Positions 1-64,000 of a stretch of DNA of 64,000 nucleotides are shown piece by piece. The notes under the pieces were generated by a model. That model made no database searches and had not been told where the DNA came from. It worked only from the letters and a program-made list of their open reading frames with translations. Within the stretch, counting starts at the first letter, position 1. Each line of letters starts with the position of its first letter. The stretch spans positions 5,599,501 to 5,663,500 of the forward strand of contig NZ_CP030771.1 of assembly GCF_006088715.1 (NCBI RefSeq). Direction: 5' to 3'. This DNA comes from Streptomyces sp. YIM 121038 (lineage in GTDB: Bacteria; Actinomycetota; Actinomycetes; Streptomycetales; Streptomycetaceae). The position numbers and the translations under genes were made by a program.

Positions 1-715
1 CGTTGCCGTACGACACCAGGCGGCCGAAGGTGGCGAGCGCGTCGAGGCCCGCGCGGAAGGCGTCGCCGCCGACCGGGTCGAGGGCGAGGTCGACGCCGCG
101 CCCGCCGGTGGCCGCGCGGGCCGCGGCGGCGAAACCGGCCCCGCTGTCGACGAACACCTCGTCGTAGCCGTACCGGCCCGCGTACTCCGCCTTGGCCGCG
201 CTCGACACCACACCGAACACCGTGGCCCCCGCGGCCTTCGCCAGCTGGCCGACGACGGTGCCGACCCCGCCCGCCGCGCCCTGCACGAGCACGGTCTCGC
301 CCGCGCGCAGCCGGCCGACCTCGTGCAGCAGGGCGTGGGCGGTGGGCAGCACGGTGGGCAGCGTGGCGGCCGTCCGCAGGCCGACGCCCGCGGGGACCGG
401 GAAGACGGTGGCGGCGTCGGCGACGGCCACCTCGGCGTAGGCGCCGCCCGCGGTGAGCGCGGCGACCTCCTGGCCCGCCTCGACGCCCTCGACGCCCGCG
501 CCCACCGCGCGTACCCGCCCCGCCACTTCCAGGCCGGGAACGAACGGCAGGTCCGGCACGCGGTAGCCCTCGGCGCGGGCCTTGAGGTCGGCGAAGTTCA
601 CGCCCGCGTACGCGACGTCGACGGCGACCTGGCCGGGCCCGGGCTCGGGGGCTTCGGTCTCGACGGCCTCAAGGACCTCGGGCCCGCCGAACTCGTGGAG
701 CTGGACTGCGCGCAT
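1..715 (-). CDS. Zinc-type alcohol dehydrogenase / quinone oxidoreductase (partial)
   Basis: NAD(P)H-dependent quinone oxidoreductase of the medium-chain dehydrogenase superfamily. The C-terminal part lies beyond the left edge; 238 codons are visible. The GroES-like N-terminal half is present (GVNFADLKAR near residue 38, PGLEVAGRV). The Rossmann half starts with VQGAAGGVGTV near residues 143-153, and GRGVDLALDPVGG follows near residue 205. There is no catalytic zinc cysteine pattern in the visible part, which fits the QOR (zeta-crystallin-like) branch. The ATG start is divergent from an ArsR-like regulator 110 bp away, and the shared spacer carries repeated half-sites, so that regulator is the likely controller (inference). 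The substrate cannot be told from sequence. Confidence 0.9.
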   Translation of the reverse strand, partial: MRAVQLHEFGGPEVLEAVETEAPEPGPGQVAVDVAYAGVNFADLKARAEGYRVPDLPFVPGLEVAGRVRAVGAGVEGVEAGQEVAALTAGGAYAEVAVADAATVFPVPAGVGLRTAATLPTVLPTAHALLHEVGRLRAGETVLVQGAAGGVGTVVGQLAKAAGATVFGVVSSAAKAEYAGRYGYDEVFVDSGAGFAAAARAATGGRGVDLALDPVGGDAFRAGLDALATFGRLVSYGN

Positions 716-734
716 GGGTGTCTCCCGGTGCTTG

Positions 735-784
735 GTGTTCGATCTGGATTGAACACTCGGGACTGTATGGTTTTCATCGAACAC
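735..784. promoter_or_regulatory. Three half-sites (GTGTTCGAT family) in a divergent promoter
   Basis: GTGTTCGAT at 735-743 faces ATTGAACAC at 748-756, forming a near-perfect inverted repeat. A further ATCGAACAC lies at 776-784. The string GAACACTCGG is duplicated at 751-760 and 779-788. Inverted and direct copies between an oxidoreductase gene and an ArsR-like gene are the usual layout of an autoregulated operator. Binding is inferred, not shown. Confidence 0.5.
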
Positions 785-825
785 TCGGCAAGTCCCTGAC
801 CCTCACGGAACGAGGAGGCGGGCCC

Positions 826-1152
826 GTGGCCCCACCCAGCAGCCACCGCGCGGCACCCGTGCACGCGCGCCCGGAGGACGTCAGCGTGCAGGAGGCCCTC
901 GCCGCGCTCGCCGACCCCGTACGGATGCGTCTGGTACGGGAGCTCGCGGGCTCGCCGGACTGGTCGCGGGCCTGCGGCAGCTTCGACGTGCCCGTCGGCA
1001 AGGCCGCGCTGAGCCACCACTTCGCGGCGCTGCGGGCCGCGGGCGTCGTCGAGCAGCGCGACGAGGGCCCGCGGCGGGTGAACCGGCTGCGGCGCGAGGA
1101 GTTCGACGCGCGCTTCCCGGGGCTGCTCGCCCTGGTGCTGCGCGGGGACTGA
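826..1152 (+). CDS. ArsR-family winged-helix regulator
   Basis: Small (108 residues) winged helix-turn-helix repressor. The GTG at 826 is preferred because GAGGAGG lies just upstream and the ArsR-like homology begins soon after. QEALAALADPVRMRLVRELA near residue 22 is the typical ArsR first helix pair. GKAALSHHFAALRAAGVV near residue 58 is the recognition helix, and the following RRVNRLRREEF is the wing and last helix. No metal-binding Cys/His cluster of the ELCVCDL type is present, so a metal role is unlikely. It is divergent from the quinone oxidoreductase gene and probably represses it and itself (inference from context). Confidence 0.85.
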   Translation: MAPPSSHRAAPVHARPEDVSVQEALAALADPVRMRLVRELAGSPDWSRACGSFDVPVGKAALSHHFAALRAAGVVEQRDEGPRRVNRLRREEFDARFPGLLALVLRGD

Positions 1153-1172
1153 CCCGGCCCCGCCGCCGGGCC

Positions 1173-2093
1173 TCAGTCGGAGGCGATCGCGTCCAGCTGG
1201 GCGCGCAGATAGGTGTGCGAGTCGGTGCCGCGCACGTCCGTACCCGGGTCGCACTCGTAGAAGTACACCAGCGACATCAGCTCCTCGGCGGGCTCCTCGG
1301 CCGGGGGCGGCAGCACGCGGTGACGGCCGGAGCGCCAGCGGCCGCCGGTCCAGCGCGCCATCAGATCGCCGATGTTGATCGTGAACGCCGCCGGGTCCCA
1401 GGGCGCGTCCTGCCAGCCGTCGGCGTCCGTGAACACCTGGAGCCCGCCCCGGCCCGCCTGCCGGTCCAGGACGGTGACCGTGCCGAAGTCGGTGTGCGGG
1501 CCGATGCGGAACTGGCCCGGCGCGGGGGCGCCGACCGTGTCCCGGCCCGGATACCAGTTGATGTTGAAACCCCAGGTGGGGTGGCCGGTGTGGCGGGTGA
1601 AGAAGTCCTCGGGCTCGCCGAGCGCGGCCGCGAGCAGGGCGAGGAGCTGGTCGGAGAGCGCGCGCATCAGCGACAGATACGTCTCCACGGGGGTGCGCAG
1701 GCCCGGGGTCTCGGCGGGCCAGGTGTTGGGCGCGAACCACTCCGCGTCGACGGCCGGGTCGCCGGTCGGCTCGTCGGCGGCGAAGGACAGCGACTCCTTC
1801 AGGTCCGGCGGGGACGGGGTGCCCTCGGCGTAGCTGTTGGCCTCCGCGCCGGGGCCCAGCCAGCCGCGGGCGCCCACGCGCACGGCGTAGCGCCGCTTGG
1901 CCTCCGGGGGCAGGCGGAAGAAGGAACGGGCCTCTTCGCGGATCGTGGTGCGCAGGGCGGGGGCCACGTCGTGGCCCGTGACGAGGAGGAAGCCCGCGGT
2001 GCGGAGGCCCTCGTCCACGGCCCTGGTGATCTCCTGGCGGTCGCCGGGAGTGCCGGTGCGCCAGGTGCGCAGGTCGACGGTGGGGATCGTCAT
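1173..2093 (-). CDS. 2-oxoglutarate/Fe(II) oxygenase-like (isopenicillin N synthase-like) protein
   Basis: 306-residue jelly-roll non-heme iron oxygenase. The N-terminal DIOX_N part begins TIPTVDLRTW, as in IPNS/flavonoid-type enzymes. The HxD iron ligands are H200 and D202 (IGPHTDFGT) and the distal histidine is H258 (GRHRV). The Arg of the R-x-S co-substrate motif, expected about 14 residues after H258, appears to be Leu272 (LMS, with Ser274 kept), so normal 2-oxoglutarate binding is uncertain. The ATG at 2093 is chosen because the family alignment begins there; in-frame upstream sequence is only translated repeat DNA. The gene converges with the ArsR-like gene. Substrate unknown. Confidence 0.85.
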   Translation of the reverse strand: MTIPTVDLRTWRTGTPGDRQEITRAVDEGLRTAGFLLVTGHDVAPALRTTIREEARSFFRLPPEAKRRYAVRVGARGWLGPGAEANSYAEGTPSPPDLKESLSFAADEPTGDPAVDAEWFAPNTWPAETPGLRTPVETYLSLMRALSDQLLALLAAALGEPEDFFTRHTGHPTWGFNINWYPGRDTVGAPAPGQFRIGPHTDFGTVTVLDRQAGRGGLQVFTDADGWQDAPWDPAAFTINIGDLMARWTGGRWRSGRHRVLPPPAEEPAEELMSLVYFYECDPGTDVRGTDSHTYLRAQLDAIASD

Positions 2094-2126
2094 GGTGGCT
2101 ATGGTGCCCTCGCGGTGCGCCCCTGA

Positions 2127-2283
2127 CCCGCCCCTTCCCGAACAAGGGGGCTCCGCCCCCTTGGACCCCCGTATCGGCGCTCCGCGCCTCGTCCTCAAAC
2201 GCCGGACGGGCTATGAATAGCCCCTCCGGCGTTTGAGGAGCGGGGGTCTGGGGGCGGAGCCCCCAGTTTCGGGAAGGGGCGGG
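2127..2283. repeat. Streptomyces interspersed repeat, two arms in inverted orientation
   Basis: Two related ~70-85-bp arms face each other. Each contains CCCCTTCCCG, a GGGGGC-TCC-GCCCCC mini-hairpin, GACCCCCG and ACGCCGGA-GGGCTA. The arms meet at 2196-2238, where CAAACGCCGGA pairs with TCCGGCGTTTG around a TGAA loop. The same family recurs near 30.6, 30.9 and 35.7 kb. It lies just downstream of the small membrane-protein gene and could act as its transcription terminator (inference). Confidence 0.75.
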
Positions 2284-2311
2284 ATTGGGGAGGCCCCCGG
2301 CAGGGGCGCGC

Positions 2312-2620
2312 TCAGGACTCGTCGCGCCGGTCGGTGTCCTTGTCCAGGTCCCTGTTCAGGTTCTTCAGGAACTCGGGGTTGTCGTCGGGGGCGACCCAGC
2401 CCCCGCGGGAGCCGTTCGCCCGGCCGGCCGCAGGCCCCCGCTTCTTGCCGGTGACGAACCAGGCGATCGGGCCGAGGAGGACCTCGCCGAAGAGGAGCAC
2501 GATGATGACCCACACCACCTTCGGGAGATGGCGCACTTCCTTCTCGGGCGTGTTGAGCACATCGATGAAGGCGTAGATCCACACGGCCAGGACCAGCAGG
2601 AACGGCAGATACCTGAGCAT
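2312..2620 (-). CDS. PLDc_N-domain small membrane protein
   Basis: 102-residue integral membrane protein with two predicted membrane helices at about residues 4-22 and 36-58. These are joined by a short polar loop and followed by a charged cytoplasmic tail rich in Asp, Asn and Arg. The pattern of a first helix ending in FIDVL and a second helix with VVWVIIVLLFGEVLLGPIAWF matches the phospholipase D nuclease N-terminal (PLDc_N) family, which is found alone in many actinobacteria and has no known catalytic activity. The ATG at 2620 gives the family's usual length; longer in-frame starts add only low-complexity residues. It is divergent from ubiD with an 88-bp spacer. Confidence 0.75.
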   Translation of the reverse strand: MLRYLPFLLVLAVWIYAFIDVLNTPEKEVRHLPKVVWVIIVLLFGEVLLGPIAWFVTGKKRGPAAGRANGSRGGWVAPDDNPEFLKNLNRDLDKDTDRRDES

Positions 2621-2708
2621 GTGTCGGAGATCCCCCAGAGAGCGGAGTGCGGGCGCCGGGCGTACCCGGTGACGGGGCCAGGGTAGCCGGTGACCGATAC
2701 TTGACCGC

Positions 2709-4160
2709 ATGGCTTATGACGATCTCCGCTCTCTGCTGAGGGCACTGGAGCGCGAGGGCGATCTGAAGCGGATCAAGGCCGAGGTCGACCCGTATCTGGA
2801 GGTCGGCGAGATCGTCGACCGCGTCCAGAAGTCCGGCGGCCCGGCGCTCCTCTTCGAGAACGTCAAGGGCAGTGACATGCCCCTCGCGATGAACGTGTTC
2901 GGGACCGACCGGCGCCTCCTCAAGGCCCTCGGCCTGAAGTCGTACGGCGAGATCAGCGAGAAGATCGGCGGGCTGCTCAGACCGGAGCTGCCGCAGGGCT
3001 TCGTCGGTGTGCGCGAGGCCTTCGGGAAGCTCGGCGCGATGACGCACGTGCCGCCGAAGAAGGTCAAGGACGCGCCGGTCCAGGAGGTCGTGCTCCGGGG
3101 CGACGACGTGGACCTGGACCGGCTCCCGGCCCTGTTCACCTGGCCGAAGGACGGCGGTTCCTTCTTCAACCTGGGGCTCACCCACACGAAGGACCCGGAG
3201 AGCGGCGTCCGCAACCTCGGGCTCTACCGGCTCCAGCGCCACGACCGGCGCACCATCGGCATGCACTGGCAGATCCACAAGGACAGCCGCAACCACTACC
3301 AGGTGGCGGCGCGGCGGGGCGAGCGCCTCCCGGTCGCCATCGCCTTCGGGTGCCCGCCCGCCGTGACGTACGCGTCCACCGCGCCGCTGCCCGGCGACAT
3401 CGACGAGTACCTCTTCGCGGGCTTCCTCCAGGGCAAGCGGATCGAGATGGTCGACTGCAAGACCGTGCCGCTCCAGGTGCCCGCGCAGGCCGAGGTCGTC
3501 ATCGAGGGCTGGTTGGAGCCCGGCGAGATGCTCCCCGAGGGGCCCTTCGGCGACCACACCGGCTTCTACACGCCGCAGGAGCCGTTCCCCGCGCTGACGA
3601 TCGACTGCGTGACGATGCGCAAGCGGCCGCTGCTCCAGTCGATCGTGGTGGGGCGCCCGCCGACCGAGGACGGCCCCCTTGGCCGGGCCACCGAGCGGTT
3701 CTTCCTGCCGCTGTTGAAGATCATCGTGCCGGACATCGTGGACTACCACCTGCCGGAGTCGGGCGGCTTCCACAACTGCGCGATCGTCTCGATCGACAAG
3801 AAGTACCCCAAGCACGCGCAGAAGGTCATGCACGCCATCTGGGGCGCGCACATGATGTCCCTGACCAAGCTGATCGTGGTCGTGGACTCCGACTGCGACG
3901 TCCACGACCTGCACGAGGTGTCGTGGCGGGCGCTCGGCAACACCGACTACGCCCGTGACCTGACCGTCGTCGAAGGACCCGTCGACCATCTCGACCACGC
4001 CTCCTACCAGCAGTTCTGGGGCGGCAAGGCGGGCATCGACGCGACGAAGAAGTGGCCCGAGGAGGGCTACACGCGCGACGGGGGCTGGCCGGACATGGTC
4101 GAGTCGGACCCGGACACCGCGGCACTGGTGGACCGTCGCTGGCGGGAGTACGGCCTGTGA
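2709..4160 (+). CDS. ubiD: UbiD-family decarboxylase, menaquinone (futalosine) branch
   Basis: 483-residue prenylated-FMN-dependent decarboxylase expected to remove the carboxylate from prenylated 6-carboxy-1,4-naphthoquinol. UbiD hallmarks are a TIGMHWQIHKDS segment and LPEGPFGDHTGFYTP near residues 277-291, which carries acidic residues of the cofactor/metal region. The next two genes, a UbiA-type prenyltransferase and UbiX (prFMN maker), overlap by four bases each, so this is the late menaquinone operon. The arrangement matches the S. coelicolor SCO4490-4492 set as I remember it. There is no Shine-Dalgarno sequence before ATG 2709. GATACT at 2696-2701 is 7 nt upstream, as in leaderless Streptomyces transcripts. 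Confidence 0.93.
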   Translation: MAYDDLRSLLRALEREGDLKRIKAEVDPYLEVGEIVDRVQKSGGPALLFENVKGSDMPLAMNVFGTDRRLLKALGLKSYGEISEKIGGLLRPELPQGFVGVREAFGKLGAMTHVPPKKVKDAPVQEVVLRGDDVDLDRLPALFTWPKDGGSFFNLGLTHTKDPESGVRNLGLYRLQRHDRRTIGMHWQIHKDSRNHYQVAARRGERLPVAIAFGCPPAVTYASTAPLPGDIDEYLFAGFLQGKRIEMVDCKTVPLQVPAQAEVVIEGWLEPGEMLPEGPFGDHTGFYTPQEPFPALTIDCVTMRKRPLLQSIVVGRPPTEDGPLGRATERFFLPLLKIIVPDIVDYHLPESGGFHNCAIVSIDKKYPKHAQKVMHAIWGAHMMSLTKLIVVVDSDCDVHDLHEVSWRALGNTDYARDLTVVEGPVDHLDHASYQQFWGGKAGIDATKKWPEEGYTRDGGWPDMVESDPDTAALVDRRWREYGL

Positions 4161-5059
4161 GCTCCGCTTCCGCCGCGCTGCCGCAGCCGGGACGTACGAA
4201 AGCGTTCCTGCGGCTCGTCATGATCGAGCACTCCGTGTTCGCGCTGCCCTTCGCCTACATCGCCTCCCTGACGGCGATGTACGAGTGGGACAAGAACATC
4301 CACTGGGGGCGGCTGCTCCTGGTCACCATCTGCATGGTGGGCCTGCGCACCTTCGCGATGGCCGCGAACCGCATCATCGACCGCGAGATCGACGCCCGTA
4401 ACCCGCGCACCGCCCACCGCGAGCTGGTCACCGGCGCCGTCACGGTGAAGTCCGCGTGGACCGGCGCGCTCATCGCCGTCGTGGTCTTCCTGGGCTCCGC
4501 CGCGCTGCTCAACCCGCTGTGCCTGGCGCTCGCGCCGGTCGCCGTGATCCCGATGGTGGTCTATCCGTACGGCAAGCGGTTCACCAACTTCCCGCAGGCC
4601 ATCCTCGGTCTCGCGCAGGCCATCGGGCCCGTCGGCGCCTGGCTCGCGATCAGCGGCGAGTGGTCCTGGACCGCCGCGATCCTGGGCCTCGCGGTGGGTG
4701 TGTGGATCGGCGGCTTCGACCTGATCTACGCCTGCCAGGACGTGGAGACCGACCGGGAGGTCGGCGTCCTCTCGGTGCCCGCGCGGTTCGGCGTCCCGGC
4801 CGCCATCTGGGGCGCGCGCGGCTGTCACGCCGTCACGACGGCGCTGTTCGTCTGGTACGCCCTGGCCACCGGCGCGGGCGCGTTCTTCTGGCTCGGCCTG
4901 CTCATCGTCGCGGGCGCGTTCCTGTACGAGCACTCGATCGTGCGGCCGCACGACCTGTCCCGCCTCAACCGCGCCTTCTTCCAGGTCAACGGCTTCATCG
5001 GCATCGCGCTGTTCGTGTGCGCGCTGCTCGACCTGCTGGTGCGCGGGCTCACGGTATGA
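4157..5059 (+). CDS. mqnP: Menaquinone biosynthesis prenyltransferase MqnP
   Basis: 300-residue UbiA-superfamily membrane prenyltransferase that attaches the polyprenyl tail to the naphthoquinone nucleus made by the futalosine route. The two Asp-rich Mg-diphosphate motifs are visible: N71-RIIDREID-79 and D195-VETD-199. About eight hydrophobic helices follow the usual UbiA pattern. The GTG start at 4157 overlaps the ubiD stop by four bases (GTGA), and the 3' end overlaps ubiX by four bases, indicating translational coupling. The assignment to MqnP rather than a generic UbiA rests on the flanking ubiD/ubiX and on mqnE only 1.6 kb downstream. Confidence 0.92.
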   Translation: MSSASAALPQPGRTKAFLRLVMIEHSVFALPFAYIASLTAMYEWDKNIHWGRLLLVTICMVGLRTFAMAANRIIDREIDARNPRTAHRELVTGAVTVKSAWTGALIAVVVFLGSAALLNPLCLALAPVAVIPMVVYPYGKRFTNFPQAILGLAQAIGPVGAWLAISGEWSWTAAILGLAVGVWIGGFDLIYACQDVETDREVGVLSVPARFGVPAAIWGARGCHAVTTALFVWYALATGAGAFFWLGLLIVAGAFLYEHSIVRPHDLSRLNRAFFQVNGFIGIALFVCALLDLLVRGLTV

Positions 5060-5769
5060 CGGGAGGCGGCGGGCCCGTGGATAGGCTGCGGGGCGTGAAC
5101 GCGGGAGATACGGAGCGTAGGCCCTGGGTCGTGGGGGTGTCGGGCGCTTCCGGCACCCCGTACGCCGCGGCGCTCCTGCGGGCGCTGCTCGCGGCCGGGG
5201 AGAGCGTGGACCTGGTGGTCTCGCGGGCCTCGCGCCTGACGCTGCTCGACGAGACCGGCATCTCGTTCCGGGACGCGCACTGGCGCGAGGACCTTCAGGA
5301 GTGGCTGGCGCGGGGCGCGGACGGCAAGCCGGGCACGTTCGGGGTGGACACCGAGGGCGTGCGCTACTGGGCGGCCGGTGACCTGGCGGCGGGACCGTCG
5401 TCGGGTTCGTACGCGACGAAGGGGATGCTGATCGTGCCGGCGTCCACGGCGTGCGTGGCCGGGGTGGCGCTGGGGCTCTCGAAGGACCTGCTGCAGCGCG
5501 TGGCGAGCGTGACGCTCAAGGAGGGGCGGCGGCTCGTGGTCTGCGTACGGGAGACCCCGTTGAACGGGCAGACGCTCCGGCACCTGGTGAGCCTGGACGA
5601 GGCGGGCGCGATCGTGCTGCCCGCCTCTCCGGCGTTCTACGCGGGGGCGACGCACATCCAGGATCTGGTGGACTTCGTCGCCGGGCGGACGCTGGACGCG
5701 GCAGGGGTGCCGCACCAGCTGTACCGCCGCTGGAAAGGGGAGCTAGGAGGCGGCTCCCGTGAGGCCTGA
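5056..5769 (+). CDS. ubiX: UbiX flavin prenyltransferase
   Basis: 237-residue flavin prenyltransferase that makes prenylated FMN for the adjacent UbiD decarboxylase. The Rossmann-like FMN site is VVGVSGASGTPYA near residues 25-37. The conserved GSYATKGMLIVPAST and the C-terminal QDLVDFVAGRTLDAAG segment are present. ATG 5056 overlaps the mqnP stop (ATGA). A GTG at 5095 is an alternative start giving 224 residues, closer to bacterial UbiX, because the first 13 residues are not family-like. The Arg/Glu-rich LKEGRRLVVCVRETPLN is the substrate-phosphate region typical of UbiX. Confidence 0.92.
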   Translation: MTGGGGPVDRLRGVNAGDTERRPWVVGVSGASGTPYAAALLRALLAAGESVDLVVSRASRLTLLDETGISFRDAHWREDLQEWLARGADGKPGTFGVDTEGVRYWAAGDLAAGPSSGSYATKGMLIVPASTACVAGVALGLSKDLLQRVASVTLKEGRRLVVCVRETPLNGQTLRHLVSLDEAGAIVLPASPAFYAGATHIQDLVDFVAGRTLDAAGVPHQLYRRWKGELGGGSREA

Positions 5770-5800
5770 GCGCCCCGGAAGGGAACGCTCCGGGGCGGGG

Positions 5801-5932
5801 CTAGCGCTTCTTCGCGCCCCGCGACTTCTTGGCGGCCTTGCGGGCCGCCGTGACGGACTGGTGGGCACGCGAGCGGTTGGCCAGGTCCTGAAGCTCGCGC
5901 ATACGGGCGTAGGCCATCTCGATCGTGTACAC
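5801..5932 (-). CDS. 43-residue basic protein between ubiX and the Lrp gene
   Basis: Short reading frame, too small for most gene callers. It starts at GTG 5932 with AGGAG 8 bases upstream and ends in TAG at 5801. The protein begins YTIEMAYARMRELQDLANRS and finishes with a Lys/Arg/Ala tail (AARKAAKKSRGAKKR), giving a strongly positive net charge. It looks like one amphipathic helix followed by a nucleic-acid-binding type tail. I recall a similar tiny gene at this spot in other Streptomyces, which supports it being real, but no function is known to me. It converges with ubiX. Confidence 0.65.
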   Translation of the reverse strand: MYTIEMAYARMRELQDLANRSRAHQSVTAARKAAKKSRGAKKR

Positions 5933-6023
5933 GGGGAACACTCCTGAAGAATTCGAAGGATCGTCGTTGATCGGCTGAACATCCGGAAGATTCGCAGGGT
6001 CCGGACCCTGTTACGCCTTAGAT

Positions 6024-6035
6024 TCTACACGTAGA
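6024..6035. promoter_or_regulatory. TCTAC-AC-GTAGA palindrome upstream of the Lrp/AsnC gene
   Basis: Five-base arms around a two-base centre, in an AT-richer stretch 37 bases before the regulator's ATG and in the spacer shared with the 43-residue gene. Lrp/AsnC proteins commonly bind such short palindromes in their own promoters; autoregulation here is inferred. Confidence 0.4.
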
Positions 6036-6071
6036 CTCGCGAAAACGCTAAATAATGAAAGGCTTCGACCT

Positions 6072-6527
6072 ATGGATGCCGTGGACAGGCAGCTCATCCA
6101 GGCTCTGCGCGAGAACGGCCGTGCCTCCTACGCCGAGCTCGGGCGCCTCGTCGGTCTCTCCGGGCCCAGCGTCACCGACCGCATCAACCGCCTGGAGGCG
6201 GCCGGCGTCATCACCGGCTACCGCGCGACGGTCGACTCCGCGTCCCTCGGCCTCGGCGTCACCGCGCTGATCGGCATCTCGCTGTCCGACGCCGCCGACC
6301 ACGAGGACGTCGCCCGGCGCCTGCGCGACCTGCACGAGATCGAGGACTGCTGGTTCATCGCGGGCGACGACTCGTACATGCTCAAGGTCCGCGCCAACGA
6401 CGTGGACGGCCTGGAGAAGACCATCCGCCGCCTCAGCGGCACCAAGGGCGTCTCGCGGACGCGGACGACGATCGTCCTCTCCACCAAGTGGGAGAACCGG
6501 GTCGGGGAACTCCCGGAAGAGGTCTAG
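6072..6527 (+). CDS. Lrp/AsnC-family transcriptional regulator
   Basis: 151-residue regulator. The N-terminal helix-turn-helix is residues 1-60: DRQLIQALRENGRASYAELGRLVG, then SGPSVTDRINRLEAAGVITGY, the classic Lrp signature. The C-terminal RAM ligand domain is residues 65-145, with the dimer/ligand GDDSYMLKVRAND segment. It sits directly upstream of mqnE in the same direction with a 104-bp gap, and near ubiX, so a role in quinone or amino-acid supply is possible but unproven. The ATG at 6072 gives exactly the standard family length. A palindrome upstream suggests autoregulation. Confidence 0.92.
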   Translation: MDAVDRQLIQALRENGRASYAELGRLVGLSGPSVTDRINRLEAAGVITGYRATVDSASLGLGVTALIGISLSDAADHEDVARRLRDLHEIEDCWFIAGDDSYMLKVRANDVDGLEKTIRRLSGTKGVSRTRTTIVLSTKWENRVGELPEEV

Positions 6528-6631
6528 GCGCGCAGCGCCGTGAGGGGGCGCCTCCCGCCCGGAGGGCGGGGGAGTACCGTTGGCGGGTCTGTCACAGGTC
6601 GTCGGTCGTCGGAAAGTTAGAGGTACGGCAC

Positions 6632-7795
6632 ATGGACGCAGGGCTCAAGCGCGACCTTGAGCAGAAGGTCCGCTCCGGGGAGCGGCTGTCCCGCGAGGAC
6701 GGCGTCGCCCTGTACGAGTCCGACGACCTGGCCTGGCTCGGCGGTCTCGCCCACGAGGTGCGCACCCGCAAGAACGGCGACGTGGTGCACTTCAACGTCA
6801 ACCGGCACCTCAACATGACCAACGTGTGCACGGCCTCCTGTGCGTACTGCTCCTTCCAGCGCAAGCCGGGCGAGAAGGACGCGTACACGATGCGCATCGA
6901 GGAGGCCGTCCGGCTCGCCAAGGCGATGGAGGCCGACAACCTCACCGAGCTGCACATCGTCAACGGCCTGCACCCGAACCTGCCCTGGCGCTACTACCCG
7001 CGCTCGCTGCGGGAGCTGAAGGCCGCGCTGCCGAACGTCTCCCTGAAGGCGTTCACGGCCACCGAGATCCACCACTTCGAGACCATCTCCGGCCTGTCCG
7101 CCTCCGAGATCCTCGACGAGCTGATCGACGCCGGTCTGGAGTCGCTGACCGGCGGCGGCGCCGAGATCTTCGACTGGGAGGTCCGCCAGCACATCGTGGA
7201 CCACAGGACCCACTGGGAGGACTGGTCCCGCATCCACCGCCTGGCGCACGAGAAGGGGCTGAAGACCCCCGCGACGATGCTGTACGGGCACATCGAGGAG
7301 CCCCGGCACCGCGTCGACCACGTGCTGCGGCTGCGTGAGCTCCAGGACGAGACCGGCGGCTTCCAGGTCTTCATCCCGCTGCGCTACCAGCACGACTTCG
7401 TGGACGTGCAGGACGGCAAGGTCCGCAACCGGCTCCAGGCCCGCACGAAGATGGCCTCCGGCATCGAGGCCCTCAAGACCTTCGCCGTCTCCCGGCTGCT
7501 CTTCGACAACGTGCCGCACGTCAAGGTCTTCTGGGTCATGCACGGCCTGGCCACCGCGCAGCTCGCGCTCCAGCACGGCGCGGACGACATGGACGGCTCC
7601 GTGGTCGAGTACAAGATCACCCACGACGCGGACAACTTCGGCACGCCGAACAAGCTGACCCGCGACGACCTGCTCGACCTGATCCGTGAGGCCGGGTTCC
7701 GCCCGGTGGAGCGCAACACGCGCTACGAGGTCATCCGCGAGTTCGCAGGGCCCGACCGGGAGCTGCGCGAGTCGCCGCAGCCGATGCGGTTCTGA
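6632..7795 (+). CDS. mqnE: Aminofutalosine synthase MqnE (radical SAM)
   Basis: 387-residue radical SAM enzyme that joins the chorismate-derived 3-[(1-carboxyvinyl)oxy]benzoate to SAM, forming aminofutalosine. The [4Fe-4S] motif is C66-x3-C70-x2-C73 (CTASCAYC), preceded by NVNRHLNMTNVC. Downstream signatures of the MqnE/MqnC/CofH group are HIVNGLHPNLPW, LKAFTATEIHHF and TPATMLYGHIEEPRHRVDH. ATG 6632 follows an AGAGG ribosome-binding site. MqnA, which makes the substrate, lies at 31.8 kb, and MqnC, which acts later, at 63.1 kb, both on the same strand. Confidence 0.96.
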   Translation: MDAGLKRDLEQKVRSGERLSREDGVALYESDDLAWLGGLAHEVRTRKNGDVVHFNVNRHLNMTNVCTASCAYCSFQRKPGEKDAYTMRIEEAVRLAKAMEADNLTELHIVNGLHPNLPWRYYPRSLRELKAALPNVSLKAFTATEIHHFETISGLSASEILDELIDAGLESLTGGGAEIFDWEVRQHIVDHRTHWEDWSRIHRLAHEKGLKTPATMLYGHIEEPRHRVDHVLRLRELQDETGGFQVFIPLRYQHDFVDVQDGKVRNRLQARTKMASGIEALKTFAVSRLLFDNVPHVKVFWVMHGLATAQLALQHGADDMDGSVVEYKITHDADNFGTPNKLTRDDLLDLIREAGFRPVERNTRYEVIREFAGPDRELRESPQPMRF

Positions 7796-7818
7796 CCCGC
7801 CTCCTGCGGGGGCGGGTC
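7794..7818 (+). terminator. Hairpin after mqnE
   Basis: GACCCGCC (7794-7801) pairs with GGCGGGTC (7811-7818) around a 9-base loop that overlaps the mqnE stop codon. There is no strong T-run, so termination may be partial. Confidence 0.45.
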
Positions 7819-7901
7819 GCCGTGCTTCACTGGAGGGGCTCGTCCGGCTCGGGCTGATTCGGGATGCTCGGGCCTAAGTCGGAACGGAAGAGTGGATTGA
7901 C

Positions 7902-8192
7902 ATGCTCCGCTACACGCTGATGCGCCTCGGGGTCTTCGCGGGCTGCTTCTTGGTCGTCTGGGGCCTCGTCTACTCCGGCATCGTGCCGCGCGGGCTCGGC
8001 GGCTCCAACCTCCTGTGGGTGGCGCTGCTCTCGCTGGTGGTCTCCGCGCCCATCAGCTTCGTCCTCCTGCGCAAGGAGCGCGACCGGGCCTCGGAGAAGG
8101 TCGTCGCGAAGGTCGACAACGTCAAGGCCAACCTGGAGCGCAACCGCACCCAGGAGGACGGCGCCGACGACGCCGCGCGTACCGCGCAGTAG
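7902..8192 (+). CDS. DUF4229-like small membrane protein
   Basis: 96-residue protein with two predicted membrane helices (about residues 7-25 and 36-56). The arrangement is MLRYTLMRLGVF, a Gly/Pro-containing turn, then SAPISFVLLRKERDRASEKV. The charged C-terminal tail (residues 60-96) is likely cytoplasmic and helical. The pattern of LRYtlmRlgvF followed by P-I-S-F/Y-x-LLRKxRD is that of actinobacterial DUF4229, a family without known function usually found beside mqnE in Streptomyces as far as I recall. A strong terminator lies 37 bases downstream. Confidence 0.8.
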   Translation: MLRYTLMRLGVFAGCFLVVWGLVYSGIVPRGLGGSNLLWVALLSLVVSAPISFVLLRKERDRASEKVVAKVDNVKANLERNRTQEDGADDAARTAQ

Positions 8193-8228
8193 TCGTCAGG
8201 TTCGTCACACCACACACGCCACGCAGCG

Positions 8229-8267
8229 AACCCCGGTACCGGAGCATGCCGCTCCGCTACCGGGGTT
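8229..8267 (+). terminator. Strong hairpin terminator
   Basis: 17-base arms (8229-8245 and 8251-8267) pair with one mismatch around the loop ATGCC. The arms begin AACCCCGGTA and end TACCGGGGTT. It separates the DUF4229-like gene from the leader-peptide/symporter unit. Confidence 0.75.
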
Positions 8268-8313
8268 CTGCCGTTTCTGGGACCCTTGGGACCCCTCCTA
8301 CCTCAAACAAGGG

Positions 8314-8330
8314 CTTTGATGTACTCAAAG
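8314..8330. promoter_or_regulatory. CTTTGA-N5-TCAAAG palindrome upstream of the leader peptide
   Basis: A perfect six-base inverted repeat in an AT-rich patch 23 bases before the leader-peptide ATG. The position fits an operator overlapping the promoter of the symporter transcript. No regulator is assigned. Confidence 0.35.
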
Positions 8331-8352
8331 TTCAAGTGTTAACGTGTTCGAC

Positions 8353-8457
8353 ATGAAGACAGCAGCCGCGCACCGCAACGCCATGAGCGTCCCGCTCGTG
8401 GCGCGCCTGCATGTCGATCTCTGCCGCTGCATGTCCGCGGCCTGTCGCGTCATCTGA
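8353..8457 (+). CDS. Cysteine-type attenuation leader peptide
   Basis: 34-residue ORF beginning MKTAAAHRNAM and ending LHVDLCRCMSAACRVI. The LxxRxHVDLCRC core is the hallmark of the actinobacterial sulfur/cysteine leader peptides found upstream of sulfur-assimilation and transport operons, where ribosome stalling at Cys codons controls downstream expression (known for the family). Three Cys codons lie in the last third, followed directly by a GC-rich hairpin at 8481-8510 and then the symporter start at 8546. No other gene lies between. This makes the symporter a likely cysteine-responsive gene (inference). Confidence 0.8.
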   Translation: MKTAAAHRNAMSVPLVARLHVDLCRCMSAACRVI

Positions 8458-8480
8458 ACGACTTCGACATCTGCACTGCA

Positions 8481-8510
8481 GCGGCGCCCGTGACCTCTTC
8501 GGGCCGCCGC
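8481..8510 (+). promoter_or_regulatory. Hairpin between leader peptide and symporter
   Basis: GCGGCGCCCG (8481-8490) can pair with CGGGCCGCCGC (8500-8510) with one bulged base around a 9-base loop. It ends 35 bases before the symporter GTG. It could act as the attenuator stem that responds to translation of the cysteine-rich leader. Confidence 0.5.
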
Positions 8511-8545
8511 TCCTCACGTCCCCCGTCATTACCCGGAGTGTGTCC

Positions 8546-9886
8546 GTGTCCGCGAATTCCGCGTCCCCCACCGACGAGCCCCGATCCGGTTTCCGGATAC
8601 CCAGGTTCCTCAAGGTGCCCTTCTGGGCCCAGATCCTCGGCGGTCTCGTCCTCGGCGTCCTGCTCGGCTGGCTCGCCCGCAGCCAGGACATCGGCTGGCT
8701 CGTCACCACCCTCTCCAAGGTCGGCGACACCTTCATCGGCCTGCTCAAGCTGGCCGTCGCCCCGCTGGTGTTCTTCGCCATCCTGATCTCGATCACCAAT
8801 CTGCGGAAGGTCAACAACGCCGCGCGGCTCGCGACCCGGACGCTCCTCTGGTTCATGATCACGTCGCTGATCGCGGTCGTCATCGGCCTCGTCATCGGCC
8901 TGGTCACCAACCCCGGCGCGGGCACGGGCCTGACCCCTAAGGACGGCGCCAAGCCCGAGCACGAGGGCTCCTGGATCGACTTCCTCACCGGCATCATCCC
9001 GACCGACGTCATCACGCCGTTCACCGAGCTGAACGTCCTGCAGATCGTCTTCATGGCCGCCGTCGCGGGCATCGCCATCCTCAAGATCGGCGACGAGAAG
9101 GCCAAGCCCCTCCTGGACCTCAGCGAGTCCGTCCTCGCGCTGCTCCAGAAGGCCCTGTGGTGGGTCATCAAGCTCTCCCCGATCGGCACCGTCGGCCTCA
9201 TCGGCTTCGCCATCGCCGACTACGGCTGGAACCTGATCAGCAAGTACGCCACGTTCACCGCGGACATCTACATCGGCTGCGCCCTGGTGATGTTCGGCGT
9301 CTACCCGCTGCTTCTCGCGTTCGCCGCCAAGGTCAACCCGCTCCAGTTCTTCAAGGGCGCCTGGCCCGCCATCCAGCTGGCCTTCGTCTCCCGCTCCTCG
9401 GTCGGCACGATGCCGGTCACGCAGAAGGTCACCGAGCGCCTCGGCGTGCCGAAGGAGTACACGTCCTTCGCGGTGCCGTTCGGCGCCACCACCAAGATGG
9501 ACGGCTGCGCCGCGATCTACCCGGCGATCGCCGCGATCTTCGTCGCGCAGATCTTCGACGTGAACATGGGCATCAAGGAGTACCTGCTGATCGCCTTCGT
9601 GTCCGTCGTGGGCTCCGCCGCCACCGCCGGCCTCACGGGTGCCACGGTCATGCTGACCCTGACCCTGTCCACGCTCGGCCTGCCCATGGAGGGCGTCGGC
9701 CTGCTCCTCGCCATCGACCCGGTCCTCGACATGATGCGCACCGCCACGAACGTCGCGGGCCAGGCGCTGGTCCCCGTCGTGGTCGCGGCCCGCGAGGACA
9801 TCCTCGACCGCGAGGCCTACGAGCACGCGTCGGCCTCGCCGCTCGACGACCCGCTGGACGACGGGCCGCTGCCCGCCGCCGCGTAG
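8546..9886 (+). CDS. DAACS-family cation:dicarboxylate/amino-acid symporter, TcyP-like candidate
   Basis: 446-residue membrane symporter of the dicarboxylate/amino acid:cation family (GltP/DctA/TcyP). The GTG at 8546 is chosen because GGAG (8535-8538) is correctly spaced. The HP1 serine motif is S282-RSSVGTMP, and the conserved TM7 NMDGT-like motif is here K317-MDGC-321 followed by AAIYPA. As I recall, the combination SRSSxGxMP with GCAxIYPA is closer to cystine carriers such as TcyP than to glutamate carriers. The upstream cysteine-type leader peptide points the same way. The substrate is therefore more likely a sulfur amino acid than succinate/glutamate, but this is inference. Confidence 0.88.
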   Translation: MSANSASPTDEPRSGFRIPRFLKVPFWAQILGGLVLGVLLGWLARSQDIGWLVTTLSKVGDTFIGLLKLAVAPLVFFAILISITNLRKVNNAARLATRTLLWFMITSLIAVVIGLVIGLVTNPGAGTGLTPKDGAKPEHEGSWIDFLTGIIPTDVITPFTELNVLQIVFMAAVAGIAILKIGDEKAKPLLDLSESVLALLQKALWWVIKLSPIGTVGLIGFAIADYGWNLISKYATFTADIYIGCALVMFGVYPLLLAFAAKVNPLQFFKGAWPAIQLAFVSRSSVGTMPVTQKVTERLGVPKEYTSFAVPFGATTKMDGCAAIYPAIAAIFVAQIFDVNMGIKEYLLIAFVSVVGSAATAGLTGATVMLTLTLSTLGLPMEGVGLLLAIDPVLDMMRTATNVAGQALVPVVVAAREDILDREAYEHASASPLDDPLDDGPLPAAA

Positions 9887-9903
9887 GCGAGCGCTCGCCC
9901 CGT

Positions 9904-9948
9904 ACGGCCGTGCCCCGCATCCGGAACTCCGGTGCGGGGCACGGCCGT
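9904..9948. terminator. Bidirectional hairpin between convergent genes
   Basis: 16-base perfect arms (9904-9919, 9933-9948) plus an inner CCGG/CCGG pair around AACT. The arms start ACGGCCGTGCC. It lies between the symporter and the convergent MaoC-like gene and probably stops both. Confidence 0.7.
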
Positions 9949-10007
9949 CGTCCGTGTGACCGCCCTCACCGGCGCGGCCGGGGCCCGTCGCTCGGGGGCG
10001 TTCCTGG

Positions 10008-10838
10008 TCACCGCCCCGCCAGCGGCTCCACCCGGCCGCGCAGGTGCGGGCGTCCCGTGCTGTCGCGCAGTTCGAAGTCCTGCCCCCGGCGGCCGTACGT
10101 GACGGTCGCGGGCAGCAGGACGGGGGCCCGGAACTCGGCGGTCACGCGGACCGGGCCGGTGTCGTCGAGCCCGTACTCCGCCAGGCAGCGGGCGAACGTC
10201 CACATGCCGTGGGCGATCGCGCGCGGGAAGCCGAAGGGGCGGGCCGTGAGCGGGTGCAGGTGGATGGGGTTGCGGTCGCCGGAGACGGCGCCGTAGCGGC
10301 GGCCCAGGTCGGCGGCGAGGCGCCACCGCGCGCCGACGGGCAGCGCGGGCTCTTCGCCGGGGCTCCGCCCGGGTGCCGCCGTGGTGGTGCGGTGGCGGGC
10401 GAGGTAGGTGCTGCGGGACTCCCAGGCGACCGCCCCGTCGACGGCCGCCTCCACGGTGAGGGTGGCCTCCGTGCCGCGGCGGTGTGGCGTCAGCTTCTCC
10501 ACGTACGCCGTGCATGCGAGGTCGTCCGTGAGCCGGAGGGCGCTGCGCTGTACGACCTCGATGGAGGTGTGCACCAGGCCCAGCAGGGGCAGCGGGAAGG
10601 CTCCGGCGGCCATGAGGCGGGTGGTGAGCGGGAAGGCGAGGACGTGCGGGTACGGCAGGGGGAGGGTGGCCCCGGCGGGGGCGAACCCGCAGACCCGGCG
10701 GTAGGCGTCCACGCGGGCGGGTGCGATCCGGGCGCGGCCCTGCCGGCCCGGCGGGCCGGGGTGCCCGGTGCGCGGGCGCTTGAAGGGGGAGAGGAGGGCG
10801 CCCTTGAGCAGGGTGAGGGTGAGGGGGACCGGGGGCAT
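10008..10838 (-). CDS. MaoC/HtdX-like (R)-specific enoyl hydratase, double hot-dog
   Basis: 276-residue double hot-dog protein. The hydratase-2 motif is in the C-terminal half: D188-RN190-P-I-H193 followed by LHPLTARPFGFPRAIAHGMWT. D/N-x-x-x-x-H is the catalytic dyad of R-hydratases. Length and architecture match mycobacterial HtdX (Rv0241c), a 3-hydroxyacyl-thioester dehydratase. The upstream gene on the same strand is a FabG4-like reductase, as in Mycobacterium (Rv0242c-Rv0241c), so the two likely work in consecutive beta-oxidation or elongation steps. ATG 10838 has AAGG upstream; the gap to the reductase is 125 bp. Confidence 0.88.
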   Translation of the reverse strand: MPPVPLTLTLLKGALLSPFKRPRTGHPGPPGRQGRARIAPARVDAYRRVCGFAPAGATLPLPYPHVLAFPLTTRLMAAGAFPLPLLGLVHTSIEVVQRSALRLTDDLACTAYVEKLTPHRRGTEATLTVEAAVDGAVAWESRSTYLARHRTTTAAPGRSPGEEPALPVGARWRLAADLGRRYGAVSGDRNPIHLHPLTARPFGFPRAIAHGMWTFARCLAEYGLDDTGPVRVTAEFRAPVLLPATVTYGRRGQDFELRDSTGRPHLRGRVEPLAGR

Positions 10839-10963
10839 GGGCGGCCTTTCGCGGGGGCGGGCTCGACGGTCGCTCGGCACCGGGGGCACCGCCGCGGTGC
10901 ACCGGGCTCGCGGGGCGAGGCCGGGGCGTCGCGGGCGGGCACGGCCTGAGCGCGGCGGTGGCG

Positions 10964-12286
10964 TCACGCGCCCAGGAGGCTCTGGCCGCAGACGCGGATC
11001 ACCTGGGCGTTGACTCCGCCCTGGGCCAGCCACGCCACCGTTTCGGCGACGTCGACGGGCCGGCCTCCCTGCGCGAGGGAGTTCATGCGGCGTCCGGCCT
11101 CGCGGATGAGGAGGGGCACGGCCGCCGTCATGCGGGTCTCGATGAAGCCGGGGGCCACCGCGTTGACGGCGATGCCGTGCTCGGCGAGGGCCCGGGGTGC
11201 GAGGGACCGGACCAGGCCGGTGACGCCCGCCTTGCTGGCGGCGTAGTTGGTCTGCCCGGCGTTGCCCGCGAGCCCGGCGATGGACGCGGTGGCGACGACG
11301 CTGCCGCCGCGCCGCAGCGTGCCGGACTTCAGGAGGAAGTCCGTGGTGCGCAGGACGCTGCCCAGGTTGACGTCGAGGACCGAACTCCAGCGGTCGGCGG
11401 CCATGTTGGCCAGGCGCCGGTCCCGGGTGATGCCCGCGTTGTGGACGAGGACGCCGAGGCCGTCGGGCAGGGCGGCGGCGATCCGCTCGCCCGCGTCGTC
11501 GGCGGTGATGTCGAGGGCCAGCGGGGTGCCGCCGACGCGCTCGGCGACGCGGACGAGACCGGTGCGCGCGGCGGGTACGTCGAGGGCGACGACGTGGGCA
11601 CCGTCGCGGGCCAGGACCTGGGCGACCGCCTCGCCTATGCCGCGGGCCGCGCCGGTGACGAGCGCGGTGCGGCCCGCCAGCGGCCGGGCGGGATCGAGGA
11701 GTTCGGGCGCGTCCTCGTCGGGAGCGCTCAGGCCGGCCTCGATGGTCTGGCCGTTGACGTACGCGGACTTGGGGGAGAGCAGGAAGCGCAGGGTGGACTC
11801 GGCGGCGGGCGCGGAGGTGGTGCGGACGAGCGTCGCGGTGCCGCCCCGGCCCAGCTCCTTCGCGAGGGAGCGGACGAACCCGTCGAGGGCCTGCTGCGCG
11901 GCGGCCTGGTGGTGGTCGGCGGGGGAGGGCGGCGCGCCCAGGACGACGACGCGGCCGCAGTCCGCGAGCGAGGGCACCACGGGGTGCAGCGTGGCGTGCA
12001 CGTCCACGAGGGCGGTGACGGTGGCGACCCCGGTCGCGTCCAGGACGACGGCGGCGGGGCGCCGGGTGCCCAACGGCCCGGTGTGCGGCGGGAGTCCGGT
12101 GCGGGTGAGCGTCTCGTGCAGACCGGGCAGCGGTACGTCGCCCGCCGTCAGGTGCAGCAACGGGCCCTCCAGCGCGGGGTGTTCGGGTGACCAGCGGCGC
12201 AGCGGCACGGGCCGGGGCAGGCCGAGCCTGCGGGTGAGGAACCGGCCGGGGGCGGTGCGGGTGAACGTCAGATAGCGGTCGGCCAT
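10964..12286 (-). CDS. fabG: High-molecular-weight 3-oxoacyl-ACP/CoA reductase (FabG4-like SDR)
   Basis: 440-residue short-chain dehydrogenase. The C-terminal half is a complete SDR: the nucleotide loop TGAARGIGEAVA lies near residue 211, NAG follows, and the catalytic Ser and Tyr-x3-Lys are in NYAASKAG near residue 345. The first ~200 residues form a degenerate flavodoxin-like domain, which marks the HMW FabG (FabG4) group rather than housekeeping FabG (~245 residues). ATG 12286 follows GGGAG. A 26-bp palindrome 85 bp upstream is a strong operator candidate. It forms an operon with the HtdX-like gene. Confidence 0.88.
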   Translation of the reverse strand: MADRYLTFTRTAPGRFLTRRLGLPRPVPLRRWSPEHPALEGPLLHLTAGDVPLPGLHETLTRTGLPPHTGPLGTRRPAAVVLDATGVATVTALVDVHATLHPVVPSLADCGRVVVLGAPPSPADHHQAAAQQALDGFVRSLAKELGRGGTATLVRTTSAPAAESTLRFLLSPKSAYVNGQTIEAGLSAPDEDAPELLDPARPLAGRTALVTGAARGIGEAVAQVLARDGAHVVALDVPAARTGLVRVAERVGGTPLALDITADDAGERIAAALPDGLGVLVHNAGITRDRRLANMAADRWSSVLDVNLGSVLRTTDFLLKSGTLRRGGSVVATASIAGLAGNAGQTNYAASKAGVTGLVRSLAPRALAEHGIAVNAVAPGFIETRMTAAVPLLIREAGRRMNSLAQGGRPVDVAETVAWLAQGGVNAQVIRVCGQSLLGA

Positions 12287-12370
12287 GGCCCAGCTCCCAG
12301 GCTCGGTCGGTCTCGGCGGGGCGAGCAGGTGTCCGCCCGCTGTCCAACGGGCGCGCGGCTGCTTCAATTT

Positions 12371-12396
12371 ACCCTTCAGTAAGGTTACTCAAGGGT
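12371..12396. promoter_or_regulatory. 26-bp palindromic operator upstream of fabG4-like gene
   Basis: Nested inverted repeats: outer arms ACCCTT (12371-12376) and AAGGGT (12391-12396), inner arms AGTAA (12378-12382) and TTACT (12385-12389), and a GG centre. Every paired position except the two C spacers and the centre is symmetric. The length, symmetry and AT-rich core are typical for a TetR-type regulator dimer pair controlling fatty-acid genes. The regulator is not in the neighbourhood. Confidence 0.7.
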
Positions 12397-12575
12397 CAGG
12401 AGCTGGTCGAGGGATACCGCCGAATCCCGGCCGGGATCGAAGCCGGGGCAGGGATGACTGCCTGACTGCATCCCTCCTGATCAGGGGCGATCACGGGGCG
12501 TAGCCGTGCTGGGGGGCGGGGTGCGGCCGGGGCGCCTAGCCTTGCGGAAGGGGACCGCACCTCTTGGAGGCAGCC

Positions 12576-14099
12576 GTGCGCATACCGGCGCTCACGGGCG
12601 TCACCGCCCTCGCCCTGGCCCTCACGGCCCTGCCCGCCACCACGACCGGAGCCGCGCCCCCACGGCCGGACCTCAAGCGCTTCTACGCCCAGAAGGTCAA
12701 GTGGGCCGCCTGCACGCCGGAGAAGCAGAACCTCCCGGAGACGGTCACGAAGAACGGGGACGTCCGCTGCGGCACGCTCACCGTGCCGCTCGACTACGCG
12801 CGGCCGGGGTCCGGCACCGTCGACCTGGCCCTGCTGAAGGTGAAGGCGAGCGGCAAGAAGCGCGGCTCGCTCCTGGTGAACTTCGGCGGCCCCGGCGGGC
12901 CCGGGGTGGCCGGGCTCGGGGCCGATCTGAAGGGCTTCGGGGACCTCGGCAAGCGCTATGACGTGGTGGGCTTCGACCCGCGCGGGGTGGGCCTGAGCGA
13001 GCCCGTGAGCTGCGGTGACGAACCGGAGCCCGAGGGGCTCGACAACCCCGACGACGCGGCGGCCGTCCTGGAGCAGCTGCGCAGGACCGCCGAGCGCTGC
13101 GCCAAGGAGTCGGGCCCCGTCCTCGAACACATCGGCACCGTGAACGTCTCGCGCGACATGGACGTCATGCGCGCGGCCCTCGGCGACAAGAAGCTCAACT
13201 ACCTGGGCTTCTCGTACGGGACGCGGCTCGGCGCGGTGTACGCGGCACAGTTCCCGAAGAAGGTCGGGCGCATGGTGCTCGACGGGGTGGACACGCTGAC
13301 GGAGCCCGTCGACGAGCAGGGGCTCGTGTCCGCCGAGGGACAGCAGACCGCGCTCGACAACTTCCTGCTGTGGTGCACGAAGAACGCCGGGTGCGTGTTC
13401 GGCAACGACTCGCGCCGGGCCCGGGAGACCATGGTGAAGGTCATCGAGGACCTCGACGCGATGCCGCTGCGCTCCACGGACGGCGAGGAGTTCACCGGGC
13501 AGGACGTGGTGAGCGTGATCGGCTCCGCCCTGTACAGCCGTCAGGCCTGGCCCGCCCTGTCGCAGGCGCTCGGCGCGCTGCTCGCCGACGGCGACCCGCG
13601 GGCGCTGCTGCGCGTCGGCGGCGCCGGGGGCATGGGGCGCCAGGACGTGCCCCAGGACAACGAGAGTGCCGCGCTCGCCGCGGTGAACTGCGCCGACGAC
13701 CCCGACCGGCCGGACGCCCGCAAGGTGGAGAAGGAGATCGGGCGGCTCCAGCGGGAGTTCAAGGAGGCCTCGCCGGTCTTCGGCGAGCACAACCTGGCGC
13801 TCGTCCTGATGTGCTTCGGCTGGCCCGCGGGCACCTCGTACATCCGCAAGGACGTACGGGACGTCGACACGCCGAAGCTGCTGCTCGTCGGGACGCGGGG
13901 CGACCCGGCGACGCCGTACCGCTGGACGGTGGAGACCGCGGAGCGGCTCGGCTCGGCGGCGGTCGTGCTGGACAACAAGGGCGACGGGCACACCGGGTAC
14001 TTCGGCTCCAAGTGCGTGAAGGCGAAGGTGGACGGGTTCCTGCTGTACAAGGAGCTGCCGAAGAACGGGAGTTCCTGCTCGGTGGAGTGGCGGGAGTGA
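12576..14099 (+). CDS. Secreted alpha/beta hydrolase, tripeptidyl-aminopeptidase (TAP)-like
   Basis: 507-residue exported hydrolase. The GTG at 12576 is preferred because GGAGG lies 5 bases upstream. A Sec signal peptide covers about residues 1-25. The oxyanion segment is NFGGPGGPGVAG, the nucleophile is S213 in GFSYGTRLG, and the acid/histidine lie in the C-terminal TAP-like domain (GTRGDPATPY and GDGHTGYF). Many conserved cysteines (CGDE, CAK, CTKNAGC, CADD, CVKAK) suggest extracellular disulfides. Related Streptomyces enzymes (SlpD/SlpE, TAP) remove N-terminal tripeptides from secreted proteins; the precise substrate here is unknown. Confidence 0.88.
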   Translation: MRIPALTGVTALALALTALPATTTGAAPPRPDLKRFYAQKVKWAACTPEKQNLPETVTKNGDVRCGTLTVPLDYARPGSGTVDLALLKVKASGKKRGSLLVNFGGPGGPGVAGLGADLKGFGDLGKRYDVVGFDPRGVGLSEPVSCGDEPEPEGLDNPDDAAAVLEQLRRTAERCAKESGPVLEHIGTVNVSRDMDVMRAALGDKKLNYLGFSYGTRLGAVYAAQFPKKVGRMVLDGVDTLTEPVDEQGLVSAEGQQTALDNFLLWCTKNAGCVFGNDSRRARETMVKVIEDLDAMPLRSTDGEEFTGQDVVSVIGSALYSRQAWPALSQALGALLADGDPRALLRVGGAGGMGRQDVPQDNESAALAAVNCADDPDRPDARKVEKEIGRLQREFKEASPVFGEHNLALVLMCFGWPAGTSYIRKDVRDVDTPKLLLVGTRGDPATPYRWTVETAERLGSAAVVLDNKGDGHTGYFGSKCVKAKVDGFLLYKELPKNGSSCSVEWRE

Positions 14100-14100
14100 C

Positions 14101-14136
14101 CTCCGGCGGACCGGCGGGGGCGACTTCCCGCCGGAG
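14101..14136. terminator. Hairpin between convergent genes
   Basis: CTCCGGCGG (14101-14109) pairs perfectly with CCGCCGGAG (14128-14136) immediately after the TAP-like stop codon. No T-run follows. The gene on the other side runs convergently and ends 22 bp away. Confidence 0.5.
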
Positions 14137-14157
14137 TGACCTCCCGCGGGCCCGGTC

Positions 14158-15027
14158 CTAGCGCGTCCTCGGTGCGGCCGTCGTGCGGGCCGCGGAGTCC
14201 AGGCGAAGCAGCGCCGCCTCGTCGGGCGTGCCCGGCTCGGCCTGGTAGGTGACCAGGCGCTGGCCGCCGGTGCGGGCCAGGGACATGACCTCGTACGTGA
14301 GGGTCATCGGGCCGACCTTGGGGTGCGCGAAGGACTTGACGCCGCCGCCGCGCTCGCAGACCTCGTAGCGGTCCCAGAGGCGGGCGAAGTCGGGGGACTT
14401 GAGCATCAGTTCGCCCACGAGGGCGGTCAGGCGCGGGGAGTCCGGGTCGCGGCCGCCGACCGCGCGCAGATGCGCGATGGACAGGGCGACCGTCTCCTCC
14501 CACGGTACGTAGAGGGTGCGGCCCACGGGGTGCAGGAAGAGGTAGCGCACGAGGTTGCGCTCCTGCGCGGGCCAGTCCCACAGGCCCGGCATGAGGCGGC
14601 GGCCCGGCGCGTTCGCGGCGAGCATGTCGCTGTGCGGGCTCACCACGTACGCGGGCAGCGGGCGCAGCGCCTCCAGCATCCGGTGCACGGATTCGCGGAC
14701 GGTGAACCCGTCGGTGGGGCGCGGTTCGGAGAGGCGGCCCGAGGCCAGCTCCGCCAGCTCGTGCAGCCGCTCGTGGGCGTCGCCGCGCAGGTGCAGGGCG
14801 CGTGCCAGGGCGTCGACCACGGCCGGTGACGGGTTGGACTCGCGGCCGCGCTCCAGGCGCGTGTAGTAGTCGACGCTGACCCCGGCGAGGGTCGCCAGCT
14901 CCTCGCGGCGCAGGCCCGGCGTCCGCCGGATGCCCGCCCCGGCCGGGAGCCCCGCGTCCTCGGGGCGCACCTGGGCGCGGCGCGCCCGCAGATAGCGGCC
15001 GAGCTCGGTCCCGCCGTTGCTGTTCAT
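14158..15027 (-). CDS. XRE-family regulator with MmyB-like ligand domain
   Basis: 289-residue regulator starting at ATG 15027. The N-terminal XRE helix-turn-helix is residues 5-75; RRTPGLRREELATLAGVSVDYYTRLERGRESNPSP is the typical signature of this group (key residues LRREELA, YYxRLERG). The C-terminal MmyB-like (PAS-like) domain is residues 110-280 and includes NLVRYLFLHP and HPKVGPMTLTYE. Such regulators usually sit beside and control an MFS or oxidoreductase gene. Here an MFS exporter is divergent, with a 259-bp spacer carrying four copies of a 10-bp motif. Confidence 0.9.
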   Translation of the reverse strand: MNSNGGTELGRYLRARRAQVRPEDAGLPAGAGIRRTPGLRREELATLAGVSVDYYTRLERGRESNPSPAVVDALARALHLRGDAHERLHELAELASGRLSEPRPTDGFTVRESVHRMLEALRPLPAYVVSPHSDMLAANAPGRRLMPGLWDWPAQERNLVRYLFLHPVGRTLYVPWEETVALSIAHLRAVGGRDPDSPRLTALVGELMLKSPDFARLWDRYEVCERGGGVKSFAHPKVGPMTLTYEVMSLARTGGQRLVTYQAEPGTPDEAALLRLDSAARTTAAPRTR

Positions 15028-15142
15028 ACGTTCATTGTCCCCGGCCCCGGGGTGCGGCGGGGGACCGGTGGGGGGCCGTGTCAGGGCCAGGAACACGGCG
15101 GTCTGCCGGGGACGGCGGCCAGGGCGGAGGCTGGTCCCGCCG

Positions 15143-15217
15143 CCGCTCCGCGCCGGGCCTTCGCCGCTCCGCGGCCCGGGGCCCTGCCGCTCCGCGGCCG
15201 CGCTCCGCCGCTCCGCG
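15143..15217. repeat. Four CCGCTCCGCG copies spaced 21-23 bp
   Basis: Direct copies of CCGCTCCGCG begin at 15143, 15164, 15187 and 15208, and degenerate CCGCTCC copies follow at 15234 and 15252. Spacing of 21, 23 and 21 bp is two helical turns, placing all sites on one DNA face. The array lies between the XRE regulator and the MFS exporter. Confidence 0.6.
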
Positions 15218-15286
15218 CCGGTCTCCCACCCGCCCGCTCCACTCCGCCCCGCCGCTCCACGAAGGCCCCCAGAGAGGACCTCCCTC

Positions 15287-16678
15287 ATGGCCGCAACGCT
15301 CCACGCCCCGACCGCCCCCGCGGCCCCGCCAACCCCCCGAGCCGCCACCGCCCTCCTCGCCTCCCTCCTCGGCTTCACCGTCATCACCGTCGACGTCTCC
15401 GCCGTCAACATCGCCCTGCCGGACATCGGCTCCTCCCTGCACGGCGGCATGACGGGCCTGCAGTGGGTCGTGGACGCGTACACGCTGATGTTCGCGGCGC
15501 TGATGATCTCCGCGGGGGCGCTCGCCGACCGGGCCGGGGCGCGGCGCGCCTACGCCTGGGGCACCGCCCTGTTCACGCTCGCCTCGCTGGCCTGCGCCCT
15601 CGCGCCCGGCATCGGCGCGCTGATCGCCGCCCGGGTCGCGCAGGGGGCCGCGGCCGCCGTCGTGATGCCCGCCTCGCTCGCGCTGATCCGGCAGGCGTAC
15701 GACGAACCGAGGCGCCGCGCCCGCGCCATCGCGCTGTGGACGGTGGGCGGCTCCGCCGCGATGGCGGCGGGCCCGGTGCTCGGCGGCGTCCTGACCCAGA
15801 CGGTCGGCTGGCGCGCCGTCTTCCTGCTCAACCTGCCGCTGGGCGCCCTGATCCTGGCGCTGCTCGCCCGCACCGCGCCGTCGCCGCGCCGCCCGGCGCC
15901 GCTGGACGTGCCCGGCCAGCTCACCGCCGTGCTCGGCCTCGGCGCGCTCGCGTACGCCGTCATCGAGGGCGGGCACGCGGGCCCGACCAGCCCCTCGGTG
16001 CTGTTCGCGGCGGGGCTCGCGGTGGCCGCGGCCTTCGCCTTCCGGGCCGCCGAACGGCGCCACCCGGCGCCGATGGTGCCGCTGTCCCTGCTGCGCAAGG
16101 GCGAGGTCAGCGCGTCGCTGGCGGTCGGCTTCGCGGTCAACGCGGGCTTCTACGGGGTGGTGTTCCTGCTCGGCCTGTACCTCCAGCAGCTGCGGGGCAT
16201 GTCGGCGGTGGCGGCGGGCCTGACGTTCGTACCGCTGGCGGTGCTCATCACCTCGACGAACCTGGTCTCGCCCAGGTTCGCGGAGCGGGCGGGCCGCCGC
16301 CCGGTGATCGTGACCGGCCAACTGATCCTGGCCGTGGCCATGTTCGCGCTGCTTCCGCTCGCGGCGGACACCCCGATGTGGCTGGTCGTCGTCCTGCTCG
16401 TACCGACCGGCATCGGCGGCGCGCTCGCCGTGCCCGCGCTGACGGCCCTGCTGATGGACGCGGTCCCCGGCCACCGCGCGGGCACGGCCTCCGGCCTCCT
16501 CAACTCGCTGCGCCAGACGGGCGGCGCGCTCTCGGTGGCGCTGTTCGGGGCGCTCATCGGCAGCGGCGGCGGCTTCTCGCTGAGCGGCATGCGGCAGGGG
16601 CTCGTGGTGGTGGGCCTGGTGCTCCTGGGCACGGCGGCGCTTTCGGTGTGGCGGCTGCCGAGGAGCGAGGCGCGGTGA
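15287..16678 (+). CDS. MFS drug-efflux transporter, DHA2 (EmrB/QacA)-like
   Basis: 463-residue multi-pass exporter with about 14 hydrophobic segments. Motif A-like GALADRAGARRAYAWG lies near residue 72, and motif C-like GPVLGGVLTQTVGWRAVFLLNLP near residue 165 is typical of drug:H+ antiporters. The first helix motif VITVDVSAVNIALPDI resembles the DHA2 LDxTIVNVALP signature. ATG 15287 has GAGGA upstream. It is divergent from an XRE/MmyB-type regulator, which probably represses it. The substrate cannot be told from sequence. Confidence 0.9.
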   Translation: MAATLHAPTAPAAPPTPRAATALLASLLGFTVITVDVSAVNIALPDIGSSLHGGMTGLQWVVDAYTLMFAALMISAGALADRAGARRAYAWGTALFTLASLACALAPGIGALIAARVAQGAAAAVVMPASLALIRQAYDEPRRRARAIALWTVGGSAAMAAGPVLGGVLTQTVGWRAVFLLNLPLGALILALLARTAPSPRRPAPLDVPGQLTAVLGLGALAYAVIEGGHAGPTSPSVLFAAGLAVAAAFAFRAAERRHPAPMVPLSLLRKGEVSASLAVGFAVNAGFYGVVFLLGLYLQQLRGMSAVAAGLTFVPLAVLITSTNLVSPRFAERAGRRPVIVTGQLILAVAMFALLPLAADTPMWLVVVLLVPTGIGGALAVPALTALLMDAVPGHRAGTASGLLNSLRQTGGALSVALFGALIGSGGGFSLSGMRQGLVVVGLVLLGTAALSVWRLPRSEAR

Positions 16679-16764
16679 GGCCCCGCCGCCGTGGACGCGC
16701 CGTCGCGAACGCGCCGCGTGGGCGGGGTCCGGGCCCGCGCGGCGCGTGTTCCACCGGGTCGGGG

Positions 16765-17949
16765 CTAGCAGTTGCCGGGGGCGGGCTTGCCGGCGAAGCG
16801 GTCGGCGAGCCACTGGGCCGCCAGGGGGGACTGGGTGATGACGCCGCTGACGTGTTCGCCGAGCGGGATCGTGTGCCACTCGACCTTCGCGCCCCGCGCG
16901 CACCAGTCCTCGCGGACCTGCTTGCCGACGCCGTACGGGATCAGCTCGTCGGCGAGCGCGTGGTAGAGGTACACCGGCGCGTCGGGGGCGCGCGTGCCGA
17001 CCTGGGACTCGCGCAGCCGCTGGCGCCAGTCGGGCTGCTCCAGGGGGTTCTTGGTGGTCACGTCGCTGATCTTCTTGAAGGCGCCGAGGACCGAGCCGTC
17101 CGCCACGCAGCTGGTGCGCAGCGCGCCGATGAGGGACGTGCCGAGCGGGTTCAGGTACGACTCCAGGTCCAGCTCGGGGAACGCCGCGTTCTGGCCGATC
17201 GCCGCCATGAAGATCAGGCCCGCGCCGTACGAGCCGTCGTTGAAGGCGGCCACCTTCCGCAGATCGCCCGGCACGCCGCCGGTCGCCGTGCCCTTCACCT
17301 TCAGTTCGGGGGCGTACGAGCCGTGCAGCTCCGCCGCCCAGGAAGTGGCCTGGCCGCCCTGGGAGTAGCCCATGATGCCCACCGGGGAATCCGCCGACAC
17401 GCCCGCGAGGCCCGCCTCGGGCAGCCGGATCGCGGCGCGGGCCGCGTCGAGGACGGCGTGGCCCGCGGAGCGGCCGACCGTGTACGTGTGGTCGCCGGGC
17501 GTGCCGAGGCCCTCGTAGTCGGTGACGACGACGGCCCAGCCGCGCAGGGTGAGCTGCTGGATGAGGTTGGCCTCGAGGGTGGTGCCGCGCGGGAAGCCCG
17601 CGCTCGGCGCGCACTGGTCGCCGACGCCGACCGTGCCGACGGCGTACGTGATCAGCGGGCGGGGGCCCGGGCGTCCGTCCTGCGGGACGATGACCGTGCC
17701 GGAGACGGTGTTCGGCTCGCCCTTCGCCGTCGTCGAGCGGTAGTGGATCTTCCAGGCCTTGGTGTTCGTGGGCTGCCCGGGCAGCGGGTGGAAGGCGCTG
17801 GGCTCGGTTTTGACGACGTCGCCGGGGGCGGCCGCGCCCCCGGGGGCGCCGGTGTCGTCCGCGTGGGCGGGGGTGGTGGCGAGCGTCGCGGCGGCCAGGC
17901 CCGCCGCCGCCGTCACCGCCAGCCATCTGAAGGACGTACGTACGTGCAT
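16765..17949 (-). CDS. Secreted lipase (LIP family alpha/beta hydrolase)
   Basis: 394-residue exported lipase with a signal peptide ending at AHA (residue 30). The nucleophile is S196 in GYSQGGQAT. VTDYEGLGTPGDHTY upstream and the C-terminal ALADELIPY and EHVSG carry the acid and histidine. The fold and motif order match the secretory lipase family known from Streptomyces and Candida antarctica lipase A-like proteins. ATG 17949 has GGGAG upstream. The adjacent AraC regulator on the same strand and the divergent acyl-CoA ligase suggest a small lipid-use cluster (inference). Confidence 0.88.
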   Translation of the reverse strand: MHVRTSFRWLAVTAAAGLAAATLATTPAHADDTGAPGGAAAPGDVVKTEPSAFHPLPGQPTNTKAWKIHYRSTTAKGEPNTVSGTVIVPQDGRPGPRPLITYAVGTVGVGDQCAPSAGFPRGTTLEANLIQQLTLRGWAVVVTDYEGLGTPGDHTYTVGRSAGHAVLDAARAAIRLPEAGLAGVSADSPVGIMGYSQGGQATSWAAELHGSYAPELKVKGTATGGVPGDLRKVAAFNDGSYGAGLIFMAAIGQNAAFPELDLESYLNPLGTSLIGALRTSCVADGSVLGAFKKISDVTTKNPLEQPDWRQRLRESQVGTRAPDAPVYLYHALADELIPYGVGKQVREDWCARGAKVEWHTIPLGEHVSGVITQSPLAAQWLADRFAGKPAPGNC

Positions 17950-18048
17950 GCGGGTCTCCCAACTGTGCGTGGGGGGGCTGGGTCGTTGGTCACCCAGACG
18001 CCGACGACCGTAGTGACCCGCGAGTAGGCGCGGGGCTGGCGGGAACGC

Positions 18049-19176
18049 TCAGCTTCGTTGACCGCCGGGACCACCGCCGTGCGCGGGACCACCGCCGTAC
18101 GCGGTACCACCGCCGTACGCGGAACGACCGCCGTGCGCGGGACCATCGCCGTGCGCGGGGCCGCATCCGTCGCGGTACGCGTACCGGTACGCGCCCGGTG
18201 TCGTCCCCGTCCACCGCCGGAACGCCCGGTGGAACGCCGTGTCCTCCGAGAAGCCGAGCCGCGCCGCGAGGTCCGCGATCGGCTCCCGGCCCTCCGCGAG
18301 CCCGGCGATCGCCGCGTCCCGCCGCACCGCGTCCTTCAGTTCCTGGTACGACGTGGCCTCCTGCGCGAGGCGGCGGCGCAGCGTCGACGGGCTGAGCGCG
18401 AGGCGCCCCGCGATCTCGCCGAGCGAGGGCAGGCGCGGCGAGGCGCGCAGCGCGGTGGCGAGGGTCCTGCGCACCTGCTCGGCGACCGTGGTGCCGTAGT
18501 CGCGCCGCGAGAGCAGGTCGAAGGGGGCGCGGCGCAGCATCGCCGCGAGGGCGTCCTCGTCGCGCACGAGCGGCGCGTTCAGCCAGTGCGGGGCGAGCCC
18601 GGCGCCGGTGCGCTCGGCGCCGAAGCGCACGGGGCAGCCGAAGAGCAGCTCGTACTCGTCCTTGTGCGGGGGCGGCGGATGCCCGAAGTCGGCCCAGCGC
18701 AGCGGGATGCGGCGGCCGATCAGCCAGCTGCACAGCCGGTGCCAGATGATGACGAGGCACTCGGCGAGGAAGAAGTCCTGCTCCAGGTCGTTGCGCACGG
18801 TGAAGACGGCGGCGTCCGGGGTGCGGGTGAGGACGAGGTCGGGGCCGCCGGGGAAGAGCCCGTAGAAGGTGACCCCGCGTTCCATGGCCGCGCCGAGGTC
18901 GCGGCAGCCGAGCGCGGCGTAGCACATCATCGCGAAGGTGCCGGGCCTGCTGGGCGAGGAGCCGAGGCCGAGGAACTCGTCGTGCGTCGTCCGGTACAGC
19001 TCCCGGAAGAGCCGGGCGAACTGGGGCGCGGTGATCCGGGCGCGGTCGTCGCCGAGCAGCAGGGGCGGGATCTGGGCGGTCTGGAGCAGGGGCACGGTGT
19101 CGATGCCGCGCCGCTCCACGCCGCGCAGCACGGCCCGCACGTGGTGCACGGTGATCGTCCGCCTGGCCATGACCAT
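18049..19176 (-). CDS. AraC-family regulator with glycine-rich repeat tail
   Basis: 375-residue regulator of the MmpR/OruR-like AraC subgroup. The N-terminal Arabinose_bd-like domain spans ~1-200 (RGIDTVPLLQ, then FARLFRELYRTTHDEFLGLG). The C-terminal double HTH is residues 235-335, with LSPSTLRRRLAQEATSYQELKD and the second helix pair ADLAARLGFSEDTAFHRAFRRWTG. The last ~35 residues are hexapeptide repeats of the PAHGGG/TAYGGG type encoded by five 18-bp tandem repeats, which is unusual for AraC proteins. ATG 19176 and 19170 are both possible starts. It is divergent from the acyl-CoA ligase gene. Confidence 0.88.
   Translation of the reverse strand: MVMARRTITVHHVRAVLRGVERRGIDTVPLLQTAQIPPLLLGDDRARITAPQFARLFRELYRTTHDEFLGLGSSPSRPGTFAMMCYAALGCRDLGAAMERGVTFYGLFPGGPDLVLTRTPDAAVFTVRNDLEQDFFLAECLVIIWHRLCSWLIGRRIPLRWADFGHPPPPHKDEYELLFGCPVRFGAERTGAGLAPHWLNAPLVRDEDALAAMLRRAPFDLLSRRDYGTTVAEQVRRTLATALRASPRLPSLGEIAGRLALSPSTLRRRLAQEATSYQELKDAVRRDAAIAGLAEGREPIADLAARLGFSEDTAFHRAFRRWTGTTPGAYRYAYRDGCGPAHGDGPAHGGRSAYGGGTAYGGGPAHGGGPGGQRS
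18070..18159. repeat. Five 18-bp in-frame tandem repeats inside the AraC gene
   Basis: Five units of 18 bp (18070, 18088, 18106, 18124, 18142), consensus starting ACCACCGCCGTRCGCGG. They encode six-residue Gly-rich repeats at the C-terminus. Because the unit length is a multiple of three, copy changes would lengthen or shorten the tail without frameshift. Confidence 0.85.
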
Positions 19177-19285
19177 GACGTTAGCCGCAGGGCACCTGCT
19201 CAAGAAGGGTGTGCCCGCCGGTGCGCGCGGGGTTGGCCGATTCACGGCGGGGGCGCGCGGTGGTGAGCGCACGGGTCAGCCGTGG

Positions 19286-19300
19286 TGACGTTTCGCGTCA
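19286..19300. promoter_or_regulatory. TGACG-N5-CGTCA palindrome before the acyl-CoA ligase
   Basis: Perfect five-base arms (19286-19290, 19296-19300), 36 bp before the ligase ATG and in the spacer shared with the divergent AraC gene. TAGCGT (19325-19330) sits 6 bp before the ATG like a -10 box of a leaderless transcript. Confidence 0.4.
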
Positions 19301-19336
19301 TGCCGTGCGGCCGGTCCGCGTCCCTAGCGTCGACGC

Positions 19337-21103
19337 ATGACGGATCAGCTGACGCTCCGGCCCCCGACCCTGTCCGTGCTCGCGGAGTGGGCGGCGGACC
19401 GCCACGGCGCGCTGCCCGCCCTGCGGTTCAAGCGCGCGGGGCGGTGGCGGGAGGTGTCGTACGAGGACCTGCGGGCCGAGGCGCGGCGGGTGGGCCGGGC
19501 GCTCGTCGGCATGGGCGTGGCGCCCGGCGACCGGGTCGCGGTGCTCGCCGAGACCCGCCCCGAGTGGACGTACGCGCACCTCGGCGTGCTCGCGGCGGGC
19601 GCGGTCCTCGTGCCCGTGTATCCGACGGCGGGCGCCGAGGAACTGGCCTGGGTCCTCGGCGACTCCGGCGCCTCGGTGGTGCTGTGCGAGGACGCGGACC
19701 GCGTCGCCGAGGTGGAGCGGCTGCGCGGCGAACTGCCGGGGCTGCGGCGGCTCGTGGCGATGACGGACCCGCGGGCGTACGCGGACGCCGACGGGGTGAG
19801 CGGCGAGGTGCTGCTCGACCGGGCGGGCGGCCGCGGCCCCGCGGACCCCGCGACCGTCATCTACACCTCCGGCACCACCGGGCCGCCCAAGGGCTGCGTG
19901 CTCACCCACGGCAACCTCGGGGCCGTGCAGGACGCCTCGCTGCCGCTCATCGAGGGCGGCCCCGGCGACGCGACGTACCTCTATCTGCCGCTCGCGCACC
20001 TGCTCGCGCAGCTCATCGAGGTCACGACCCTCATCGAGGGCGGCACTGTCGTGTACTTCGGCGGCCGGATCGAGGACGTCGTCGCCGAGCTGGCCGAGGC
20101 CCGGCCGACGCATCTGCCGTCGGTGCCGCGCCTGTTCGAGAAGGTGTACTCGACGGTCCTCTCCCTCGCGGAGTCCCGGGAGGGCGGGGGCGAGCGCTTC
20201 GCGGAGGCGGTGCGCGTCGGCGTCCTCGCGGCGGACGGGGCGCTGCCGCCGGAGCTCCAGGAGGCGTACGAGGCCGCGGACGAGGCGCTGTTCGCGCCGG
20301 TCAGGCAGGCGCTCGGGGGCCGGGTGCGCTGGGCCCTCACCGGCGGCGCGCCGATCGCCCCGCACGTCCTGGACTTCCTGCGGGCCTGCGGCATCCAGGT
20401 CTTCGAGGGGTACGGGATGACGGAGTCCGGCGGCGTCATCAGCCTGAACCACCCCGGCGCGGTCAAGTACGGCACGGTGGGGCGGCCCATCGCGGGCTGC
20501 GAGGTGCGGATCGCGGAGGACGGGGAGGTCCTCGCGCGCGGGCCCAACGTGTTCCCCGGCTACCACGGCGACCCGGTCGCGACCCGCACGGCGCTCGACG
20601 CCGACGGCTGGCTGCATACCGGCGACCTGGGCGCCCTGGACGAGGACGGCTATCTCACCCTCACCGGGCGCAAGAAGGACCTCATCATCACCTCGGGCGG
20701 CAAGAACCTGACGCCCTCGCTGACCGAACTCGCCGTCCAGGCCTCGCGGTTCGTCTCCCGCGCGGTCCTCGTCGGCGACCGGCGGCCCTACCCCGTCGCG
20801 CTGATCACGCTCGACGCGGAGGAGGTCACGGGATGGGCGGGGCGCGCGGGCGTCACCCTCACCGAGCCGCTCGCGGCCGACCCGTCGGTCCGCGCCCTGG
20901 TCCAGGAGGCGGTCGACGGGGCCAACGCGCGGGTGTCGCGCCCGGCACGGATCCGCGGCTTCGCCGTCCTGGAAGAGGACTTCACGGTGGAGTCGGGGCT
21001 CCTGACGCCGAGCCTGAAGGTGCGGCGGCGGGCGGTGGCGGAGCGGTACGGGCCGGTCGTGGAGGAGCTGTACGGCGGGTTGCGGCGGGGCGGTGAGGCG
21101 TAG
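19337..21103 (+). CDS. AMP-dependent long-chain acyl-CoA ligase (FadD-like)
   Basis: 588-residue adenylate-forming enzyme that activates fatty acids as acyl-AMP then acyl-CoA. The P-loop-like A3 motif is YTSGTTGPPKG (residues 176-186). The A5 motif is EGYGMTESGG, A7 is WLHTGDLGALDEDGYLTLTGRKKDLI, and the C-terminal A10 region contains TPSLKVRRRAV. Length and motifs match FadD15/long-chain ligases. There is no Shine-Dalgarno before ATG 19337 and a leaderless start is likely. Divergent AraC regulator and nearby secreted lipase suggest use of released fatty acids (inference). Confidence 0.92.
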   Translation: MTDQLTLRPPTLSVLAEWAADRHGALPALRFKRAGRWREVSYEDLRAEARRVGRALVGMGVAPGDRVAVLAETRPEWTYAHLGVLAAGAVLVPVYPTAGAEELAWVLGDSGASVVLCEDADRVAEVERLRGELPGLRRLVAMTDPRAYADADGVSGEVLLDRAGGRGPADPATVIYTSGTTGPPKGCVLTHGNLGAVQDASLPLIEGGPGDATYLYLPLAHLLAQLIEVTTLIEGGTVVYFGGRIEDVVAELAEARPTHLPSVPRLFEKVYSTVLSLAESREGGGERFAEAVRVGVLAADGALPPELQEAYEAADEALFAPVRQALGGRVRWALTGGAPIAPHVLDFLRACGIQVFEGYGMTESGGVISLNHPGAVKYGTVGRPIAGCEVRIAEDGEVLARGPNVFPGYHGDPVATRTALDADGWLHTGDLGALDEDGYLTLTGRKKDLIITSGGKNLTPSLTELAVQASRFVSRAVLVGDRRPYPVALITLDAEEVTGWAGRAGVTLTEPLAADPSVRALVQEAVDGANARVSRPARIRGFAVLEEDFTVESGLLTPSLKVRRRAVAERYGPVVEELYGGLRRGGEA

Positions 21104-21230
21104 CGGGGGCCGCTTGTGCCGGACGGGCGGGGCGTAGCGGGGGCCGGGTGTCGGACGGGCGGGGCGTGGCGGTGCCGCCTGCGCCGGACCGGCGAGGCGT
21201 GGCAGGCGCCGCCCGGCGGCCTACGACAGG
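21099..21230. repeat. Four-unit 32-34-bp tandem repeat after the ligase gene
   Basis: Units start at 21099, 21133, 21165 and 21198. Each begins CGTAGCGG or CGTGGC, continues with GGGGCCG-type sequence, and ends CCGGACGGGCGGGG with drift in later units. The first unit contains the ligase stop codon. The array fills the space to the convergent azlD gene. Confidence 0.65.
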
Positions 21231-21535
21231 CCTGCGAGGCGCAGCAGGGCCGTGGCGCCCGCCGCGCCGAGGACCACCATCACGAAGGGCGCGCGCTTCC
21301 AGGCGAGCGCCGCCCCCACCAGGACTCCCGCCGGGCGCGACCAGCCCGCGAAGGCGTGCCCCTCGGTGAAGGCGCCGGTCGCGAGGAGCGCGACGAGGAT
21401 CACGGTGGCCGCTACCGCCAACAACTCCTGTACGCGTGCGGGCAGTTCGACCCGGCCGTGGAGCAGCGGCCCGGCCAGCCGGAAGACATAGGTCCCGGCG
21501 GCCAGGGCCAGGACGCAGACGAGCTGGGCGTTCAT
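21221..21535 (-). CDS. azlD: AzlD-family branched-chain amino acid exporter subunit
   Basis: 104-residue membrane protein with about four hydrophobic helices and the AzlD pattern: VLALAAGTYVFRLAGPLL, LLAVAATVILVALL, RPAGVLVGAALAWKRAPFVMVVLGAAGATALLRL. AzlD is the small partner of AzlC in a two-component branched-chain amino-acid exporter. ATG 21535 overlaps the azlC stop by four bases (ATGA), so the pair is co-translated. Confidence 0.88.
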   Translation of the reverse strand: MNAQLVCVLALAAGTYVFRLAGPLLHGRVELPARVQELLAVAATVILVALLATGAFTEGHAFAGWSRPAGVLVGAALAWKRAPFVMVVLGAAGATALLRLAGLS

Positions 21536-22266
21536 GCCGCACCTCCGGCGGGACGGCGGCCCGTCGCGAGCAGGCCGAGGAGCGCGAGCAGCACGGGCAG
21601 GCCCGCGGGCAGCACCGGAGCCGCCGCGACGGCGAGCACCGCGCCGATGGCGGCGGCCCGGCGCGCGCCGCCGCCGGCGTCGCGCAGGACGGGCAGGACG
21701 AGGGCCACGAGCACGGCGGGGAAGGCCGCGTCGAGACCGAACCGGGCGGTGTCGCCGAGCGCGGAGCCGGCCAGTGCGCCCGCCAGCACGCTCGTGTTCC
21801 AGGCCACGAACAGGCCGATCCCGGATATCCAGAACGCGGCCCTGCGCCGCCGCGCGTCGGGCTGGGCCAGGACGAAGGCCGCCGTCTCGTCGGTGACCAG
21901 GTGCGCGCCCACGAGCCGCGCCGCCCAGGAGCGGCCCAGGCTGTCGGCCACGGCCAGGCTGAAGGCCGCGGTGCGGGTGTTGAGCAGCAGTCCGGTCGCG
22001 GCGGCGGCTGCCGCGCCGCCGCCCGAGGTGAGCACGGCGACCGCGCTGAACTGGGCGGAGCCCGCGTATACGAGCAGCGACATGGTGACCGGCACCCATA
22101 CCGGCAGGCCGCCCGCGACGGCGATCGCGCCGAAGGAGACGCCGACGACGAGGTCGGCGAGCAGGACGAGGGCGATGTCGCGGAGCACGTCGGTGGGCAG
22201 GTCGGAGAAGCGGACGAACCCGGCTGTTCGCTCTGTCGGGTCATCCGTTCGGTGTGTCGAACGCAT
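21532..22266 (-). CDS. azlC: AzlC-family branched-chain amino acid exporter
   Basis: 244-residue membrane permease. The family signature is the GVSFGAIAV stretch followed by YAGSAQFSAVAVL near residues 67-79 and LNTRTAAFSLAVADSLGRSW with HLVTDETAAFVL. These form the conserved AzlC block. It exports branched-chain amino acids together with AzlD. ATG 22266 abuts a GTTCG-N6-CGAAC palindrome (22247-22262). A second identical-type palindrome lies before the divergent XRE-cupin gene, which is the probable regulator. Confidence 0.9.
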   Translation of the reverse strand: MRSTHRTDDPTERTAGFVRFSDLPTDVLRDIALVLLADLVVGVSFGAIAVAGGLPVWVPVTMSLLVYAGSAQFSAVAVLTSGGGAAAAAATGLLLNTRTAAFSLAVADSLGRSWAARLVGAHLVTDETAAFVLAQPDARRRRAAFWISGIGLFVAWNTSVLAGALAGSALGDTARFGLDAAFPAVLVALVLPVLRDAGGGARRAAAIGAVLAVAAAPVLPAGLPVLLALLGLLATGRRPAGGAA

Positions 22267-22310
22267 GCGCCGTAGGATGGTTCAGGGGGATCATGTTCGT
22301 CAAGGCGAAC
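22247..22310. promoter_or_regulatory. Twin GTTCG-N6-CGAAC operators between azlC and XRE-cupin gene
   Basis: Two perfect inverted repeats with the same arms and the same 6-bp spacer: 22247-22262 (spacer GTGTGT) and 22295-22310 (spacer TCAAGG). Their centres are 48 bp apart. The first lies at the 5' end of azlC and the second ends 3 bp before the XRE gene's ATG. Both promoters could be controlled by one regulator. Confidence 0.65.
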
Positions 22311-22312
22311 GA

Positions 22313-22972
22313 ATGGACTGGTATGCCGAACGGTCGGGAGTCGTAACGGTGAGGACGGACCACAACACCGAAGGCGCCGGAGGTGCGGGAGGCGTCGAAG
22401 GCGGCGCGGAGGCCCCGCGCGCCCCGCGTGCCCCGCGCGAATGGGTCGCGGAGGCTCTGCGCAGGGAGCGGGCGCGCGCTGGGCTCTCCCTCTCCGAGCT
22501 GGCCAAACGCGCCGGAATCGCCAAGTCCACGCTGTCCCAGTTGGAGGCGGCGACCGGCAACCCGGGCATCGAGACGGTCTGGGCGCTCGCCGTGGCGCTC
22601 GGCGTGCCGTTCAGCGCGCTCATGGAGTCGCCCGCCCCCGCCGTCACCGTGATCCGCGCGGGCGAGGGCCCGACCATGCACGCGGAGCGCTCCTCGTACG
22701 CGGGCACGCTGCTCTCCAGGGGCCCGTCCGGCCTGCGCCGCGATATCTACCACGGCGCCATGGAGCCCGGCCCGGTGCGCGAGTCCGACCCGCACAACCC
22801 CGGCACCGTGGAGCACCTGGTCGTCTCCACCGGCCGCCTCCTGGCGGGCCCCCGCGACGAGCCGGTGGAACTGCTCCCCGGCGACTACATGGCGTACCGG
22901 GGCGATGTGCCGCACGCGTACGAGGCGCTGGTGCCGGGGACGACGTTCGTGCTGGTCATGCAGCACGTGTAG
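22313..22972 (+). CDS. XRE-family regulator with cupin domain
   Basis: 219-residue regulator. The helix-turn-helix is residues ~47-100: LRRERARAGLSLSELAKRAGIAKSTLSQLEAATGNPGIETVWALA (key residues LSLSELA, STLSQLE, NP). The C-terminal cupin is residues ~145-219, with EHLVVSTGRLL and PGDYMAYRGDVPHAYEAL. This HTH-cupin architecture often controls amino-acid or polyamine exporters. It is divergent from azlCD with matching palindromes at both ends, so it probably regulates that exporter and itself. ATG 22313 is used; a GTG at 22349 is possible. Confidence 0.9.
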   Translation: MDWYAERSGVVTVRTDHNTEGAGGAGGVEGGAEAPRAPRAPREWVAEALRRERARAGLSLSELAKRAGIAKSTLSQLEAATGNPGIETVWALAVALGVPFSALMESPAPAVTVIRAGEGPTMHAERSSYAGTLLSRGPSGLRRDIYHGAMEPGPVRESDPHNPGTVEHLVVSTGRLLAGPRDEPVELLPGDYMAYRGDVPHAYEALVPGTTFVLVMQHV

Positions 22973-22997
22973 GGCGGGCCCGAGGTCCGGGTGAGGG

Positions 22998-23978
22998 CTA
23001 TCCCTTGCGCGGCCGGGGGGAAAGCAGCTGCTCGCGCAGGGCCGTCAGCTGATGGGACGTGTCCACGGCCCTCGCCTCGTCGAGCGTGGTCAGCGCGAGG
23101 AGCAGGACGTCCGCCACGACCAGGGCGGTCAGCGCCTCGGTGGTGATCCCCGTGGGCGTGTGCGGGGCGGTGAGCACCGCGTCCACGCGCCCCCCGTACC
23201 GCTCGGCGAGCTCGTCCGTGACCAGCAGGACCCGCGCGCCCACCGCCCGTGCCCGCTCGATGAGCACGGAGAGCTCCGCCAGGTCCCGGCCCGGCTGGAA
23301 GATCACCACGGCGTCGCCCTGGCGCAGCGCGAGCAGGTGGTCGGCGAGCGCGAAGCCGGTCGCGCCGACGTACCGCGCGCGCCGGCCGACGCGGCCCAGG
23401 GTGAGGGCCAGATGGCGGGCGGCCAGCTCGGACGCGGCGACTCCGTACGCGTGGATCTCACCCGCGTCGGCGAGGACGCCGACGGCCGTGCGCAGCGCGT
23501 CGTCGGGGGTGAGGCGGCGGGCGTGCTCGATGCGCTCCTGCGCCTCGTCGAAGACCTCGTCCCAGATGCCGCCGAGGTCCCGGCCGACGTGCGCGATGCG
23601 CTTGGCGAGCCGCACCTCGGGGGCGACCGCCGCCGTGAAGTCCGTGGCGAGGTCGCGCTTGAGCGCGGGCAGGCCCGCGTAGCCGAGGCGCTGGAGGGCG
23701 CGGACCACCGTGGCGTTGCTGGTCCCGCTGGCCGAGCCGAGCTCCTGTGCGGAGGCGAAGAGGAGGGACTCGGCGGGCACGCTCGCCAGGTACTGGGCGA
23801 CGGCGCGCTCGGAGGCGGACAGGGTCTCCCACTGCCCGCGCACGGCGGTGCGCAGCCGCGCTGCGCCGCCCGCGTCGTCCGGCCCGTCGGTCGGCCCGCC
23901 TGCCGGTCCGTCCGCCTCGCCCGCCGCTCTGTCCGGTCCGTCCGCCGCTCCGCCCTCCGGGGGCTCTGAAATCTTCAT
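22998..23978 (-). CDS. MurR/RpiR-family regulator
   Basis: 326-residue regulator. The N-terminal HTH_6 domain is about residues 45-120 (LSASERAVAQYLASVPAES, then SASGTSNATVVRALQRLGYAGLPALKRDL). The C-terminal SIS domain spans about 165-300 (IHAYGVAASELAARHLALTL, GDAVVIFQPGRDLAE). SIS domains bind phosphosugars, often amino-sugar phosphates. The first ~40 residues are a Gly/Pro/Asp-rich extension. It is divergent from the C45 acyltransferase-ABC operon with GTTAC-type repeats between them, so it is the likely controller. ATG 23978 is the first codon with family-like downstream sequence. Confidence 0.9.
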   Translation of the reverse strand: MKISEPPEGGAADGPDRAAGEADGPAGGPTDGPDDAGGAARLRTAVRGQWETLSASERAVAQYLASVPAESLLFASAQELGSASGTSNATVVRALQRLGYAGLPALKRDLATDFTAAVAPEVRLAKRIAHVGRDLGGIWDEVFDEAQERIEHARRLTPDDALRTAVGVLADAGEIHAYGVAASELAARHLALTLGRVGRRARYVGATGFALADHLLALRQGDAVVIFQPGRDLAELSVLIERARAVGARVLLVTDELAERYGGRVDAVLTAPHTPTGITTEALTALVVADVLLLALTTLDEARAVDTSHQLTALREQLLSPRPRKG

Positions 23979-24004
23979 TACAGGTCTTGACTCCCGTGTG
24001 ATGG

Positions 24005-24061
24005 ACGTTACATGCTGGATGGCACGTTCCAAGCATCGAGCCTTTCGTAACCGACGTTACA
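24005..24061. promoter_or_regulatory. GTAAC/GTTAC repeats in the RpiR-C45 divergent promoter
   Basis: ACGTTACA occurs at 24005-24012 and again at 24054-24061. GTAAC (24047-24051) and GTTAC (24056-24060) form an inverted repeat around CGAC, ending 9 bp before the acyltransferase ATG. The spacer is only 91 bp, so a bound regulator could affect both genes. Confidence 0.5.
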
Positions 24062-24069
24062 GGAGAAGA

Positions 24070-25302
24070 ATGGCCCCGCGCACCACCTCCGACCGATCCG
24101 CCCGGGTCCTCCCCGTGGTCGAGATCTCCGGCACGCCGACCGAGCGCGGCCGGCAGTACGGCGAGGCCGTCCGCCCCCAACTGCACGCGGCCCTCGGGTA
24201 CTACGCGGCCGCGTTCGGCCAGTCGGCGGGTCTGACCTGGGACCAGGTGACCGCCCGCGCCGCCCGCTGGCTCAAGCCCGTCCGGGAGTACGCGCCGCAT
24301 CTGGAGGAGGAGATGGCGGGCATAGCGGAGGGCGCGGGAGTGGACCTCCTCGACGTCCTCGCGTTGAACGCGCGCGGTGAGGTGATCTACGACAGATCCT
24401 TCAAGCGGATGGCGGCCCCCGAGGGCGCGGAGGGCGCGGCCACCGAAGCCGCGGCTGACGCCTCCACCGCGGCTGACGCCTCTGTCGAAGCCGCCGACGG
24501 CTGCACGTCCTTCGCGGCGTACGGCCCGGCCAGCGGCGACGGCCATGTGTACGCGGGACAGAACTGGGACTGGCGCGCCGGAGTGGCCGACACCGTGGTG
24601 ATGCTGCGCGTCGTGCAGCCCCCCAGGCCCACCCTGATCATGCAGGTCGAGGCGGGCCAGATCGGCCGCCAGGGAGCCAATTCGGCGGGCATCGCGCTCA
24701 ATGCGAACGGCCTGGGCGGGCGCTTCAGCGACGCGGTGGGCCTGCCGCAGACCGTGGTGCGCCGCAGCGTGCTCGACCAGCACGCCGTCACCGACGCCGT
24801 GGACGTGCTCTGCCGCACCCGCGCCCACATCGCGTCGAACGCGCTGCTGACCTGCCGCGAAGGCTTCGCCATCGACCTGGAGACGACCCCCGCGGGGCAC
24901 GGCTGGATGTATCCGAAGGACGGCCTGCTCGTGCATGGCAACCACTACCAGGCGGGCGTGCCCGCCGCCCTCGCCCCCGGTTACCGCCCCCTGTCCCCGG
25001 ACTCCCTGGTCCGCGTCCCGCGCGCGGAGGAGGGCCTGGCCGCCCTGCGCGGTGCCACGGGGCCCGACGAGTCGATCAAAATGATCAAGCAGGCGATGTC
25101 CGACCACCTGGGGCACCCCGAGTCCCTGTGCACCCACCCGGACCCGCGCCGCCCCGAGCTGCGGCGCTGGGCCACGCTCGTCTCCTCCTGCGTGGACCTC
25201 ACCACCGGCGACTACCGCGTCACGGCGGGCACCCCCTGCGACCGCGACTACCAGCACCTTCCCTGGAACCTGTACGACGGCCCGTTCGGAGACCCCAGAT
25301 GA
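24070..25302 (+). CDS. C45-family acyltransferase/peptidase (isopenicillin-N acyltransferase-like)
   Basis: 410-residue Ntn-hydrolase of the AAT/C45 family. The autoproteolysis site and nucleophile are Gly144-C145 (DGCTSFAAYG), followed by GQNWDWR and the conserved QIGRQGANSAGIALNANGLGG (key residues GxxGxN, GIxLNxN). A low-complexity Ala/Asp/Glu insert at ~118-142, with an internal 18-bp duplication, precedes the cleavage site. Family members hydrolyse or transfer acyl groups on penicillins, N-acyl amino acids or peptides. ATG 24070 follows AGGAG. It overlaps the next gene (ATGA) and heads a six-gene operon with a peptide ABC importer, suggesting import and deacylation of acylated peptides (inference). 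Confidence 0.88.
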   Translation: MAPRTTSDRSARVLPVVEISGTPTERGRQYGEAVRPQLHAALGYYAAAFGQSAGLTWDQVTARAARWLKPVREYAPHLEEEMAGIAEGAGVDLLDVLALNARGEVIYDRSFKRMAAPEGAEGAATEAAADASTAADASVEAADGCTSFAAYGPASGDGHVYAGQNWDWRAGVADTVVMLRVVQPPRPTLIMQVEAGQIGRQGANSAGIALNANGLGGRFSDAVGLPQTVVRRSVLDQHAVTDAVDVLCRTRAHIASNALLTCREGFAIDLETTPAGHGWMYPKDGLLVHGNHYQAGVPAALAPGYRPLSPDSLVRVPRAEEGLAALRGATGPDESIKMIKQAMSDHLGHPESLCTHPDPRRPELRRWATLVSSCVDLTTGDYRVTAGTPCDRDYQHLPWNLYDGPFGDPR

Positions 25303-26990
25303 CGCACCCACCGACGCGACCAGCGAGCCCGACGGGCCCGGCCCAGGCCGCGCCACGGCGGGCCGCGCGCGCCGCCGCCGGGCTCCTCGCGGCGTCCCTG
25401 CTCGCGGCGGGCTGCGCCGGGGCCGACACCAACGCCCTCGGCGGCGCCCCCGCCGACGCCGCCAAGCTGACCCTGCGCGCCACCACCCCGCCCGCCCAGG
25501 GCCGCCTGGACCGGGCCGACTGGCTCCTGGAGGACGAGCCCGATTCGCTCGACCTGGACCGCCAGGGCGGCAGCGCGGGCCGCGTCGTCCTCACCAACAT
25601 CTGCGAGCGGCTGTATCAGCTCCAGCCGGACATGAGCGTCGAGCCGTTCCTCGCCGAGAAGGCCCGCACGCCGGACGACCGCACCCTCGTCCTGACCGTC
25701 CGCGACGGCGTCACCTTCCACGACGGCTCGGAGCTCACCGCCGCCGACGTCCTGTGGAGCCTCAAGCGGCACGCCGCGAAGGACATGGAGCAGTCGGACG
25801 AGTTCGGCAACGTGTCCTCGATGCGCAGGACGGGCCCCCGCGAGCTGACGATCCGCTTCAAGGAGCCCGACGCCCTGTTCACCAAGGCCCTCGCCGGAGA
25901 CGCGGGCATCGTGTGGAACCCCCGCCGAGTCACCGCCGCGGGCAAGGAGTTCGGCACCCCCGGCCAGGCCGACGCCTGCTCGGGCCCCTACCGCCTCAAG
26001 GAGTGGAAGTCCGGCGACTCCCTCACCATCGAGGCGTACGCGGACTACTGGGGCACCAAGCCCCTGACCCGCCGCGTCGTCTTCCGCTGGGCCTCCGACA
26101 GCGCCCTGGTCAACGCCCTGCGGACGGGCGCGGCCGACGGCACGTACGCCGAGTCGCCGAACACGGCCGCGGCCCTGCGCCGCGCCAAGAACCTGCGGCA
26201 GTACTACGGCCCCTCCACCGCCTCGCTCGTGCTCATCCCCACCGCGCGCGGCGGCCTCAAGGACCCCGCGATCCGCCGCGCCCTGTCCCTCTCCCTGGAC
26301 CGCAAGGGCATCGCCAACTCCGGCTACGGCGGCCTCGTGCAGCCCTGGGCCGCCCCCGTCGGCGCGGGGGCCTGGGGCTATGAGCGGCCCCGGTTCGCCG
26401 CCGCCCAGAAGAAGCTGGGCGCCGCCGCCCCCGCGACCCCGACCGCCGACGACCTCGCCGAGGCCAAGAAGCTGGTCAAGGAGGCGGGCGCCCCCGACGA
26501 CCCCGTCGTCATCGGCACCGACAGCAGCCAGGGCCGCACCGTCGTCGCCAACGCCACCCGCGCCGCGCTCCAGCGGATCGGGGTGCGGGCACAGATCAAG
26601 ACCGTGCCGCCCGCGCAGTTCGAGGAGTTCTACAGCGACCCCCAGGCCCGCGACGGCATCGACGTCCTCGTCGGCGACTGGTACATCTCCAAGGCCGACC
26701 CCATGGGCTTCTACGACAACGGCCTGTCCGACTCCTCCAACAACTGGGTCGGCTTCAAGGACCCCGCGTACGACCGCCTCGTCCACAAGGCCCTCGCCAC
26801 GCTCGACGACACCGAGCGCGCCCGGCTCACGACCGAGGCGCAGCGGCGGTTCGTCGACGCCGCCGTGTGGATCCCCGTCGCCCAGGTGCCGACGGCGCTC
26901 GTCCTCAGCGACCGGCTGACCGGACCGCCCTCCTCCCAGTCGTACCTCTACTACCCGTGGGCCGCCCGGCTGGGCGCGCGGAAAGGCTAG
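25299..26990 (+). CDS. Peptide ABC transporter substrate-binding lipoprotein
   Basis: 563-residue solute-binding protein of the SBP_bac_5 (DppA/OppA) family. The lipobox is LLAAGC with C39 as the lipidation site, after a twin-Arg-like RRAARAAAG start. Family segments are VLTVRDGVTFHDGSELTAADVLWSL, ADACSGPYRLKEW and RALSLSLDRKGIA. It captures peptides or related solutes outside the membrane and delivers them to the two permeases encoded next. ATG 25299 overlaps the acyltransferase stop by four bases. Confidence 0.92.
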   Translation: MTHPPTRPASPTGPAQAAPRRAARAAAGLLAASLLAAGCAGADTNALGGAPADAAKLTLRATTPPAQGRLDRADWLLEDEPDSLDLDRQGGSAGRVVLTNICERLYQLQPDMSVEPFLAEKARTPDDRTLVLTVRDGVTFHDGSELTAADVLWSLKRHAAKDMEQSDEFGNVSSMRRTGPRELTIRFKEPDALFTKALAGDAGIVWNPRRVTAAGKEFGTPGQADACSGPYRLKEWKSGDSLTIEAYADYWGTKPLTRRVVFRWASDSALVNALRTGAADGTYAESPNTAAALRRAKNLRQYYGPSTASLVLIPTARGGLKDPAIRRALSLSLDRKGIANSGYGGLVQPWAAPVGAGAWGYERPRFAAAQKKLGAAAPATPTADDLAEAKKLVKEAGAPDDPVVIGTDSSQGRTVVANATRAALQRIGVRAQIKTVPPAQFEEFYSDPQARDGIDVLVGDWYISKADPMGFYDNGLSDSSNNWVGFKDPAYDRLVHKALATLDDTERARLTTEAQRRFVDAAVWIPVAQVPTALVLSDRLTGPPSSQSYLYYPWAARLGARKG

Positions 26991-26996
26991 GCCGCC

Positions 26997-27956
26997 ATGG
27001 GAAAGGGCATCGCCGTCCGTCTCGTACGGCGCCTCGCGGGCGTGCTCGCCACGCTCCTCGCCGCGTCGTTCGTCATCTTCGCCGCCGTGTACGCCGCGCC
27101 CGGCGACCCCGCCGTCTTCCTCGCGGGCGGCCGCGACAAGCTGACCCCCGAGCGCCTGGCCCAGGTGCGCGCCGAGTACCACCTGGACGAGCCGCTGGCC
27201 GCCCAGTACGGCCGCTGGCTGTGGGACTGCCTGCACCTCGACCTCGGCCGGTCCTTCAAGTACAGCGACCAGGTGTCCGACCTGGTGGCGGCCCGCTTCC
27301 CGACGACGCTCCAACTCGTCCTGTACGCCACCGTCCTGTTCGTCGTCCTCGGTGTGGGCGCGGGGATCCTCGCCGCCGTGAAGCGGTCCACCTGGGTGGA
27401 CTCGGCGGTGGTCGGGGTCACGACGCTCGCCGCGTCGGTGCCGTCGTTCGTCGCGGCGATCGCCCTGGTGTCGTTCTTCGGCGTCCGGCTCGGCTGGTTC
27501 CCGGTGACCGGCAGCGGCGAGGGCTTCCTCGGCACCGTGCACCACCTCACGCTGCCCGCCCTGTCGTTGGCGCTCGGCGCGCTCGCCCTGGTCAGCCGCG
27601 TGACCCGGCAGGCGATGGTGGACGCGGCGGCCTCCGACCACGTGGCGGCGGCCCGCGCGTCCGGCGTGCCCGAGCGGGAGATAGTCCGCCGCCACGTCCT
27701 GCGCAACGCGCTGGGGCCCATCGTCACCATGTGCGGCCTGGTCATGGCGGGCATGCTCGCCGGCACCGTCGTCGTCGAGACCGCCTTCGGCCTCAGCGGC
27801 ATCGGCTCCCTGCTCGTCGGCGCCATCAACACCCACGACTTCCCCGTGGCGCAGGCCGTCCTGCTCCTGATGGTCACCGGATACATCGTCGTCACCACGG
27901 CCGTGGACGCCGTCCACCCGCTGCTCGACCCGCGCGTGAAGGAGGTGCGCTCATGA
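26997..27956 (+). CDS. Peptide ABC transporter permease (DppB-like)
   Basis: 319-residue inner-membrane permease with about six helices. The N-terminal TM is followed by the conserved extracellular GDPAVFLAGGRDKLTPERLAQVRAEYHLD region. The EAA loop is near residues 215-235 (AARASGVPEREIVRRHVLRNALGPIVT). The C-terminal VETAFGLSGIGSLLVGAINTHDFPV is the standard DppB/OppB signature. It overlaps the next permease by four bases (ATGA). Confidence 0.93.
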   Translation: MGKGIAVRLVRRLAGVLATLLAASFVIFAAVYAAPGDPAVFLAGGRDKLTPERLAQVRAEYHLDEPLAAQYGRWLWDCLHLDLGRSFKYSDQVSDLVAARFPTTLQLVLYATVLFVVLGVGAGILAAVKRSTWVDSAVVGVTTLAASVPSFVAAIALVSFFGVRLGWFPVTGSGEGFLGTVHHLTLPALSLALGALALVSRVTRQAMVDAAASDHVAAARASGVPEREIVRRHVLRNALGPIVTMCGLVMAGMLAGTVVVETAFGLSGIGSLLVGAINTHDFPVAQAVLLLMVTGYIVVTTAVDAVHPLLDPRVKEVRS

Positions 27957-28801
27957 CCCTGACCCTCGGCGCTACGAACGCCGTGAAGGCGGCCGGGCCA
28001 CGGCGCCCGGTCGGCGTCCTGATCGCGGGCACGCTCCTCGGTCTCGTCGTCCTCGCGGCCGCCCTCGCCCCCCTCCTCGCGCCCTACGCCCCGGACACCA
28101 TCGACCTGTCCTCCTCCCTGGTGGGCACCGGCCGCGAGCACCTCCTCGGCACCGACTCCTCCGGCCAGGACCTGCTCTCCCGCGCCCTGTACGGCGCGCG
28201 GACCAGCCTGGTCGCGCCGCTCCTGCTGCTCGCCGTCGCCGGGGTGCTCGGCGTCACGCTCGGGGTGCTCGCGGCCTGGCGCGGCGGCTGGGTGGACACG
28301 CTCGTCTCCCGCCTCACGGACGTGATGTACGCCTTCCCGGGCCTGCTGTTCACCGTCCTGATCATCGCCGTGTTCGGCACCGGCACGACGACGTCCGTCC
28401 TCGCCCTCGGCCTGGCCTTCACGCCGACCATCGCCAAGTACACCCGTTCCCTGGCCCTGTCCGAGGCCCGCAAGCCCTACGTCGACGCGTACCGCGTGCA
28501 GGGCATGGGCGGCGCCCGCATCTGCGCCCGCCATCTGATACCGAACCTGGGCCGGTCCGTCCTCGGCTATCTCGTGGTCCTCTTCGGCGAGGCCCTGATG
28601 TCCCTGGCGACCCTCTCCTACCTGGGCTTCGGCGCCCAGCCCCCGTCCTGTGACTGGGGCCTGATGGTGCAGGAGGGGCAGGCGGCGATCGTCCAGGGCG
28701 CGATGCTCCCCGCCCTGGTGCCCGGCACCGCGATCGCCCTGGTCGTGGTCTGTTTCAACGTCGTCGGCGTCTGGGCCGCCGACCGCCTGGGGAGGCAGTG
28801 A
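27953..28801 (+). CDS. Peptide ABC transporter permease (DppC-like)
   Basis: 282-residue permease partner. HLLGTDSSGQDLLSRALYGARTSLV near residues 63-87 is the DppC/OppC hallmark. The EAA loop is YVDAYRVQGMGGARICARHLIPNLG near residues 180-205. C-terminal LSYLGFGAQPPSCDWGLMVQEGQ matches the family. ATG 27953 overlaps the upstream gene and its stop overlaps the ATPase start by one base. Confidence 0.93.
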   Translation: MTLTLGATNAVKAAGPRRPVGVLIAGTLLGLVVLAAALAPLLAPYAPDTIDLSSSLVGTGREHLLGTDSSGQDLLSRALYGARTSLVAPLLLLAVAGVLGVTLGVLAAWRGGWVDTLVSRLTDVMYAFPGLLFTVLIIAVFGTGTTTSVLALGLAFTPTIAKYTRSLALSEARKPYVDAYRVQGMGGARICARHLIPNLGRSVLGYLVVLFGEALMSLATLSYLGFGAQPPSCDWGLMVQEGQAAIVQGAMLPALVPGTAIALVVVCFNVVGVWAADRLGRQ

Positions 28802-29744
28802 TGCTGCTCGACATCGACGACGTGACCGTGACCGTGCCGGGCGCCGCCCGCCCGCTCCTGGACTCCGTGTCCCTGCGGGTCGCCGAGGGCGAGGTGGTGG
28901 CCCTGGTCGGCGAGTCCGGCTCGGGCAAGTCGACGACCGCGCGGACGGCCCTCGGCCTGCTGCCGGACGGGGCGGGCGTCTCCGGTTCCGTGCGCTTCGA
29001 CGGCACCGAGGTCCTCACCCTGACCGGCGAGCGGCTGCGCGCCCACCGCGCGGGTTCGGTCGCCCTGGTCCACCAGGACCCGCGCGCGGCCCTCAACCCG
29101 GTGCGCCGCGTCGGCGACTTCCTCACCGAGCGGGGCGCCACCCGTGCCGAGGCCGTCGCGCTGCTCGCCTCCGTCGGCCTGCCCGACCCCGAGCGCCGCG
29201 TGCGCCAGCGCCCGCACGAGCTGTCCGGCGGCATGCTCCAGCGGGTCGTCATCGCGGGCGCCCTCGCCGCCCGCCCCCGTCTGCTCCTGGCCGACGAGGC
29301 CACCAGCGCCCTGGACGTCACCACCCAGGCCGACATCCTCGCCCTGCTGCGCACCCTGCGGGCCGAGCACGGCCTGGGCCTGCTGTTCATCACCCACGAC
29401 CTGCACCTGGCGGCGGCGTACAGCGACCGCGTGTACGTGATGTACGCGGGCCGGGTGGTGGAGGAGCGCACGGCGAAGGCCCTGTTCACCACCCCCTCCC
29501 ACCCCTACACCCGCGGCCTGCTGTCCTGCTCCCCGACCCTGGACGCCCTGGAGGCCCCGCTGCGCCCGATCCCGGGCCGCCCGCCGTCCCTCGCGGACGT
29601 GTTCGAGGGGTGCGCGTTCGTGGAGCGGTGCGGTCAGGCGCGGCCGGAGTGCGGGACGTGGGACCCGGAGCCGGTGCCCCTGCCGGACGGGGGCGTGTCC
29701 GCCTGCCTCGCCGCGGGCACCCCTGTCGAGACCGAGGTGAAGCC

Positions 29745-29748
<4 letters not shown>
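28801..29748 (+). CDS. Peptide ABC transporter ATP-binding protein (DppD-like)
   Basis: 315-residue ATPase. Walker A is GESGSGKST (residues 39-47), the signature is LSGGMLQRV, Walker B is LLLADEATSALDV, and the H-loop is FITHDLHLAA. The C-terminal oligopeptide-type extension has Cys residues in GCAFVERCGQARPEC and a final C, the conserved four-Cys cluster of DppD/OppD. ATG 28801 follows GGGGAGG; an in-frame GTG at 28798 directly before it is less likely. Confidence 0.93.
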
Positions 29749-30572
<824 letters not shown>

Positions 30573-30591
30573 GGCCCTCGCGGGGCGCCCC

Positions 30592-30684
30592 AGACCCGCC
30601 CCTTCCCGATCCCTGGGGCTGCCGCCCCCGTGCCCCCGCCTTTTCGGCGCTCCGCGCCTCGTCCTCGAACGCCGGACGGGCTGA
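30592..30684. repeat. Streptomyces interspersed repeat copy
   Basis: Contains ACCCGCCCCTTCCCGAT, GGCGCTCCGCGCCTCGTC and ACGCCGGACGGGCTGA, the same order as the copies at 2.1 and 35.6 kb. It directly follows the ABC operon. Confidence 0.75.
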
Positions 30685-30834
30685 GACGGCCGCCGGTTGC
30701 GCCCGGAGGGCCCGTGCAGATCCGTACCGGGGGCCGAGGCGGCAGCCCGCAGCCGGGATCCGGCGTGGCGTCTCAACAGCGGCCCTCCCGCGGGGCCACC
30801 CGCAGACAAGTTCCAGCGCACACCGGCCGCCCCC

Positions 30835-31020
30835 CCGTCCGGCGTTTGAGGACGAGCGCGCCAGCGCGATGAACGGCAACGGCGCCGCAGAGAACATCCA
30901 GCCCGCACCGGCCACCCCAGCCCGTCCGGCGTTTGAGGACGAGCGCGTCAGCGCGATGAATGACCACGGCGCCGCAGGGAACATCCAGCCCGTCCGGCGT
31001 TTGAGGACGAGGCCGTAGGC
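30835..31020. repeat. Cluster of three CCGTCCGGCGTTTGAGGACG repeats
   Basis: The 22-bp core starts at 30835, 30922 and 30990. The first two copies carry a longer shared tail (GCGC-CAGCGCGATGAA, then GGCGCCGCAG and GAACATCCAGCC), so a unit of about 70-87 bp has been duplicated. Orientation is opposite to the copy at 30.6 kb. No gene is credible in 30573-31197; the rest of the stretch is repeat remnant and the cold-shock terminator. Confidence 0.75.
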
Positions 31021-31090
31021 CGATGGGCCCGCGCCGGGAGGGGGCCCACCCTGCCCGAGGGAGCTGACCCGCCCAAGGCGCCCCCGCCAG

Positions 31091-31142
31091 AAAAAGGCAG
31101 GGGCCCCGGTGCCTCGCCGAAGCGAGGGCGCGGGGCCCCTTG
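31091..31142 (-). terminator. Intrinsic terminator of the cold-shock gene
   Basis: On the minus strand, AGGGGCCCCG-type arms (31099-31116 and 31123-31140; ten outer pairs plus CGAG/CTCG near the loop) are followed by CCTTTTTC. It is located 56 bp downstream of the cold-shock stop codon. Confidence 0.75.
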
Positions 31143-31197
31143 GGTACTGCTTCCGTTGGATCAAGCCACCCTTACGGGAGGATCAAGCCGTCCCTGA

Positions 31198-31401
31198 CTA
31201 GGCAGGGGTGACGTTCTCCGCCTGCGGGCCCTTCGGGCCCTGCGTGACGTCGAAGGTCACGGCCTGGTTCTCCTCGAGGGAACGGAAACCGCTGGCGTTG
31301 ATCGCGGAGTAGTGAACGAAGACGTCGGGGCCGCCGCCTTCCTGGGCGATGAATCCAAAGCCCTTTTCGGCGTTGAACCACTTCACGGTTCCGGTAGCCA
31401 T
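31198..31401 (-). CDS. Cold-shock protein (CspA family)
   Basis: 67-residue single cold-shock domain. RNP1 is KGFGFI (residues 13-18) and RNP2 is VFVHY (27-31). The protein opens [10 protein letters not shown] and ends [10 protein letters not shown]. It is an RNA/ssDNA chaperone of the oligonucleotide-binding fold. ATG 31401 is preceded by AAGGAGG. A leader of about 100 nt runs back to a good sigma-70-like promoter (TTGCAG-17-TACAGA, minus strand). Length is the family standard. Confidence 0.96.
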
Positions 31402-32737
<1,336 letters not shown>

Positions 32738-32755
32738 CCGCGCGGGGCCCGGACC

Positions 32756-33763
32756 TCAGCTGCCGGGGACCGGGCCCTTCATCTTCTTGCTGATCCACTG
32801 GATCGGCCCGTCGTCCATGGCGGGAACGTACGAGCGGGCGCTGTGGGTGCCGCCCTGGATGACGTTGAGCCGGGTCCTGACCGGCCCCTTGCCGTACTTC
32901 TTCATGAAGGCCCGCAGGTTCGGCTGCCCGGACTCCGCGGTGCCGACCTGGAAGGCGATGTCGACCTCGGGTCCGCCGCGCCGGATGAGGCGCTCGGCCA
33001 GGCGCCCCGGGTCGTTGGCGAGCCGCTGTGGCTCGTGCCCGCGCCAGAGCGGTGAGTCGGGCACGGTGTCCGGGCCCGACGCGATCACGGCCCTGAACTT
33101 CTCCGGGTGCTTCAGGACGGACTTCAGGCCCACGAAACCGCCCGACGAGGACCCCATGAAGCCCCACCCGTCACGGGACGTGAAGGTGCGGAAATTCGCC
33201 TTGACGAAATCCGGTACGTCCTCGGTCATCCAGGTGCCCATTTTCGGCTGTCCCGGTATGTCGCTGCCGTCGTAATAGAACGTGGCGTCGGGATTGAGCA
33301 CGGGCATCACCACGATGAACGGCTGGCTCTTTCCCTCCCGCGACCACTTGGCGATGGAGCTCTCCAGCTTCAGGTCCGTGCCCATCCAGTAGTTATTGGG
33401 GTAACCGGGGCCACCGGGCAGCGCGATGAGTACGGGAAAGCCGCTGTGGGAGTACTTCGGGTCGAAGTACTGTTTCGGCGCCCAGACCCAGACCTTTCCG
33501 GTGAAGCCCGACTTCTTGCCGTGCAGGGTGGTGACGCCGATCTTGGTGCCGTCGTCGAGGGTGCTCGCGGTGGTGAAGGAGGCGCGGGGCCCGGTGGGGA
33601 GCCGGATGCCCGCGTGCTCGCTCCCGTGGCCCTGGGCGGGGGCCGGGGCGGAGGCGCTGTCGAAGCTCATGGGCTCGTCCCCGTCGGACGAGCAGCCGGT
33701 GAGGAGCGCGGCGGTGGCGGCGAGCGCGGCGGTCAGGGCGACGGTGGTGCGGCGGATGTTCAT
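32756..33763 (-). CDS. Esterase-like lipoprotein (alpha/beta hydrolase)
   Basis: 335-residue exported lipoprotein. The lipobox is LLTGC with C24. The hydrolase fold resembles the esterase D / mycolyltransferase (antigen 85) group: KVWVWAPKQYFDP, VLIALPGGPGYPNNYW, and the nucleophile S206 in GFMGSSSGGF. The acid and His probably lie in VDIAFQVGTAES and NVIQGGTHSARSY. ATG 33763 has GAGGT upstream. It is divergent from the Ser/Thr kinase gene with a 145-bp spacer. The substrate is unknown; acyl transfer on cell-wall lipids is one possibility. Confidence 0.85.
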   Translation of the reverse strand: MNIRRTTVALTAALAATAALLTGCSSDGDEPMSFDSASAPAPAQGHGSEHAGIRLPTGPRASFTTASTLDDGTKIGVTTLHGKKSGFTGKVWVWAPKQYFDPKYSHSGFPVLIALPGGPGYPNNYWMGTDLKLESSIAKWSREGKSQPFIVVMPVLNPDATFYYDGSDIPGQPKMGTWMTEDVPDFVKANFRTFTSRDGWGFMGSSSGGFVGLKSVLKHPEKFRAVIASGPDTVPDSPLWRGHEPQRLANDPGRLAERLIRRGGPEVDIAFQVGTAESGQPNLRAFMKKYGKGPVRTRLNVIQGGTHSARSYVPAMDDGPIQWISKKMKGPVPGS

Positions 33764-33908
33764 ATGACCTCGACGGACCTGGAGACAAGGGCGGCAATAC
33801 GGTCAATTCCTTCTGGGTAGAGGGAGAAACCCGGGCGCGGGTTCCCCGGGTCGTAGGCTGATCCGTGGCAGTGGTCCGCGTACGGCACACCAGGGGGAGG
33901 CCTTCGCG

Positions 33909-35594
33909 ATGCACCCGCTCGAACCGGACGAGCCCACGGCCGTCGGGCCCTATCGGCTGCTCGGCCGGCTCGGCTCCGGCGGCATGGGCCGCGTCTACGT
34001 GGGCCGCAGCGCGGGCGGCCGCACGGTCGCCGTGAAGGTCGTGCATCCGCACTTCGCCCTCGACGAGGAGTTCCGCGCCCGCTTCCGCCGCGAGGTCGAA
34101 GCGGCCCGGCGGGTCGGCGGCCAGTGGACGGCCCCGGTCCTGGACGCCGACCCCGAGGCCGCGCTGCCCTGGGTCGCGACCGGATACGCGGCGGGCCCGT
34201 CCCTCACGGAGGCCGTACGGGACGCGGGCCCGCTGCCCGAGCACTCGGCGCGCGTCCTCGGCGCGGGCCTCGCGGAGGCGCTCGCGCACGTCCACGCCCT
34301 CGGCCTGGTCCACCGCGACGTGAAGCCCTCCAACGTCCTGCTGACCCTGGACGGCCCGCGTCTGATCGACTTCGGCATCGCCCGCGCGACGGACGGCACG
34401 GCCTCCCTCACGTCCACCGGCGTGTCCATCGGCTCGCCCGGCTACATGGCGCCGGAGCAGATCCTCGGCAAGGCCGCCACGGGCGCGGCGGACGTCTTCT
34501 CGCTCGGCGCCTCACTCGTGTACGCGGCGACGGGGGAGCCCCCCTTCGCGGGCGACACGTCGGCCGCGCTGCTCTACAAGGTCGTCCACGAGGAGCCCGA
34601 CCTTGGCGCGCTGGGCGGTGAGTTGCGGGACCTGGCCGCGGCCTGCCTGGCCAAGGACGCGGCGGCGCGGCCCGCCCCGGCCGAGGTCGCCCGCCGCCTC
34701 GCTCCCGAGGGGGCGGCCCCGCTGGTGGCCGCGGGGTGGCTGCCGGGGCCACTGGTGGAGCGCGTGAGCCGCAGCGCGGTCCGGCTGCTCGACCTGGAGG
34801 CGAAGGGGGACGGCGCCGGGGGCGCGGCGGCATCGGGGCCGGTGTCGTTCGCGGGACCCGCGGTGGGGGTGTTCGGGCCGCCCGACGCGTCGTACGGGGC
34901 GGGTGGGCCGGGGGCGGCGGTGCCACCGACTCCGCTTCCGCGGGGCGGCCCTGCCGACGCGCGGCCGTCCCCGGTGCCGCCCCCGCCCGCCGCGGCCCCG
35001 CCCGGCAAGGTCTCCCTCTCCGTCGCCGCGACGGCCGCGCCCGGGACGCCGGACGGCCGCGGGCGCAGGGTGAGTTGCACGGTGGCCCTCGCCGTGGCCG
35101 GGGCGCTCGCGGCGGTCCTTGTGGGGTCGGCGTTCCTCTTCGACGTGCTGCCCGGCTCCGGCGCGGGCGGCGACGGCGACGGCAGCGCCGGGAAGCGGCC
35201 GCCCGCCGCCACCGGAGGCGCCTCCGACTCCGACGGCCTCGTACCCAAGCGCTATCTGGGCAAGTGGCGCGGCAAGGCCTCCGCGCAGGACGGCCTCGTC
35301 GCCCTGGGCACCTTCGATGTGACGATCAGTCAGGTCACGAAGGCGGGGGAGCGGGTCGGCACGGTGACGCAGACGGACCTCATCGGCGGTACGTGCGTCG
35401 ACGTCCTCACGCTCACGTCGGCCACGGAGAAGCGGCTGGCCCTGAAGGCGGTCGGGGCGACGTCCAACGGCGGGGGCTGCTCGCAGGCCGCCCACACGGT
35501 GTGGCTGCGGCCCGTGGGCTCGGAGCTCCAGTACACCTCCGAGGATCCCAAGGCGGGTGATCCGGAGGCGCGGCTGCGGCGCGTCCGGGGCTGA
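33909..35594 (+). CDS. Transmembrane Ser/Thr protein kinase (PknB-like)
   Basis: 561-residue Hanks-type kinase. The Gly loop is LGSGGMGRVYVG, the ATP lysine is K43 (VAVKVV), the catalytic loop is H135-RD137-VKPSN, the Mg loop is D154-FG, and SPGYMAPEQ is the activation-segment end. A Pro/Ala-rich juxtamembrane linker (~290-385) leads to one membrane helix (~388-412) and an extracellular sensor domain (~435-561). That domain begins YLGKWRGKAS and has two Cys (GGTCVDV, GGGCSQA), so a disulfide is plausible. It converges with the FHA-containing EccC-like gene, a natural phosphothreonine reader (inference). Confidence 0.92.
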   Translation: MHPLEPDEPTAVGPYRLLGRLGSGGMGRVYVGRSAGGRTVAVKVVHPHFALDEEFRARFRREVEAARRVGGQWTAPVLDADPEAALPWVATGYAAGPSLTEAVRDAGPLPEHSARVLGAGLAEALAHVHALGLVHRDVKPSNVLLTLDGPRLIDFGIARATDGTASLTSTGVSIGSPGYMAPEQILGKAATGAADVFSLGASLVYAATGEPPFAGDTSAALLYKVVHEEPDLGALGGELRDLAAACLAKDAAARPAPAEVARRLAPEGAAPLVAAGWLPGPLVERVSRSAVRLLDLEAKGDGAGGAAASGPVSFAGPAVGVFGPPDASYGAGGPGAAVPPTPLPRGGPADARPSPVPPPPAAAPPGKVSLSVAATAAPGTPDGRGRRVSCTVALAVAGALAAVLVGSAFLFDVLPGSGAGGDGDGSAGKRPPAATGGASDSDGLVPKRYLGKWRGKASAQDGLVALGTFDVTISQVTKAGERVGTVTQTDLIGGTCVDVLTLTSATEKRLALKAVGATSNGGGCSQAAHTVWLRPVGSELQYTSEDPKAGDPEARLRRVRG

Positions 35595-35640
35595 CCCTCG
35601 CGGGTGCGCCCCGCTGTGCCCATGAGCGCGCTCCGCGCGC

Positions 35641-35752
35641 GGGCGCCCCTTCCCGATCAAGGGGGCTCCGCCCCCTTGGACCCCCGTTTGTCGGCGCTCC
35701 GCGCCTCGTCCTCAAACGCCGGACGGGCTGAAAACAGCCCTGTCCGGCGCCG
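35641..35752. repeat. Streptomyces interspersed repeat between convergent genes
   Basis: Contains CCCCTTCCCGATC, AAGGGGGC-TCC-GCCCCCTT, GGCGCTCCGCGCC and ACGCCGGACGGGCTG-AAAA-CAGCCCTGTCCGGCG. The last part is a stable hairpin (35717-35750) that could terminate both the kinase and the EccC-like transcripts. Confidence 0.75.
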
Positions 35753-35754
35753 CG

Positions 35755-38700
35755 TCAGAACGGAGTCGTCACCGTCGCCGGTTCGCCCGTGCCCAGGTGG
35801 AGGAGGCCCTTGCCGGGGGTGACGGGGCCGCCGACCATGCTCCGGGAGACGCGGACGCCGATGAGGTCCCCGCTGGACGAGTCCTGCGGGGAGAGCAGGA
35901 TGCCCCGCCGCCCCTTCTTCGCGTCGACCTGCCAACCGGAGAACCCGCTGCACACGTCCTCCTCGTCCCCGGCGAGCACGAGGGCGAGGCCCTCGTCGGC
36001 CCCTCGCTGGATGATCCGCTTGAACTGGCTCGCGGCGTCGCAGTCCTCCAGGATCTCGCCGTCGTCGACGAGGACGGCGATCGGCGACCGGGGGGTCGCC
36101 GAGTCGATGGCCTCCTCCAGGTCGTCCTCGTCGATGTCGTCGCCGGTGAAGACCTTCAGGACGCCCTCGGTGCCGTCGAGCCCGCGCAGCGGGGACTGGC
36201 GGGGCGCGGCGACGACGAGGCGTACGCCCTGCGCGAGGAAGGAGCGGGCGGCGTTCATCAGGACGGTGGAGCGGCCGGACTTGGCGGGGCCCGCGACGAC
36301 GAAGGCGGGCACGCCCTCGGCCAGATCGGGCCCGTGGCCCATGAGTTCGTCGCCGCCGACGCCGATCAGGGCCCACAGCTTCGAGCGCGAGGCCTCGGGG
36401 TCGCGCAGCTCCCAGGCCTCGTCGAAGGAGATCCGGCCGGGCAGCGTGTCGACGCGGAACGGGCGCAGCCGGCGCGGCACGTCGGCGTCGCGGACCGCGG
36501 CGGCCTCGCCGATGGCGGCGAGCGCGGCGGCCTGGCCCTGCCCGGTGGCGTCCTCGGAGAGCAGGGCGAACTGCGTCTCCGTACCGCTCTCGTTGCGGAA
36601 GGCGCGGCCCGGGGGGATCTCCTCGGGCACCTTGCGGGAGGGGATGCCGAGCAGGGAGAAGTCGGAGCGGTCGGCGAGCCGCAGGCCGTACTTGTCCTCG
36701 GTGAGGGAGGAGACGCGGCCGACGAGGAGCTGCCGGTCGCCGGTGACGACCAGGTGGATGCCCACGCTCGCGCCCTCCCGCAGCAGCGCGGTGACCTCGT
36801 CGGTCAGGCTGCCGTGGTCGATCTCGCCGAGCGTGGGCAGCCAGCCCTCCCAGCGGTCGAGGAGGACCACGAGGTGCGGCAGGCGCTCGTCGGCCGCGGC
36901 ACCGGACCGCTGCTCGCCGATGTCGGCGTAGCCCTTCTCGGCGAGGAGGTCCTGGCGGCGGCCGAGTTCGCCCTTGAGCCGGTTGACGAGGCGGACCACG
37001 CGCTCGGTCTGGTTGCGGCTGACGACGGCGCCGCAGTGCGGAAGCCGGGTCAGCGCGTTGAGCGCGCCGTTGCCGCAGTCGATGCCGTACAGGTGGACGT
37101 CGGCGCACGAGTGCGTGCGCGCGAGGGAGCCCGCGATCGTGCGGAGCACCTGGGAGCGGCCGCTGCGCGGGGCGCCACCGATCATCAGGTGCCCGAAGGT
37201 CGCGAAGTCCACGGCGACGGGGCGGCGCGCCTGGTCGGCGGGCAGGTCCTCGACGCCGTACGGAGCGGGCGGCAGCGCACCGGCGGGGGCGGGCGGCGAG
37301 ACGATGGCGTCGAGCAGCAGCATCTCGCCGAGGGCGGGCAGCCAGGGGCTGTGCTGGGCGGGGACGGCGAGGGCCGTGTTGGCCTCGCGGATCGCGTCGA
37401 CGAGGACCTTCAGGTCGGTGATCTCCTCGTCCTCGCGGGCCCGTGCCCTGGGCCGGGCGGCCGTGGCGCGCCCGAGGCCCGGCCAGGTGAGTTCGTCGGC
37501 CCAGGGCGCGAGCGCCTGCGGGTCCGCGGCTCCAGGGCGGCGGCCGCCGACGCGGCCGGACTGGAAGGGCACCAGGGACGCGTGGCCGAGGCGGACGTAG
37601 GCGCGGCCGGGCGTGTTCTTGGAGATGTGCCCGGCGTCGGGCGCGTCGATGACGTCCGACGACTCGCCGCCGTCGGTGACGCGCAGGGCGATGCGCAGAT
37701 TGGTGTTGGCGCGGATCTCGGGCGACACGACACCGCTCGGCCGCTGCGTGGCGAGGAGCAGGTGGATGCCGAGGGAGCGGCCCCGCTGGGCGATGTTGAC
37801 CAGGCCGGTGACGAAGTCGGGCAGGTCGCGGACCATGGAGGCGAACTCGTCGATGACGATGAGGAGCCGGGGCACCGGCGCGCGCGTGGGGTCGCGGCGC
37901 ACCAGGTCCTGATAGTCCTCGATGTCCTTGGCGTCGGCGTCGGCGAGGATGTGCTCGCGCCGCTTCAGCTCGGCGCCGAGCGACTCCAGGGCGCGTTCGA
38001 CGAGGTGCGCGTCGAGGTCGGTGACCATGCCGACGGTGTGCGGCAGCTGCACACAGTCCTTGAAGGCGGAGCCGCCCTTGTAGTCGACGAGGACGAACGT
38101 CATGTTCTCGGGCGTGTTGGCCACGGCGAGCGCGGCCACGATGGTCTGCAGGAGCTCCGACTTGCCGGATCCGGTGGTGCCCGCGATCAGGCCGTGCGGC
38201 CCGTCCTTGCGCAGGTCGATGCCGAACGGACCGTCGTACGACTCGCCGATGACGGCCGTCGTGGACTGTCCGCCGGACTGCCAGCGGGCGGTGATGGCCT
38301 CGCGGGACGGCGGCTCCAGCTGGAGCACGTCGAGCAGCCGGCTGGCGCCGGGCAGGGCCGAGTCCTCGGTCTCGCCGCTGATGTCGCGCAGCGGCGACAC
38401 GGCGCGCGCGAGGCGCAGGCACCAGGCGGGCGAGACGAAGTCGGGGCGTACGCCGAGCAGGCGCCGGGCGCCGGTCTGCTCGACGCGCAGCCGCAGCTCG
38501 TCGGCGGTGTCCGCCCGGCCGGCTTCCGCGTCGGCGGTGTGCCAGGCGTGGAAGGAGGGGAAGCCGCCGCCTGCCGGGGCGGTGGCGGGCCGGGGCGGAA
38601 TGCCGCCCGCCCCGGGCGCGGCCCCGGCCGCCGGGTCCGCGAGCTCCCGGGCCCTGGGCTCGGCCACGACGAAGGCCTGGCACTCGCCGGGCAGGAAGCG

Positions 38701-40344
38701 CTGCTCGGTGTCCAGGCAGAGCGCGTAGATGCCCACGGCCGGGCCGTCGCGCAGGATCCGGACGACGCCGGGCAGCGACCGGAGGCGTCGCGAGCCGTCC
38801 CAGACGACGACGATGTCCGGGTCGGTGAACCCGCCGGTCTGGCCCCGGGTCTCCTGCTTGACCTTCTCGCGCGCGTCGAGGACCTGCGTCAGCTCGCCGA
38901 CGCGGGCGCCGACGGTCTCGGCGTCCGTGCCGATCAGCACGTTGACGTCCTGGCCGCCGCCGGGGCGGGCGTGCGGCAGCCAGCGCAGCCAGTCCCAGGA
39001 CTCCCAGGCGGAGTTCTCCGTCAGGACGTAGAACTGCACGTCCATCGGGCTGTGCAGCGCGGCGGTCTGCGCCACCGCCCAGCGGCCGAGGGCCGCCGCC
39101 GAGTCGCCGGGCCCGGCCAGGCCGATGACGCCGAGCTGCTTCAGGCCGAGGGCCACCGGGGCGTCCTCGATGGTCCAGGTGACCTGGCGCTTGTGCTCGT
39201 CCTGCTCCGGGTCGTCGAGGACGACGTCGGACGGCAGCGTGCCGGTGCCGAAGCGCAGCAGCAGATGGTCGGCGTCGGTGCGGCGCCGCTCCCACAGGCG
39301 GGTGCGCGGGCCGGTGGCGAGGGTGAGGACGGCCGCCGGGTCGGGGGCCGCGTGGCGCCGGTCGAGCCGCTCGGCGACCAGGGCGTCCTGCGCGTCCTTC
39401 TCGATCCGCTCCTTGGTCTCCTTGTACTCCTTGACCTGCTTGGCGTGGGACTTGCGGCCGTGCTTCTTGTCCAGGAAGTAGTTGCCGAACAGCATGATCG
39501 GGCTCAGCCCGGCGATGATGAGGTAGTACCAGCGGTTGAAGATCATCGCCGCGATCACGGCGCCGACCAGCGGGAACAGGGCCATCAGCCACGGCAGCGG
39601 CCGGGCCTCGAAGTCGCGCGGCGGCGACGGCAGACGGAACGTGGTCTGCCGCTCGGGCGGACGCAGCCGCGGCGGCCGGTTGTAGTCGAGGCCCGCGCCG
39701 TCCTCGGACCACTTGAGGGCCGCGTCGGGCGGCGCGTACCGCACGAGCTCGAACAGGGTGTTCCCGGCGGCGAGCTGCGAGCCGAGGGGCCAGGCGCCGT
39801 CCTCGGCGCCGGTGAACTTCGCCCCGTCGAGGGTGACTTCACCTCCGCCCTCTTCGCCGCCGCGCACGACCAGTCGGCAGGTGCCGTCCGTGGCGACCGA
39901 CAACGTCAGGGCCCGAGCGGCGAGTTCGGGGTCGTCGACGCGGACGTACGCGGCCGGGCCGCTGCCGATGTCGTACCGGCCGATGCCGAGCCGGTGCACG
40001 GCGCCCGCGGCCGGGCCGCCCACCACGCGCAGCTCGACCAGGCCGGTCGGCTCGCCGGGCACGCAGCCCGCCGGGTCGTGGAGGCTGACCACGGCGCCCT
40101 CGCGCAGCGGCGAGGTGACGACCGTGGCGCCGGGGTCGACGGCGTACCCGTCGACGTAGAGCACCGGCGCGCCGTCGGGCGTCGGCTGGTGCGGGCCGAG
40201 GGGGATGACCTGGGCGCCGCTCCGGCCGGCCGTGCGGGCCAGTTCGGCGGCTATGTCCCGGACGGAGGAGTCGGGATCGGCGTCGAGCACGACGTCGGCG
40301 GAGCCGCCGCCGATCGGATCGACGACGGTCAGTGTCAGACGCAC
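35755..40344 (-). CDS. FHA-domain EccC-type FtsK/SpoIIIE ATPase (type VII secretion-like)
   Basis: 1529-residue membrane ATPase. The N-terminal ubiquitin-like/FHA-like region spans about 1-225 (VELRVVGGPAAGAVHRLGIGRYDIGS). Two membrane helices lie near 249-290 (LPWLMALFPLVGAV, YYLIIAGLSPIML). Three FtsK/SpoIIIE modules follow. D1 has a canonical Walker A (GTTGSGKSE, ~residue 720) and Walker B (LLIVIDEF). D2 (GGAPRSGRSQ, ~1056) and D3 (AGPAKSGRST, ~1351) are degenerate. This is the EccC/YukBA plan, the motor of type VII secretion. GTG 40344 follows GGGAGGA. No EccB/D/E genes are nearby. A divergent WXG100-like gene starts 365 bp away. Confidence 0.9.
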   Translation of the reverse strand: MRLTLTVVDPIGGGSADVVLDADPDSSVRDIAAELARTAGRSGAQVIPLGPHQPTPDGAPVLYVDGYAVDPGATVVTSPLREGAVVSLHDPAGCVPGEPTGLVELRVVGGPAAGAVHRLGIGRYDIGSGPAAYVRVDDPELAARALTLSVATDGTCRLVVRGGEEGGGEVTLDGAKFTGAEDGAWPLGSQLAAGNTLFELVRYAPPDAALKWSEDGAGLDYNRPPRLRPPERQTTFRLPSPPRDFEARPLPWLMALFPLVGAVIAAMIFNRWYYLIIAGLSPIMLFGNYFLDKKHGRKSHAKQVKEYKETKERIEKDAQDALVAERLDRRHAAPDPAAVLTLATGPRTRLWERRRTDADHLLLRFGTGTLPSDVVLDDPEQDEHKRQVTWTIEDAPVALGLKQLGVIGLAGPGDSAAALGRWAVAQTAALHSPMDVQFYVLTENSAWESWDWLRWLPHARPGGGQDVNVLIGTDAETVGARVGELTQVLDAREKVKQETRGQTGGFTDPDIVVVWDGSRRLRSLPGVVRILRDGPAVGIYALCLDTEQRFLPGECQAFVVAEPRARELADPAAGAAPGAGGIPPRPATAPAGGGFPSFHAWHTADAEAGRADTADELRLRVEQTGARRLLGVRPDFVSPAWCLRLARAVSPLRDISGETEDSALPGASRLLDVLQLEPPSREAITARWQSGGQSTTAVIGESYDGPFGIDLRKDGPHGLIAGTTGSGKSELLQTIVAALAVANTPENMTFVLVDYKGGSAFKDCVQLPHTVGMVTDLDAHLVERALESLGAELKRREHILADADAKDIEDYQDLVRRDPTRAPVPRLLIVIDEFASMVRDLPDFVTGLVNIAQRGRSLGIHLLLATQRPSGVVSPEIRANTNLRIALRVTDGGESSDVIDAPDAGHISKNTPGRAYVRLGHASLVPFQSGRVGGRRPGAADPQALAPWADELTWPGLGRATAARPRARAREDEEITDLKVLVDAIREANTALAVPAQHSPWLPALGEMLLLDAIVSPPAPAGALPPAPYGVEDLPADQARRPVAVDFATFGHLMIGGAPRSGRSQVLRTIAGSLARTHSCADVHLYGIDCGNGALNALTRLPHCGAVVSRNQTERVVRLVNRLKGELGRRQDLLAEKGYADIGEQRSGAAADERLPHLVVLLDRWEGWLPTLGEIDHGSLTDEVTALLREGASVGIHLVVTGDRQLLVGRVSSLTEDKYGLRLADRSDFSLLGIPSRKVPEEIPPGRAFRNESGTETQFALLSEDATGQGQAAALAAIGEAAAVRDADVPRRLRPFRVDTLPGRISFDEAWELRDPEASRSKLWALIGVGGDELMGHGPDLAEGVPAFVVAGPAKSGRSTVLMNAARSFLAQGVRLVVAAPRQSPLRGLDGTEGVLKVFTGDDIDEDDLEEAIDSATPRSPIAVLVDDGEILEDCDAASQFKRIIQRGADEGLALVLAGDEEDVCSGFSGWQVDAKKGRRGILLSPQDSSSGDLIGVRVSRSMVGGPVTPGKGLLHLGTGEPATVTTPF

Positions 40345-40708
40345 GCTCGTCCTCCCATGGCCCCCCGTGACCGCTTCCGGACCACGGCCCACAGTGGAAG
40401 CGACGATAACCGCTCACTCCCGGCCGGGGGCAACGGGCTGTCGGCGCACGCTTTCCACCGGCAACGCCCGGCAATCGCTGCACTTCCACCCCGGCACGCG
40501 CTCATAGCAGAGCTGTGACTCAACGGGGGTATTCCCTCCATGACCACACCCGTAAGCTGCTGGCGCACTGGCGGACGGGCGCACCGGGTGTGTTCGGGCG
40601 CAACCGCCGTGCCGACAGCGTGATTCGCGCCGTTTCAGGTGCGATTCGCACCAATCAGTGGAGCCACGGGGGCTGGCCCTGCGGCGCGTTGGATAGGGAG
40701 TGGGCTTC
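40345..40708. other. Divergent control region between EccC-like gene and WXG100-like gene
   Basis: No convincing gene. GC content is locally lower. A 15-bp perfect palindrome, GGTGCGA-T-TCGCACC, lies at 40638-40652, 56 bp before the WXG100-like ATG. The related half-site TGATTCGCGC sits at 40621-40630. GGGAG at 40696-40700 is the ribosome-binding site for the small gene. Confidence 0.5.
40638..40652. promoter_or_regulatory. 15-bp palindrome upstream of WXG100-like gene
   Basis: GGTGCGA and TCGCACC arms around a single T, perfectly symmetric. The position 56-70 bp upstream of the start fits an operator or activator site for the orphan type VII locus. Binding protein unknown. Confidence 0.5.
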
Positions 40709-41008
40709 ATGTCCAAGGACCTTGATGTCACATACCAGGACATGCGGGATGCGGCCAAGCATGTCGTCAAGGAGAAGGACAAGCTCAAGGAGAAGCTCGA
40801 CGGCCTCCGCAAGTACATCGCGAACCTCGTCGAGACGGGCTACGTCACCAAGAGCTCCTCGAAGGCGTTCGACGAGAACTTCGACGAGTTCGTGCGCGGC
40901 GCCAAGGACATGCTCGACGGCCTCGACGGCATGGGCGACTACCTGACGACCGCCGCGGACAAGTTCGAGCAGATCGACGACGAGCTGGGCAAGGCCGCGC
41001 GGGGCTGA
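40709..41008 (+). CDS. WXG100/EspC-like small helical protein
   Basis: 99-residue, almost entirely helical, acidic protein with no signal peptide. It is the size of WXG100/EspC family secretion substrates. Two helices flank TGYVTKSS, and the second helix carries FDENFDEFVRGAKDMLDGL followed by LTTAADKFEQIDDELGKA, the layout F..F..L...L..aa..(Y/F)xxxD seen in EspC-like proteins. The strict WXG is absent (TGY instead). ATG 40709 is 8 bp after GGGAG. It is divergent from the EccC-like motor and followed by an 18-bp perfect-stem terminator, so it is transcribed alone. A secreted partner or substrate role is inferred. Confidence 0.7.
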   Translation: MSKDLDVTYQDMRDAAKHVVKEKDKLKEKLDGLRKYIANLVETGYVTKSSSKAFDENFDEFVRGAKDMLDGLDGMGDYLTTAADKFEQIDDELGKAARG

Positions 41009-41052
41009 CCCCCGGACCCGGCGGCGGCAGCCGCGGCAGGGGTCGCAGCAGC

Positions 41053-41095
41053 AGGGGCGGGGGGAGGGGCAACTGCCCCTCCCCCCGCCCCTTTT
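41053..41095. terminator. Perfect 18-bp-stem terminator
   Basis: 18-base arms (41053-41070, 41075-41092) with no mismatch around AACT, beginning AGGGGCGGGGGG and followed by TTT. It lies between the WXG100-like gene and the convergent operon end at 41121 and should stop transcription strongly at least on the plus strand. Confidence 0.85.
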
Positions 41096-41120
41096 GCCCG
41101 CCCTGCCCGCCCTCTCGGCC

Positions 41121-41696
41121 TCAGACCCAGCGCAGCGATGCCGCGATCGCCTCGCACAGGCCGCCCAGGGAGCTTTCGACACCGCTCAGCGGTACGGAGA
41201 AGGCGAGCAGCAAATACCCTGCCTTTCCGGGCATGTTGACGTACAGGTCCAGGGTCGTCGCCGTCGTGACGCGGACCGTCTCGCCCGCGGGAAGCCGCGT
41301 CACGGACACCTTCGTGGCCGCGCCCCGGTGCTCGGTGACGCTCCGCGCCAGTTCCTGCGGGGTGACGTACAGCGCGCCGGACATCGGCAGCAGGGACACG
41401 AGCAGCGTGGCCGGGGTCGCGCCCGTGTCGCTGATCTCCGAGCGCAGGAACAGCTCGATGGCGCCCTGGGCCGCGCCGCTCTCCGCGGTGTTGCGCAGGG
41501 TGGCCCACAGCCCCCGCGCGGCCTCCGCGGACATGCCGCGCCGGGCCGCCTGCCGGTCGGCGAACGTCTTGAGCTGGGGCCGCCAGCGGTCGAGCGTGAG
41601 GTCGATGCGGAACCAGTCGCGGGGGACGAGCAGCCGGTAGTCCTCCGGCGGCACGTCGGCCCCGACGCGTTCCGTTCGCGGGTCCGCGCCGGTCAC
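41121..41696 (-). CDS. Conserved protein, PsbP/LpqN-like chaperone-type fold (copy 1)
   Basis: 191-residue protein without signal peptide or membrane helix. YRLLVPRDWFRIDLTLDR at the start, the central LPAGETVRV, and the end LDLYVNMPGKAGYLLLAFSVPLSGVESSLGGLCEAIAASLRWV follow the same order as two neighbouring proteins (genes at 41693 and 44854). The alternating-strand pattern with a final amphipathic helix resembles PsbP/Mog1/DUF1795-like folds, but that comparison is by eye. The GTG at 41696 overlaps the upstream stop (GTGA). Last gene of the first cassette operon. Confidence 0.7.
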   Translation of the reverse strand: MTGADPRTERVGADVPPEDYRLLVPRDWFRIDLTLDRWRPQLKTFADRQAARRGMSAEAARGLWATLRNTAESGAAQGAIELFLRSEISDTGATPATLLVSLLPMSGALYVTPQELARSVTEHRGAATKVSVTRLPAGETVRVTTATTLDLYVNMPGKAGYLLLAFSVPLSGVESSLGGLCEAIAASLRWV

Positions 41697-42430
41697 TCCG
41701 CGCTCTCCTCTCCGTCGGCTACGTCGGCTACGTCAGCTGCGTCGGCTATGTCGACGGGGCGGCCCTTGCTGTCCACCGGGTTCCCGGCGGCGTCGAAGAG
41801 CTGGAGGCTCCGGCAGACGCCCGCGAACATGCTGGAGAAGACGTCCCAGCCCTCCATCGTCGGCGTGGACATCTCCAGGACCACGGCGGTGCCGTTGGAC
41901 AGCGGCACCTGGACGTTGATGAAGGACGTCCAGAACGGCTCCTCCTCGCCGGACGGCGTGAGCGACCCGTCGACGGCGGCGGGCCGCGAGCCGATCCAGG
42001 ACACGCCCGGCCCGCACGGCAGGGACAGCTCCTCCACCTCGCCACGGCCGAGCGCGCGCAGCGCCCGCGCGATGCCCTCCACCGGGCTGAAGCGGGCCTC
42101 GTCCGGCAGGTCGGCGAGCGCGATGGACACGTTGGCCGTGCAGCGGACGTCGTCGACCTCGGTGACGACGAACCCGGCGTACTGCACCCCGGCGTCGACC
42201 AGTTCGTCGTACGTGGACCCGACCATCGCGGCCCACAGGTACTGCATCTCGGGCGTGGACCTGGGCTGGATCTCCCGGGCCAGGCCGATGAGCTCGTCGG
42301 CGAGCTCGTCGATGTCCTCGGCCTCCGTCGGGAGTTCGAAGAACCCTTCCGGCATGATCCACCGGACGTGGAACAGCTCGCCGTCGGCCGCGGTCGCGAC
42401 CCCGGTCGTCTCGGACACCACGGAACTCAT
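41693..42430 (-). CDS. Conserved protein, PsbP/LpqN-like fold (copy 2)
   Basis: 245-residue cytoplasmic-looking protein. HVRWIMPEGFFELPTE opens the domain, LSLPCGPGVSWIG sits in the middle, and VQVPLSNGTAVVLEMSTPTMEGWDVFSSMFAGVCRSLQLFD closes it. The same landmarks (P-x-G-F, LPCGP, STxxMxxWxxF) recur in the 220-residue protein at 44854, so the two are paralogues. The C-terminal tail is DIADAADVADVAD, encoded by four 9-bp tandem repeats (41714-41749). ATG 42430 overlaps the upstream gene by four bases. Function unknown; a dedicated chaperone for the cassette's WXG proteins is one option. Confidence 0.7.
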   Translation of the reverse strand: MSSVVSETTGVATAADGELFHVRWIMPEGFFELPTEAEDIDELADELIGLAREIQPRSTPEMQYLWAAMVGSTYDELVDAGVQYAGFVVTEVDDVRCTANVSIALADLPDEARFSPVEGIARALRALGRGEVEELSLPCGPGVSWIGSRPAAVDGSLTPSGEEEPFWTSFINVQVPLSNGTAVVLEMSTPTMEGWDVFSSMFAGVCRSLQLFDAAGNPVDSKGRPVDIADAADVADVADGEESAE

Positions 42431-43071
42431 CGGGGGCCTTTCCCATCGGGCGCGCCGGGCGGACCTCCGCGCCGGTCTGCGGGCATGTCCAGGTCGGCGG
42501 CGCCACCGTCGCCGTCGTCGGTGGCGGCTTCGGGGCGGTAGCGGGCCGCGAACGGATACGGGCCGTAGTGCGGGTACGCGTCCGGCAGCGGGGCCCCGCC
42601 GTCGCGGGCGAGGTGCGCGATCCTGCGGTACGCGGCCGCCCGCGCCCGCACCCGCTGGCGCGGTCGGCTGCCCCAGTGCCGGGTCAGCGTGACGGCGTAC
42701 AGGACGACGACGAGGACGCCGACCGCGCCGCACAGGCCGTAGTACAGGTACTGGTCCCGGCCCGGCTCCCAGTGCTGCGCGTAGGCGCCCCAGCCCGCGA
42801 ACAGCGCGAAGGCGACGAGCGCGGTCGGGACGCCGAGGCGCACTCCGGCCCGGTGCAGCGCCGCCTCGTCGAGGTGGCGGAGGCGCAGCAGCTCAAGGAC
42901 CGCCGCGTCGTCGAGGAAGTCGAACCGCAGCCGGTGTCCCTCGGCCTCGGCGGCCGCGCGCGCGGCGGGCACCGCGGCGAGCACGGCGCCCGGGACCAGC
43001 GACCGGACGAGGTCCCCCCGGGCCCGGTACTCGCCGGGCCCGGGGGGCCGATCGTCGAAGGGCGCGGACAC
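42427..43071 (-). CDS. Two-TM membrane protein of the first cassette
   Basis: 214-residue protein with two predicted helices (about residues 84-100 and 112-132: ALVAFALFAGWGAYA and YGLCGAVGVLVVVLYAVTL), a cytoplasmic N-terminal half rich in Ala/Arg/Leu, and a Pro/Gly-rich polar tail. The GTG at 43071 starts 2 bp after the upstream TAG, and the stop overlaps the next gene by four bases. I do not recognise a family. Its place between a WXG-like substrate candidate and the chaperone-like proteins suggests it is a membrane partner of the cassette. Confidence 0.65.
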   Translation of the reverse strand: MSAPFDDRPPGPGEYRARGDLVRSLVPGAVLAAVPAARAAAEAEGHRLRFDFLDDAAVLELLRLRHLDEAALHRAGVRLGVPTALVAFALFAGWGAYAQHWEPGRDQYLYYGLCGAVGVLVVVLYAVTLTRHWGSRPRQRVRARAAAYRRIAHLARDGGAPLPDAYPHYGPYPFAARYRPEAATDDGDGGAADLDMPADRRGGPPGAPDGKGPR

Positions 43072-43073
43072 GG

Positions 43074-44285
43074 CTACTGCGCCATCGCGGTGCGGAAGGG
43101 CGTCGGCGAGGGCGTGGGCGCGGGGCGCGGCGAGGGCCGCGGCAGGTTCGCCGGCTTCACCGGGTCGCCCGGGTCGCCGGTGCGGGCGCCGTCCTTGCCC
43201 GTGAAGATCTTGTACAGGGCGCTGCCGAACCCGGCCGTCTTGATGCCCGCGGTGATCTTCTCGCCCGCGATGGGCATCTGCTTCGCCTTGGTGAGGATCT
43301 TGTTGGTGAGGTTCACGGCGATGCCGTTGTTGAACTTGAACCCCACGCCCTTGAGCGCGCCCAGGCCGCTGAAGCGGACCCCGCGCAGCTTCGCCAGGCC
43401 CTTGAGGCCCTTGAGCGCGCCGAACCCCTTCAGGGCGCCGAGGCCCGGCATGACGCCGAGCACGTCCAGGCCCAGCTTCAGGAGGTTGAGCTTCCCGCCC
43501 CGCTTGAACATGTCGTACGCGTGCCCCGCGAGCGCCGCCGCGCTGCACACCACGGACAGGGCGGCGAAGACCGGGGCGAGCACTTGCAGCGGTGGCACGA
43601 ACGTACAGATCACCGCCAGGATCGCGAAGATCGCCGACAGGTTCGAGAACCGGTCGGCCCAGTCCGCCAGCCAGTTCATGAAGCCGCCCGGGTCGCGGAC
43701 GCCGTCGTGGTGGATGATGTTCTTGATGTGCTTGGCCGCCGCGCTCGCGGCGTCGTCGCGGATGCTCTTCGCGCGCGCGATGTCGCCGTGGCAGTCACGG
43801 ATGACGCTCATCGCCTCGTCGCGCTGCTTCTCCAGGCGCGTGCGGTCCCCGATGTCGTCCTTGCTCGGCACGGTGCCCTTGTACTTGTCCAGGTCGCCGA
43901 CCGCGGTCTGCTGGTCGGAGCGCGCCGCGCGGTACTTCTCCAGGGCCTTGTCGGCCACCTTCTGCGCGCGGTACAGCTCGCTGGCGTACTCCTTGGACTC
44001 CGTGTCGCCCTCGACGACCTTCGTGCCCAGGGCCTTGGCGGCCTCGTCGTACCGTTCGAAGGAACGCTTCAGCCGGCCCGACGTGCCGTCCGCGATCTCG
44101 TGGAAGGCGCGCCCGGCGTCGCTGTCCCAGCTCTCCACCGACGAGAGGGCCTTGATGTTGCGGGCCTGCTTGTCGATCTCGTCGGCCATGTTCCGCAGCT
44201 CCTTGCCGAGCCGCGCGACCTCGTACGGATCACCGGGAACGGGGTCGCCGTCGTGCAGCGGCTCCCAGTCGGTCGGGCGCGTCAC
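43074..44285 (-). CDS. WXG-motif protein with central membrane segment (cassette 1)
   Basis: 403-residue protein. Residues ~20-210 are long helices with SVESWDSDAGRAFHEI near residue 50, a W-x-x-x-A-x-x-x-F variant of the WXG turn. Heptad-rich segments run to DDAASAAAKHIKNI. Residues ~220-270 contain two hydrophobic helices (SAIFAILAVICTFVPPLQ, APVFAALSVVCSAAALAG). The C-terminal third is Gly/Leu/Lys-rich (GLGALKGFGALKGLKGLAKL) and ends in a Pro/Arg tail. The layout parallels the 418-residue gene at 46444. No catalytic toxin motif is recognised. The GTG at 44285 overlaps the upstream stop (GTGA). Confidence 0.7.
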   Translation of the reverse strand: MTRPTDWEPLHDGDPVPGDPYEVARLGKELRNMADEIDKQARNIKALSSVESWDSDAGRAFHEIADGTSGRLKRSFERYDEAAKALGTKVVEGDTESKEYASELYRAQKVADKALEKYRAARSDQQTAVGDLDKYKGTVPSKDDIGDRTRLEKQRDEAMSVIRDCHGDIARAKSIRDDAASAAAKHIKNIIHHDGVRDPGGFMNWLADWADRFSNLSAIFAILAVICTFVPPLQVLAPVFAALSVVCSAAALAGHAYDMFKRGGKLNLLKLGLDVLGVMPGLGALKGFGALKGLKGLAKLRGVRFSGLGALKGVGFKFNNGIAVNLTNKILTKAKQMPIAGEKITAGIKTAGFGSALYKIFTGKDGARTGDPGDPVKPANLPRPSPRPAPTPSPTPFRTAMAQ

Positions 44286-44602
44286 TTCTTCCCCTTGGCT
44301 TCCTTGGCTTCCTTGCGGGCGTTGCGGAGGGCCTCGGCCAGCTCGTGGTCGACCTTGTCGTACGTGTCCGCCGCGGAGTCGGTGAACTTGGCGAGCTTCT
44401 CGATGTCCGCCATCAGCTTCTTCCGCGTCTTCTTCCACGTGCCGGAGAAGTCGTCGAAGACGTCCCGGAGCTTCTTGCTGCCGAGCGCGTCGCCGTACTC
44501 GTCGGCCGGGTTGCTGTTCTCCTTGAACTCCCGGTGAATCCGGAACAACGCGTCCGAGCAGTCCCGGATCATCCCGAGATCCGCCCTCGTCCTGTCACTC
44601 AT
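44282..44602 (-). CDS. WXG100/EspC-like small protein (cassette 1)
   Basis: 106-residue helical protein beginning MSDRTRADLGMIRDCSDALFRI. DVFDDFSGTWKKTRKKLMADIEKL near residue 48 is the F..W..L turn region, and TYDKVDHELAEAL near residue 80 gives a Y-x-x-x-D motif like the type VII export signal. A Lys-rich tail follows. It is the first gene of the five-gene operon ending at 41121, with ATG 44602 and a GTGA overlap into the 403-residue gene. An upstream GGACCG-AG-CGGTCC palindrome (44647-44660) may be its operator. Confidence 0.7.
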   Translation of the reverse strand: MSDRTRADLGMIRDCSDALFRIHREFKENSNPADEYGDALGSKKLRDVFDDFSGTWKKTRKKLMADIEKLAKFTDSAADTYDKVDHELAEALRNARKEAKEAKGKK

Positions 44603-44646
44603 CGGTTCCCCCGTACCTGCTCGTCCCGTACGCCTGACGGACCTCC

Positions 44647-44660
44647 GGACCGAGCGGTCC
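44647..44660. promoter_or_regulatory. GGACCG-AG-CGGTCC palindrome
   Basis: Perfect six-base arms 45 bp upstream of the first cassette's start codon. The surrounding 44603-44853 stretch has no gene and is AT-richer around 44680-44700, as expected for the promoter. Confidence 0.4.
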
Positions 44661-44853
44661 TACGAGGGCCCGGACAAGAGGAAATAAGGTATCCGCGACC
44701 ATCGAGATCTCGCCAGACACACCCGTGGCAACAGGGCGCGATATGCCGTGACTTAGCCGCCCCAAGCGGACAGGGCTGTCGCCAATTTGTTTCTTAGTGG
44801 GGGAGGGGGGCGGACAATTCCGCCGTCGTCCGGGGGAGCCGCCGTCACGTCGC

Positions 44854-45516
44854 TCAGGCGTGGTCGGGGGCGTCGGGATCGGTGAACGAGGCCGTCTGGA
44901 GGATTGCGGTGAGCATGTCGCAGAACTCTCCCCAACACTGCATGGACGCGGTACTGAGGGTGAAGACCGCCATGTAGGGGCCGGTGGGGAAGGGCAGGTA
45001 TACCTGGATCTGCCCCGTTATGATCTTTGGCTGTTCCTCGGATGCCGTCGTCTGCTCGGCAGCCACGGAGAGCTCGCGCATGGATACGCACGAAATGGCC
45101 GGCCCGCAGGGCAGATCGAGCCAGCGCGCGTCATTCAGGGGGTCGCCGGAGAGCACGGCCAGCATTCCTTGAGCGGCCGTCTCCGTATCGTCGTGCCGCG
45201 ATGCGCAGACGGCCACCGACAAGGAGCAGTGGGCCACCCCCTCCTCACCCAGACCGAAGATTCCCAGACCTGAGTAGAGCAGCCCGGCGGTCGACAGCAG
45301 CGTGGTGACCCGTTCGTAGTACGGGGCGGCCGACCCCCAGAGTTCGGCGTCTCCCCCCGGGTAGAGGCCGCGTACGAACGCGGCAGCGGACTCCGGGCGT
45401 TCGTCGGCCGAGGCGTCGACGGGAACATCGTGGAATCCGTCCGGCACGACGAACGTCAGCGGAGGAAGAAGGACCGGGGCGATGTCCTCGCCCGTCGGCT
45501 GCGGTGCCGAGGTCAT
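44854..45516 (-). CDS. Conserved protein, PsbP/LpqN-like fold (copy 3)
   Basis: 220-residue protein with no signal peptide. LTFVVPDGFHDVPVD, LDLPCGPAISCVSM and QVYLPFPTGPYMAVFTLSTASMQCWGEFCDMLTAILQTASF align by eye with the 245-residue protein at 41693 (same P-x-G-F, LPCGP and STxxMxxWxxF landmarks). It ends the second cassette operon, the position its paralogue holds near the end of the first. ATG 45516 overlaps the upstream stop by four bases. Function unknown. Confidence 0.7.
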   Translation of the reverse strand: MTSAPQPTGEDIAPVLLPPLTFVVPDGFHDVPVDASADERPESAAAFVRGLYPGGDAELWGSAAPYYERVTTLLSTAGLLYSGLGIFGLGEEGVAHCSLSVAVCASRHDDTETAAQGMLAVLSGDPLNDARWLDLPCGPAISCVSMRELSVAAEQTTASEEQPKIITGQIQVYLPFPTGPYMAVFTLSTASMQCWGEFCDMLTAILQTASFTDPDAPDHA

Positions 45517-46430
45517 GGATTCCCTCCCTCCGGAGCTACGTCGGCACCGGACGGATCCAGATGCTCGGTCAGCGGGATGCGGCTGCCGTTCGAGAGCGGA
45601 ACCTGGAGGTGGACGGCGACGACTCCGCCGGAGAGGAGTTCCAGTTGTGGTTCCTCCTCGACAGGGTGCACCTTGCCGAGTGACCGTCCCGCTTCAAGAG
45701 GCGGATCGGTCATCAATGCGGCTACGCGCGCACGCTGTTGAGGCGTGAGGCGGTCACGCGTGACGGGTCTTCTCTCTCCGCGGACATGACTCACGAGCCG
45801 GTCAGCATCACGGACGCACCAGCGGGTCCAGGACTCGTCGGTGAAGCGCAGCCGGACATCGGACGGACCTTGGGAGAATGTCATCAGCTCGGCGCCTGCC
45901 ACATTGCTTCGGGGCAGGCTCCACAGTTCCTGCGCCGAAGTCGGATCACTTCCGGTGGGGAGGCCGAGAATCACCAGACGCCGATCGGTCAGCAAAAGGT
46001 CGGTGCGGTACCCCTTCGGCCGCCGTGCGGGGTCGAGTTGCCAGGGAAGAGTGCGGGCCACGGCACCCGTCCCGGCATACACCACGGGAAAGTCATCGAC
46101 TTCGAAATGCGGCTCCCGCGACTGCCCCAGCCCCTTCGGCTCCTTCACCAGGGAGCCGCCGGGACCAGCGGCATTCGAGATCGCGTTGATCAGCCGTGGG
46201 ACTCCGAGCAGAACGACGTCCAGGACCCGCACGCCGGACCGCCCGCCCTTGTCGCGGGGCTGGAAGCCGGGGCCGGGCGGCCATCCGCTGCCGGTCAGCT
46301 CCGTTTCGATGTCCCGCCCGTCGGGGTCCCGGAAGGAACGCAGCCCGGCGACCTTCGGGGCAAGCCCCGTGGCGAAGGCGATGTCGTGCCGGGTGTGCAC
46401 GGCTTCTCCGTGCGGCAGTTGCCAGTCCAC
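45513..46430 (-). CDS. Conserved protein with PH-like segment (cassette 2)
   Basis: 305-residue soluble protein. YRTDLLLTDRRLVILGLP near residue 165 matches the LTxxRL(V/I)I strand pair of bacterial PH-like/GRAM domains. RFTDESWTRWCVRDADRLVSHVRGE follows. The C-terminus carries VHLQVPLSNGSRIPL, very like VQVPLSNGTAVVL in the 245-residue paralogue of cassette 1. That may be a remnant of the same domain. The GTG at 46430 (AGAGGA upstream) is preferred; a longer frame to 46478 would overlap the upstream gene by 35 bp. Confidence 0.6.
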   Translation of the reverse strand: MDWQLPHGEAVHTRHDIAFATGLAPKVAGLRSFRDPDGRDIETELTGSGWPPGPGFQPRDKGGRSGVRVLDVVLLGVPRLINAISNAAGPGGSLVKEPKGLGQSREPHFEVDDFPVVYAGTGAVARTLPWQLDPARRPKGYRTDLLLTDRRLVILGLPTGSDPTSAQELWSLPRSNVAGAELMTFSQGPSDVRLRFTDESWTRWCVRDADRLVSHVRGERRPVTRDRLTPQQRARVAALMTDPPLEAGRSLGKVHPVEEEPQLELLSGGVVAVHLQVPLSNGSRIPLTEHLDPSGADVAPEGGNP

Positions 46431-46443
46431 AGCAGCTGTCCTC

Positions 46444-47700
46444 TCAGTGTGCCTTCGCTGATTCCTCAAGCCGGTCACCGGGGTTCATCAGTTCTTGGGC
46501 GTGAAGGGATATGGGGACCGCCTTGAGACCGATCTTGATGCCGGCGTCGATGCCCCTGCCCAAGGTGCTCATGGAGTCGATGTTCCGTAGACCGGGAATT
46601 CCCTTGGTGCCGACCAGCTGCCCGCCACGGATCGTCTGCTCGGTCAGCAGGTTCATCCGGTTCATGAGGCCGCCCTCGGTCTTGATCACAGCGCCGAGCT
46701 TGTGGCCGCCGATCGTGATCTGCCGCCCTCGGATGGTGCGCGTCATCCCACCGATGACGTTGTCACCCATACCCACGACGTTCCGTCCGACGGTGTCCAT
46801 GCTGTGGAAACCCCGGCCGAGCTGGGTGGCACGTACCGTCGCCTGGGCGCGGCTCGCCACCTTGACGCCCCTGGTGAAGGCACTGACTCCAGGGATCGTC
46901 CCCAGGGCGTCGAACCCGATGGACAGCCAGTTCACCTCCGCGCCGGCGGCTTTGGCCGTGAGGTGAGTCACCAGCGCGAGTCCGCTCGTCAGCACCGCGG
47001 CCGTCGCGAGGACGGCGCCCACCGGTTCGAAGGGCGCGGTGATGATGGCGAGCATGCCCAGTACACCGCTGAGGTCACTCAGCAGGTCACCGATCAGCTT
47101 GATGGTGTCCGCGTGGTCCTTCAGCCACTTCCCCGTGGCGTCCCACGCGTCCGCGATCCCCTTGGTGAGCCGGTCCCAGAAGCCGGGCTCGTCGGGGGCG
47201 ATGTCGCCGGCCTTGTCGAGCTCCCGGGTGATGGCGTCGGCGGCACGCGCGTAGCGGTCCTCCAGGTCGTGGACCTGGCCGGTGACGTGGGTGACGTCAC
47301 CGGAGGCCTCGGCCAGGGCCTTGCTGCCCTTGCCGTCGGCCTGCGCCTCGGCCCTGCCGCGGGCCTCCAGCTTGTCCCCGGCGGCCTTCTCGAGCCGGTC
47401 GGCCTCGTCCTGGAACTCCTGGAGCTCCCGGGCCCACCGGTACAGCGCCCGCGACGCCCTGCCGAAGGACTCGTGGCTCTTGCGGATGAGCGGGGCCACG
47501 TCCGCGCCGACGTACTCGACGAACGCGCGCGCGGCCTCGCCCTTCCAGGCCCCGCACTCGATGCGCTCCAGCTCCCGTACGGACGTGCCGAGTTCACGGG
47601 CGAGGCCGCCCAGCTTCCGGGCGAGGTCCCGGGTGTCCTGGACGTCGCCGGGCGTCGGGTCCCAGCCGATGTGCGGGAAGGCGGGGCGTCCGCCGGACAC
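46444..47700 (-). CDS. WXG-motif protein with central membrane segment (cassette 2)
   Basis: 418-residue protein. C49-GAWKGEAARAFVEYVG contains a full W-x-G followed by A-x-x-x-F, the canonical WXG100 turn. Residues ~20-175 are helical, FWDRLTKGIADAWDATGKWL follows, and a hydrophobic stretch at ~200-255 (LLSDLSGVLGMLAIITAPF, VGAVLATAAVLTSGLALVTHL) is followed by a ~160-residue C-terminal domain rich in Gly, Thr and Ile. Architecture and gene position parallel the 403-residue gene of cassette 1, but the C-terminal domains differ. The GTG at 47700 lies one base after the upstream stop. It may be a secreted effector or a membrane-anchored channel partner. Confidence 0.72.
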   Translation of the reverse strand: MSGGRPAFPHIGWDPTPGDVQDTRDLARKLGGLARELGTSVRELERIECGAWKGEAARAFVEYVGADVAPLIRKSHESFGRASRALYRWARELQEFQDEADRLEKAAGDKLEARGRAEAQADGKGSKALAEASGDVTHVTGQVHDLEDRYARAADAITRELDKAGDIAPDEPGFWDRLTKGIADAWDATGKWLKDHADTIKLIGDLLSDLSGVLGMLAIITAPFEPVGAVLATAAVLTSGLALVTHLTAKAAGAEVNWLSIGFDALGTIPGVSAFTRGVKVASRAQATVRATQLGRGFHSMDTVGRNVVGMGDNVIGGMTRTIRGRQITIGGHKLGAVIKTEGGLMNRMNLLTEQTIRGGQLVGTKGIPGLRNIDSMSTLGRGIDAGIKIGLKAVPISLHAQELMNPGDRLEESAKAH

Positions 47701-47701
47701 G

Positions 47702-48010
47702 TCAGCGGTCCCGCCGCGGCGGCCGGGCGGACTTCAGGGACGCGGCGAGCGCCAGGTCCAGCTTGCCGAACTCCTCGTCGATCTTGTCGATCATCCTGAC
47801 CGCGCCGCCGGTGTGCTTGCGGAGCTGCTTGATGCCGTAGCCCCACTCGTCGGCGAAGTCGTGGACCTCCTCGACGAGCCGCCCCGCGCCGACGGCCGTC
47901 GCGTCGGTGCCGTGGAGGACGCGGCGTGCCGCGTCCATCCGGTCGCTGATCGTGGTGAAGGTCTTCCTCAGGTCCTCGAAGACCGTGCCGTCCAGGCGTA
48001 AGTCGCTCAT
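47702..48010 (-). CDS. WXG100/EspC-like small protein (cassette 2)
   Basis: 102-residue helical protein. HDFADEWGYGIKQLRKHTGG near residue 50 holds F..xW-G-Y-G, and MIDKIDEEFGKLDLALAASL near residue 73 mirrors the Y/F-x-x-x-D..LAxAL end of the cassette-1 small protein. Arg-rich C-terminus. First gene of the second cassette operon (48010 to 44854), starting at ATG 48010. An ATCAGCG-N4-CGCTGAT palindrome lies 45 bp upstream. Confidence 0.7.
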   Translation of the reverse strand: MSDLRLDGTVFEDLRKTFTTISDRMDAARRVLHGTDATAVGAGRLVEEVHDFADEWGYGIKQLRKHTGGAVRMIDKIDEEFGKLDLALAASLKSARPPRRDR

Positions 48011-48054
48011 GCTTCGGTACAGGCTCCTTCAGCTCGCGTGGAGCGTCCGACGTT

Positions 48055-48072
48055 ATCAGCGGATTCGCTGAT
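48055..48072. promoter_or_regulatory. ATCAGCG-GATT-CGCTGAT palindrome
   Basis: Perfect seven-base arms in the 189-bp spacer between the second cassette and the exported-protein pair. The site is AT-richer than its surroundings and is a good operator candidate for the cassette promoter. Confidence 0.45.
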
Positions 48073-48199
48073 GTGAACATCGGGATGCGCCAAGGCAGTT
48101 GGAGTCCGTATGCGTCAAGTGGAGAGAGGGGGAGGGCGCGTTCGGGGCGAGGGGAGGCGCAGAGGTGCCGCTCGGCGGACAGCGCGCCCCTCGAACCCC

Positions 48200-49246
48200 T
48201 CAGCGGTTCACCGACTGGACCTCCTCCACCGCCACCGGCTGATCCGAGCCGAACGAGCCGCTCGGCAGCCCGTTGGGCCCCGCGTTGCCCGTCCCCGTCC
48301 AGCTGACCTTCCAGGTGATCGTGGCCTGGAGCTTGAACGTCCCCTTGCCGGAGGAGCGCAGATAGGTGAGGCCGCACGGCGGGGTCTCGTCGGACCTGCC
48401 CTTGCGGTAGGGCGTGCCGATGGAGCCGTCGCCGTGGGGCGCGCACTCGCCGGACGCGGGGTGCGTGCGCGCGTCGGGCGTGCCGGGGGCGAGCCGCAGG
48501 GCGTCGGGCCGGGCCGTGGTGGTGGCCCGCAGGTCGAGGCCGGGCACGTCGACGGAGGCCGTCACGGACACCGGCTTGAACTCGGCCTCGTCCAGCCACG
48601 CCCACGTGGGCAGGTTGACCTTGGTGGTGTCCTCGGGCGCGAGGCTGACCTTCGTGTCGGGAAGGCGAAGGCGGTTGTAGGCGAGCTCGGCGAGGAGCTC
48701 GGGGGTGAGGGCGTTCGCCACCGGCGGCGGGTCGCCGTTCTCGACCCAGAAGGGCTCCTTGTCGCACTTCTGCGCCGCGTCCTCCAGCCACCGGTCCGGG
48801 TCGCGCACGGCCACCCACCAGTTGCCCTCGTCCTTCTCCTTGAGGTTGTAGTTCTTGTACTCGCCGTCCTTGTACTTGCTGCGGAACTGCGCGACGGCGG
48901 CCTTCGCGTAGCTGTGCTGACCGGGGAAGTTGACGGTGCTCTCGTAGTTCCGCTCGACCTGGTCGCGGAACTGCTCGGCGGTGCGCGGCTCGTACCAGCA
49001 GGCGGGCGGCGACCAGTCGCCGACGGGCTTGAGGGCGCCGCCGCCCCCGCTGTCACCACCGCCGCGCGTCGCGCCCGAGAAGCGGATGACGGACACGATG
49101 TCCTGCCCCTCGCGGCCCCCGCCGGAGTCGGCGTTCCCCTGGGAGCCGCTGCCGGGGGATCTGTCCGCGTGCGCGGGGCCCGGCACCAGCAGCAGCGTGG
49201 CGGCGGCCGTCAGCCCGGCCACCGCCCACGACCTGCGTGTGATCAT
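48200..49246 (-). CDS. Secreted protein of unknown function
   Basis: 348-residue exported protein with a Sec signal peptide (RRSWAVAGLTAAATLLLVPGPAHA, cleavage after about residue 27). A Gly/Ser/Asp linker is followed by SPPACWYEPRTAEQFRDQVERNY, EKDEGNWWVAVRDPDRWLEDAAQKC, ELLAELAYNRLRLPDTKVSLAPE and a C-terminal beta-rich part with CAPHG, CGLTYLRSS and ATITWKVSWTG. Four to five cysteines suggest disulfides. I do not recognise a named family. ATG 49246 overlaps the lipoprotein stop (ATGA), so the two are co-translated and may form an extracytoplasmic pair serving the adjacent cassettes. Confidence 0.7.
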   Translation of the reverse strand: MITRRSWAVAGLTAAATLLLVPGPAHADRSPGSGSQGNADSGGGREGQDIVSVIRFSGATRGGGDSGGGGALKPVGDWSPPACWYEPRTAEQFRDQVERNYESTVNFPGQHSYAKAAVAQFRSKYKDGEYKNYNLKEKDEGNWWVAVRDPDRWLEDAAQKCDKEPFWVENGDPPPVANALTPELLAELAYNRLRLPDTKVSLAPEDTTKVNLPTWAWLDEAEFKPVSVTASVDVPGLDLRATTTARPDALRLAPGTPDARTHPASGECAPHGDGSIGTPYRKGRSDETPPCGLTYLRSSGKGTFKLQATITWKVSWTGTGNAGPNGLPSGSFGSDQPVAVEEVQSVNR

Positions 49247-49911
49247 GGCGTGCACTTCGCGTTCCCTCTCTCCGAGCTGAGCATCGTGGTCTGCCAGACG
49301 CCTTGCTTGTTCTTGTCGAGACGGGTGTTGTAGAGCACGTACGACTTGTCGGTGACAGGCGTCTTGTCGGTCTTTCCGGTCTTTCGGCTCTTGGTGTACG
49401 CCTTGCTTTCGTCGGCGCAGTACCGAATGCCGACGGCGGTTTTTCCGTGAGGTGTGACCTGGGGTGCGTAATAGCGCGTGGTGCCCGTGATGGACAGGCC
49501 GTTCTTCTTGAATCCGGCGATCCATTCGGCGGCTCCGACGAGGGCTTCTCCCCGGTAGTAGAAGGGAATGGCCGCGGATTCGGACGCGCCGTCGACGATG
49601 GCCGCGTCGGTCGCGTCGATGCGCCGCCGCGCGTCGGCGAGCGCGGCGTCCTTGGCCGGATCGCCGGTCTTCCAGCTCTCGAAGACGTTCTTCACATCGG
49701 CCGGGAGATCGGCCGCGGGGCGGTCGGCGGGGCCGTCCGGGGGCGCCGTCGACGACGGCGCGTCCTTCTTCTTCCCGCCGCCCTCGTCCGCCCCGGCGAT
49801 TTTCCCGCCGTCCTTGGCGCCGTCGGAGCTTTCGTCCCCGCCGCAAGCCGTCAGCAGCAGAGCCGCGGTGACGGCGAATGCGGCGGCAAGGGGCACAGTG
49901 CGGCGCTTCAC
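49243..49911 (-). CDS. Lipoprotein with NTF2-like domain
   Basis: 222-residue lipoprotein. The GTG at 49911 (or ATG 49953) leads into RRTVPLAAAFAVTAALLLTAC, whose lipobox LLTAC places the lipidated Cys near residue 23. A Gly/Asp/Lys and Pro/Ala linker follows. The C-terminal half (AAIVDGASESAAIPFYYRGEALVGAAEWI, GLSITGTTRYYAPQVTPHGKTAVGIRYCADES, YVLYNTRLDKNKQGVWQTTML) looks like an NTF2-type cone fold by strand order. It precedes and overlaps the secreted-protein gene. Function not known. Confidence 0.72.
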   Translation of the reverse strand: MKRRTVPLAAAFAVTAALLLTACGGDESSDGAKDGGKIAGADEGGGKKKDAPSSTAPPDGPADRPAADLPADVKNVFESWKTGDPAKDAALADARRRIDATDAAIVDGASESAAIPFYYRGEALVGAAEWIAGFKKNGLSITGTTRYYAPQVTPHGKTAVGIRYCADESKAYTKSRKTGKTDKTPVTDKSYVLYNTRLDKNKQGVWQTTMLSSERGNAKCTP

Positions 49912-50250
49912 GGTCTTCTCCCCGAATGAGGCGGACGTGCTGTCAGGGGGCATGACGCTAACGGTGGGGTGCGTGGTTTCGCCAGAGTGAACTGCCCTAC
50001 AGCGGGGCGCAATGCTGAGAAAGCGGGCGGAATTGCAGCGTCCTCCGACGTAATCCCGCCCCGGGCTTCTCCGCCCGGGTTCCGCCGGCTCGACGGCCCC
50101 TTCGGCGGCGGCGCGACGCGGACCGCGTACGAGATGCTCGATGCGGCCCTGACCAGCCTCAAGCGCGTGCGGTGCGGCCGGGCGGGACCCGGGGCACGGG
50201 GGCGTGCGCGGGCTCTGGTGGGGGAGGTGCGGACTCGGCATGATGGGGCG

Positions 50251-50772
50251 ATGCCCAGTGATGACGGTCACACAGATGCCCGGACTGAGCCGCCCGGTGT
50301 CGCCGACGAACGCGCGATGCTCAGTGCCTTCCTCGACTACCAGCGCGAGACCCTCGCCCTCAAGTGCGCGGGCCTGACCCCGGACCGGCTCCGGCGGTGG
50401 GCCGTTCCCCCTTCTTCGTTGAGCCTGCTCGGCCTGGTGCGGCACCTCGCCGAGGTCGAGCGCGGCTGGTTCCGGTGCGTGTTCCTGGGGGAGCCGGACA
50501 AGCCGCACTGGGCGGGGCCCGTGGACGACGGCTCCGCGGCGTGGGACGTCGACGCCGCCGACCCCGACGAGGCGTTCCGCGTCTGGCGCGCGGAGTGCGA
50601 CCGCTCCCGGGCGACGGCGGCGGCCGCGACCTCCCTCGAGGTCACCGGCGAGCGCGAGGGCACGGCGTACTCGCTGCGGCACATCCTGATCCACATGATC
50701 GAGGAGTACGCCCGGCACAACGGGCAGGCCGATCTGCTGCGGGAGCGGATCGACGGGGCCACGGGGGAGTAG
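50251..50772 (+). CDS. DinB-like (DUF664) protein
   Basis: 173-residue four-helix-bundle protein of the DinB/YfiT-like superfamily, DUF664 (mini-circle protein) branch. Landmarks are ERAMLSAFLDYQRETLALKCAGL, LSLLGLVRHLAEVERGWFR and SLRHILIHMIEEYARHNGQADLLRERIDG. The three metal-site histidines are in RHLAEVE, HMIEEYARH and nearby. Members include thiol-S-transferases that use bacillithiol or mycothiol; no activity can be assigned here. ATG 50251 is used. Confidence 0.88.
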   Translation: MPSDDGHTDARTEPPGVADERAMLSAFLDYQRETLALKCAGLTPDRLRRWAVPPSSLSLLGLVRHLAEVERGWFRCVFLGEPDKPHWAGPVDDGSAAWDVDAADPDEAFRVWRAECDRSRATAAAATSLEVTGEREGTAYSLRHILIHMIEEYARHNGQADLLRERIDGATGE

Positions 50773-50865
50773 CCCCCGGCCCCGAAGCGGGCGGAAACGA
50801 TACGGCGTACCGGTGCCCCCTGCCGCAAGGGCACCGGCACGCCGTGTCAGCGGCGCGGCGTCGGA

Positions 50866-51759
50866 TCAGCCGCGGTGCAGGCTGCGCTTGACGCGCTTGG
50901 CCTCGGCCGTGTCACCCAGCGTCTTCCACAGCTTCGCCGAGCTCGTCGACGTGTAGACGCCGGGGGCGCCCTGGTCGCCGCAGCCCTCGCCGTACGAGAC
51001 CACGCCGATCAGGATGGGCGCCTCGCGGCCGGGGACCTTGCGGAAGATGGGGCCGCCGCTGTCGCCCTGGCAGGAGTCCTTGCCCTCGACCCCGGCGCAG
51101 AAGTTGAGCTTGGTGTCGTACTCGCCGTAGCTCGTCCTGCACTCGGCGTGCGACAGGATCGGCACCCGGACCTGGCGCAGCCGGTCCGGCTGGTGCGTCA
51201 GGTCGGTGTCCGTGTTGCCCCAGCCCGCCACGGTGGCCTTCTGGCCGGGGCGCAGCAGGGAGTCGGTGCCCTGGGTGGGGAGCTTGACCGCGCTGATGCC
51301 GCGCACGGGCTTGCTGAGCTGGATGAACGCCACGTCGTAGGCGTCCTTGCCCTGGAGGTAGCGGGGGTGGACGAGGATGCCGCCCTTGGCCACGTTGCGT
51401 ATCTGGCCCTGCCGGGAGTTGGAGAGGACCGTGCGGCCGATGGCCGTCTGGATGCTCTTCGGCTTGACCGGCTTGCGGGAGTCGTCGACCAGGCAGTGCG
51501 CGGCCGTCATCACGGTGTCCGGCGCGATCAGGCTGCCGCCGCAGAACTGGCGGTCCTTGACGGGGCCGGGGCCCTTGTCGAGGACCGCGACCATGAACGG
51601 GTACGCGTCGTTGGAGACCTCGGTGCCGCCGACGATGGCGTGGGCGGCGGGGGCGCCGGTGGCGACCATCGCGAGGGCGGCGGCACCGGCGAGACCGGCG
51701 GCCGCGGCGCGCTTCGGGCGGGAGAGCCGGGCGGCGCGGGAGGGAAAGGAAAGTCTCAT
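50866..51759 (-). CDS. Secreted trypsin-like serine protease
   Basis: 297-residue chymotrypsin-fold protease (S1). A signal/propeptide of 41 residues ends in AAHA before IVGG (I42), the conventional activated N-terminus. The triad is His in TAAHC, Asp in DAYDVAF and Ser in CQGDSGGP. The Asp in GKDSCQGDSGG six residues before the Ser indicates trypsin-like Arg/Lys specificity. Six Cys can form the usual disulfides. ATG 51759 is used. A direct repeat CGTTGAACTAT (51779-51789, 51795-51805) lies upstream. Confidence 0.95.
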   Translation of the reverse strand: MRLSFPSRAARLSRPKRAAAAGLAGAAALAMVATGAPAAHAIVGGTEVSNDAYPFMVAVLDKGPGPVKDRQFCGGSLIAPDTVMTAAHCLVDDSRKPVKPKSIQTAIGRTVLSNSRQGQIRNVAKGGILVHPRYLQGKDAYDVAFIQLSKPVRGISAVKLPTQGTDSLLRPGQKATVAGWGNTDTDLTHQPDRLRQVRVPILSHAECRTSYGEYDTKLNFCAGVEGKDSCQGDSGGPIFRKVPGREAPILIGVVSYGEGCGDQGAPGVYTSTSSAKLWKTLGDTAEAKRVKRSLHRG

Positions 51760-52348
51760 GGGGGTCGAATTTCTCTTTCGTTGAACTATGGAACCGTTGA
51801 ACTATTGACGTGTTGAGCCGTGGAGCATCGGCGCACGGAAGCCGCGCGCCGATCTGTCAGATGACGTACGGCCACCCGGGGTTCACTCTCCGACCAGCGG
51901 CTTCTCGCTCAACACCCGCCCCAATACGGACACTTCTGACATCCCTGGCCCGGGGGAGCGGGATTCCCGTGCGCATCAGGGGAACCGCCGCCCTTGCGCG
52001 CCGCGTCCCCCGTGTGGCTGGCGGCGCATGGGGCGCCCCTGTCGCCCCGGTGTGAACTCCCGCCCCCATGGTGGGGTTTGGTTCGCATATGCACATTCAA
52101 GGGGTGTTGCAAGGTGTGGCCCCGAAAGGGGAACCGCGCACCTCGTATTGCGCGTGAATAACGGTGGATCGCATGGGCTTCGCGATTCAAAACGCGCCTT
52201 GAGGGGCTTATGTGCTGCTGATACGGTGCGGTGGCTTGACACTGCGCCTGTGGCTGACGGGCCAAGGGAACCCCGGCCGAGGTGGGGCCGAAGTGCCTCG
52301 ATGGTGTCCAAATGACGGTTTTTTCTTGGGTGTACGGGGAGCGGTTGC
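51760..52348. other. Non-coding region upstream of the Tad locus
   Basis: No gene is supported. It contains two CGTTGAACTAT copies (51779, 51795) before the protease, a hairpin ATCGGCGC...GCGCCGAT (51827-51853), and a promoter-like TTGAGG-17-TACGGT (52199-52227) that would give a transcript of about 115 nt before the first Tad gene. The stretch 52320-52328 is a run of T/G before the GTG start. Confidence 0.55.
52199..52227 (+). promoter_or_regulatory. Candidate promoter of the Tad operon
   Basis: TTGAGG (52199-52204), a 17-bp spacer and TACGGT (52222-52227) fit a vegetative Streptomyces promoter, 122 bp before the first gene of the pilus operon. Confidence 0.45.
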
Positions 52349-53080
52349 GTGAAGATCCAAGAGCGTACGGGGGCGGGCGGAAACCGTACCGGCGTAGCGG
52401 CTCAGGCCGGGGTCGGCGAGCGACTTCCCACCGCACCTCGCGAGCGCAAACCGGCGCTGGCCGCGCTGGCGGTCCTGCTGATCCTCGTGGGCGCGCTCGG
52501 CGCCACCGTGCTCGTGCTGCGCGCCGGTGACCGGATCGAGGTCGTGAAGGTCACCAAGGAGATCCCCGCGGGGGAGTCCCCGAAGGAGGGCGTGAACATC
52601 TCGCCCGTCCTGGTCGCCGAGGACACCGGCATCAAGTACGTGAAGTGGTCGCAGCGCAAGACGCTCGAGGACTACAAGGCCAAGAGCACCATCCCGGCGG
52701 GCTCCGTCGCCGTGGGCCAGATGTTCGCCGTGGACGGCGGCGTGCCGTCGGGCAAGTCCACGGTCGGCCTCTCCCTCAAGGAGGGGCAGTACCCCTCGAC
52801 CCTGAAGCAGGGCGACACCGTCGCCGCGTACCGCGTGACCGCCAATGGCTCCGGCGGCAAGGGCACGGAGCGCGGCGGCGCGGGCGGCAGCACGCCGATC
52901 GTCGCCGACGCGCGCGTGAACACGGTCGCCAGCAAGAACGACTCGACCATCAGCACCGGCAACCTCAGCGTCACCCTCCTCGTGGACGCCGACGACGCCG
53001 CGTCCCTCACCGCCGCCGCGTCCGCGGGCGAGGTCTCCCTGGTCGTCGTGCCCGGCCGCGCCGGCGCCTCCGAGAACTAG
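52349..53080 (+). CDS. SAF-domain CpaB/RcpC-like pilus protein
   Basis: 243-residue protein with a short cytoplasmic N-terminus, one membrane helix at ~35-57 (LAALAVLLILVGALGATVLVL), and a periplasmic-side SAF domain. The SAF region includes VVKVTKEIPAGESPKEGVNI and STIPAGSVAVGQMFAVDGG, the beta-clip pattern of CpaB/RcpC pilus-assembly proteins. The GTG at 52349 follows GGGGAG. First gene of an operon continuing with tadZ-like and tadA; the next gene starts 19 bp downstream. Confidence 0.82.
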   Translation: MKIQERTGAGGNRTGVAAQAGVGERLPTAPRERKPALAALAVLLILVGALGATVLVLRAGDRIEVVKVTKEIPAGESPKEGVNISPVLVAEDTGIKYVKWSQRKTLEDYKAKSTIPAGSVAVGQMFAVDGGVPSGKSTVGLSLKEGQYPSTLKQGDTVAAYRVTANGSGGKGTERGGAGGSTPIVADARVNTVASKNDSTISTGNLSVTLLVDADDAASLTAAASAGEVSLVVVPGRAGASEN

Positions 53081-53099
53081 AAGGGCGAGAAGACCACCC

Positions 53100-53933
53100 A
53101 TGGCTCTCATCGCCCTCGCCGCCGACAAGGGGTCGCCCGGCGTCACCACCGCGTCCGTCGCGCTCGCCGCCGTCTGGCCGCGGCGCGTGCTCGTCGCGGA
53201 GACCGACCCCGCGGGCGGCGACCTGGTCTACCGCAGCGCCGCCGCGCACGGCGGGCCCCTCAACCCGAACACCGGCATGCTGTCGATCGCCGCGACCGCG
53301 CGCCGCGGCCTCGTCCCCGACCAGCTGTGGGACCACACCCAGCCGCTCTCGGGCGGCCTCGACGTCCTCGTGGGCCTCGGCGTCTCCGAGCAGGCCGCCG
53401 GGCTCGCCGGGATCTGGCCGACGCTCGGCCGGGCCTTCGCCCAGCTCGCCGACTCGCCGCAGGCGCCCGCCGACGTCATCGCCGACTGCGGCCGGATCAG
53501 CGGCGACAGCCCGGTGGTCGAGATGTTCCCGCAGGCCGCGCTCGTGCTCCTGGTGGCGCGCGCGGAGCCGGAGTCGCTCGCCCGCGTGCGGGACCGCGCC
53601 GCCGCCCTGGCCGCCAGGCTGCACGGCGGGCCGCGCGGGGCCGCCCCGCTCGCGACGCCGCTCATCGGCGTCGTCCTCGTCGCCGACCCCGCGCACTCCG
53701 CCAAGCTCGTGCACCAGGTCAACGACATGCTGGTGGCGGCGCAGACCGGCGCCCGCGTCGTCGGCACGCTCGCCGACGACCCCGCGGGCGCCGCACAGCT
53801 GGCCGGACGCCGCCGCGGGCGGCTCGACAAGTCGATGCTCATCCGCTCCGCGCGCAAGGTGACCGCCGACCTCTACCAGAGCTACGGCGCCGCCTGGTCG
53901 GGCCCCGCCGCAGGGGCGGGGGCCGGGCGGTGA
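53100..53933 (+). CDS. TadZ/CpaE-like MinD-type ATPase
   Basis: 277-residue P-loop protein of the MinD/ParA superfamily. The loop reads DKGSPGVTTASVALA at residues 9-23, a deviant Walker A in which the first Lys-Gly-Gly of KGGVGKT is altered and the second Lys is replaced (GVTT), so ATP hydrolysis may be weak. ADVIADCGRI is the Walker B-like strand. TadZ proteins place the pilus machine at a pole. It overlaps tadA by four bases (GTGA). Confidence 0.78.
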   Translation: MALIALAADKGSPGVTTASVALAAVWPRRVLVAETDPAGGDLVYRSAAAHGGPLNPNTGMLSIAATARRGLVPDQLWDHTQPLSGGLDVLVGLGVSEQAAGLAGIWPTLGRAFAQLADSPQAPADVIADCGRISGDSPVVEMFPQAALVLLVARAEPESLARVRDRAAALAARLHGGPRGAAPLATPLIGVVLVADPAHSAKLVHQVNDMLVAAQTGARVVGTLADDPAGAAQLAGRRRGRLDKSMLIRSARKVTADLYQSYGAAWSGPAAGAGAGR

Positions 53934-55237
53934 GCGCGGTCGACCACCAGCTGGTCAAGCGGTTCCGGCAGGACGCGGGCGACCGCATCGCCGAACAGCG
54001 CCGCCTCGACCAGGTCTCCGGCGTCACCCCGATGTCGAACGAGGACGAGCGGCACTACGCCCGCGCCGTCATCGCGCAGATACTGGAGGAGCACGCCCGC
54101 ACGGAGATCAACGCCGGGCGCACCCCCCTGGACGCGGAGACCGAGGAGCAGTACGCGGCCGCCGTGCACGCCGCGCTCTTCGGCGTCGGCCGGCTCCAGC
54201 CGCTGCTCGACGACCCCGAGGTCGAGAACATCGACATCAACGGCTGCGACCAGGTCTTCGTCGGATACGCCGACGGGCGCGAGGTCACCGCGGAGCCGGT
54301 CGCCGAGACCGACGAGGAGCTGGTCGAGCTCATCCAGGTGCTCGGCGCCTACTCCGGCCTGTCGTCGCGCCCCTTCGACTCGGCCAATCCCCAGCTCGAC
54401 CTGCGCCTGCCCGACGGGTCCCGGCTCTCGGCCGTCATGGACGTGGCCCGCCGGCCCGCCCTGTCCATCCGCCGCGCCCGCATGGGCAAGGTGTTCCTGT
54501 CCGACCTCGTCGGCAACGGCACGCTCACGCCCGACGTCGCGCACTTCCTGGCCTGTGCCGTGCGGGCGCGCAAGAACATCATGATCGCGGGCGCCACCAA
54601 CGCAGGGAAGACCACGCTCCTGCGCGCCCTCGCCAACGAGATCCCGCCGCACGAGCGCCTCATCACCGTCGAACGCGCCCTGGAGCTCGGCCTCGACACC
54701 TTCGCCGATCTGCACCCGAACGTCGTGGCCTTCGAGGAGCGCCTGCCCAACTCCGAGGGCCAGGGCGCCATCGGCATGGCCGAGCTGGTGCGGCGCTCGC
54801 TGCGCATGAACCCCTCGCGCGTCATCGTCGGCGAGGTCCTCGGCGACGAGATCGTCACCATGCTCAACGCCATGTCGCAGGGCAACGACGGCTCGCTGTC
54901 CACGATCCACGCCAACAGCTCCAGCGAGGTCTTCAACAGGATCTCCACGTACGCGCTCCAGGCCACCGAGCGGCTGCCGATCGAGGCGAGCCAGATGCTC
55001 GTCGCGGGCGCGGTGAACTTCGTCGTCTTCATCCAGCGGCGCAACACCTACCAGACCGGCGGCAAGCTGCAGCGCGTGGTGACCTCCGTCCGCGAGGTCA
55101 ACGGCGTCGACGGCCGGGTCCTGTCCAGCGAGGTGTTCGCCCGGGCCCCGGACGGGCGCGTCCTCGCCCACGCCCCGATCGCCTGCCTGGACGACCTCGT
55201 CGCGTACGGCTACCGGCCCGCGGGCCAATGGGGGTGA
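53930..55237 (+). CDS. tadA: TadA/CpaF secretion ATPase
   Basis: 435-residue type II/IV secretion ATPase that powers Flp pilus assembly. Walker A is GATNAGKTT near residue 221, the Asp box is TVERALELGLD, Walker B is NPSRVIVGEVLGDE, and the His box is STIHANSS. The N-terminal domain has ENIDINGCDQVFVGYADG, characteristic of CpaF. GTG 53930 overlaps the tadZ-like stop. Downstream tadB starts 4 bp after the stop. Confidence 0.95.
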   Translation: MSAVDHQLVKRFRQDAGDRIAEQRRLDQVSGVTPMSNEDERHYARAVIAQILEEHARTEINAGRTPLDAETEEQYAAAVHAALFGVGRLQPLLDDPEVENIDINGCDQVFVGYADGREVTAEPVAETDEELVELIQVLGAYSGLSSRPFDSANPQLDLRLPDGSRLSAVMDVARRPALSIRRARMGKVFLSDLVGNGTLTPDVAHFLACAVRARKNIMIAGATNAGKTTLLRALANEIPPHERLITVERALELGLDTFADLHPNVVAFEERLPNSEGQGAIGMAELVRRSLRMNPSRVIVGEVLGDEIVTMLNAMSQGNDGSLSTIHANSSSEVFNRISTYALQATERLPIEASQMLVAGAVNFVVFIQRRNTYQTGGKLQRVVTSVREVNGVDGRVLSSEVFARAPDGRVLAHAPIACLDDLVAYGYRPAGQWG

Positions 55238-55241
55238 GCAC

Positions 55242-56237
55242 ATGAACGCGCTGGGATCCTCGGGCGGTCTGTTCTCGCTGAACGTGCTCTACGGCCTCGC
55301 CTGCGGCGTCGCCGTCGGCGGCGGGCTCGCCCTGCTGGCCGTCGCACTGCGCGGGCTGCCCGCCAAGCCGGAGCACGAGCGGCAGCGGGCCAGCCGGCGG
55401 ATGAGCGAGCTCGTCCGGTTCGCCGGGCGGCGCGGCTCGCTCGCGGTCGGCGTCGGCCTCGTCGTGCTGCTGCTCACCCGGTGGGCGGTCGCGGGCATCG
55501 CCTCCGGTGTCCTCGTCTTCTTCTGGGACAAGCTGTTCGGCGGGGCCGCCGAGGAGCGGACGCAGATGAAGCGGGTCGAGGCGCTCGCCGCCTGGACCGA
55601 GTCGCTGCGCGACACCATCGCGGGCGCGGTCGGCCTGGAGCAGGCCATTCCGGCCTCCGCGCGGGCCGCGGCGCCGGTGCTCAGGCCGCATCTGGACGCG
55701 CTCGTGGACCGGTTGCGCGCGCGGACGCCGCTGCCGGACGCGCTCCAGGTGCTCGCCGACGAGATCGACGACGCCTCCGCCGACATCATCGTCGCCGCGC
55801 TGATCCTCAACGCCCGACTGCGCGGCCCCGGTCTGCGCCAGGTCCTCGGCGCGCTCGCCAAGTCGGCGCGCGAGGAGGTCGACATGCGCCAGCGCGTGAT
55901 GGCGCAGCGCGCGTCCACGCGCCGCTCCGTACAGATCGTCGTCGCCGTCTCGATCGCCTTCGTCCTGGGCCTTTCGATCTTCAACCGCGAGTTCGTCTCG
56001 CCGTACGGCACGGCCGTCGGCCAGCTCGTCCTCGCCTGTGTCTGCGGCCTGTTCGCGCTCGGCTTCTGGTGGCTGCGCAAGCTGTCGACGGTCGAGACGC
56101 CGGACCGGTTCCTCGTCCGCGACGAGCCGGGCGTGCAGTTCGTACGCCCCCGGACGGCGGGCGGCGAGGGCACCCCGGGCCAGGCCCAGACCCTGCCGCC
56201 GCACACGAACACGCCCACCGAGGGGGTACGCCGATGA
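55242..56237 (+). CDS. tadB: TadB pilus membrane protein
   Basis: 331-residue T2SF-domain protein. Hydrophobic helices lie at the N-terminus (~10-40) and at ~60-85. A cytoplasmic T2SSF region (AWTESLRDTIAGAVGLEQAIPASARAA, key residues W-x-E-x-x-R-D) and two C-terminal helices (IVVAVSIAFVLGLSIF, LVLACVCGLFALGFWWL) follow. This is the inner-membrane platform with TadC. Overlaps tadC by four bases (ATGA). Confidence 0.9.
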   Translation: MNALGSSGGLFSLNVLYGLACGVAVGGGLALLAVALRGLPAKPEHERQRASRRMSELVRFAGRRGSLAVGVGLVVLLLTRWAVAGIASGVLVFFWDKLFGGAAEERTQMKRVEALAAWTESLRDTIAGAVGLEQAIPASARAAAPVLRPHLDALVDRLRARTPLPDALQVLADEIDDASADIIVAALILNARLRGPGLRQVLGALAKSAREEVDMRQRVMAQRASTRRSVQIVVAVSIAFVLGLSIFNREFVSPYGTAVGQLVLACVCGLFALGFWWLRKLSTVETPDRFLVRDEPGVQFVRPRTAGGEGTPGQAQTLPPHTNTPTEGVRR

Positions 56238-57163
56238 GCCTGACCTGGCCGATCCTCATCGGCGCCACGCTCGGCCTCGGCGTCTTCGCCCTGGTCCGGG
56301 CGCTGCTGCCGAGCAGACGCAGCGCCGTCGCCACGGTCGCCCGGATCGACGCGCTGCGGGCCCGCGGCGCCGCGTACGAGTCCGCGCACCGCACGGCGGA
56401 CGCGGACGCCACGGGGCGCTTCGGCACGCTGCGCGCGCGGGTGGGCGCCCGGGTCGCGGAGTTCTACGTCCAGCAGGGCTGGGAACTGCGGTCCCTGCGG
56501 GCCGACCTCGCGGTGCTCGACCGCGGCTGGGAGAGGTTCCTCGCGACGAAGGTGCTGCTCGCGGTGGCGGGCGTGTTCTTCGGCCCCTTCCTCTTCGCCG
56601 TCGTGTGGACGCTCGGCTTCGGCCGCAGCCCGATCATCCCGGTCTGGCTGGCCCTGATGTTCGGGGTGCTGTTCTTCTTCCTGCCGGACCTGGAGGTGCG
56701 GCGGGACGCGCAGGAGAAGCGCCGCGACCTGCGCCGTGTGATCGGCGCCTATCTGGACCTGGTGGCCATGAGCCTGGCGGGCGGCCGCGGCCTGCCCGAG
56801 GCGCTCATGGCCGCCGCCGAGGTCTCCGACGGATGGGCGACCCAACGCATCAGGAACGCCCTGGCGGACGCCCGCATCACCGGCATCAGCCAGTGGCAGG
56901 CGCTCGGTTCGCTCGGCGAGGAACTGGGCGTCGAGGAGCTCAAGGACCTCTCCGCGTCCCTGGCGCTCGTGGCCGACGACGGCGCGAAGGTGCGCGAGTC
57001 GCTCGCCTCCCGCGCCGAGACGATGCGCCACCGCGAACTCGCCGAGATCGAGGGCAGCGCGGGCGAGAAGTCCCAGTCGATGCTGGTGGCCCAGCTGCTG
57101 CTGTGCGCGGGGTTCCTGGTCTTCCTCATCTTCCCGGCGGCGATGCGCGTGTTCCAGGTCTGA
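56234..57163 (+). CDS. tadC: TadC pilus membrane protein
   Basis: 309-residue T2SF-domain protein. One N-terminal helix is followed by a pair at ~107-150 (VLLAVAGVFFGPFLFAVVW, VWLALMFGVLFFFLP). The T2SSF cytoplasmic segment has GAYLDLVAMSLAGGRGLPEAL, LGSLGEELGVEELKDL and RHRELAEIEGSAGEKSQSML. A final helix (LLLCAGFLVFLIFPAAM) closes it. ATG 56234 is translationally coupled to tadB. A 76-bp gap precedes the pilin gene. Confidence 0.9.
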   Translation: MSLTWPILIGATLGLGVFALVRALLPSRRSAVATVARIDALRARGAAYESAHRTADADATGRFGTLRARVGARVAEFYVQQGWELRSLRADLAVLDRGWERFLATKVLLAVAGVFFGPFLFAVVWTLGFGRSPIIPVWLALMFGVLFFFLPDLEVRRDAQEKRRDLRRVIGAYLDLVAMSLAGGRGLPEALMAAAEVSDGWATQRIRNALADARITGISQWQALGSLGEELGVEELKDLSASLALVADDGAKVRESLASRAETMRHRELAEIEGSAGEKSQSMLVAQLLLCAGFLVFLIFPAAMRVFQV

Positions 57164-57239
57164 ACCCCACCCTCCGCTCCCACTCCAAGGGCGGGCCCCT
57201 ACGAGCCCCCCCATCCTGCTTCCTGAGAGGACCCTCACC

Positions 57240-57491
57240 ATGAACGGACGGAACGTCAGCACCGGCATCCCGGCGGTCGACTTCCTCGTGACCTTCCTGC
57301 GGACCCGGGTGCGCCGCGCGCGCTCCGGCGAGCTGGACCGGGGCGCGTCGGCGGTCGAGTGGGTGATCATCTCGGCGGTCGTCGTGGCGATCGTCGGCGT
57401 GGTCGCCGCGATCATCAACAACGCCCTCAAGGGCGGTGCCGACAAGGTCGGCGACTGCATCGAGGGCGCCGACGCGGGCAAGACCTGCTGA
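57240..57491 (+). CDS. Flp-type pilin
   Basis: 83-residue prepilin. The class IVb processing site is G35|A36 in RGASAVEW, with Glu at +5 (E40) and a hydrophobic stem WVIISAVVVAIVGVVAAII. The leader (~35 residues) is longer than the usual Flp leader and starts with an extra hydrophobic patch. The mature tail ends KGGADKVGDCIEGADAGKTC; the two Cys (C73, C83) could cross-link. It is the major-pilin candidate of the Tad locus, made by TadA/B/C and cleaved by the peptidase at 62.3 kb. ATG 57240 follows GAGAGGA. Confidence 0.88.
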   Translation: MNGRNVSTGIPAVDFLVTFLRTRVRRARSGELDRGASAVEWVIISAVVVAIVGVVAAIINNALKGGADKVGDCIEGADAGKTC

Positions 57492-57511
57492 GCGACGGAA
57501 CACCGACGACC

Positions 57512-57994
57512 ATGTGGGGCCACGGGGGCCGGGGCGCAGCCGCGCCGCACCGCGACCGGATGCCCGGATGCGTACGCCGACGCGTGGAGGCCGCCTCCAC
57601 CCGCGGCGAGTCCGGCATGACCGCGATCGAGTTCGTGCTGCTCACCCCGGTGCTGTTCTTCATGATCTTCGCGACGGTGCAGTTCGCGCTGTACTTCTTC
57701 GCCGACCACGTCGCCCAGGCCGCGGCCCAGGCGGGCGCGCGCAAGGCCCGCGCCACGGCCGACGAGAACCCGGGCGGCTGGCGCGGCGAGGCGAACGACG
57801 TCGTCGAGGACTACATCAGCCAATTGGGGCCCGAGCTGGTGCTCGGCCCGCGAGTCAAGACGATCCAGCCCGAACAGAACACCGTCGGCGTGGAGATCAC
57901 CGCCAACGTGCCGTCGGTGTTCCCGGGCCTCGACCTGACCGTGCACGCGCGGTCGGCGGGCCCGGTGGAGCGGTTCGTGGAGGAGGACGGATGA
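57512..57994 (+). CDS. TadE-like pseudopilin 1
   Basis: 160-residue protein with a basic leader, a prepilin-type site G35|M36-TAIE-F (Glu at +5) and a hydrophobic helix TPVLFFMIFATVQFALYFF. The globular part includes DHVAQAAAQAGARKARA and VEITANVPSVFPGLDLTVHARS, the TadE pattern. ATG 57512 is used, 20 bp after the pilin stop. Overlaps the next gene by four bases (ATGA). Confidence 0.85.
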   Translation: MWGHGGRGAAAPHRDRMPGCVRRRVEAASTRGESGMTAIEFVLLTPVLFFMIFATVQFALYFFADHVAQAAAQAGARKARATADENPGGWRGEANDVVEDYISQLGPELVLGPRVKTIQPEQNTVGVEITANVPSVFPGLDLTVHARSAGPVERFVEEDG

Positions 57995-58479
57995 GACGGC
58001 CCGCACCAGGCCGTCGACTCCGGCGGCGCCCGCCGGGCACGGAGGGGCCCGCGGGCCAGGCCGGGCCACCGGCCGCGCACCGGTCCGGGGACGGCGGCCT
58101 GTCCACGGTCGAAGTCGTCATCCTCGCGCCCGTGATGATCCTGTTCATCCTCGTCCTGGTGGCCTTCGGGCAGCTCGTGGACGGGCGCGGCGCCGTCGAC
58201 GGGGCCGCGCGGGACGCGGCCCGCGCGGGCTCCATCCAGAAGGACCTGGGCACGGCGATGACCGAGGCGCGCAGGGCCGCGGCGGCGAACCTGGAGGACG
58301 TCTGCTCCGGCCCCGTGAACGTCGTGCGGAAGAGCGCCGGGTTCCGGCCCGACTCCCTCTTCACGGTCGAGGTGAGCTGTCGGGTGCGGGGCCTCGGGAT
58401 GCTCGGCCTCGACGTGCCGACCACGCTGAAGTCCACGTTCAGCTCGCCGCTCGATCCGCTGCGGAGGGCCGGGACATGA
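57991..58479 (+). CDS. TadE/TadF-like pseudopilin 2
   Basis: 162-residue pseudopilin. An Arg/Pro/Gly-rich leader ends at G36|L37-STVE-V (Glu at +5), followed by the helix VVILAPVMILFILVLVAFGQLV and GAVDGAARDAARAGS, a TadE/F landmark. Two Cys (NLEDVCSGP, FTVEVSCRV) likely pair. It is coupled at both ends by ATGA overlaps. Confidence 0.85.
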   Translation: MRRPAPGRRLRRRPPGTEGPAGQAGPPAAHRSGDGGLSTVEVVILAPVMILFILVLVAFGQLVDGRGAVDGAARDAARAGSIQKDLGTAMTEARRAAAANLEDVCSGPVNVVRKSAGFRPDSLFTVEVSCRVRGLGMLGLDVPTTLKSTFSSPLDPLRRAGT

Positions 58480-58955
58480 GGACGGGAGCGGCACGCGCGT
58501 ACGCGGCACGGGCCCGGCCCTGGCTCGACGCCCGCCGCGCCCGCCTGGACGACCGGGGGTCGGGCGCGGGCGCGGTCATCGTCTTCGCGCTCGTCTTCCT
58601 GACCCTGGCCGCGTTCGTGATCGACGGCGGCATGTCCATCTCGAAGCGGGAACGCGCCGCGGACATCGCCGAGCAGGCGGCGCGCTACGCGGCACAGGAC
58701 ATCGACCGGGAGGGGCTGTACGCGGGCCAGGAGGCGCCCATCCGCTACGAGAACTGCGGTGCCCGCGTGCGGAAGTTCGCCCGGGAGCTGGGCCTGCGCG
58801 GCGCGGACGTGGCGGCCACCCACTGTGTGAGCGCCGACGCCCAACAGGTGGAGGTCGAGGTTCAGATGACGTACAGCCCGGTCTTCACCGGCCTCTTCTA
58901 CGGCGGGGACGTCGTGGTGCACGGGCGGGCGAGGGCGGAGAACCAGGTGGGGTGA
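58476..58955 (+). CDS. TadG-like pilus protein
   Basis: 159-residue protein. A basic leader is followed by DDRGSGAGAVIVFALVFLTLAAFVIDGGMSIS, the TadG hydrophobic helix and downstream turn, but without Glu at +5, so it is not expected to be cleaved like a pilin. ERAADIAEQAARYAAQDID follows as in TadG. It is short for TadG because no von Willebrand factor domain is present. ATG 58476 overlaps the previous stop. Last gene before the DnaA boxes and repeat tract. Confidence 0.82.
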   Translation: MRTGAARAYAARARPWLDARRARLDDRGSGAGAVIVFALVFLTLAAFVIDGGMSISKRERAADIAEQAARYAAQDIDREGLYAGQEAPIRYENCGARVRKFARELGLRGADVAATHCVSADAQQVEVEVQMTYSPVFTGLFYGGDVVVHGRARAENQVG

Positions 58956-58977
58956 GGCGGGGTCGGCAGGGCGGGAG

Positions 58978-59004
58978 TTGTCCACAGGCCGGGAGTTGTC
59001 CACA
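58978..59004 (+). promoter_or_regulatory. Twin DnaA boxes (TTGTCCACA)
   Basis: Two perfect TTGTCCACA sequences at 58978-58986 and 58996-59004, same orientation, 18 bp apart, inside a direct repeat of GGGAGTTGTCCACAGG. TTGTCCACA is the preferred Streptomyces DnaA box. There is no oriC gene context (dnaA, dnaN) here, so titration or DnaA-dependent control of the following gene is more likely than an origin. Confidence 0.6.
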
Positions 59005-59067
59005 GGGCGCTCCCGGCCGGAGACGCCTTCCGTACGATCGCGTTCATACGGCCAGCAGTACGTTCAT

Positions 59068-59210
59068 CCGACACCGCAGGCATCTGACACCGCAGGCATC
59101 CGAACCGCAGGCACCCGACACCGCAGGCATCCGAACCGCAGGCATCCGGCCTCACCGGCATCCAGGCACCGCACCATCCAGACACCCCACCATCCGGACA
59201 CCACAGGCAT
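59068..59210. repeat. Nine-unit 15-17-bp tandem repeat
   Basis: Units start at 59068, 59084, 59100, 59115, 59131, 59146, 59162, 59178 and 59194, consensus CCGACACCGCAGGCAT with drift in units 6-8. It ends 28 bp before the LysM/BTAD gene's ATG. Unequal 15/16/17-bp units and no spacer rule out CRISPR. The tract would lie in the 5' leader of that gene. Confidence 0.8.
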
Positions 59211-59238
59211 CTACAGGACCAGGACCAGGACACCCGCC

Positions 59239-62200
59239 ATGGCCCGACGCAACACCCGCTCCTCGAACGGCTCGCCGGACGGCCCGGCCGCGCCGCGGAA
59301 CAGGACGCCGCAGCCGCTGCCGGCGCGTCGGCGTTCGGCCGGGGACTTCGTCAAGGCGTTCCTCGCCTTCGTCGCCCTCGCCGTGCTGCTCGTCGGCGTT
59401 CCCGGCGCGCTCGCGTACTTCGTGGGCTGGCCGCTGCCGGACGGGGCGCCGTCCCTCGACTGGCTCCAGCAGGAGGTCACGGTCGGCACGTTCGTCAATG
59501 TGCTGACGGTGGTCGTGTGGCTGGCCTGGGCCCAGTTCACCGCCTGCGTGCTCGTCGAGGTGAAGGCCGCCCTCTCCGGGGTCGGGATGCCGGGGCGGGT
59601 GCCGGGCGCGGGTCCGAGCCAGGTGCTCGCGCGGCAGTTGGTCGCCGCGCTGCTGCTCATCGGCGCCACGGCGGCGGGCTTCGCGCCGGGGCTCTCGCAG
59701 TTCGGGCAGTCCCCCGAGGGGAACCAGCAGCCCGCCGCCGCGGCGGCCCAGCGGACGCCGGGGCTCTTCGCACCGGAGCAGCGGGGCGCGGCGGCCGCGG
59801 CGGACGCCGTCGCGGACCAGGCCGCGCGGGCCGCCGACCGCGCGGGCACCGCCAGGGACGGCGACACGAAGTTCTACCGCATCCAGCCGCCCGAGGGCCG
59901 CCACCACGACTCGCTGTGGGAGATAGCGGAGCGGCACCTGGGCGACGGCCGCAGGTACAAGGAGATCTACCAGCTCAACAAGGACCGCGAGCAGCCCGAC
60001 GGCTCCCGCCTCTCCGAGGCCAGCCTGATCCGGCCCGGCTGGATCATGGAGATGCCCGCCGACGCCCACGGCGGCGAGCTCGTCGAGATGCCCGACGAGG
60101 CGCCCAAGGTGCCCGAGAAGGTCCGCGAGCAGATCTCCGACTACGCGAAGACCGGGGACGCGCACCGGGGCGGCGGCGCGCGGCAGGGCGGCGACCGCAA
60201 GAGCGACGACCGCAAGGGCGGCGGATCCGTCGACCGGGACACGGCGCACATCACGCTCCCCGAGCAGCGCCCGGGGAGCGGCGAGGAGCGGGACGGCGGC
60301 CGGGGCGACGGCCAGGGCCATGGCCGGGGAGACGGCCGGGGCAGCGGTGAACCGGCCGCGCCCGCCGCGCCCGAGAGGGGCACCGAGGCCGCGTCCGACG
60401 GCTTCTCCTTCGGCCTGCCCGAGGCGCTCGTCGGGGCGCCGCTGCTCGCCGCCGGGCTGCTCGGCGCGCTCGGCAGGCGCCGTCGGCACGCCCTGTGGCA
60501 GTCGGCGATGGGCGCTGTCGGCGGGCGCCGCTGCATGGAGCCGCCCACGCCGACCGGCACCGCGGCCGACGCGCAGGACGCGCTGCTCGTCGGCGCCGAC
60601 CCCGAGGGCGTCCGGCTCCTGGACCGCGCCCTGCGCGGCCTGGCCGCCGCGCTCACCGCGGAGTCCCGCGCCCTGCCGACGGTGTACGCGGCCTGGCTGA
60701 GCAACGGCGATCTGCACCTCCAGCTCGCCCAGCCCGCGGGACGGCCGCCCGCGCCCTGGCAGTTGGGACAGGACCAGACGTTCTGGATGCTGACCCGCGC
60801 CGACGCCGAGGCGTACGAGGACGTGGACGCGGCGGCGCCCTACCCCGGCCTGGTCTGCCTCGGCACGATGGACGACTCGCGGCTGCTGCTCAACCTGGAA
60901 GCGGTGCCGGGCATCGTCTCGCTGAGCGGCGCCGCCGCCGACCGGGCCGCCGTGTTCGCCTCCGTCGCCGCCGAACTGGCCACCAACGGCTGGTCGGACC
61001 GCATGACGATCACGCTCGTCGGCTTCGGCCGCGACCTCACTCCGCTCGCGCCGAACAGGCTGCGGCACCTGGAGGACGTCGAAGCGCTCATCGAGACCAT
61101 GACGGCCGAGACGCGGCAGCGGCGCGGCGCGCTCGGCGCCGCCGGACACGACTCGGTCCTCACCGGCCGCACCGGCCCCGCCCGGCACACCCGCTGGGCG
61201 CCGCACCTGGTGCTGCTCGCGGCCGGGCCCACCGCGGACGAGGCGGCCGATCTTGCCGAGCTCGCCGCCGACGCGAGCCGCCTCGGCATCGGCTATCTCG
61301 TCGGCACGGACTCCGGCGAACTGCCCGGTGCCGCCTGGGAGATGGAGATCACCGCCGACGGCAGGCTGCTGGCCCCGCTGCTCGGCCTCCAGCTGGCGGC
61401 GCAGCAGCTGCCGGACGCGCTCCAGCAGGCGGTGGTCGAGCTGTTCACCGCGGCCGACCCCGACGGCGGGGACGGCGATGACGACTCCACCGGCGGCGCG
61501 GCCGCGCCCCCCTTCCTCGTCGACGTCAGCGAGCAGGGCCGCCCCGCGGTGTACGCGCGCCTGGTCGGGACGTACGAGATCATCGGCCTGGAGACGCCCG
61601 ACGGCGAGCGCAGCCCGCTGATGCACGAGGCGCTCGCGCTGCTGCTGCTCCACCGCGAAGGGGTGCACCCGCGCGTGCTCGCCTCCGCGCTGTGGCCGCG
61701 CGGCGTGACCGAGGACGTGCGGGACGCGCTCGTCGACCGGGTCCGCGCGTGGCTCGGCAGCGACCAGGACGGCACGCCCCGGCTGCGCGCCGACGCGTCG
61801 GGCCGGCTCACGCTCGCCCCGTCCGTGGTCTGTGACCTGGACGTGCTGCGCTCGCTGTACCACGAGGCGACGCAGGGGCGCGGGGCGGCCAACCGCGCGG
61901 TGCGCGGCCGCCTGCTCACGGACGCGCTCGTCCTGGTCCGCGGCCCGCTGCTCGCGGACCGCCCCCAGGGGCGCTACGGCTGGCTGACGCACGAGATCGT
62001 CGACGCGCGGCTGCCGCTGCTCGTGGCGGACATCGGGCTCGCCCTCAGCGAGTTCCACCTGGAGAAGGGCCGGGCCGAGCAGGCCATCGAGGCGCTGACC
62101 GCCGCCCGCGCCTCGGCCCCCGCCGACGAGCGCCTGTGGAACGAACTGCTGCGGGCCACGCACGCCACCGGCGACCAGGACCGGCTCCGGGCCCTGGCCG

Positions 62201-62307
62201 CCGACCTGGTCGCCCGCAGCGGCGCGCGCGGCCTGCCGCCGCGCACGGAGGCGCTGCTCGACGAGTTGCTCCCGGCGTGGCGCGACGGACTGACGGCGGT
62301 GGGGTGA
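59239..62307 (+). CDS. Large membrane protein with LysM and BTAD-type regulatory domains
   Basis: 1022-residue protein. Membrane helices lie at ~38-60, 84-106, 131-149 and 395-412. Between the third and fourth is a LysM-like domain (~222-275: DSLWEIAERHLGDGRRYKEIYQLNKD, IRPGWIMEMP). A Gly/Asp/Arg-rich linker follows. The C-terminal ~600 residues are cytoplasmic if the fourth helix exits inward. They end in a winged-helix-like segment (~795-865, LASALWPRGVTEDVRDALVDRVRAWL) and a bacterial transcriptional activator domain (~865-1015). ATG 59239 is used; the frame stays open upstream through the tandem repeat, so a longer form cannot be excluded. Overlaps the peptidase gene by four bases. Confidence 0.85.
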   Translation: MARRNTRSSNGSPDGPAAPRNRTPQPLPARRRSAGDFVKAFLAFVALAVLLVGVPGALAYFVGWPLPDGAPSLDWLQQEVTVGTFVNVLTVVVWLAWAQFTACVLVEVKAALSGVGMPGRVPGAGPSQVLARQLVAALLLIGATAAGFAPGLSQFGQSPEGNQQPAAAAAQRTPGLFAPEQRGAAAAADAVADQAARAADRAGTARDGDTKFYRIQPPEGRHHDSLWEIAERHLGDGRRYKEIYQLNKDREQPDGSRLSEASLIRPGWIMEMPADAHGGELVEMPDEAPKVPEKVREQISDYAKTGDAHRGGGARQGGDRKSDDRKGGGSVDRDTAHITLPEQRPGSGEERDGGRGDGQGHGRGDGRGSGEPAAPAAPERGTEAASDGFSFGLPEALVGAPLLAAGLLGALGRRRRHALWQSAMGAVGGRRCMEPPTPTGTAADAQDALLVGADPEGVRLLDRALRGLAAALTAESRALPTVYAAWLSNGDLHLQLAQPAGRPPAPWQLGQDQTFWMLTRADAEAYEDVDAAAPYPGLVCLGTMDDSRLLLNLEAVPGIVSLSGAAADRAAVFASVAAELATNGWSDRMTITLVGFGRDLTPLAPNRLRHLEDVEALIETMTAETRQRRGALGAAGHDSVLTGRTGPARHTRWAPHLVLLAAGPTADEAADLAELAADASRLGIGYLVGTDSGELPGAAWEMEITADGRLLAPLLGLQLAAQQLPDALQQAVVELFTAADPDGGDGDDDSTGGAAAPPFLVDVSEQGRPAVYARLVGTYEIIGLETPDGERSPLMHEALALLLLHREGVHPRVLASALWPRGVTEDVRDALVDRVRAWLGSDQDGTPRLRADASGRLTLAPSVVCDLDVLRSLYHEATQGRGAANRAVRGRLLTDALVLVRGPLLADRPQGRYGWLTHEIVDARLPLLVADIGLALSEFHLEKGRAEQAIEALTAARASAPADERLWNELLRATHATGDQDRLRALAADLVARSGARGLPPRTEALLDELLPAWRDGLTAVG

Positions 62308-63032
62308 CCGTGGAGCTGCCGCTCGTGCTCGGCGGTGCCCTGTGGGGCGCCCTGGCAGGGCTCGCGCTGCCGCGCGCGGTGTACCGCTTCTCGGCCCCGG
62401 CCGGTGAGCCCTGGCGCGACCGCTGCCCGAGCGACGCGCACGGGGTGCGGGGCTGGCTGGGCCCGGGCCGCTGCCCCGACGGGGAGCGGTACGGCCCCGG
62501 CGCGGCCGCCCTCGCCGCCGTCGCCGCGGTGGTCTGCGCCCTGCTCGGCCTGGCGACGGGCCCGCGCCCCGAGCTCGTGGTGTGGCTGCTGTGCGTGCCG
62601 CCCGCCCTCGTCCTCGCCTGCGTCGACCGTGCCGTCATGCGCCTGCCGGACGTGCTGACGCTGCCGCTCGCGGCGGCCGCGCTCGGGCTCCTCGGCGTGG
62701 CGGCCGCGCTGCCCGGACACGGCGGCGACTGGACGCAGGCGGCCCTCGGCGCGCTCATGCTCAGCGGCGGCTATTTCGTACTGTTCCTGATCAATCCGAA
62801 CGGGATGGCGTTCGGCGACGTGAAGCTCGCGCTCGCGCTCGGCGCGGTCCTGGGCTGGTACGGCTGGGGCGCGCTGGTGCTCGGCACGTTCACCGGGTTC
62901 GTGTGCGCCGCGCTGTACGGCGGGTGGCTCGTCGTGGTGCGCGGGGCGGGCCGCAGGACGGCGATAGCCTTCGGCCCGTTCCTGCTGGCCGGGGGGCTCG
63001 CGGGCGTCCTGCTCGGCGCGTACGCGGCCTGA
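62304..63032 (+). CDS. Prepilin peptidase (A24 family)
   Basis: 242-residue membrane aspartyl protease that cleaves Flp pilin and the TadE pseudopilins. The two catalytic Asp are D108 (LACVDRAVMRLPD) and D172 in MAFGDVKLALALG. About seven hydrophobic helices are predicted. The N-terminal methylase part is reduced: two Cys (C41, C57) instead of the usual paired CxxC motifs. GTG 62304 overlaps the upstream stop (GTGA); GTG 62310 is an alternative. It closes the Tad operon. Confidence 0.88.
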   Translation: MTVELPLVLGGALWGALAGLALPRAVYRFSAPAGEPWRDRCPSDAHGVRGWLGPGRCPDGERYGPGAAALAAVAAVVCALLGLATGPRPELVVWLLCVPPALVLACVDRAVMRLPDVLTLPLAAAALGLLGVAAALPGHGGDWTQAALGALMLSGGYFVLFLINPNGMAFGDVKLALALGAVLGWYGWGALVLGTFTGFVCAALYGGWLVVVRGAGRRTAIAFGPFLLAGGLAGVLLGAYAA

Positions 63033-63127
63033 CGCCGGGGCGCGGCCCACCGGACGCCGGGGGCCCCGGAGCCCTGGCGTACGCTGAAGAGCGATCTGTC
63101 CAACCCCCTTACGGAAGGGACGCCCCG

Positions 63128-64000
63128 GTGACCGAGAAGGCCGACCTCACGTCCTCTGATGTCACAGCCGTCCTCGACCGTGCCGCGGCAGGCGGACGGA
63201 TCAGCGCCGAAGAGGCGCTCGCCCTGTACCGGGACGCCCCGCTGCACGCGCTCGGCGCGGCCGCCGACGCCGTGCGCCGCCGCCGGTACGCGGGCACCGA
63301 GCACATCGCGACGTACATCATCGAGCGGAACATCAACTACACGAACGTCTGCGTGACGGCGTGCAAGTTCTGCGCGTTCTACGCCGCCCCGAAGGACACC
63401 AAGAAGGGCTGGACCCGGGACCTCGACGACATCCTGCGCCGCTGCGCGGAGACCGTGGAGCTCGGCGGCACGCAGATCATGTTCCAGGGCGGCCACCACC
63501 CGGACTTCGGCGTGGAGTACTACGAGAAGCACTTCGCGGCCATCAAGAAGGAGTTCCCGCAGCTCGTCATCCACAGCCTGGGGGCGAGCGAGGTCGAGCA
63601 CATGGCCCGGATCTCGAAGGTCTCCGTCGAGGAGGCCATCCAGCGGATCAACGCCGCCGGGCTCGACTCCTTCGCGGGCGCGGGCGCCGAGCTGCTCCCG
63701 GAGCGGCCGCGCAAGGCCATCGCCCCGCTGAAGGAGTCCGGCGAGCGCTGGCTGGAGATCATGGAGGCCGCCCACAAGCTGGGCGTGGAGTCCACCTCCA
63801 CGATGCTCATGGGCACCGGCGAGACGAACGCCGAGCGCATCGAGCACCTGCGCATGATCCGCGACGTACAGGACCGGACGGGCGGCTTCCGGGCCTTCAT
63901 CCCGTACACGTACCAGCCGGAGAACAACCACCTCAAGGGCCGCACGCAGGCCTCGATCTTCGAGTACGTCCGCATGATCGCGATCGCGCGGATCTTCCTG
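63128..64000 (+). CDS. mqnC: Cyclic dehypoxanthine futalosine synthase MqnC (partial)
   Basis: Radical SAM enzyme that cyclises dehypoxanthine futalosine in menaquinone synthesis. The first 291 codons are visible and the 3' end lies beyond the window. The cluster motif is C75-x3-C79-x2-C82 (CVTACKFC) after IERNINYTNVC. GGTQIMFQGGHHPDFGVEYYE, HSLGASEVEHMARIS and LDSFAGAGAELLPERPRKAIAP are MqnC-specific blocks. The GTG at 63128 follows GGAAGGGA. It is 95 bp after the prepilin peptidase gene and is probably separately transcribed. Confidence 0.95.
   Translation, partial: MTEKADLTSSDVTAVLDRAAAGGRISAEEALALYRDAPLHALGAAADAVRRRRYAGTEHIATYIIERNINYTNVCVTACKFCAFYAAPKDTKKGWTRDLDDILRRCAETVELGGTQIMFQGGHHPDFGVEYYEKHFAAIKKEFPQLVIHSLGASEVEHMARISKVSVEEAIQRINAAGLDSFAGAGAELLPERPRKAIAPLKESGERWLEIMEAAHKLGVESTSTMLMGTGETNAERIEHLRMIRDVQDRTGGFRAFIPYTYQPENNHLKGRTQASIFEYVRMIAIARIFL

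Follow-up and report, generated by a model that had tools for sequence, protein, structure and literature searches.

A putative stand-alone type VII secretion locus in Streptomyces with a predicted ubiquitin-like domain on its ATPase

Gene organisation of the locus

The window analysed here, a stretch of 64,000 nucleotides from the 11.1-Mb genome of Streptomyces sp. YIM 121038 (two contigs), was read for gene content from its sequence, with gene starts set by codon-usage scoring and by overlaps between genes. The locus of interest (Table 1) comprises a gene for an EccC/EssC-type ATPase, a convergent gene for a membrane Ser/Thr kinase, a divergent gene for a WXG100 protein and an operon of eleven minus-strand genes, which runs from position 49911 to 41121 in the order lipoprotein, secreted protein and two cassettes. 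The operon is tightly packed, with six overlaps of 4 bp (among them those of the lipoprotein gene with the next gene and of the cassette A partner gene with its cargo gene), a further one of 35 bp and a single gap of 1 bp; larger spacings occur only ahead of the two EspC-like genes, at 189 and 251 bp. The ATPase gene has the highest coding log-likelihood within the window, and its start lies probably at 40344, not at 40392. An Rfam scan at gathering thresholds returned no match. The ubiquitin-like domain, the accessory genes and the adjacent kinase were missing from the original prediction for this DNA.

Table 1 Predicted genes and features of the locus (positions within the 64,000-nucleotide window).
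Feature	Position	Strand	Size and evidence
Membrane Ser/Thr kinase	33909..35594	+	561 aa; Pkinase 7.2e-37
Ubl-FHA-TM-EccC/EssC ATPase	35755..40344	-	1,529 aa; profiles, trees, fold searches
ATPase N-terminal ubiquitin-like domain	40045..40344	-	residues 1-100 as modelled
Core WXG100 protein, TsxA/EsxA candidate	40709..41008	+	99 aa; PF06013 63.6 bits
Cassette A Mog1/PsbP-fold accessory, Eag-chaperone-like or immunity-like	41121..41696	-	191 aa; AF2 pLDDT 89.2, fold searches, co-occurrence
Cassette A second accessory, same broad family	41693..42430	-	245 aa; hhalign f7-f9 probability 96.4
Cassette A small membrane protein, candidate immunity protein	42427..43077	-	216 aa; family f24
Cassette A T7SS-signal cargo	43074..44285	-	403 aa; PF21725 1.5e-10; cargo cluster 2
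Cassette A WXG/EspC-like partner	44282..44602	-	106 aa; PF10824 20.9 bits, below cut-off
Cassette B accessory, Mog1/PsbP-like set	44854..45516	-	220 aa; clusters with 41693-42430 (sequence)
Cassette B accessory, family f21	45513..46478	-	321 aa; no Pfam family above cut-off
Cassette B T7SS-signal cargo, contains WKG	46444..47700	-	418 aa; PF21725 4.8e-4, below cut-off; cluster 0
Cassette B WXG/EspC-like partner	47702..48010	-	102 aa; clusters with WXG100 and EspC-like genes
Secreted protein near operon head	48200..49246	-	348 aa; signal peptide by eye
Lipoprotein, operon head	49243..49911	-	222 aa; lipobox LLTAC by eye

Conservation was assessed in the best 80 of 169 orthologous loci, one of which is titled Kitasatospora aureofaciens. 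The core WXG100 protein, whose score is well above the cut-off of 27.3 bits and which is the sole PF06013 match above cut-off in the genome, had a best match in 73 of these loci, in 72 of them on the strand opposite to the ATPase; it may gate or activate the motor. The secreted protein and the lipoprotein found their best matches in 53 and 41 of the 80 loci, respectively. The kinase carries the catalytic Lys, HRD and DFG elements (by eye), followed by a Pro-rich linker, one transmembrane segment at about residues 388-412 and an extracellular domain of about 130 residues. This extracellular domain was encoded convergently within 1.2 kb of the ATPase gene in 51 of the 77 loci with sufficient room and at a distance of 2.5-3.4 kb in nine more, and was not found in the remaining 17 of the 77. 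The adjacent kinase is a candidate for an EssB/TsdD-like partner of the motor.

The ATPase and its independence from ESX

Profile scans of the ATPase gave an FtsK/SpoIIIE domain (204.5 bits) and, at residues 106-202, an FHA-type match to PF16697 (Yop-YscD_cpl, E 1e-5) that scores 26.1 bits, below its cut-off of 33.2. By eye, two hydrophobic stretches (about residues 258-303) are putative transmembrane helices, and residues 223-460 align to EccC3 of ESX-3. Among the three FtsK modules only the first, D1, has an intact Walker A motif (GTTGSGKS, residue 722); it is replaced by GGAPRSGRS in the second module and by GPAKSGRS, with Lys changed to Arg, in the third. These features, together with the EccC/EssC profile matches, bear out the EccC plan that had been predicted. 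NCBIfam scores were 534.6 bits for EssC, the best match, 413.9 for EccCa and 324.9 for EccCb, all below the equivalog cut-offs (509 bits for EccCa). The solved structures closest in sequence are T. curvata EccC, B. subtilis YukB and mycobacterial EccC, with FtsK far behind.

Two trees of D1, both unrooted and with long branches, were calculated. The first placed 26 sequences of the FHA-bearing EccC type (FHA-EccC) together with a support of 88/94 (not starred), and eight T7SSa-type sequences (100/99), YukB and FtsK all stood apart from them. The second, calculated without masked rows, the second EccC-like protein of the same genome and FtsK, separated the eight T7SSa sequences from 23 FHA-EccC sequences plus YukB (100/100), YukB being placed at an unresolved fork among the FHA-EccC sequences. 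Because the trees are unrooted and have long branches, we limit the phylogenetic claim to the ATPase being neither T7SSa nor FtsK. Over D1 the ATPase is 46-94% identical to the other FHA-EccC members with an intact Walker A; identity falls to 35-38% against Streptomyces T7SSa EccC, 34% against YukB and 31.5% against the FtsK/TraB-type protein of the same genome.

The named ATPase orthologues are from Streptomyces (120 listed among 1,607 matches), the nearest among the matches listed being that of S. spectabilis (92% over residues 1-640). The S. coelicolor orthologue, presumably locus tag SCO4508, is named an 'FtsK/SpoIIIE domain-containing' or 'cell division' protein in databases. SCO4508 appears, in the accessible part of one paper, as a promoter source. 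This database name, 'cell division protein FtsK', and the FtsK/SpoIIIE domain would suit a protein that moves DNA during cell division or conjugation, but such a function is highly improbable given that the EccC/EssC matches lie far above FtsK, Walker A is kept in D1 only, a WXG100 gene accompanies the ATPase in most loci, and ubiquitin-like and FHA domains are present. Profiles and tree reject the FtsK assignment, and the ATPase lies, as expected, nearer to EccC/EssC than to chromosome-segregation FtsK in profiles, in sequence matches to solved structures and in the D1 comparison.

At the N-terminus, sequence profile, AF2 model (of moderate confidence) and fold search agree on a ubiquitin-like β-grasp fold for residues 1-95. 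By these predictions, an EsaB/EccD-type domain, usually separate, is fused to the motor in this protein, where it may take over the task that a separate EsaB or the EccD domain performs elsewhere; the role of EsaB/YukD and of the EccD domain on the motor becomes testable in a single polypeptide. Of 296 genomes from the class, 144 gave a match to the ubiquitin-like ATPase domain. The accessible part of a 2006 study (PMC1779556) states that the YukD domain of actinobacteria is always fused to a protein with 12 transmembrane segments, a statement on which the predicted ATPase fusion bears. As far as the accessible parts of the open-licence literature searched go, we found no description of the ubiquitin-like/ATPase fusion, of the locus or of Mog1-like accessories of type VII cargo.

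The FHA-like domain was examined for the phosphothreonine-binding motif, which in its strict pattern was present in none of 68 ATPase orthologues. The pattern was present in the related loci L147, L148, L149 and L151 and in the second EccC-like protein of the same genome, and the motif of L145 appears intact by eye; kinases adjoin the ATPase in L145 and L147, branches with an intact FHA motif. Control of the motor by the kinase via phosphothreonine is therefore less likely, because the motif is degenerate in the 68 orthologues.

It had been proposed that the locus, which lacks eccB, eccD, eccE and a mycosin gene, either borrows the main ESX membrane complex of the host or is a separate, smaller export or signalling system. 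Profiles of EccB, EccD and EccE found no match anywhere in the genome, so that their predicted absence extends beyond the locus; the same profiles were positive in 31, 32 and 30 (three weak) of 36 other Streptomyces genomes, respectively. A motor search of the genome returned only the ATPase of the window, a relative beside two kinases that is the only other EccC-like gene found and lacks Walker A, and an FtsK-type gene. Calling FHA-EccC in the genus at matches above 380 bits (Streptomyces T7SSa EccC proteins reach about 250-270 bits in the motor search of relatives), we detected it in 17 of the 36 other genomes, namely in five of five without EccB and in 12 of 31 with EccB (Fisher 0.016, with genomes that are not independent). 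The absence of a mycosin was confirmed for the locus and does not extend to the genome, in which a single mycosin-like protease above the family cut-off is encoded at C1:2111171 (331 bits), about 3.5 Mb away, with no ESX locus among its called neighbours. This protease, and related cassettes within the ESX contig of another genome (G008), are what could be cited for the locus being an accessory of a host ESX (T7SSa) complex. The lack of EccB, EccD and EccE matches in its own genome and the FHA-EccC genes in all five other EccB-less Streptomyces make this very unlikely, and borrowing of a host ESX complex is rejected for this genome because the profiles found no EccB, EccD or EccE in it. Judged from these profile searches, the locus is independent of ESX in its own genome. 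With the T7SSa systems of Streptomyces (EccB-E, EsxA/B) it shares an EccC-type motor and WXG100 proteins, but differs in that EccB, EccD and EccE were not found in the genome and no mycosin lies in the locus, in an EccCa score below cut-off and in the position of its ATPase outside the T7SSa sequences in the trees. A separate, smaller export system is backed by gene content, co-occurrence and phylogeny; the locus could instead serve signalling.

Cassettes of partners, cargos and accessories

Each cassette starts with a small partner gene followed by a cargo gene. The predicted set of three small WXG100/EspC-like proteins is borne out: the core protein is a WXG100 protein above cut-off, the cassette A partner matches EspC below the cut-off of 23.5 bits and ends in YDKVD, and the cassette B partner, with no T7SS match in Pfam, joins the other two by clustering only, in one single-linkage cluster across loci. 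The literal W-x-G motif is nearly absent, being found in one of 179 small family proteins (three from the window). A C-terminal [YF]xx[VIL][DE] motif was present in 162 of these 179, but in only 16 of the 633 other proteins called in the 70-260 aa size range. The two larger proteins, predicted as WXG-motif membrane proteins, are better described as T7SS-signal cargos: that of cassette A scores 41.8 bits against a cut-off of 27 and has a central hydrophobic hairpin and a variable C-terminus in which no known enzyme domain was recognised, and that of cassette B stays below cut-off (20.5 bits). W-x-G occurs within the first 120 residues of only 32 of 100 cargos (two from the window), which form 17 clusters at 42% identity; T7SS_signal was detected at E 0.01 in 16 of 19 cargo representatives. 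A small partner lies directly upstream on the same strand for 87 of the 96 cargos with a called upstream gene, and it may pair with the cargo and present the C-terminal signal to the ATPase.

The cassettes co-occur with the ATPase across loci, as had been anticipated: at least one cargo was called in 68 of the 80 loci and none in 12, some of them on short contigs. Among the 68 loci with at least 9 kb of flank, 62 have a called cargo, and 31 different sets of cassette types were counted. The cassettes turn over fast. Where two loci have ATPases of 95% identity or more, the set was the same in one of 34 pairs and no type was shared in 20 (24 loci); at 90-95% identity, the set was the same in eight of 61 pairs and no type was shared in 33; with cargo-less loci included, the same set was counted in 1/37 and 8/68 pairs. 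In one genome (G011), five cargo genes and a cargo fragment flank both sides of a Tad pilus operon. Strain YIM 121038 itself has an orphan cassette outside the locus (C1:3439821-3442720), which was missed by the T7SS_signal search.

Downstream genes differ between cassettes. Small membrane proteins of their own follow the cargos of several clusters (families f24, f25, f36, f37, f39, f49 and f77). All 13 members of family f24 have a predicted transmembrane segment; the family comes after 13 of the 18 cluster 2 cargos and after no cargo of the 16 other clusters. Such cassette-specific proteins could be immunity factors. Family f21 follows 12 of 21 cargos of cluster 0, and an NCBIfam scan of cassette B gave nothing useful. 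Soluble followers of linked families (f7, f9, f14, f32, f59 and f81; hhalign probability 91-99) occur after the cargos of 13 of the 17 clusters. The modelled accessory of cassette A shares by fold search the Mog1/PsbP fold with the Eag chaperones and some immunity proteins of type VI secretion systems (T6SS), and its strong matches come from 12 Streptomyces, all carrying the ATPase type of the window. A profile search of this accessory against PDB sequences gave no trustworthy match. None of 32 accessory members matched the Pfam family of the Eag proteins (DcrB/DUF1795) at E 0.1, and the fold alone is shared.

The arrangement resembles that of T6SS prePAAR effectors with Eag chaperones (SciW, EagT6), in which a Mog1/PsbP-fold protein also lies beside a cargo with a membrane hairpin; it differs in its type VII context and in a resemblance to Eag confined to the fold. 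The accessory may shield the membrane hairpin of the cargo before export, as Eag proteins do with T6SS effectors, or neutralise the cargo. That these accessories are immunity proteins like Tsi3 and Tli4 rather than chaperones is somewhat unlikely, although the shared fold includes such proteins and the idea is compatible with the rest of our preferred explanation, since the linked families follow 13 of 17 cargo clusters whereas the small membrane proteins are cargo-specific, and since the cargos resemble Eag clients in having a membrane hairpin. LXG polymorphic toxins with Lap partners likewise combine a small helical partner directly upstream, an N-terminal targeting domain, a variable C-terminus and an immunity-like gene downstream. 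In the locus, PF21725 (T7SS_signal) replaces LXG, a Mog1-like accessory is added and no toxin family was detected in cargos of its type.

Relation to known systems and possible role of the cargos

The locus combines an EccC/EssC-type ATPase with a WXG100 protein, the general feature of type VII systems. With T7SSb of Bacillota (EssC, EsaB, EssA, EssB, EsaA) it shares an EssC-like motor, a degenerate FHA domain, a kinase-type membrane partner and effector cassettes with small partners, but its partner has active-kinase motifs, the EsaB-like domain is fused, and the ATPase has a ubiquitin-like domain first and one FHA-like domain second in place of the tandem N-terminal FHA domains of EssC. Pfam and NCBIfam scans of the locus genes returned no EssA, EssB, EsaA or separate EsaB by name. 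As described for Olsenella and Bifidobacterium (PMC11217815), T7SSd (TsdA, C, D, H and I) likewise combines an actinomycete FHA-bearing TsxC-type ATPase with a WXG100 protein and a membrane Ser/Thr kinase, and a separate ubiquitin-like gene is recognised neither there nor in the locus. Compared with that description, the phosphothreonine site is conserved in T7SSd and degenerate in the locus, the ubiquitin-like domain of the locus is fused to the ATPase, and no large secreted protein like TsdI (Sec signal, Ig-like, C-terminal transmembrane segment) is encoded among the called genes of the window. By this comparison the locus appears to work like T7SSb and T7SSd, but is filed in neither because some of their defining features were not recognised in it; an independent type VII variant near both is the best reading.

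We infer, with a probability of a little under 0.6, that Streptomyces and relatives have in this locus a minimal type VII secretion system which stands on its own, differs from ESX (T7SSa) and would export polymorphic, probably membrane-active effectors in partner-led cassettes. If so, a genus of major antibiotic producers, in which the orthologous motor carries FtsK or cell-division names, would possess another type VII system, independent of the first, and with it a large, unstudied reservoir of polymorphic effectors and immunity-like genes. Somewhat short of even odds, we consider a wider proposal: actinomycetes would have, across the class, an additional kind of type VII motor whose ATPase includes the ubiquitin-like regulator. 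In Streptomyces this motor would operate alone, without EccB, EccD and EccE, and Eag-like Mog1/PsbP-fold chaperones would deliver to it the membrane-hairpin effectors that it exports, in a manner convergent with that of type VI secretion. Garrett, Higginson and Palmer (2024; PMC11217815) report no ubiquitin-like protein for T7SSd and do not mention Streptomyces; the ATPase fusion would, if true, explain the missing separate protein there.

The exported proteins would most likely target competing bacteria, mainly at the membrane, and related systems would export enzyme-bearing toxins. No known toxin domain was detected in 19 cassette-cargo representatives, a set without three single-member clusters of small or truncated cargos. 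This lowers the weapon reading and raises its rival, in which the same machine exports proteins of the cell surface or of self-recognition that serve development or kin sorting, and the accessories are chaperones only. The high polymorphism is also compatible with kin recognition, and the accessible part of one article (PMC8401907) suggests a developmental rather than a virulence role for Streptomyces ESX. We nevertheless regard non-weapon cargos as unlikely, since an effector-immunity plan better accounts for the small membrane proteins that are cargo-specific and for a toxin cargo encoded next to a related ATPase. According to the accessible part of a 2025 paper (PMC12691689), type VII genes of Streptomyces have alarmone-synthetase toxins as neighbours, and Amycolatopsis has an LXG toxin of this kind. 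The toxin cargo, the only one with a toxin family among ten divergent cargo or cargo-like proteins, is a 577-aa protein of another Streptomyces (G020, locus L139) that adjoins an FHA-EccC relative and WXG genes and combines T7SS_signal (27.2 bits, just over the cut-off of 27) with an RNase A toxin domain (8.6e-19).

Cassettes remote from the proposed motor

An orphan cassette in the strain's own genome carries a WXG partner, a cargo and accessory genes (see table), and no ATPase gene was found within the 20 kb around it (stretch L172). On a contig of another genome, G008, two related cassettes share their contig (C301, stretch L173) with EccB, EccD and EccE, and no FHA-EccC, the ubiquitin-like/FHA-like ATPase proposed as the type VII motor, was found in that genome; cassettes may therefore pass between different type VII motors. 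A mycosin-like protease is also encoded in the strain's own genome, outside any ESX locus as judged from the genes called nearby.

Features in the window and in the genome of the same strain (contig C1)
Feature	Position	Description
Orphan cassette	C1:3439821-3442720 (L172:9822-12721)	444-aa cargo with a WXG partner; two accessories from the Mog1-like set
Mycosin-like protease	near C1:2111171 (L019:9166-10416)	score above family cut-off
Tad pilus-like genes	window 52349-57491	RcpC/CpaB-type match below cut-off; T2SSF above cut-off; CpaE by eye
Second ubiquitin-like-FHA protein	C1:3943247-3946573 (L017 from 18248 into L018)	1,108 aa as called

Tad pilus genes and very large cargos

The cassette operon of the window adjoins Tad pilus-like genes, and the Tad operon of genome G011 is flanked by cassettes on each side. 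Tad genes have been described beside T7SSg and T7SSh in a 2024 survey (PMC11217815).

Four loci (L134, L136, L140 and L142) form one sub-branch, in which FHA-EccC is accompanied by WXG-type genes, a large protein with a single TM segment, and cargos of unusual length (804 to 1,649 aa, most of them cut by the end of the stretch), with no toxin domain recognised in these mostly truncated sequences. Three of the four also contain a sigma-factor-like gene, as identified by eye.

A second ubiquitin-like-FHA protein

The second ubiquitin-like-FHA protein has an intact FHA pattern; Walker A is absent from the called sequence and no TM segment was predicted. Its gene lies in a neighbourhood read as prfB-ftsEX-smpB, divergent from two Ser/Thr kinase genes that we take to be pkaA/pkaB. 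Many other Streptomyces give matches to the protein, in frames of ~1,130-1,410 aa. The protein may be a soluble pseudo-ATPase that serves kinases as a scaffold.

Separately, ARAGORN called a tRNA-Ala (CGC) at window 27394-27466, within a well-scoring coding ORF (26997-27956); the tRNA is probably a false call.
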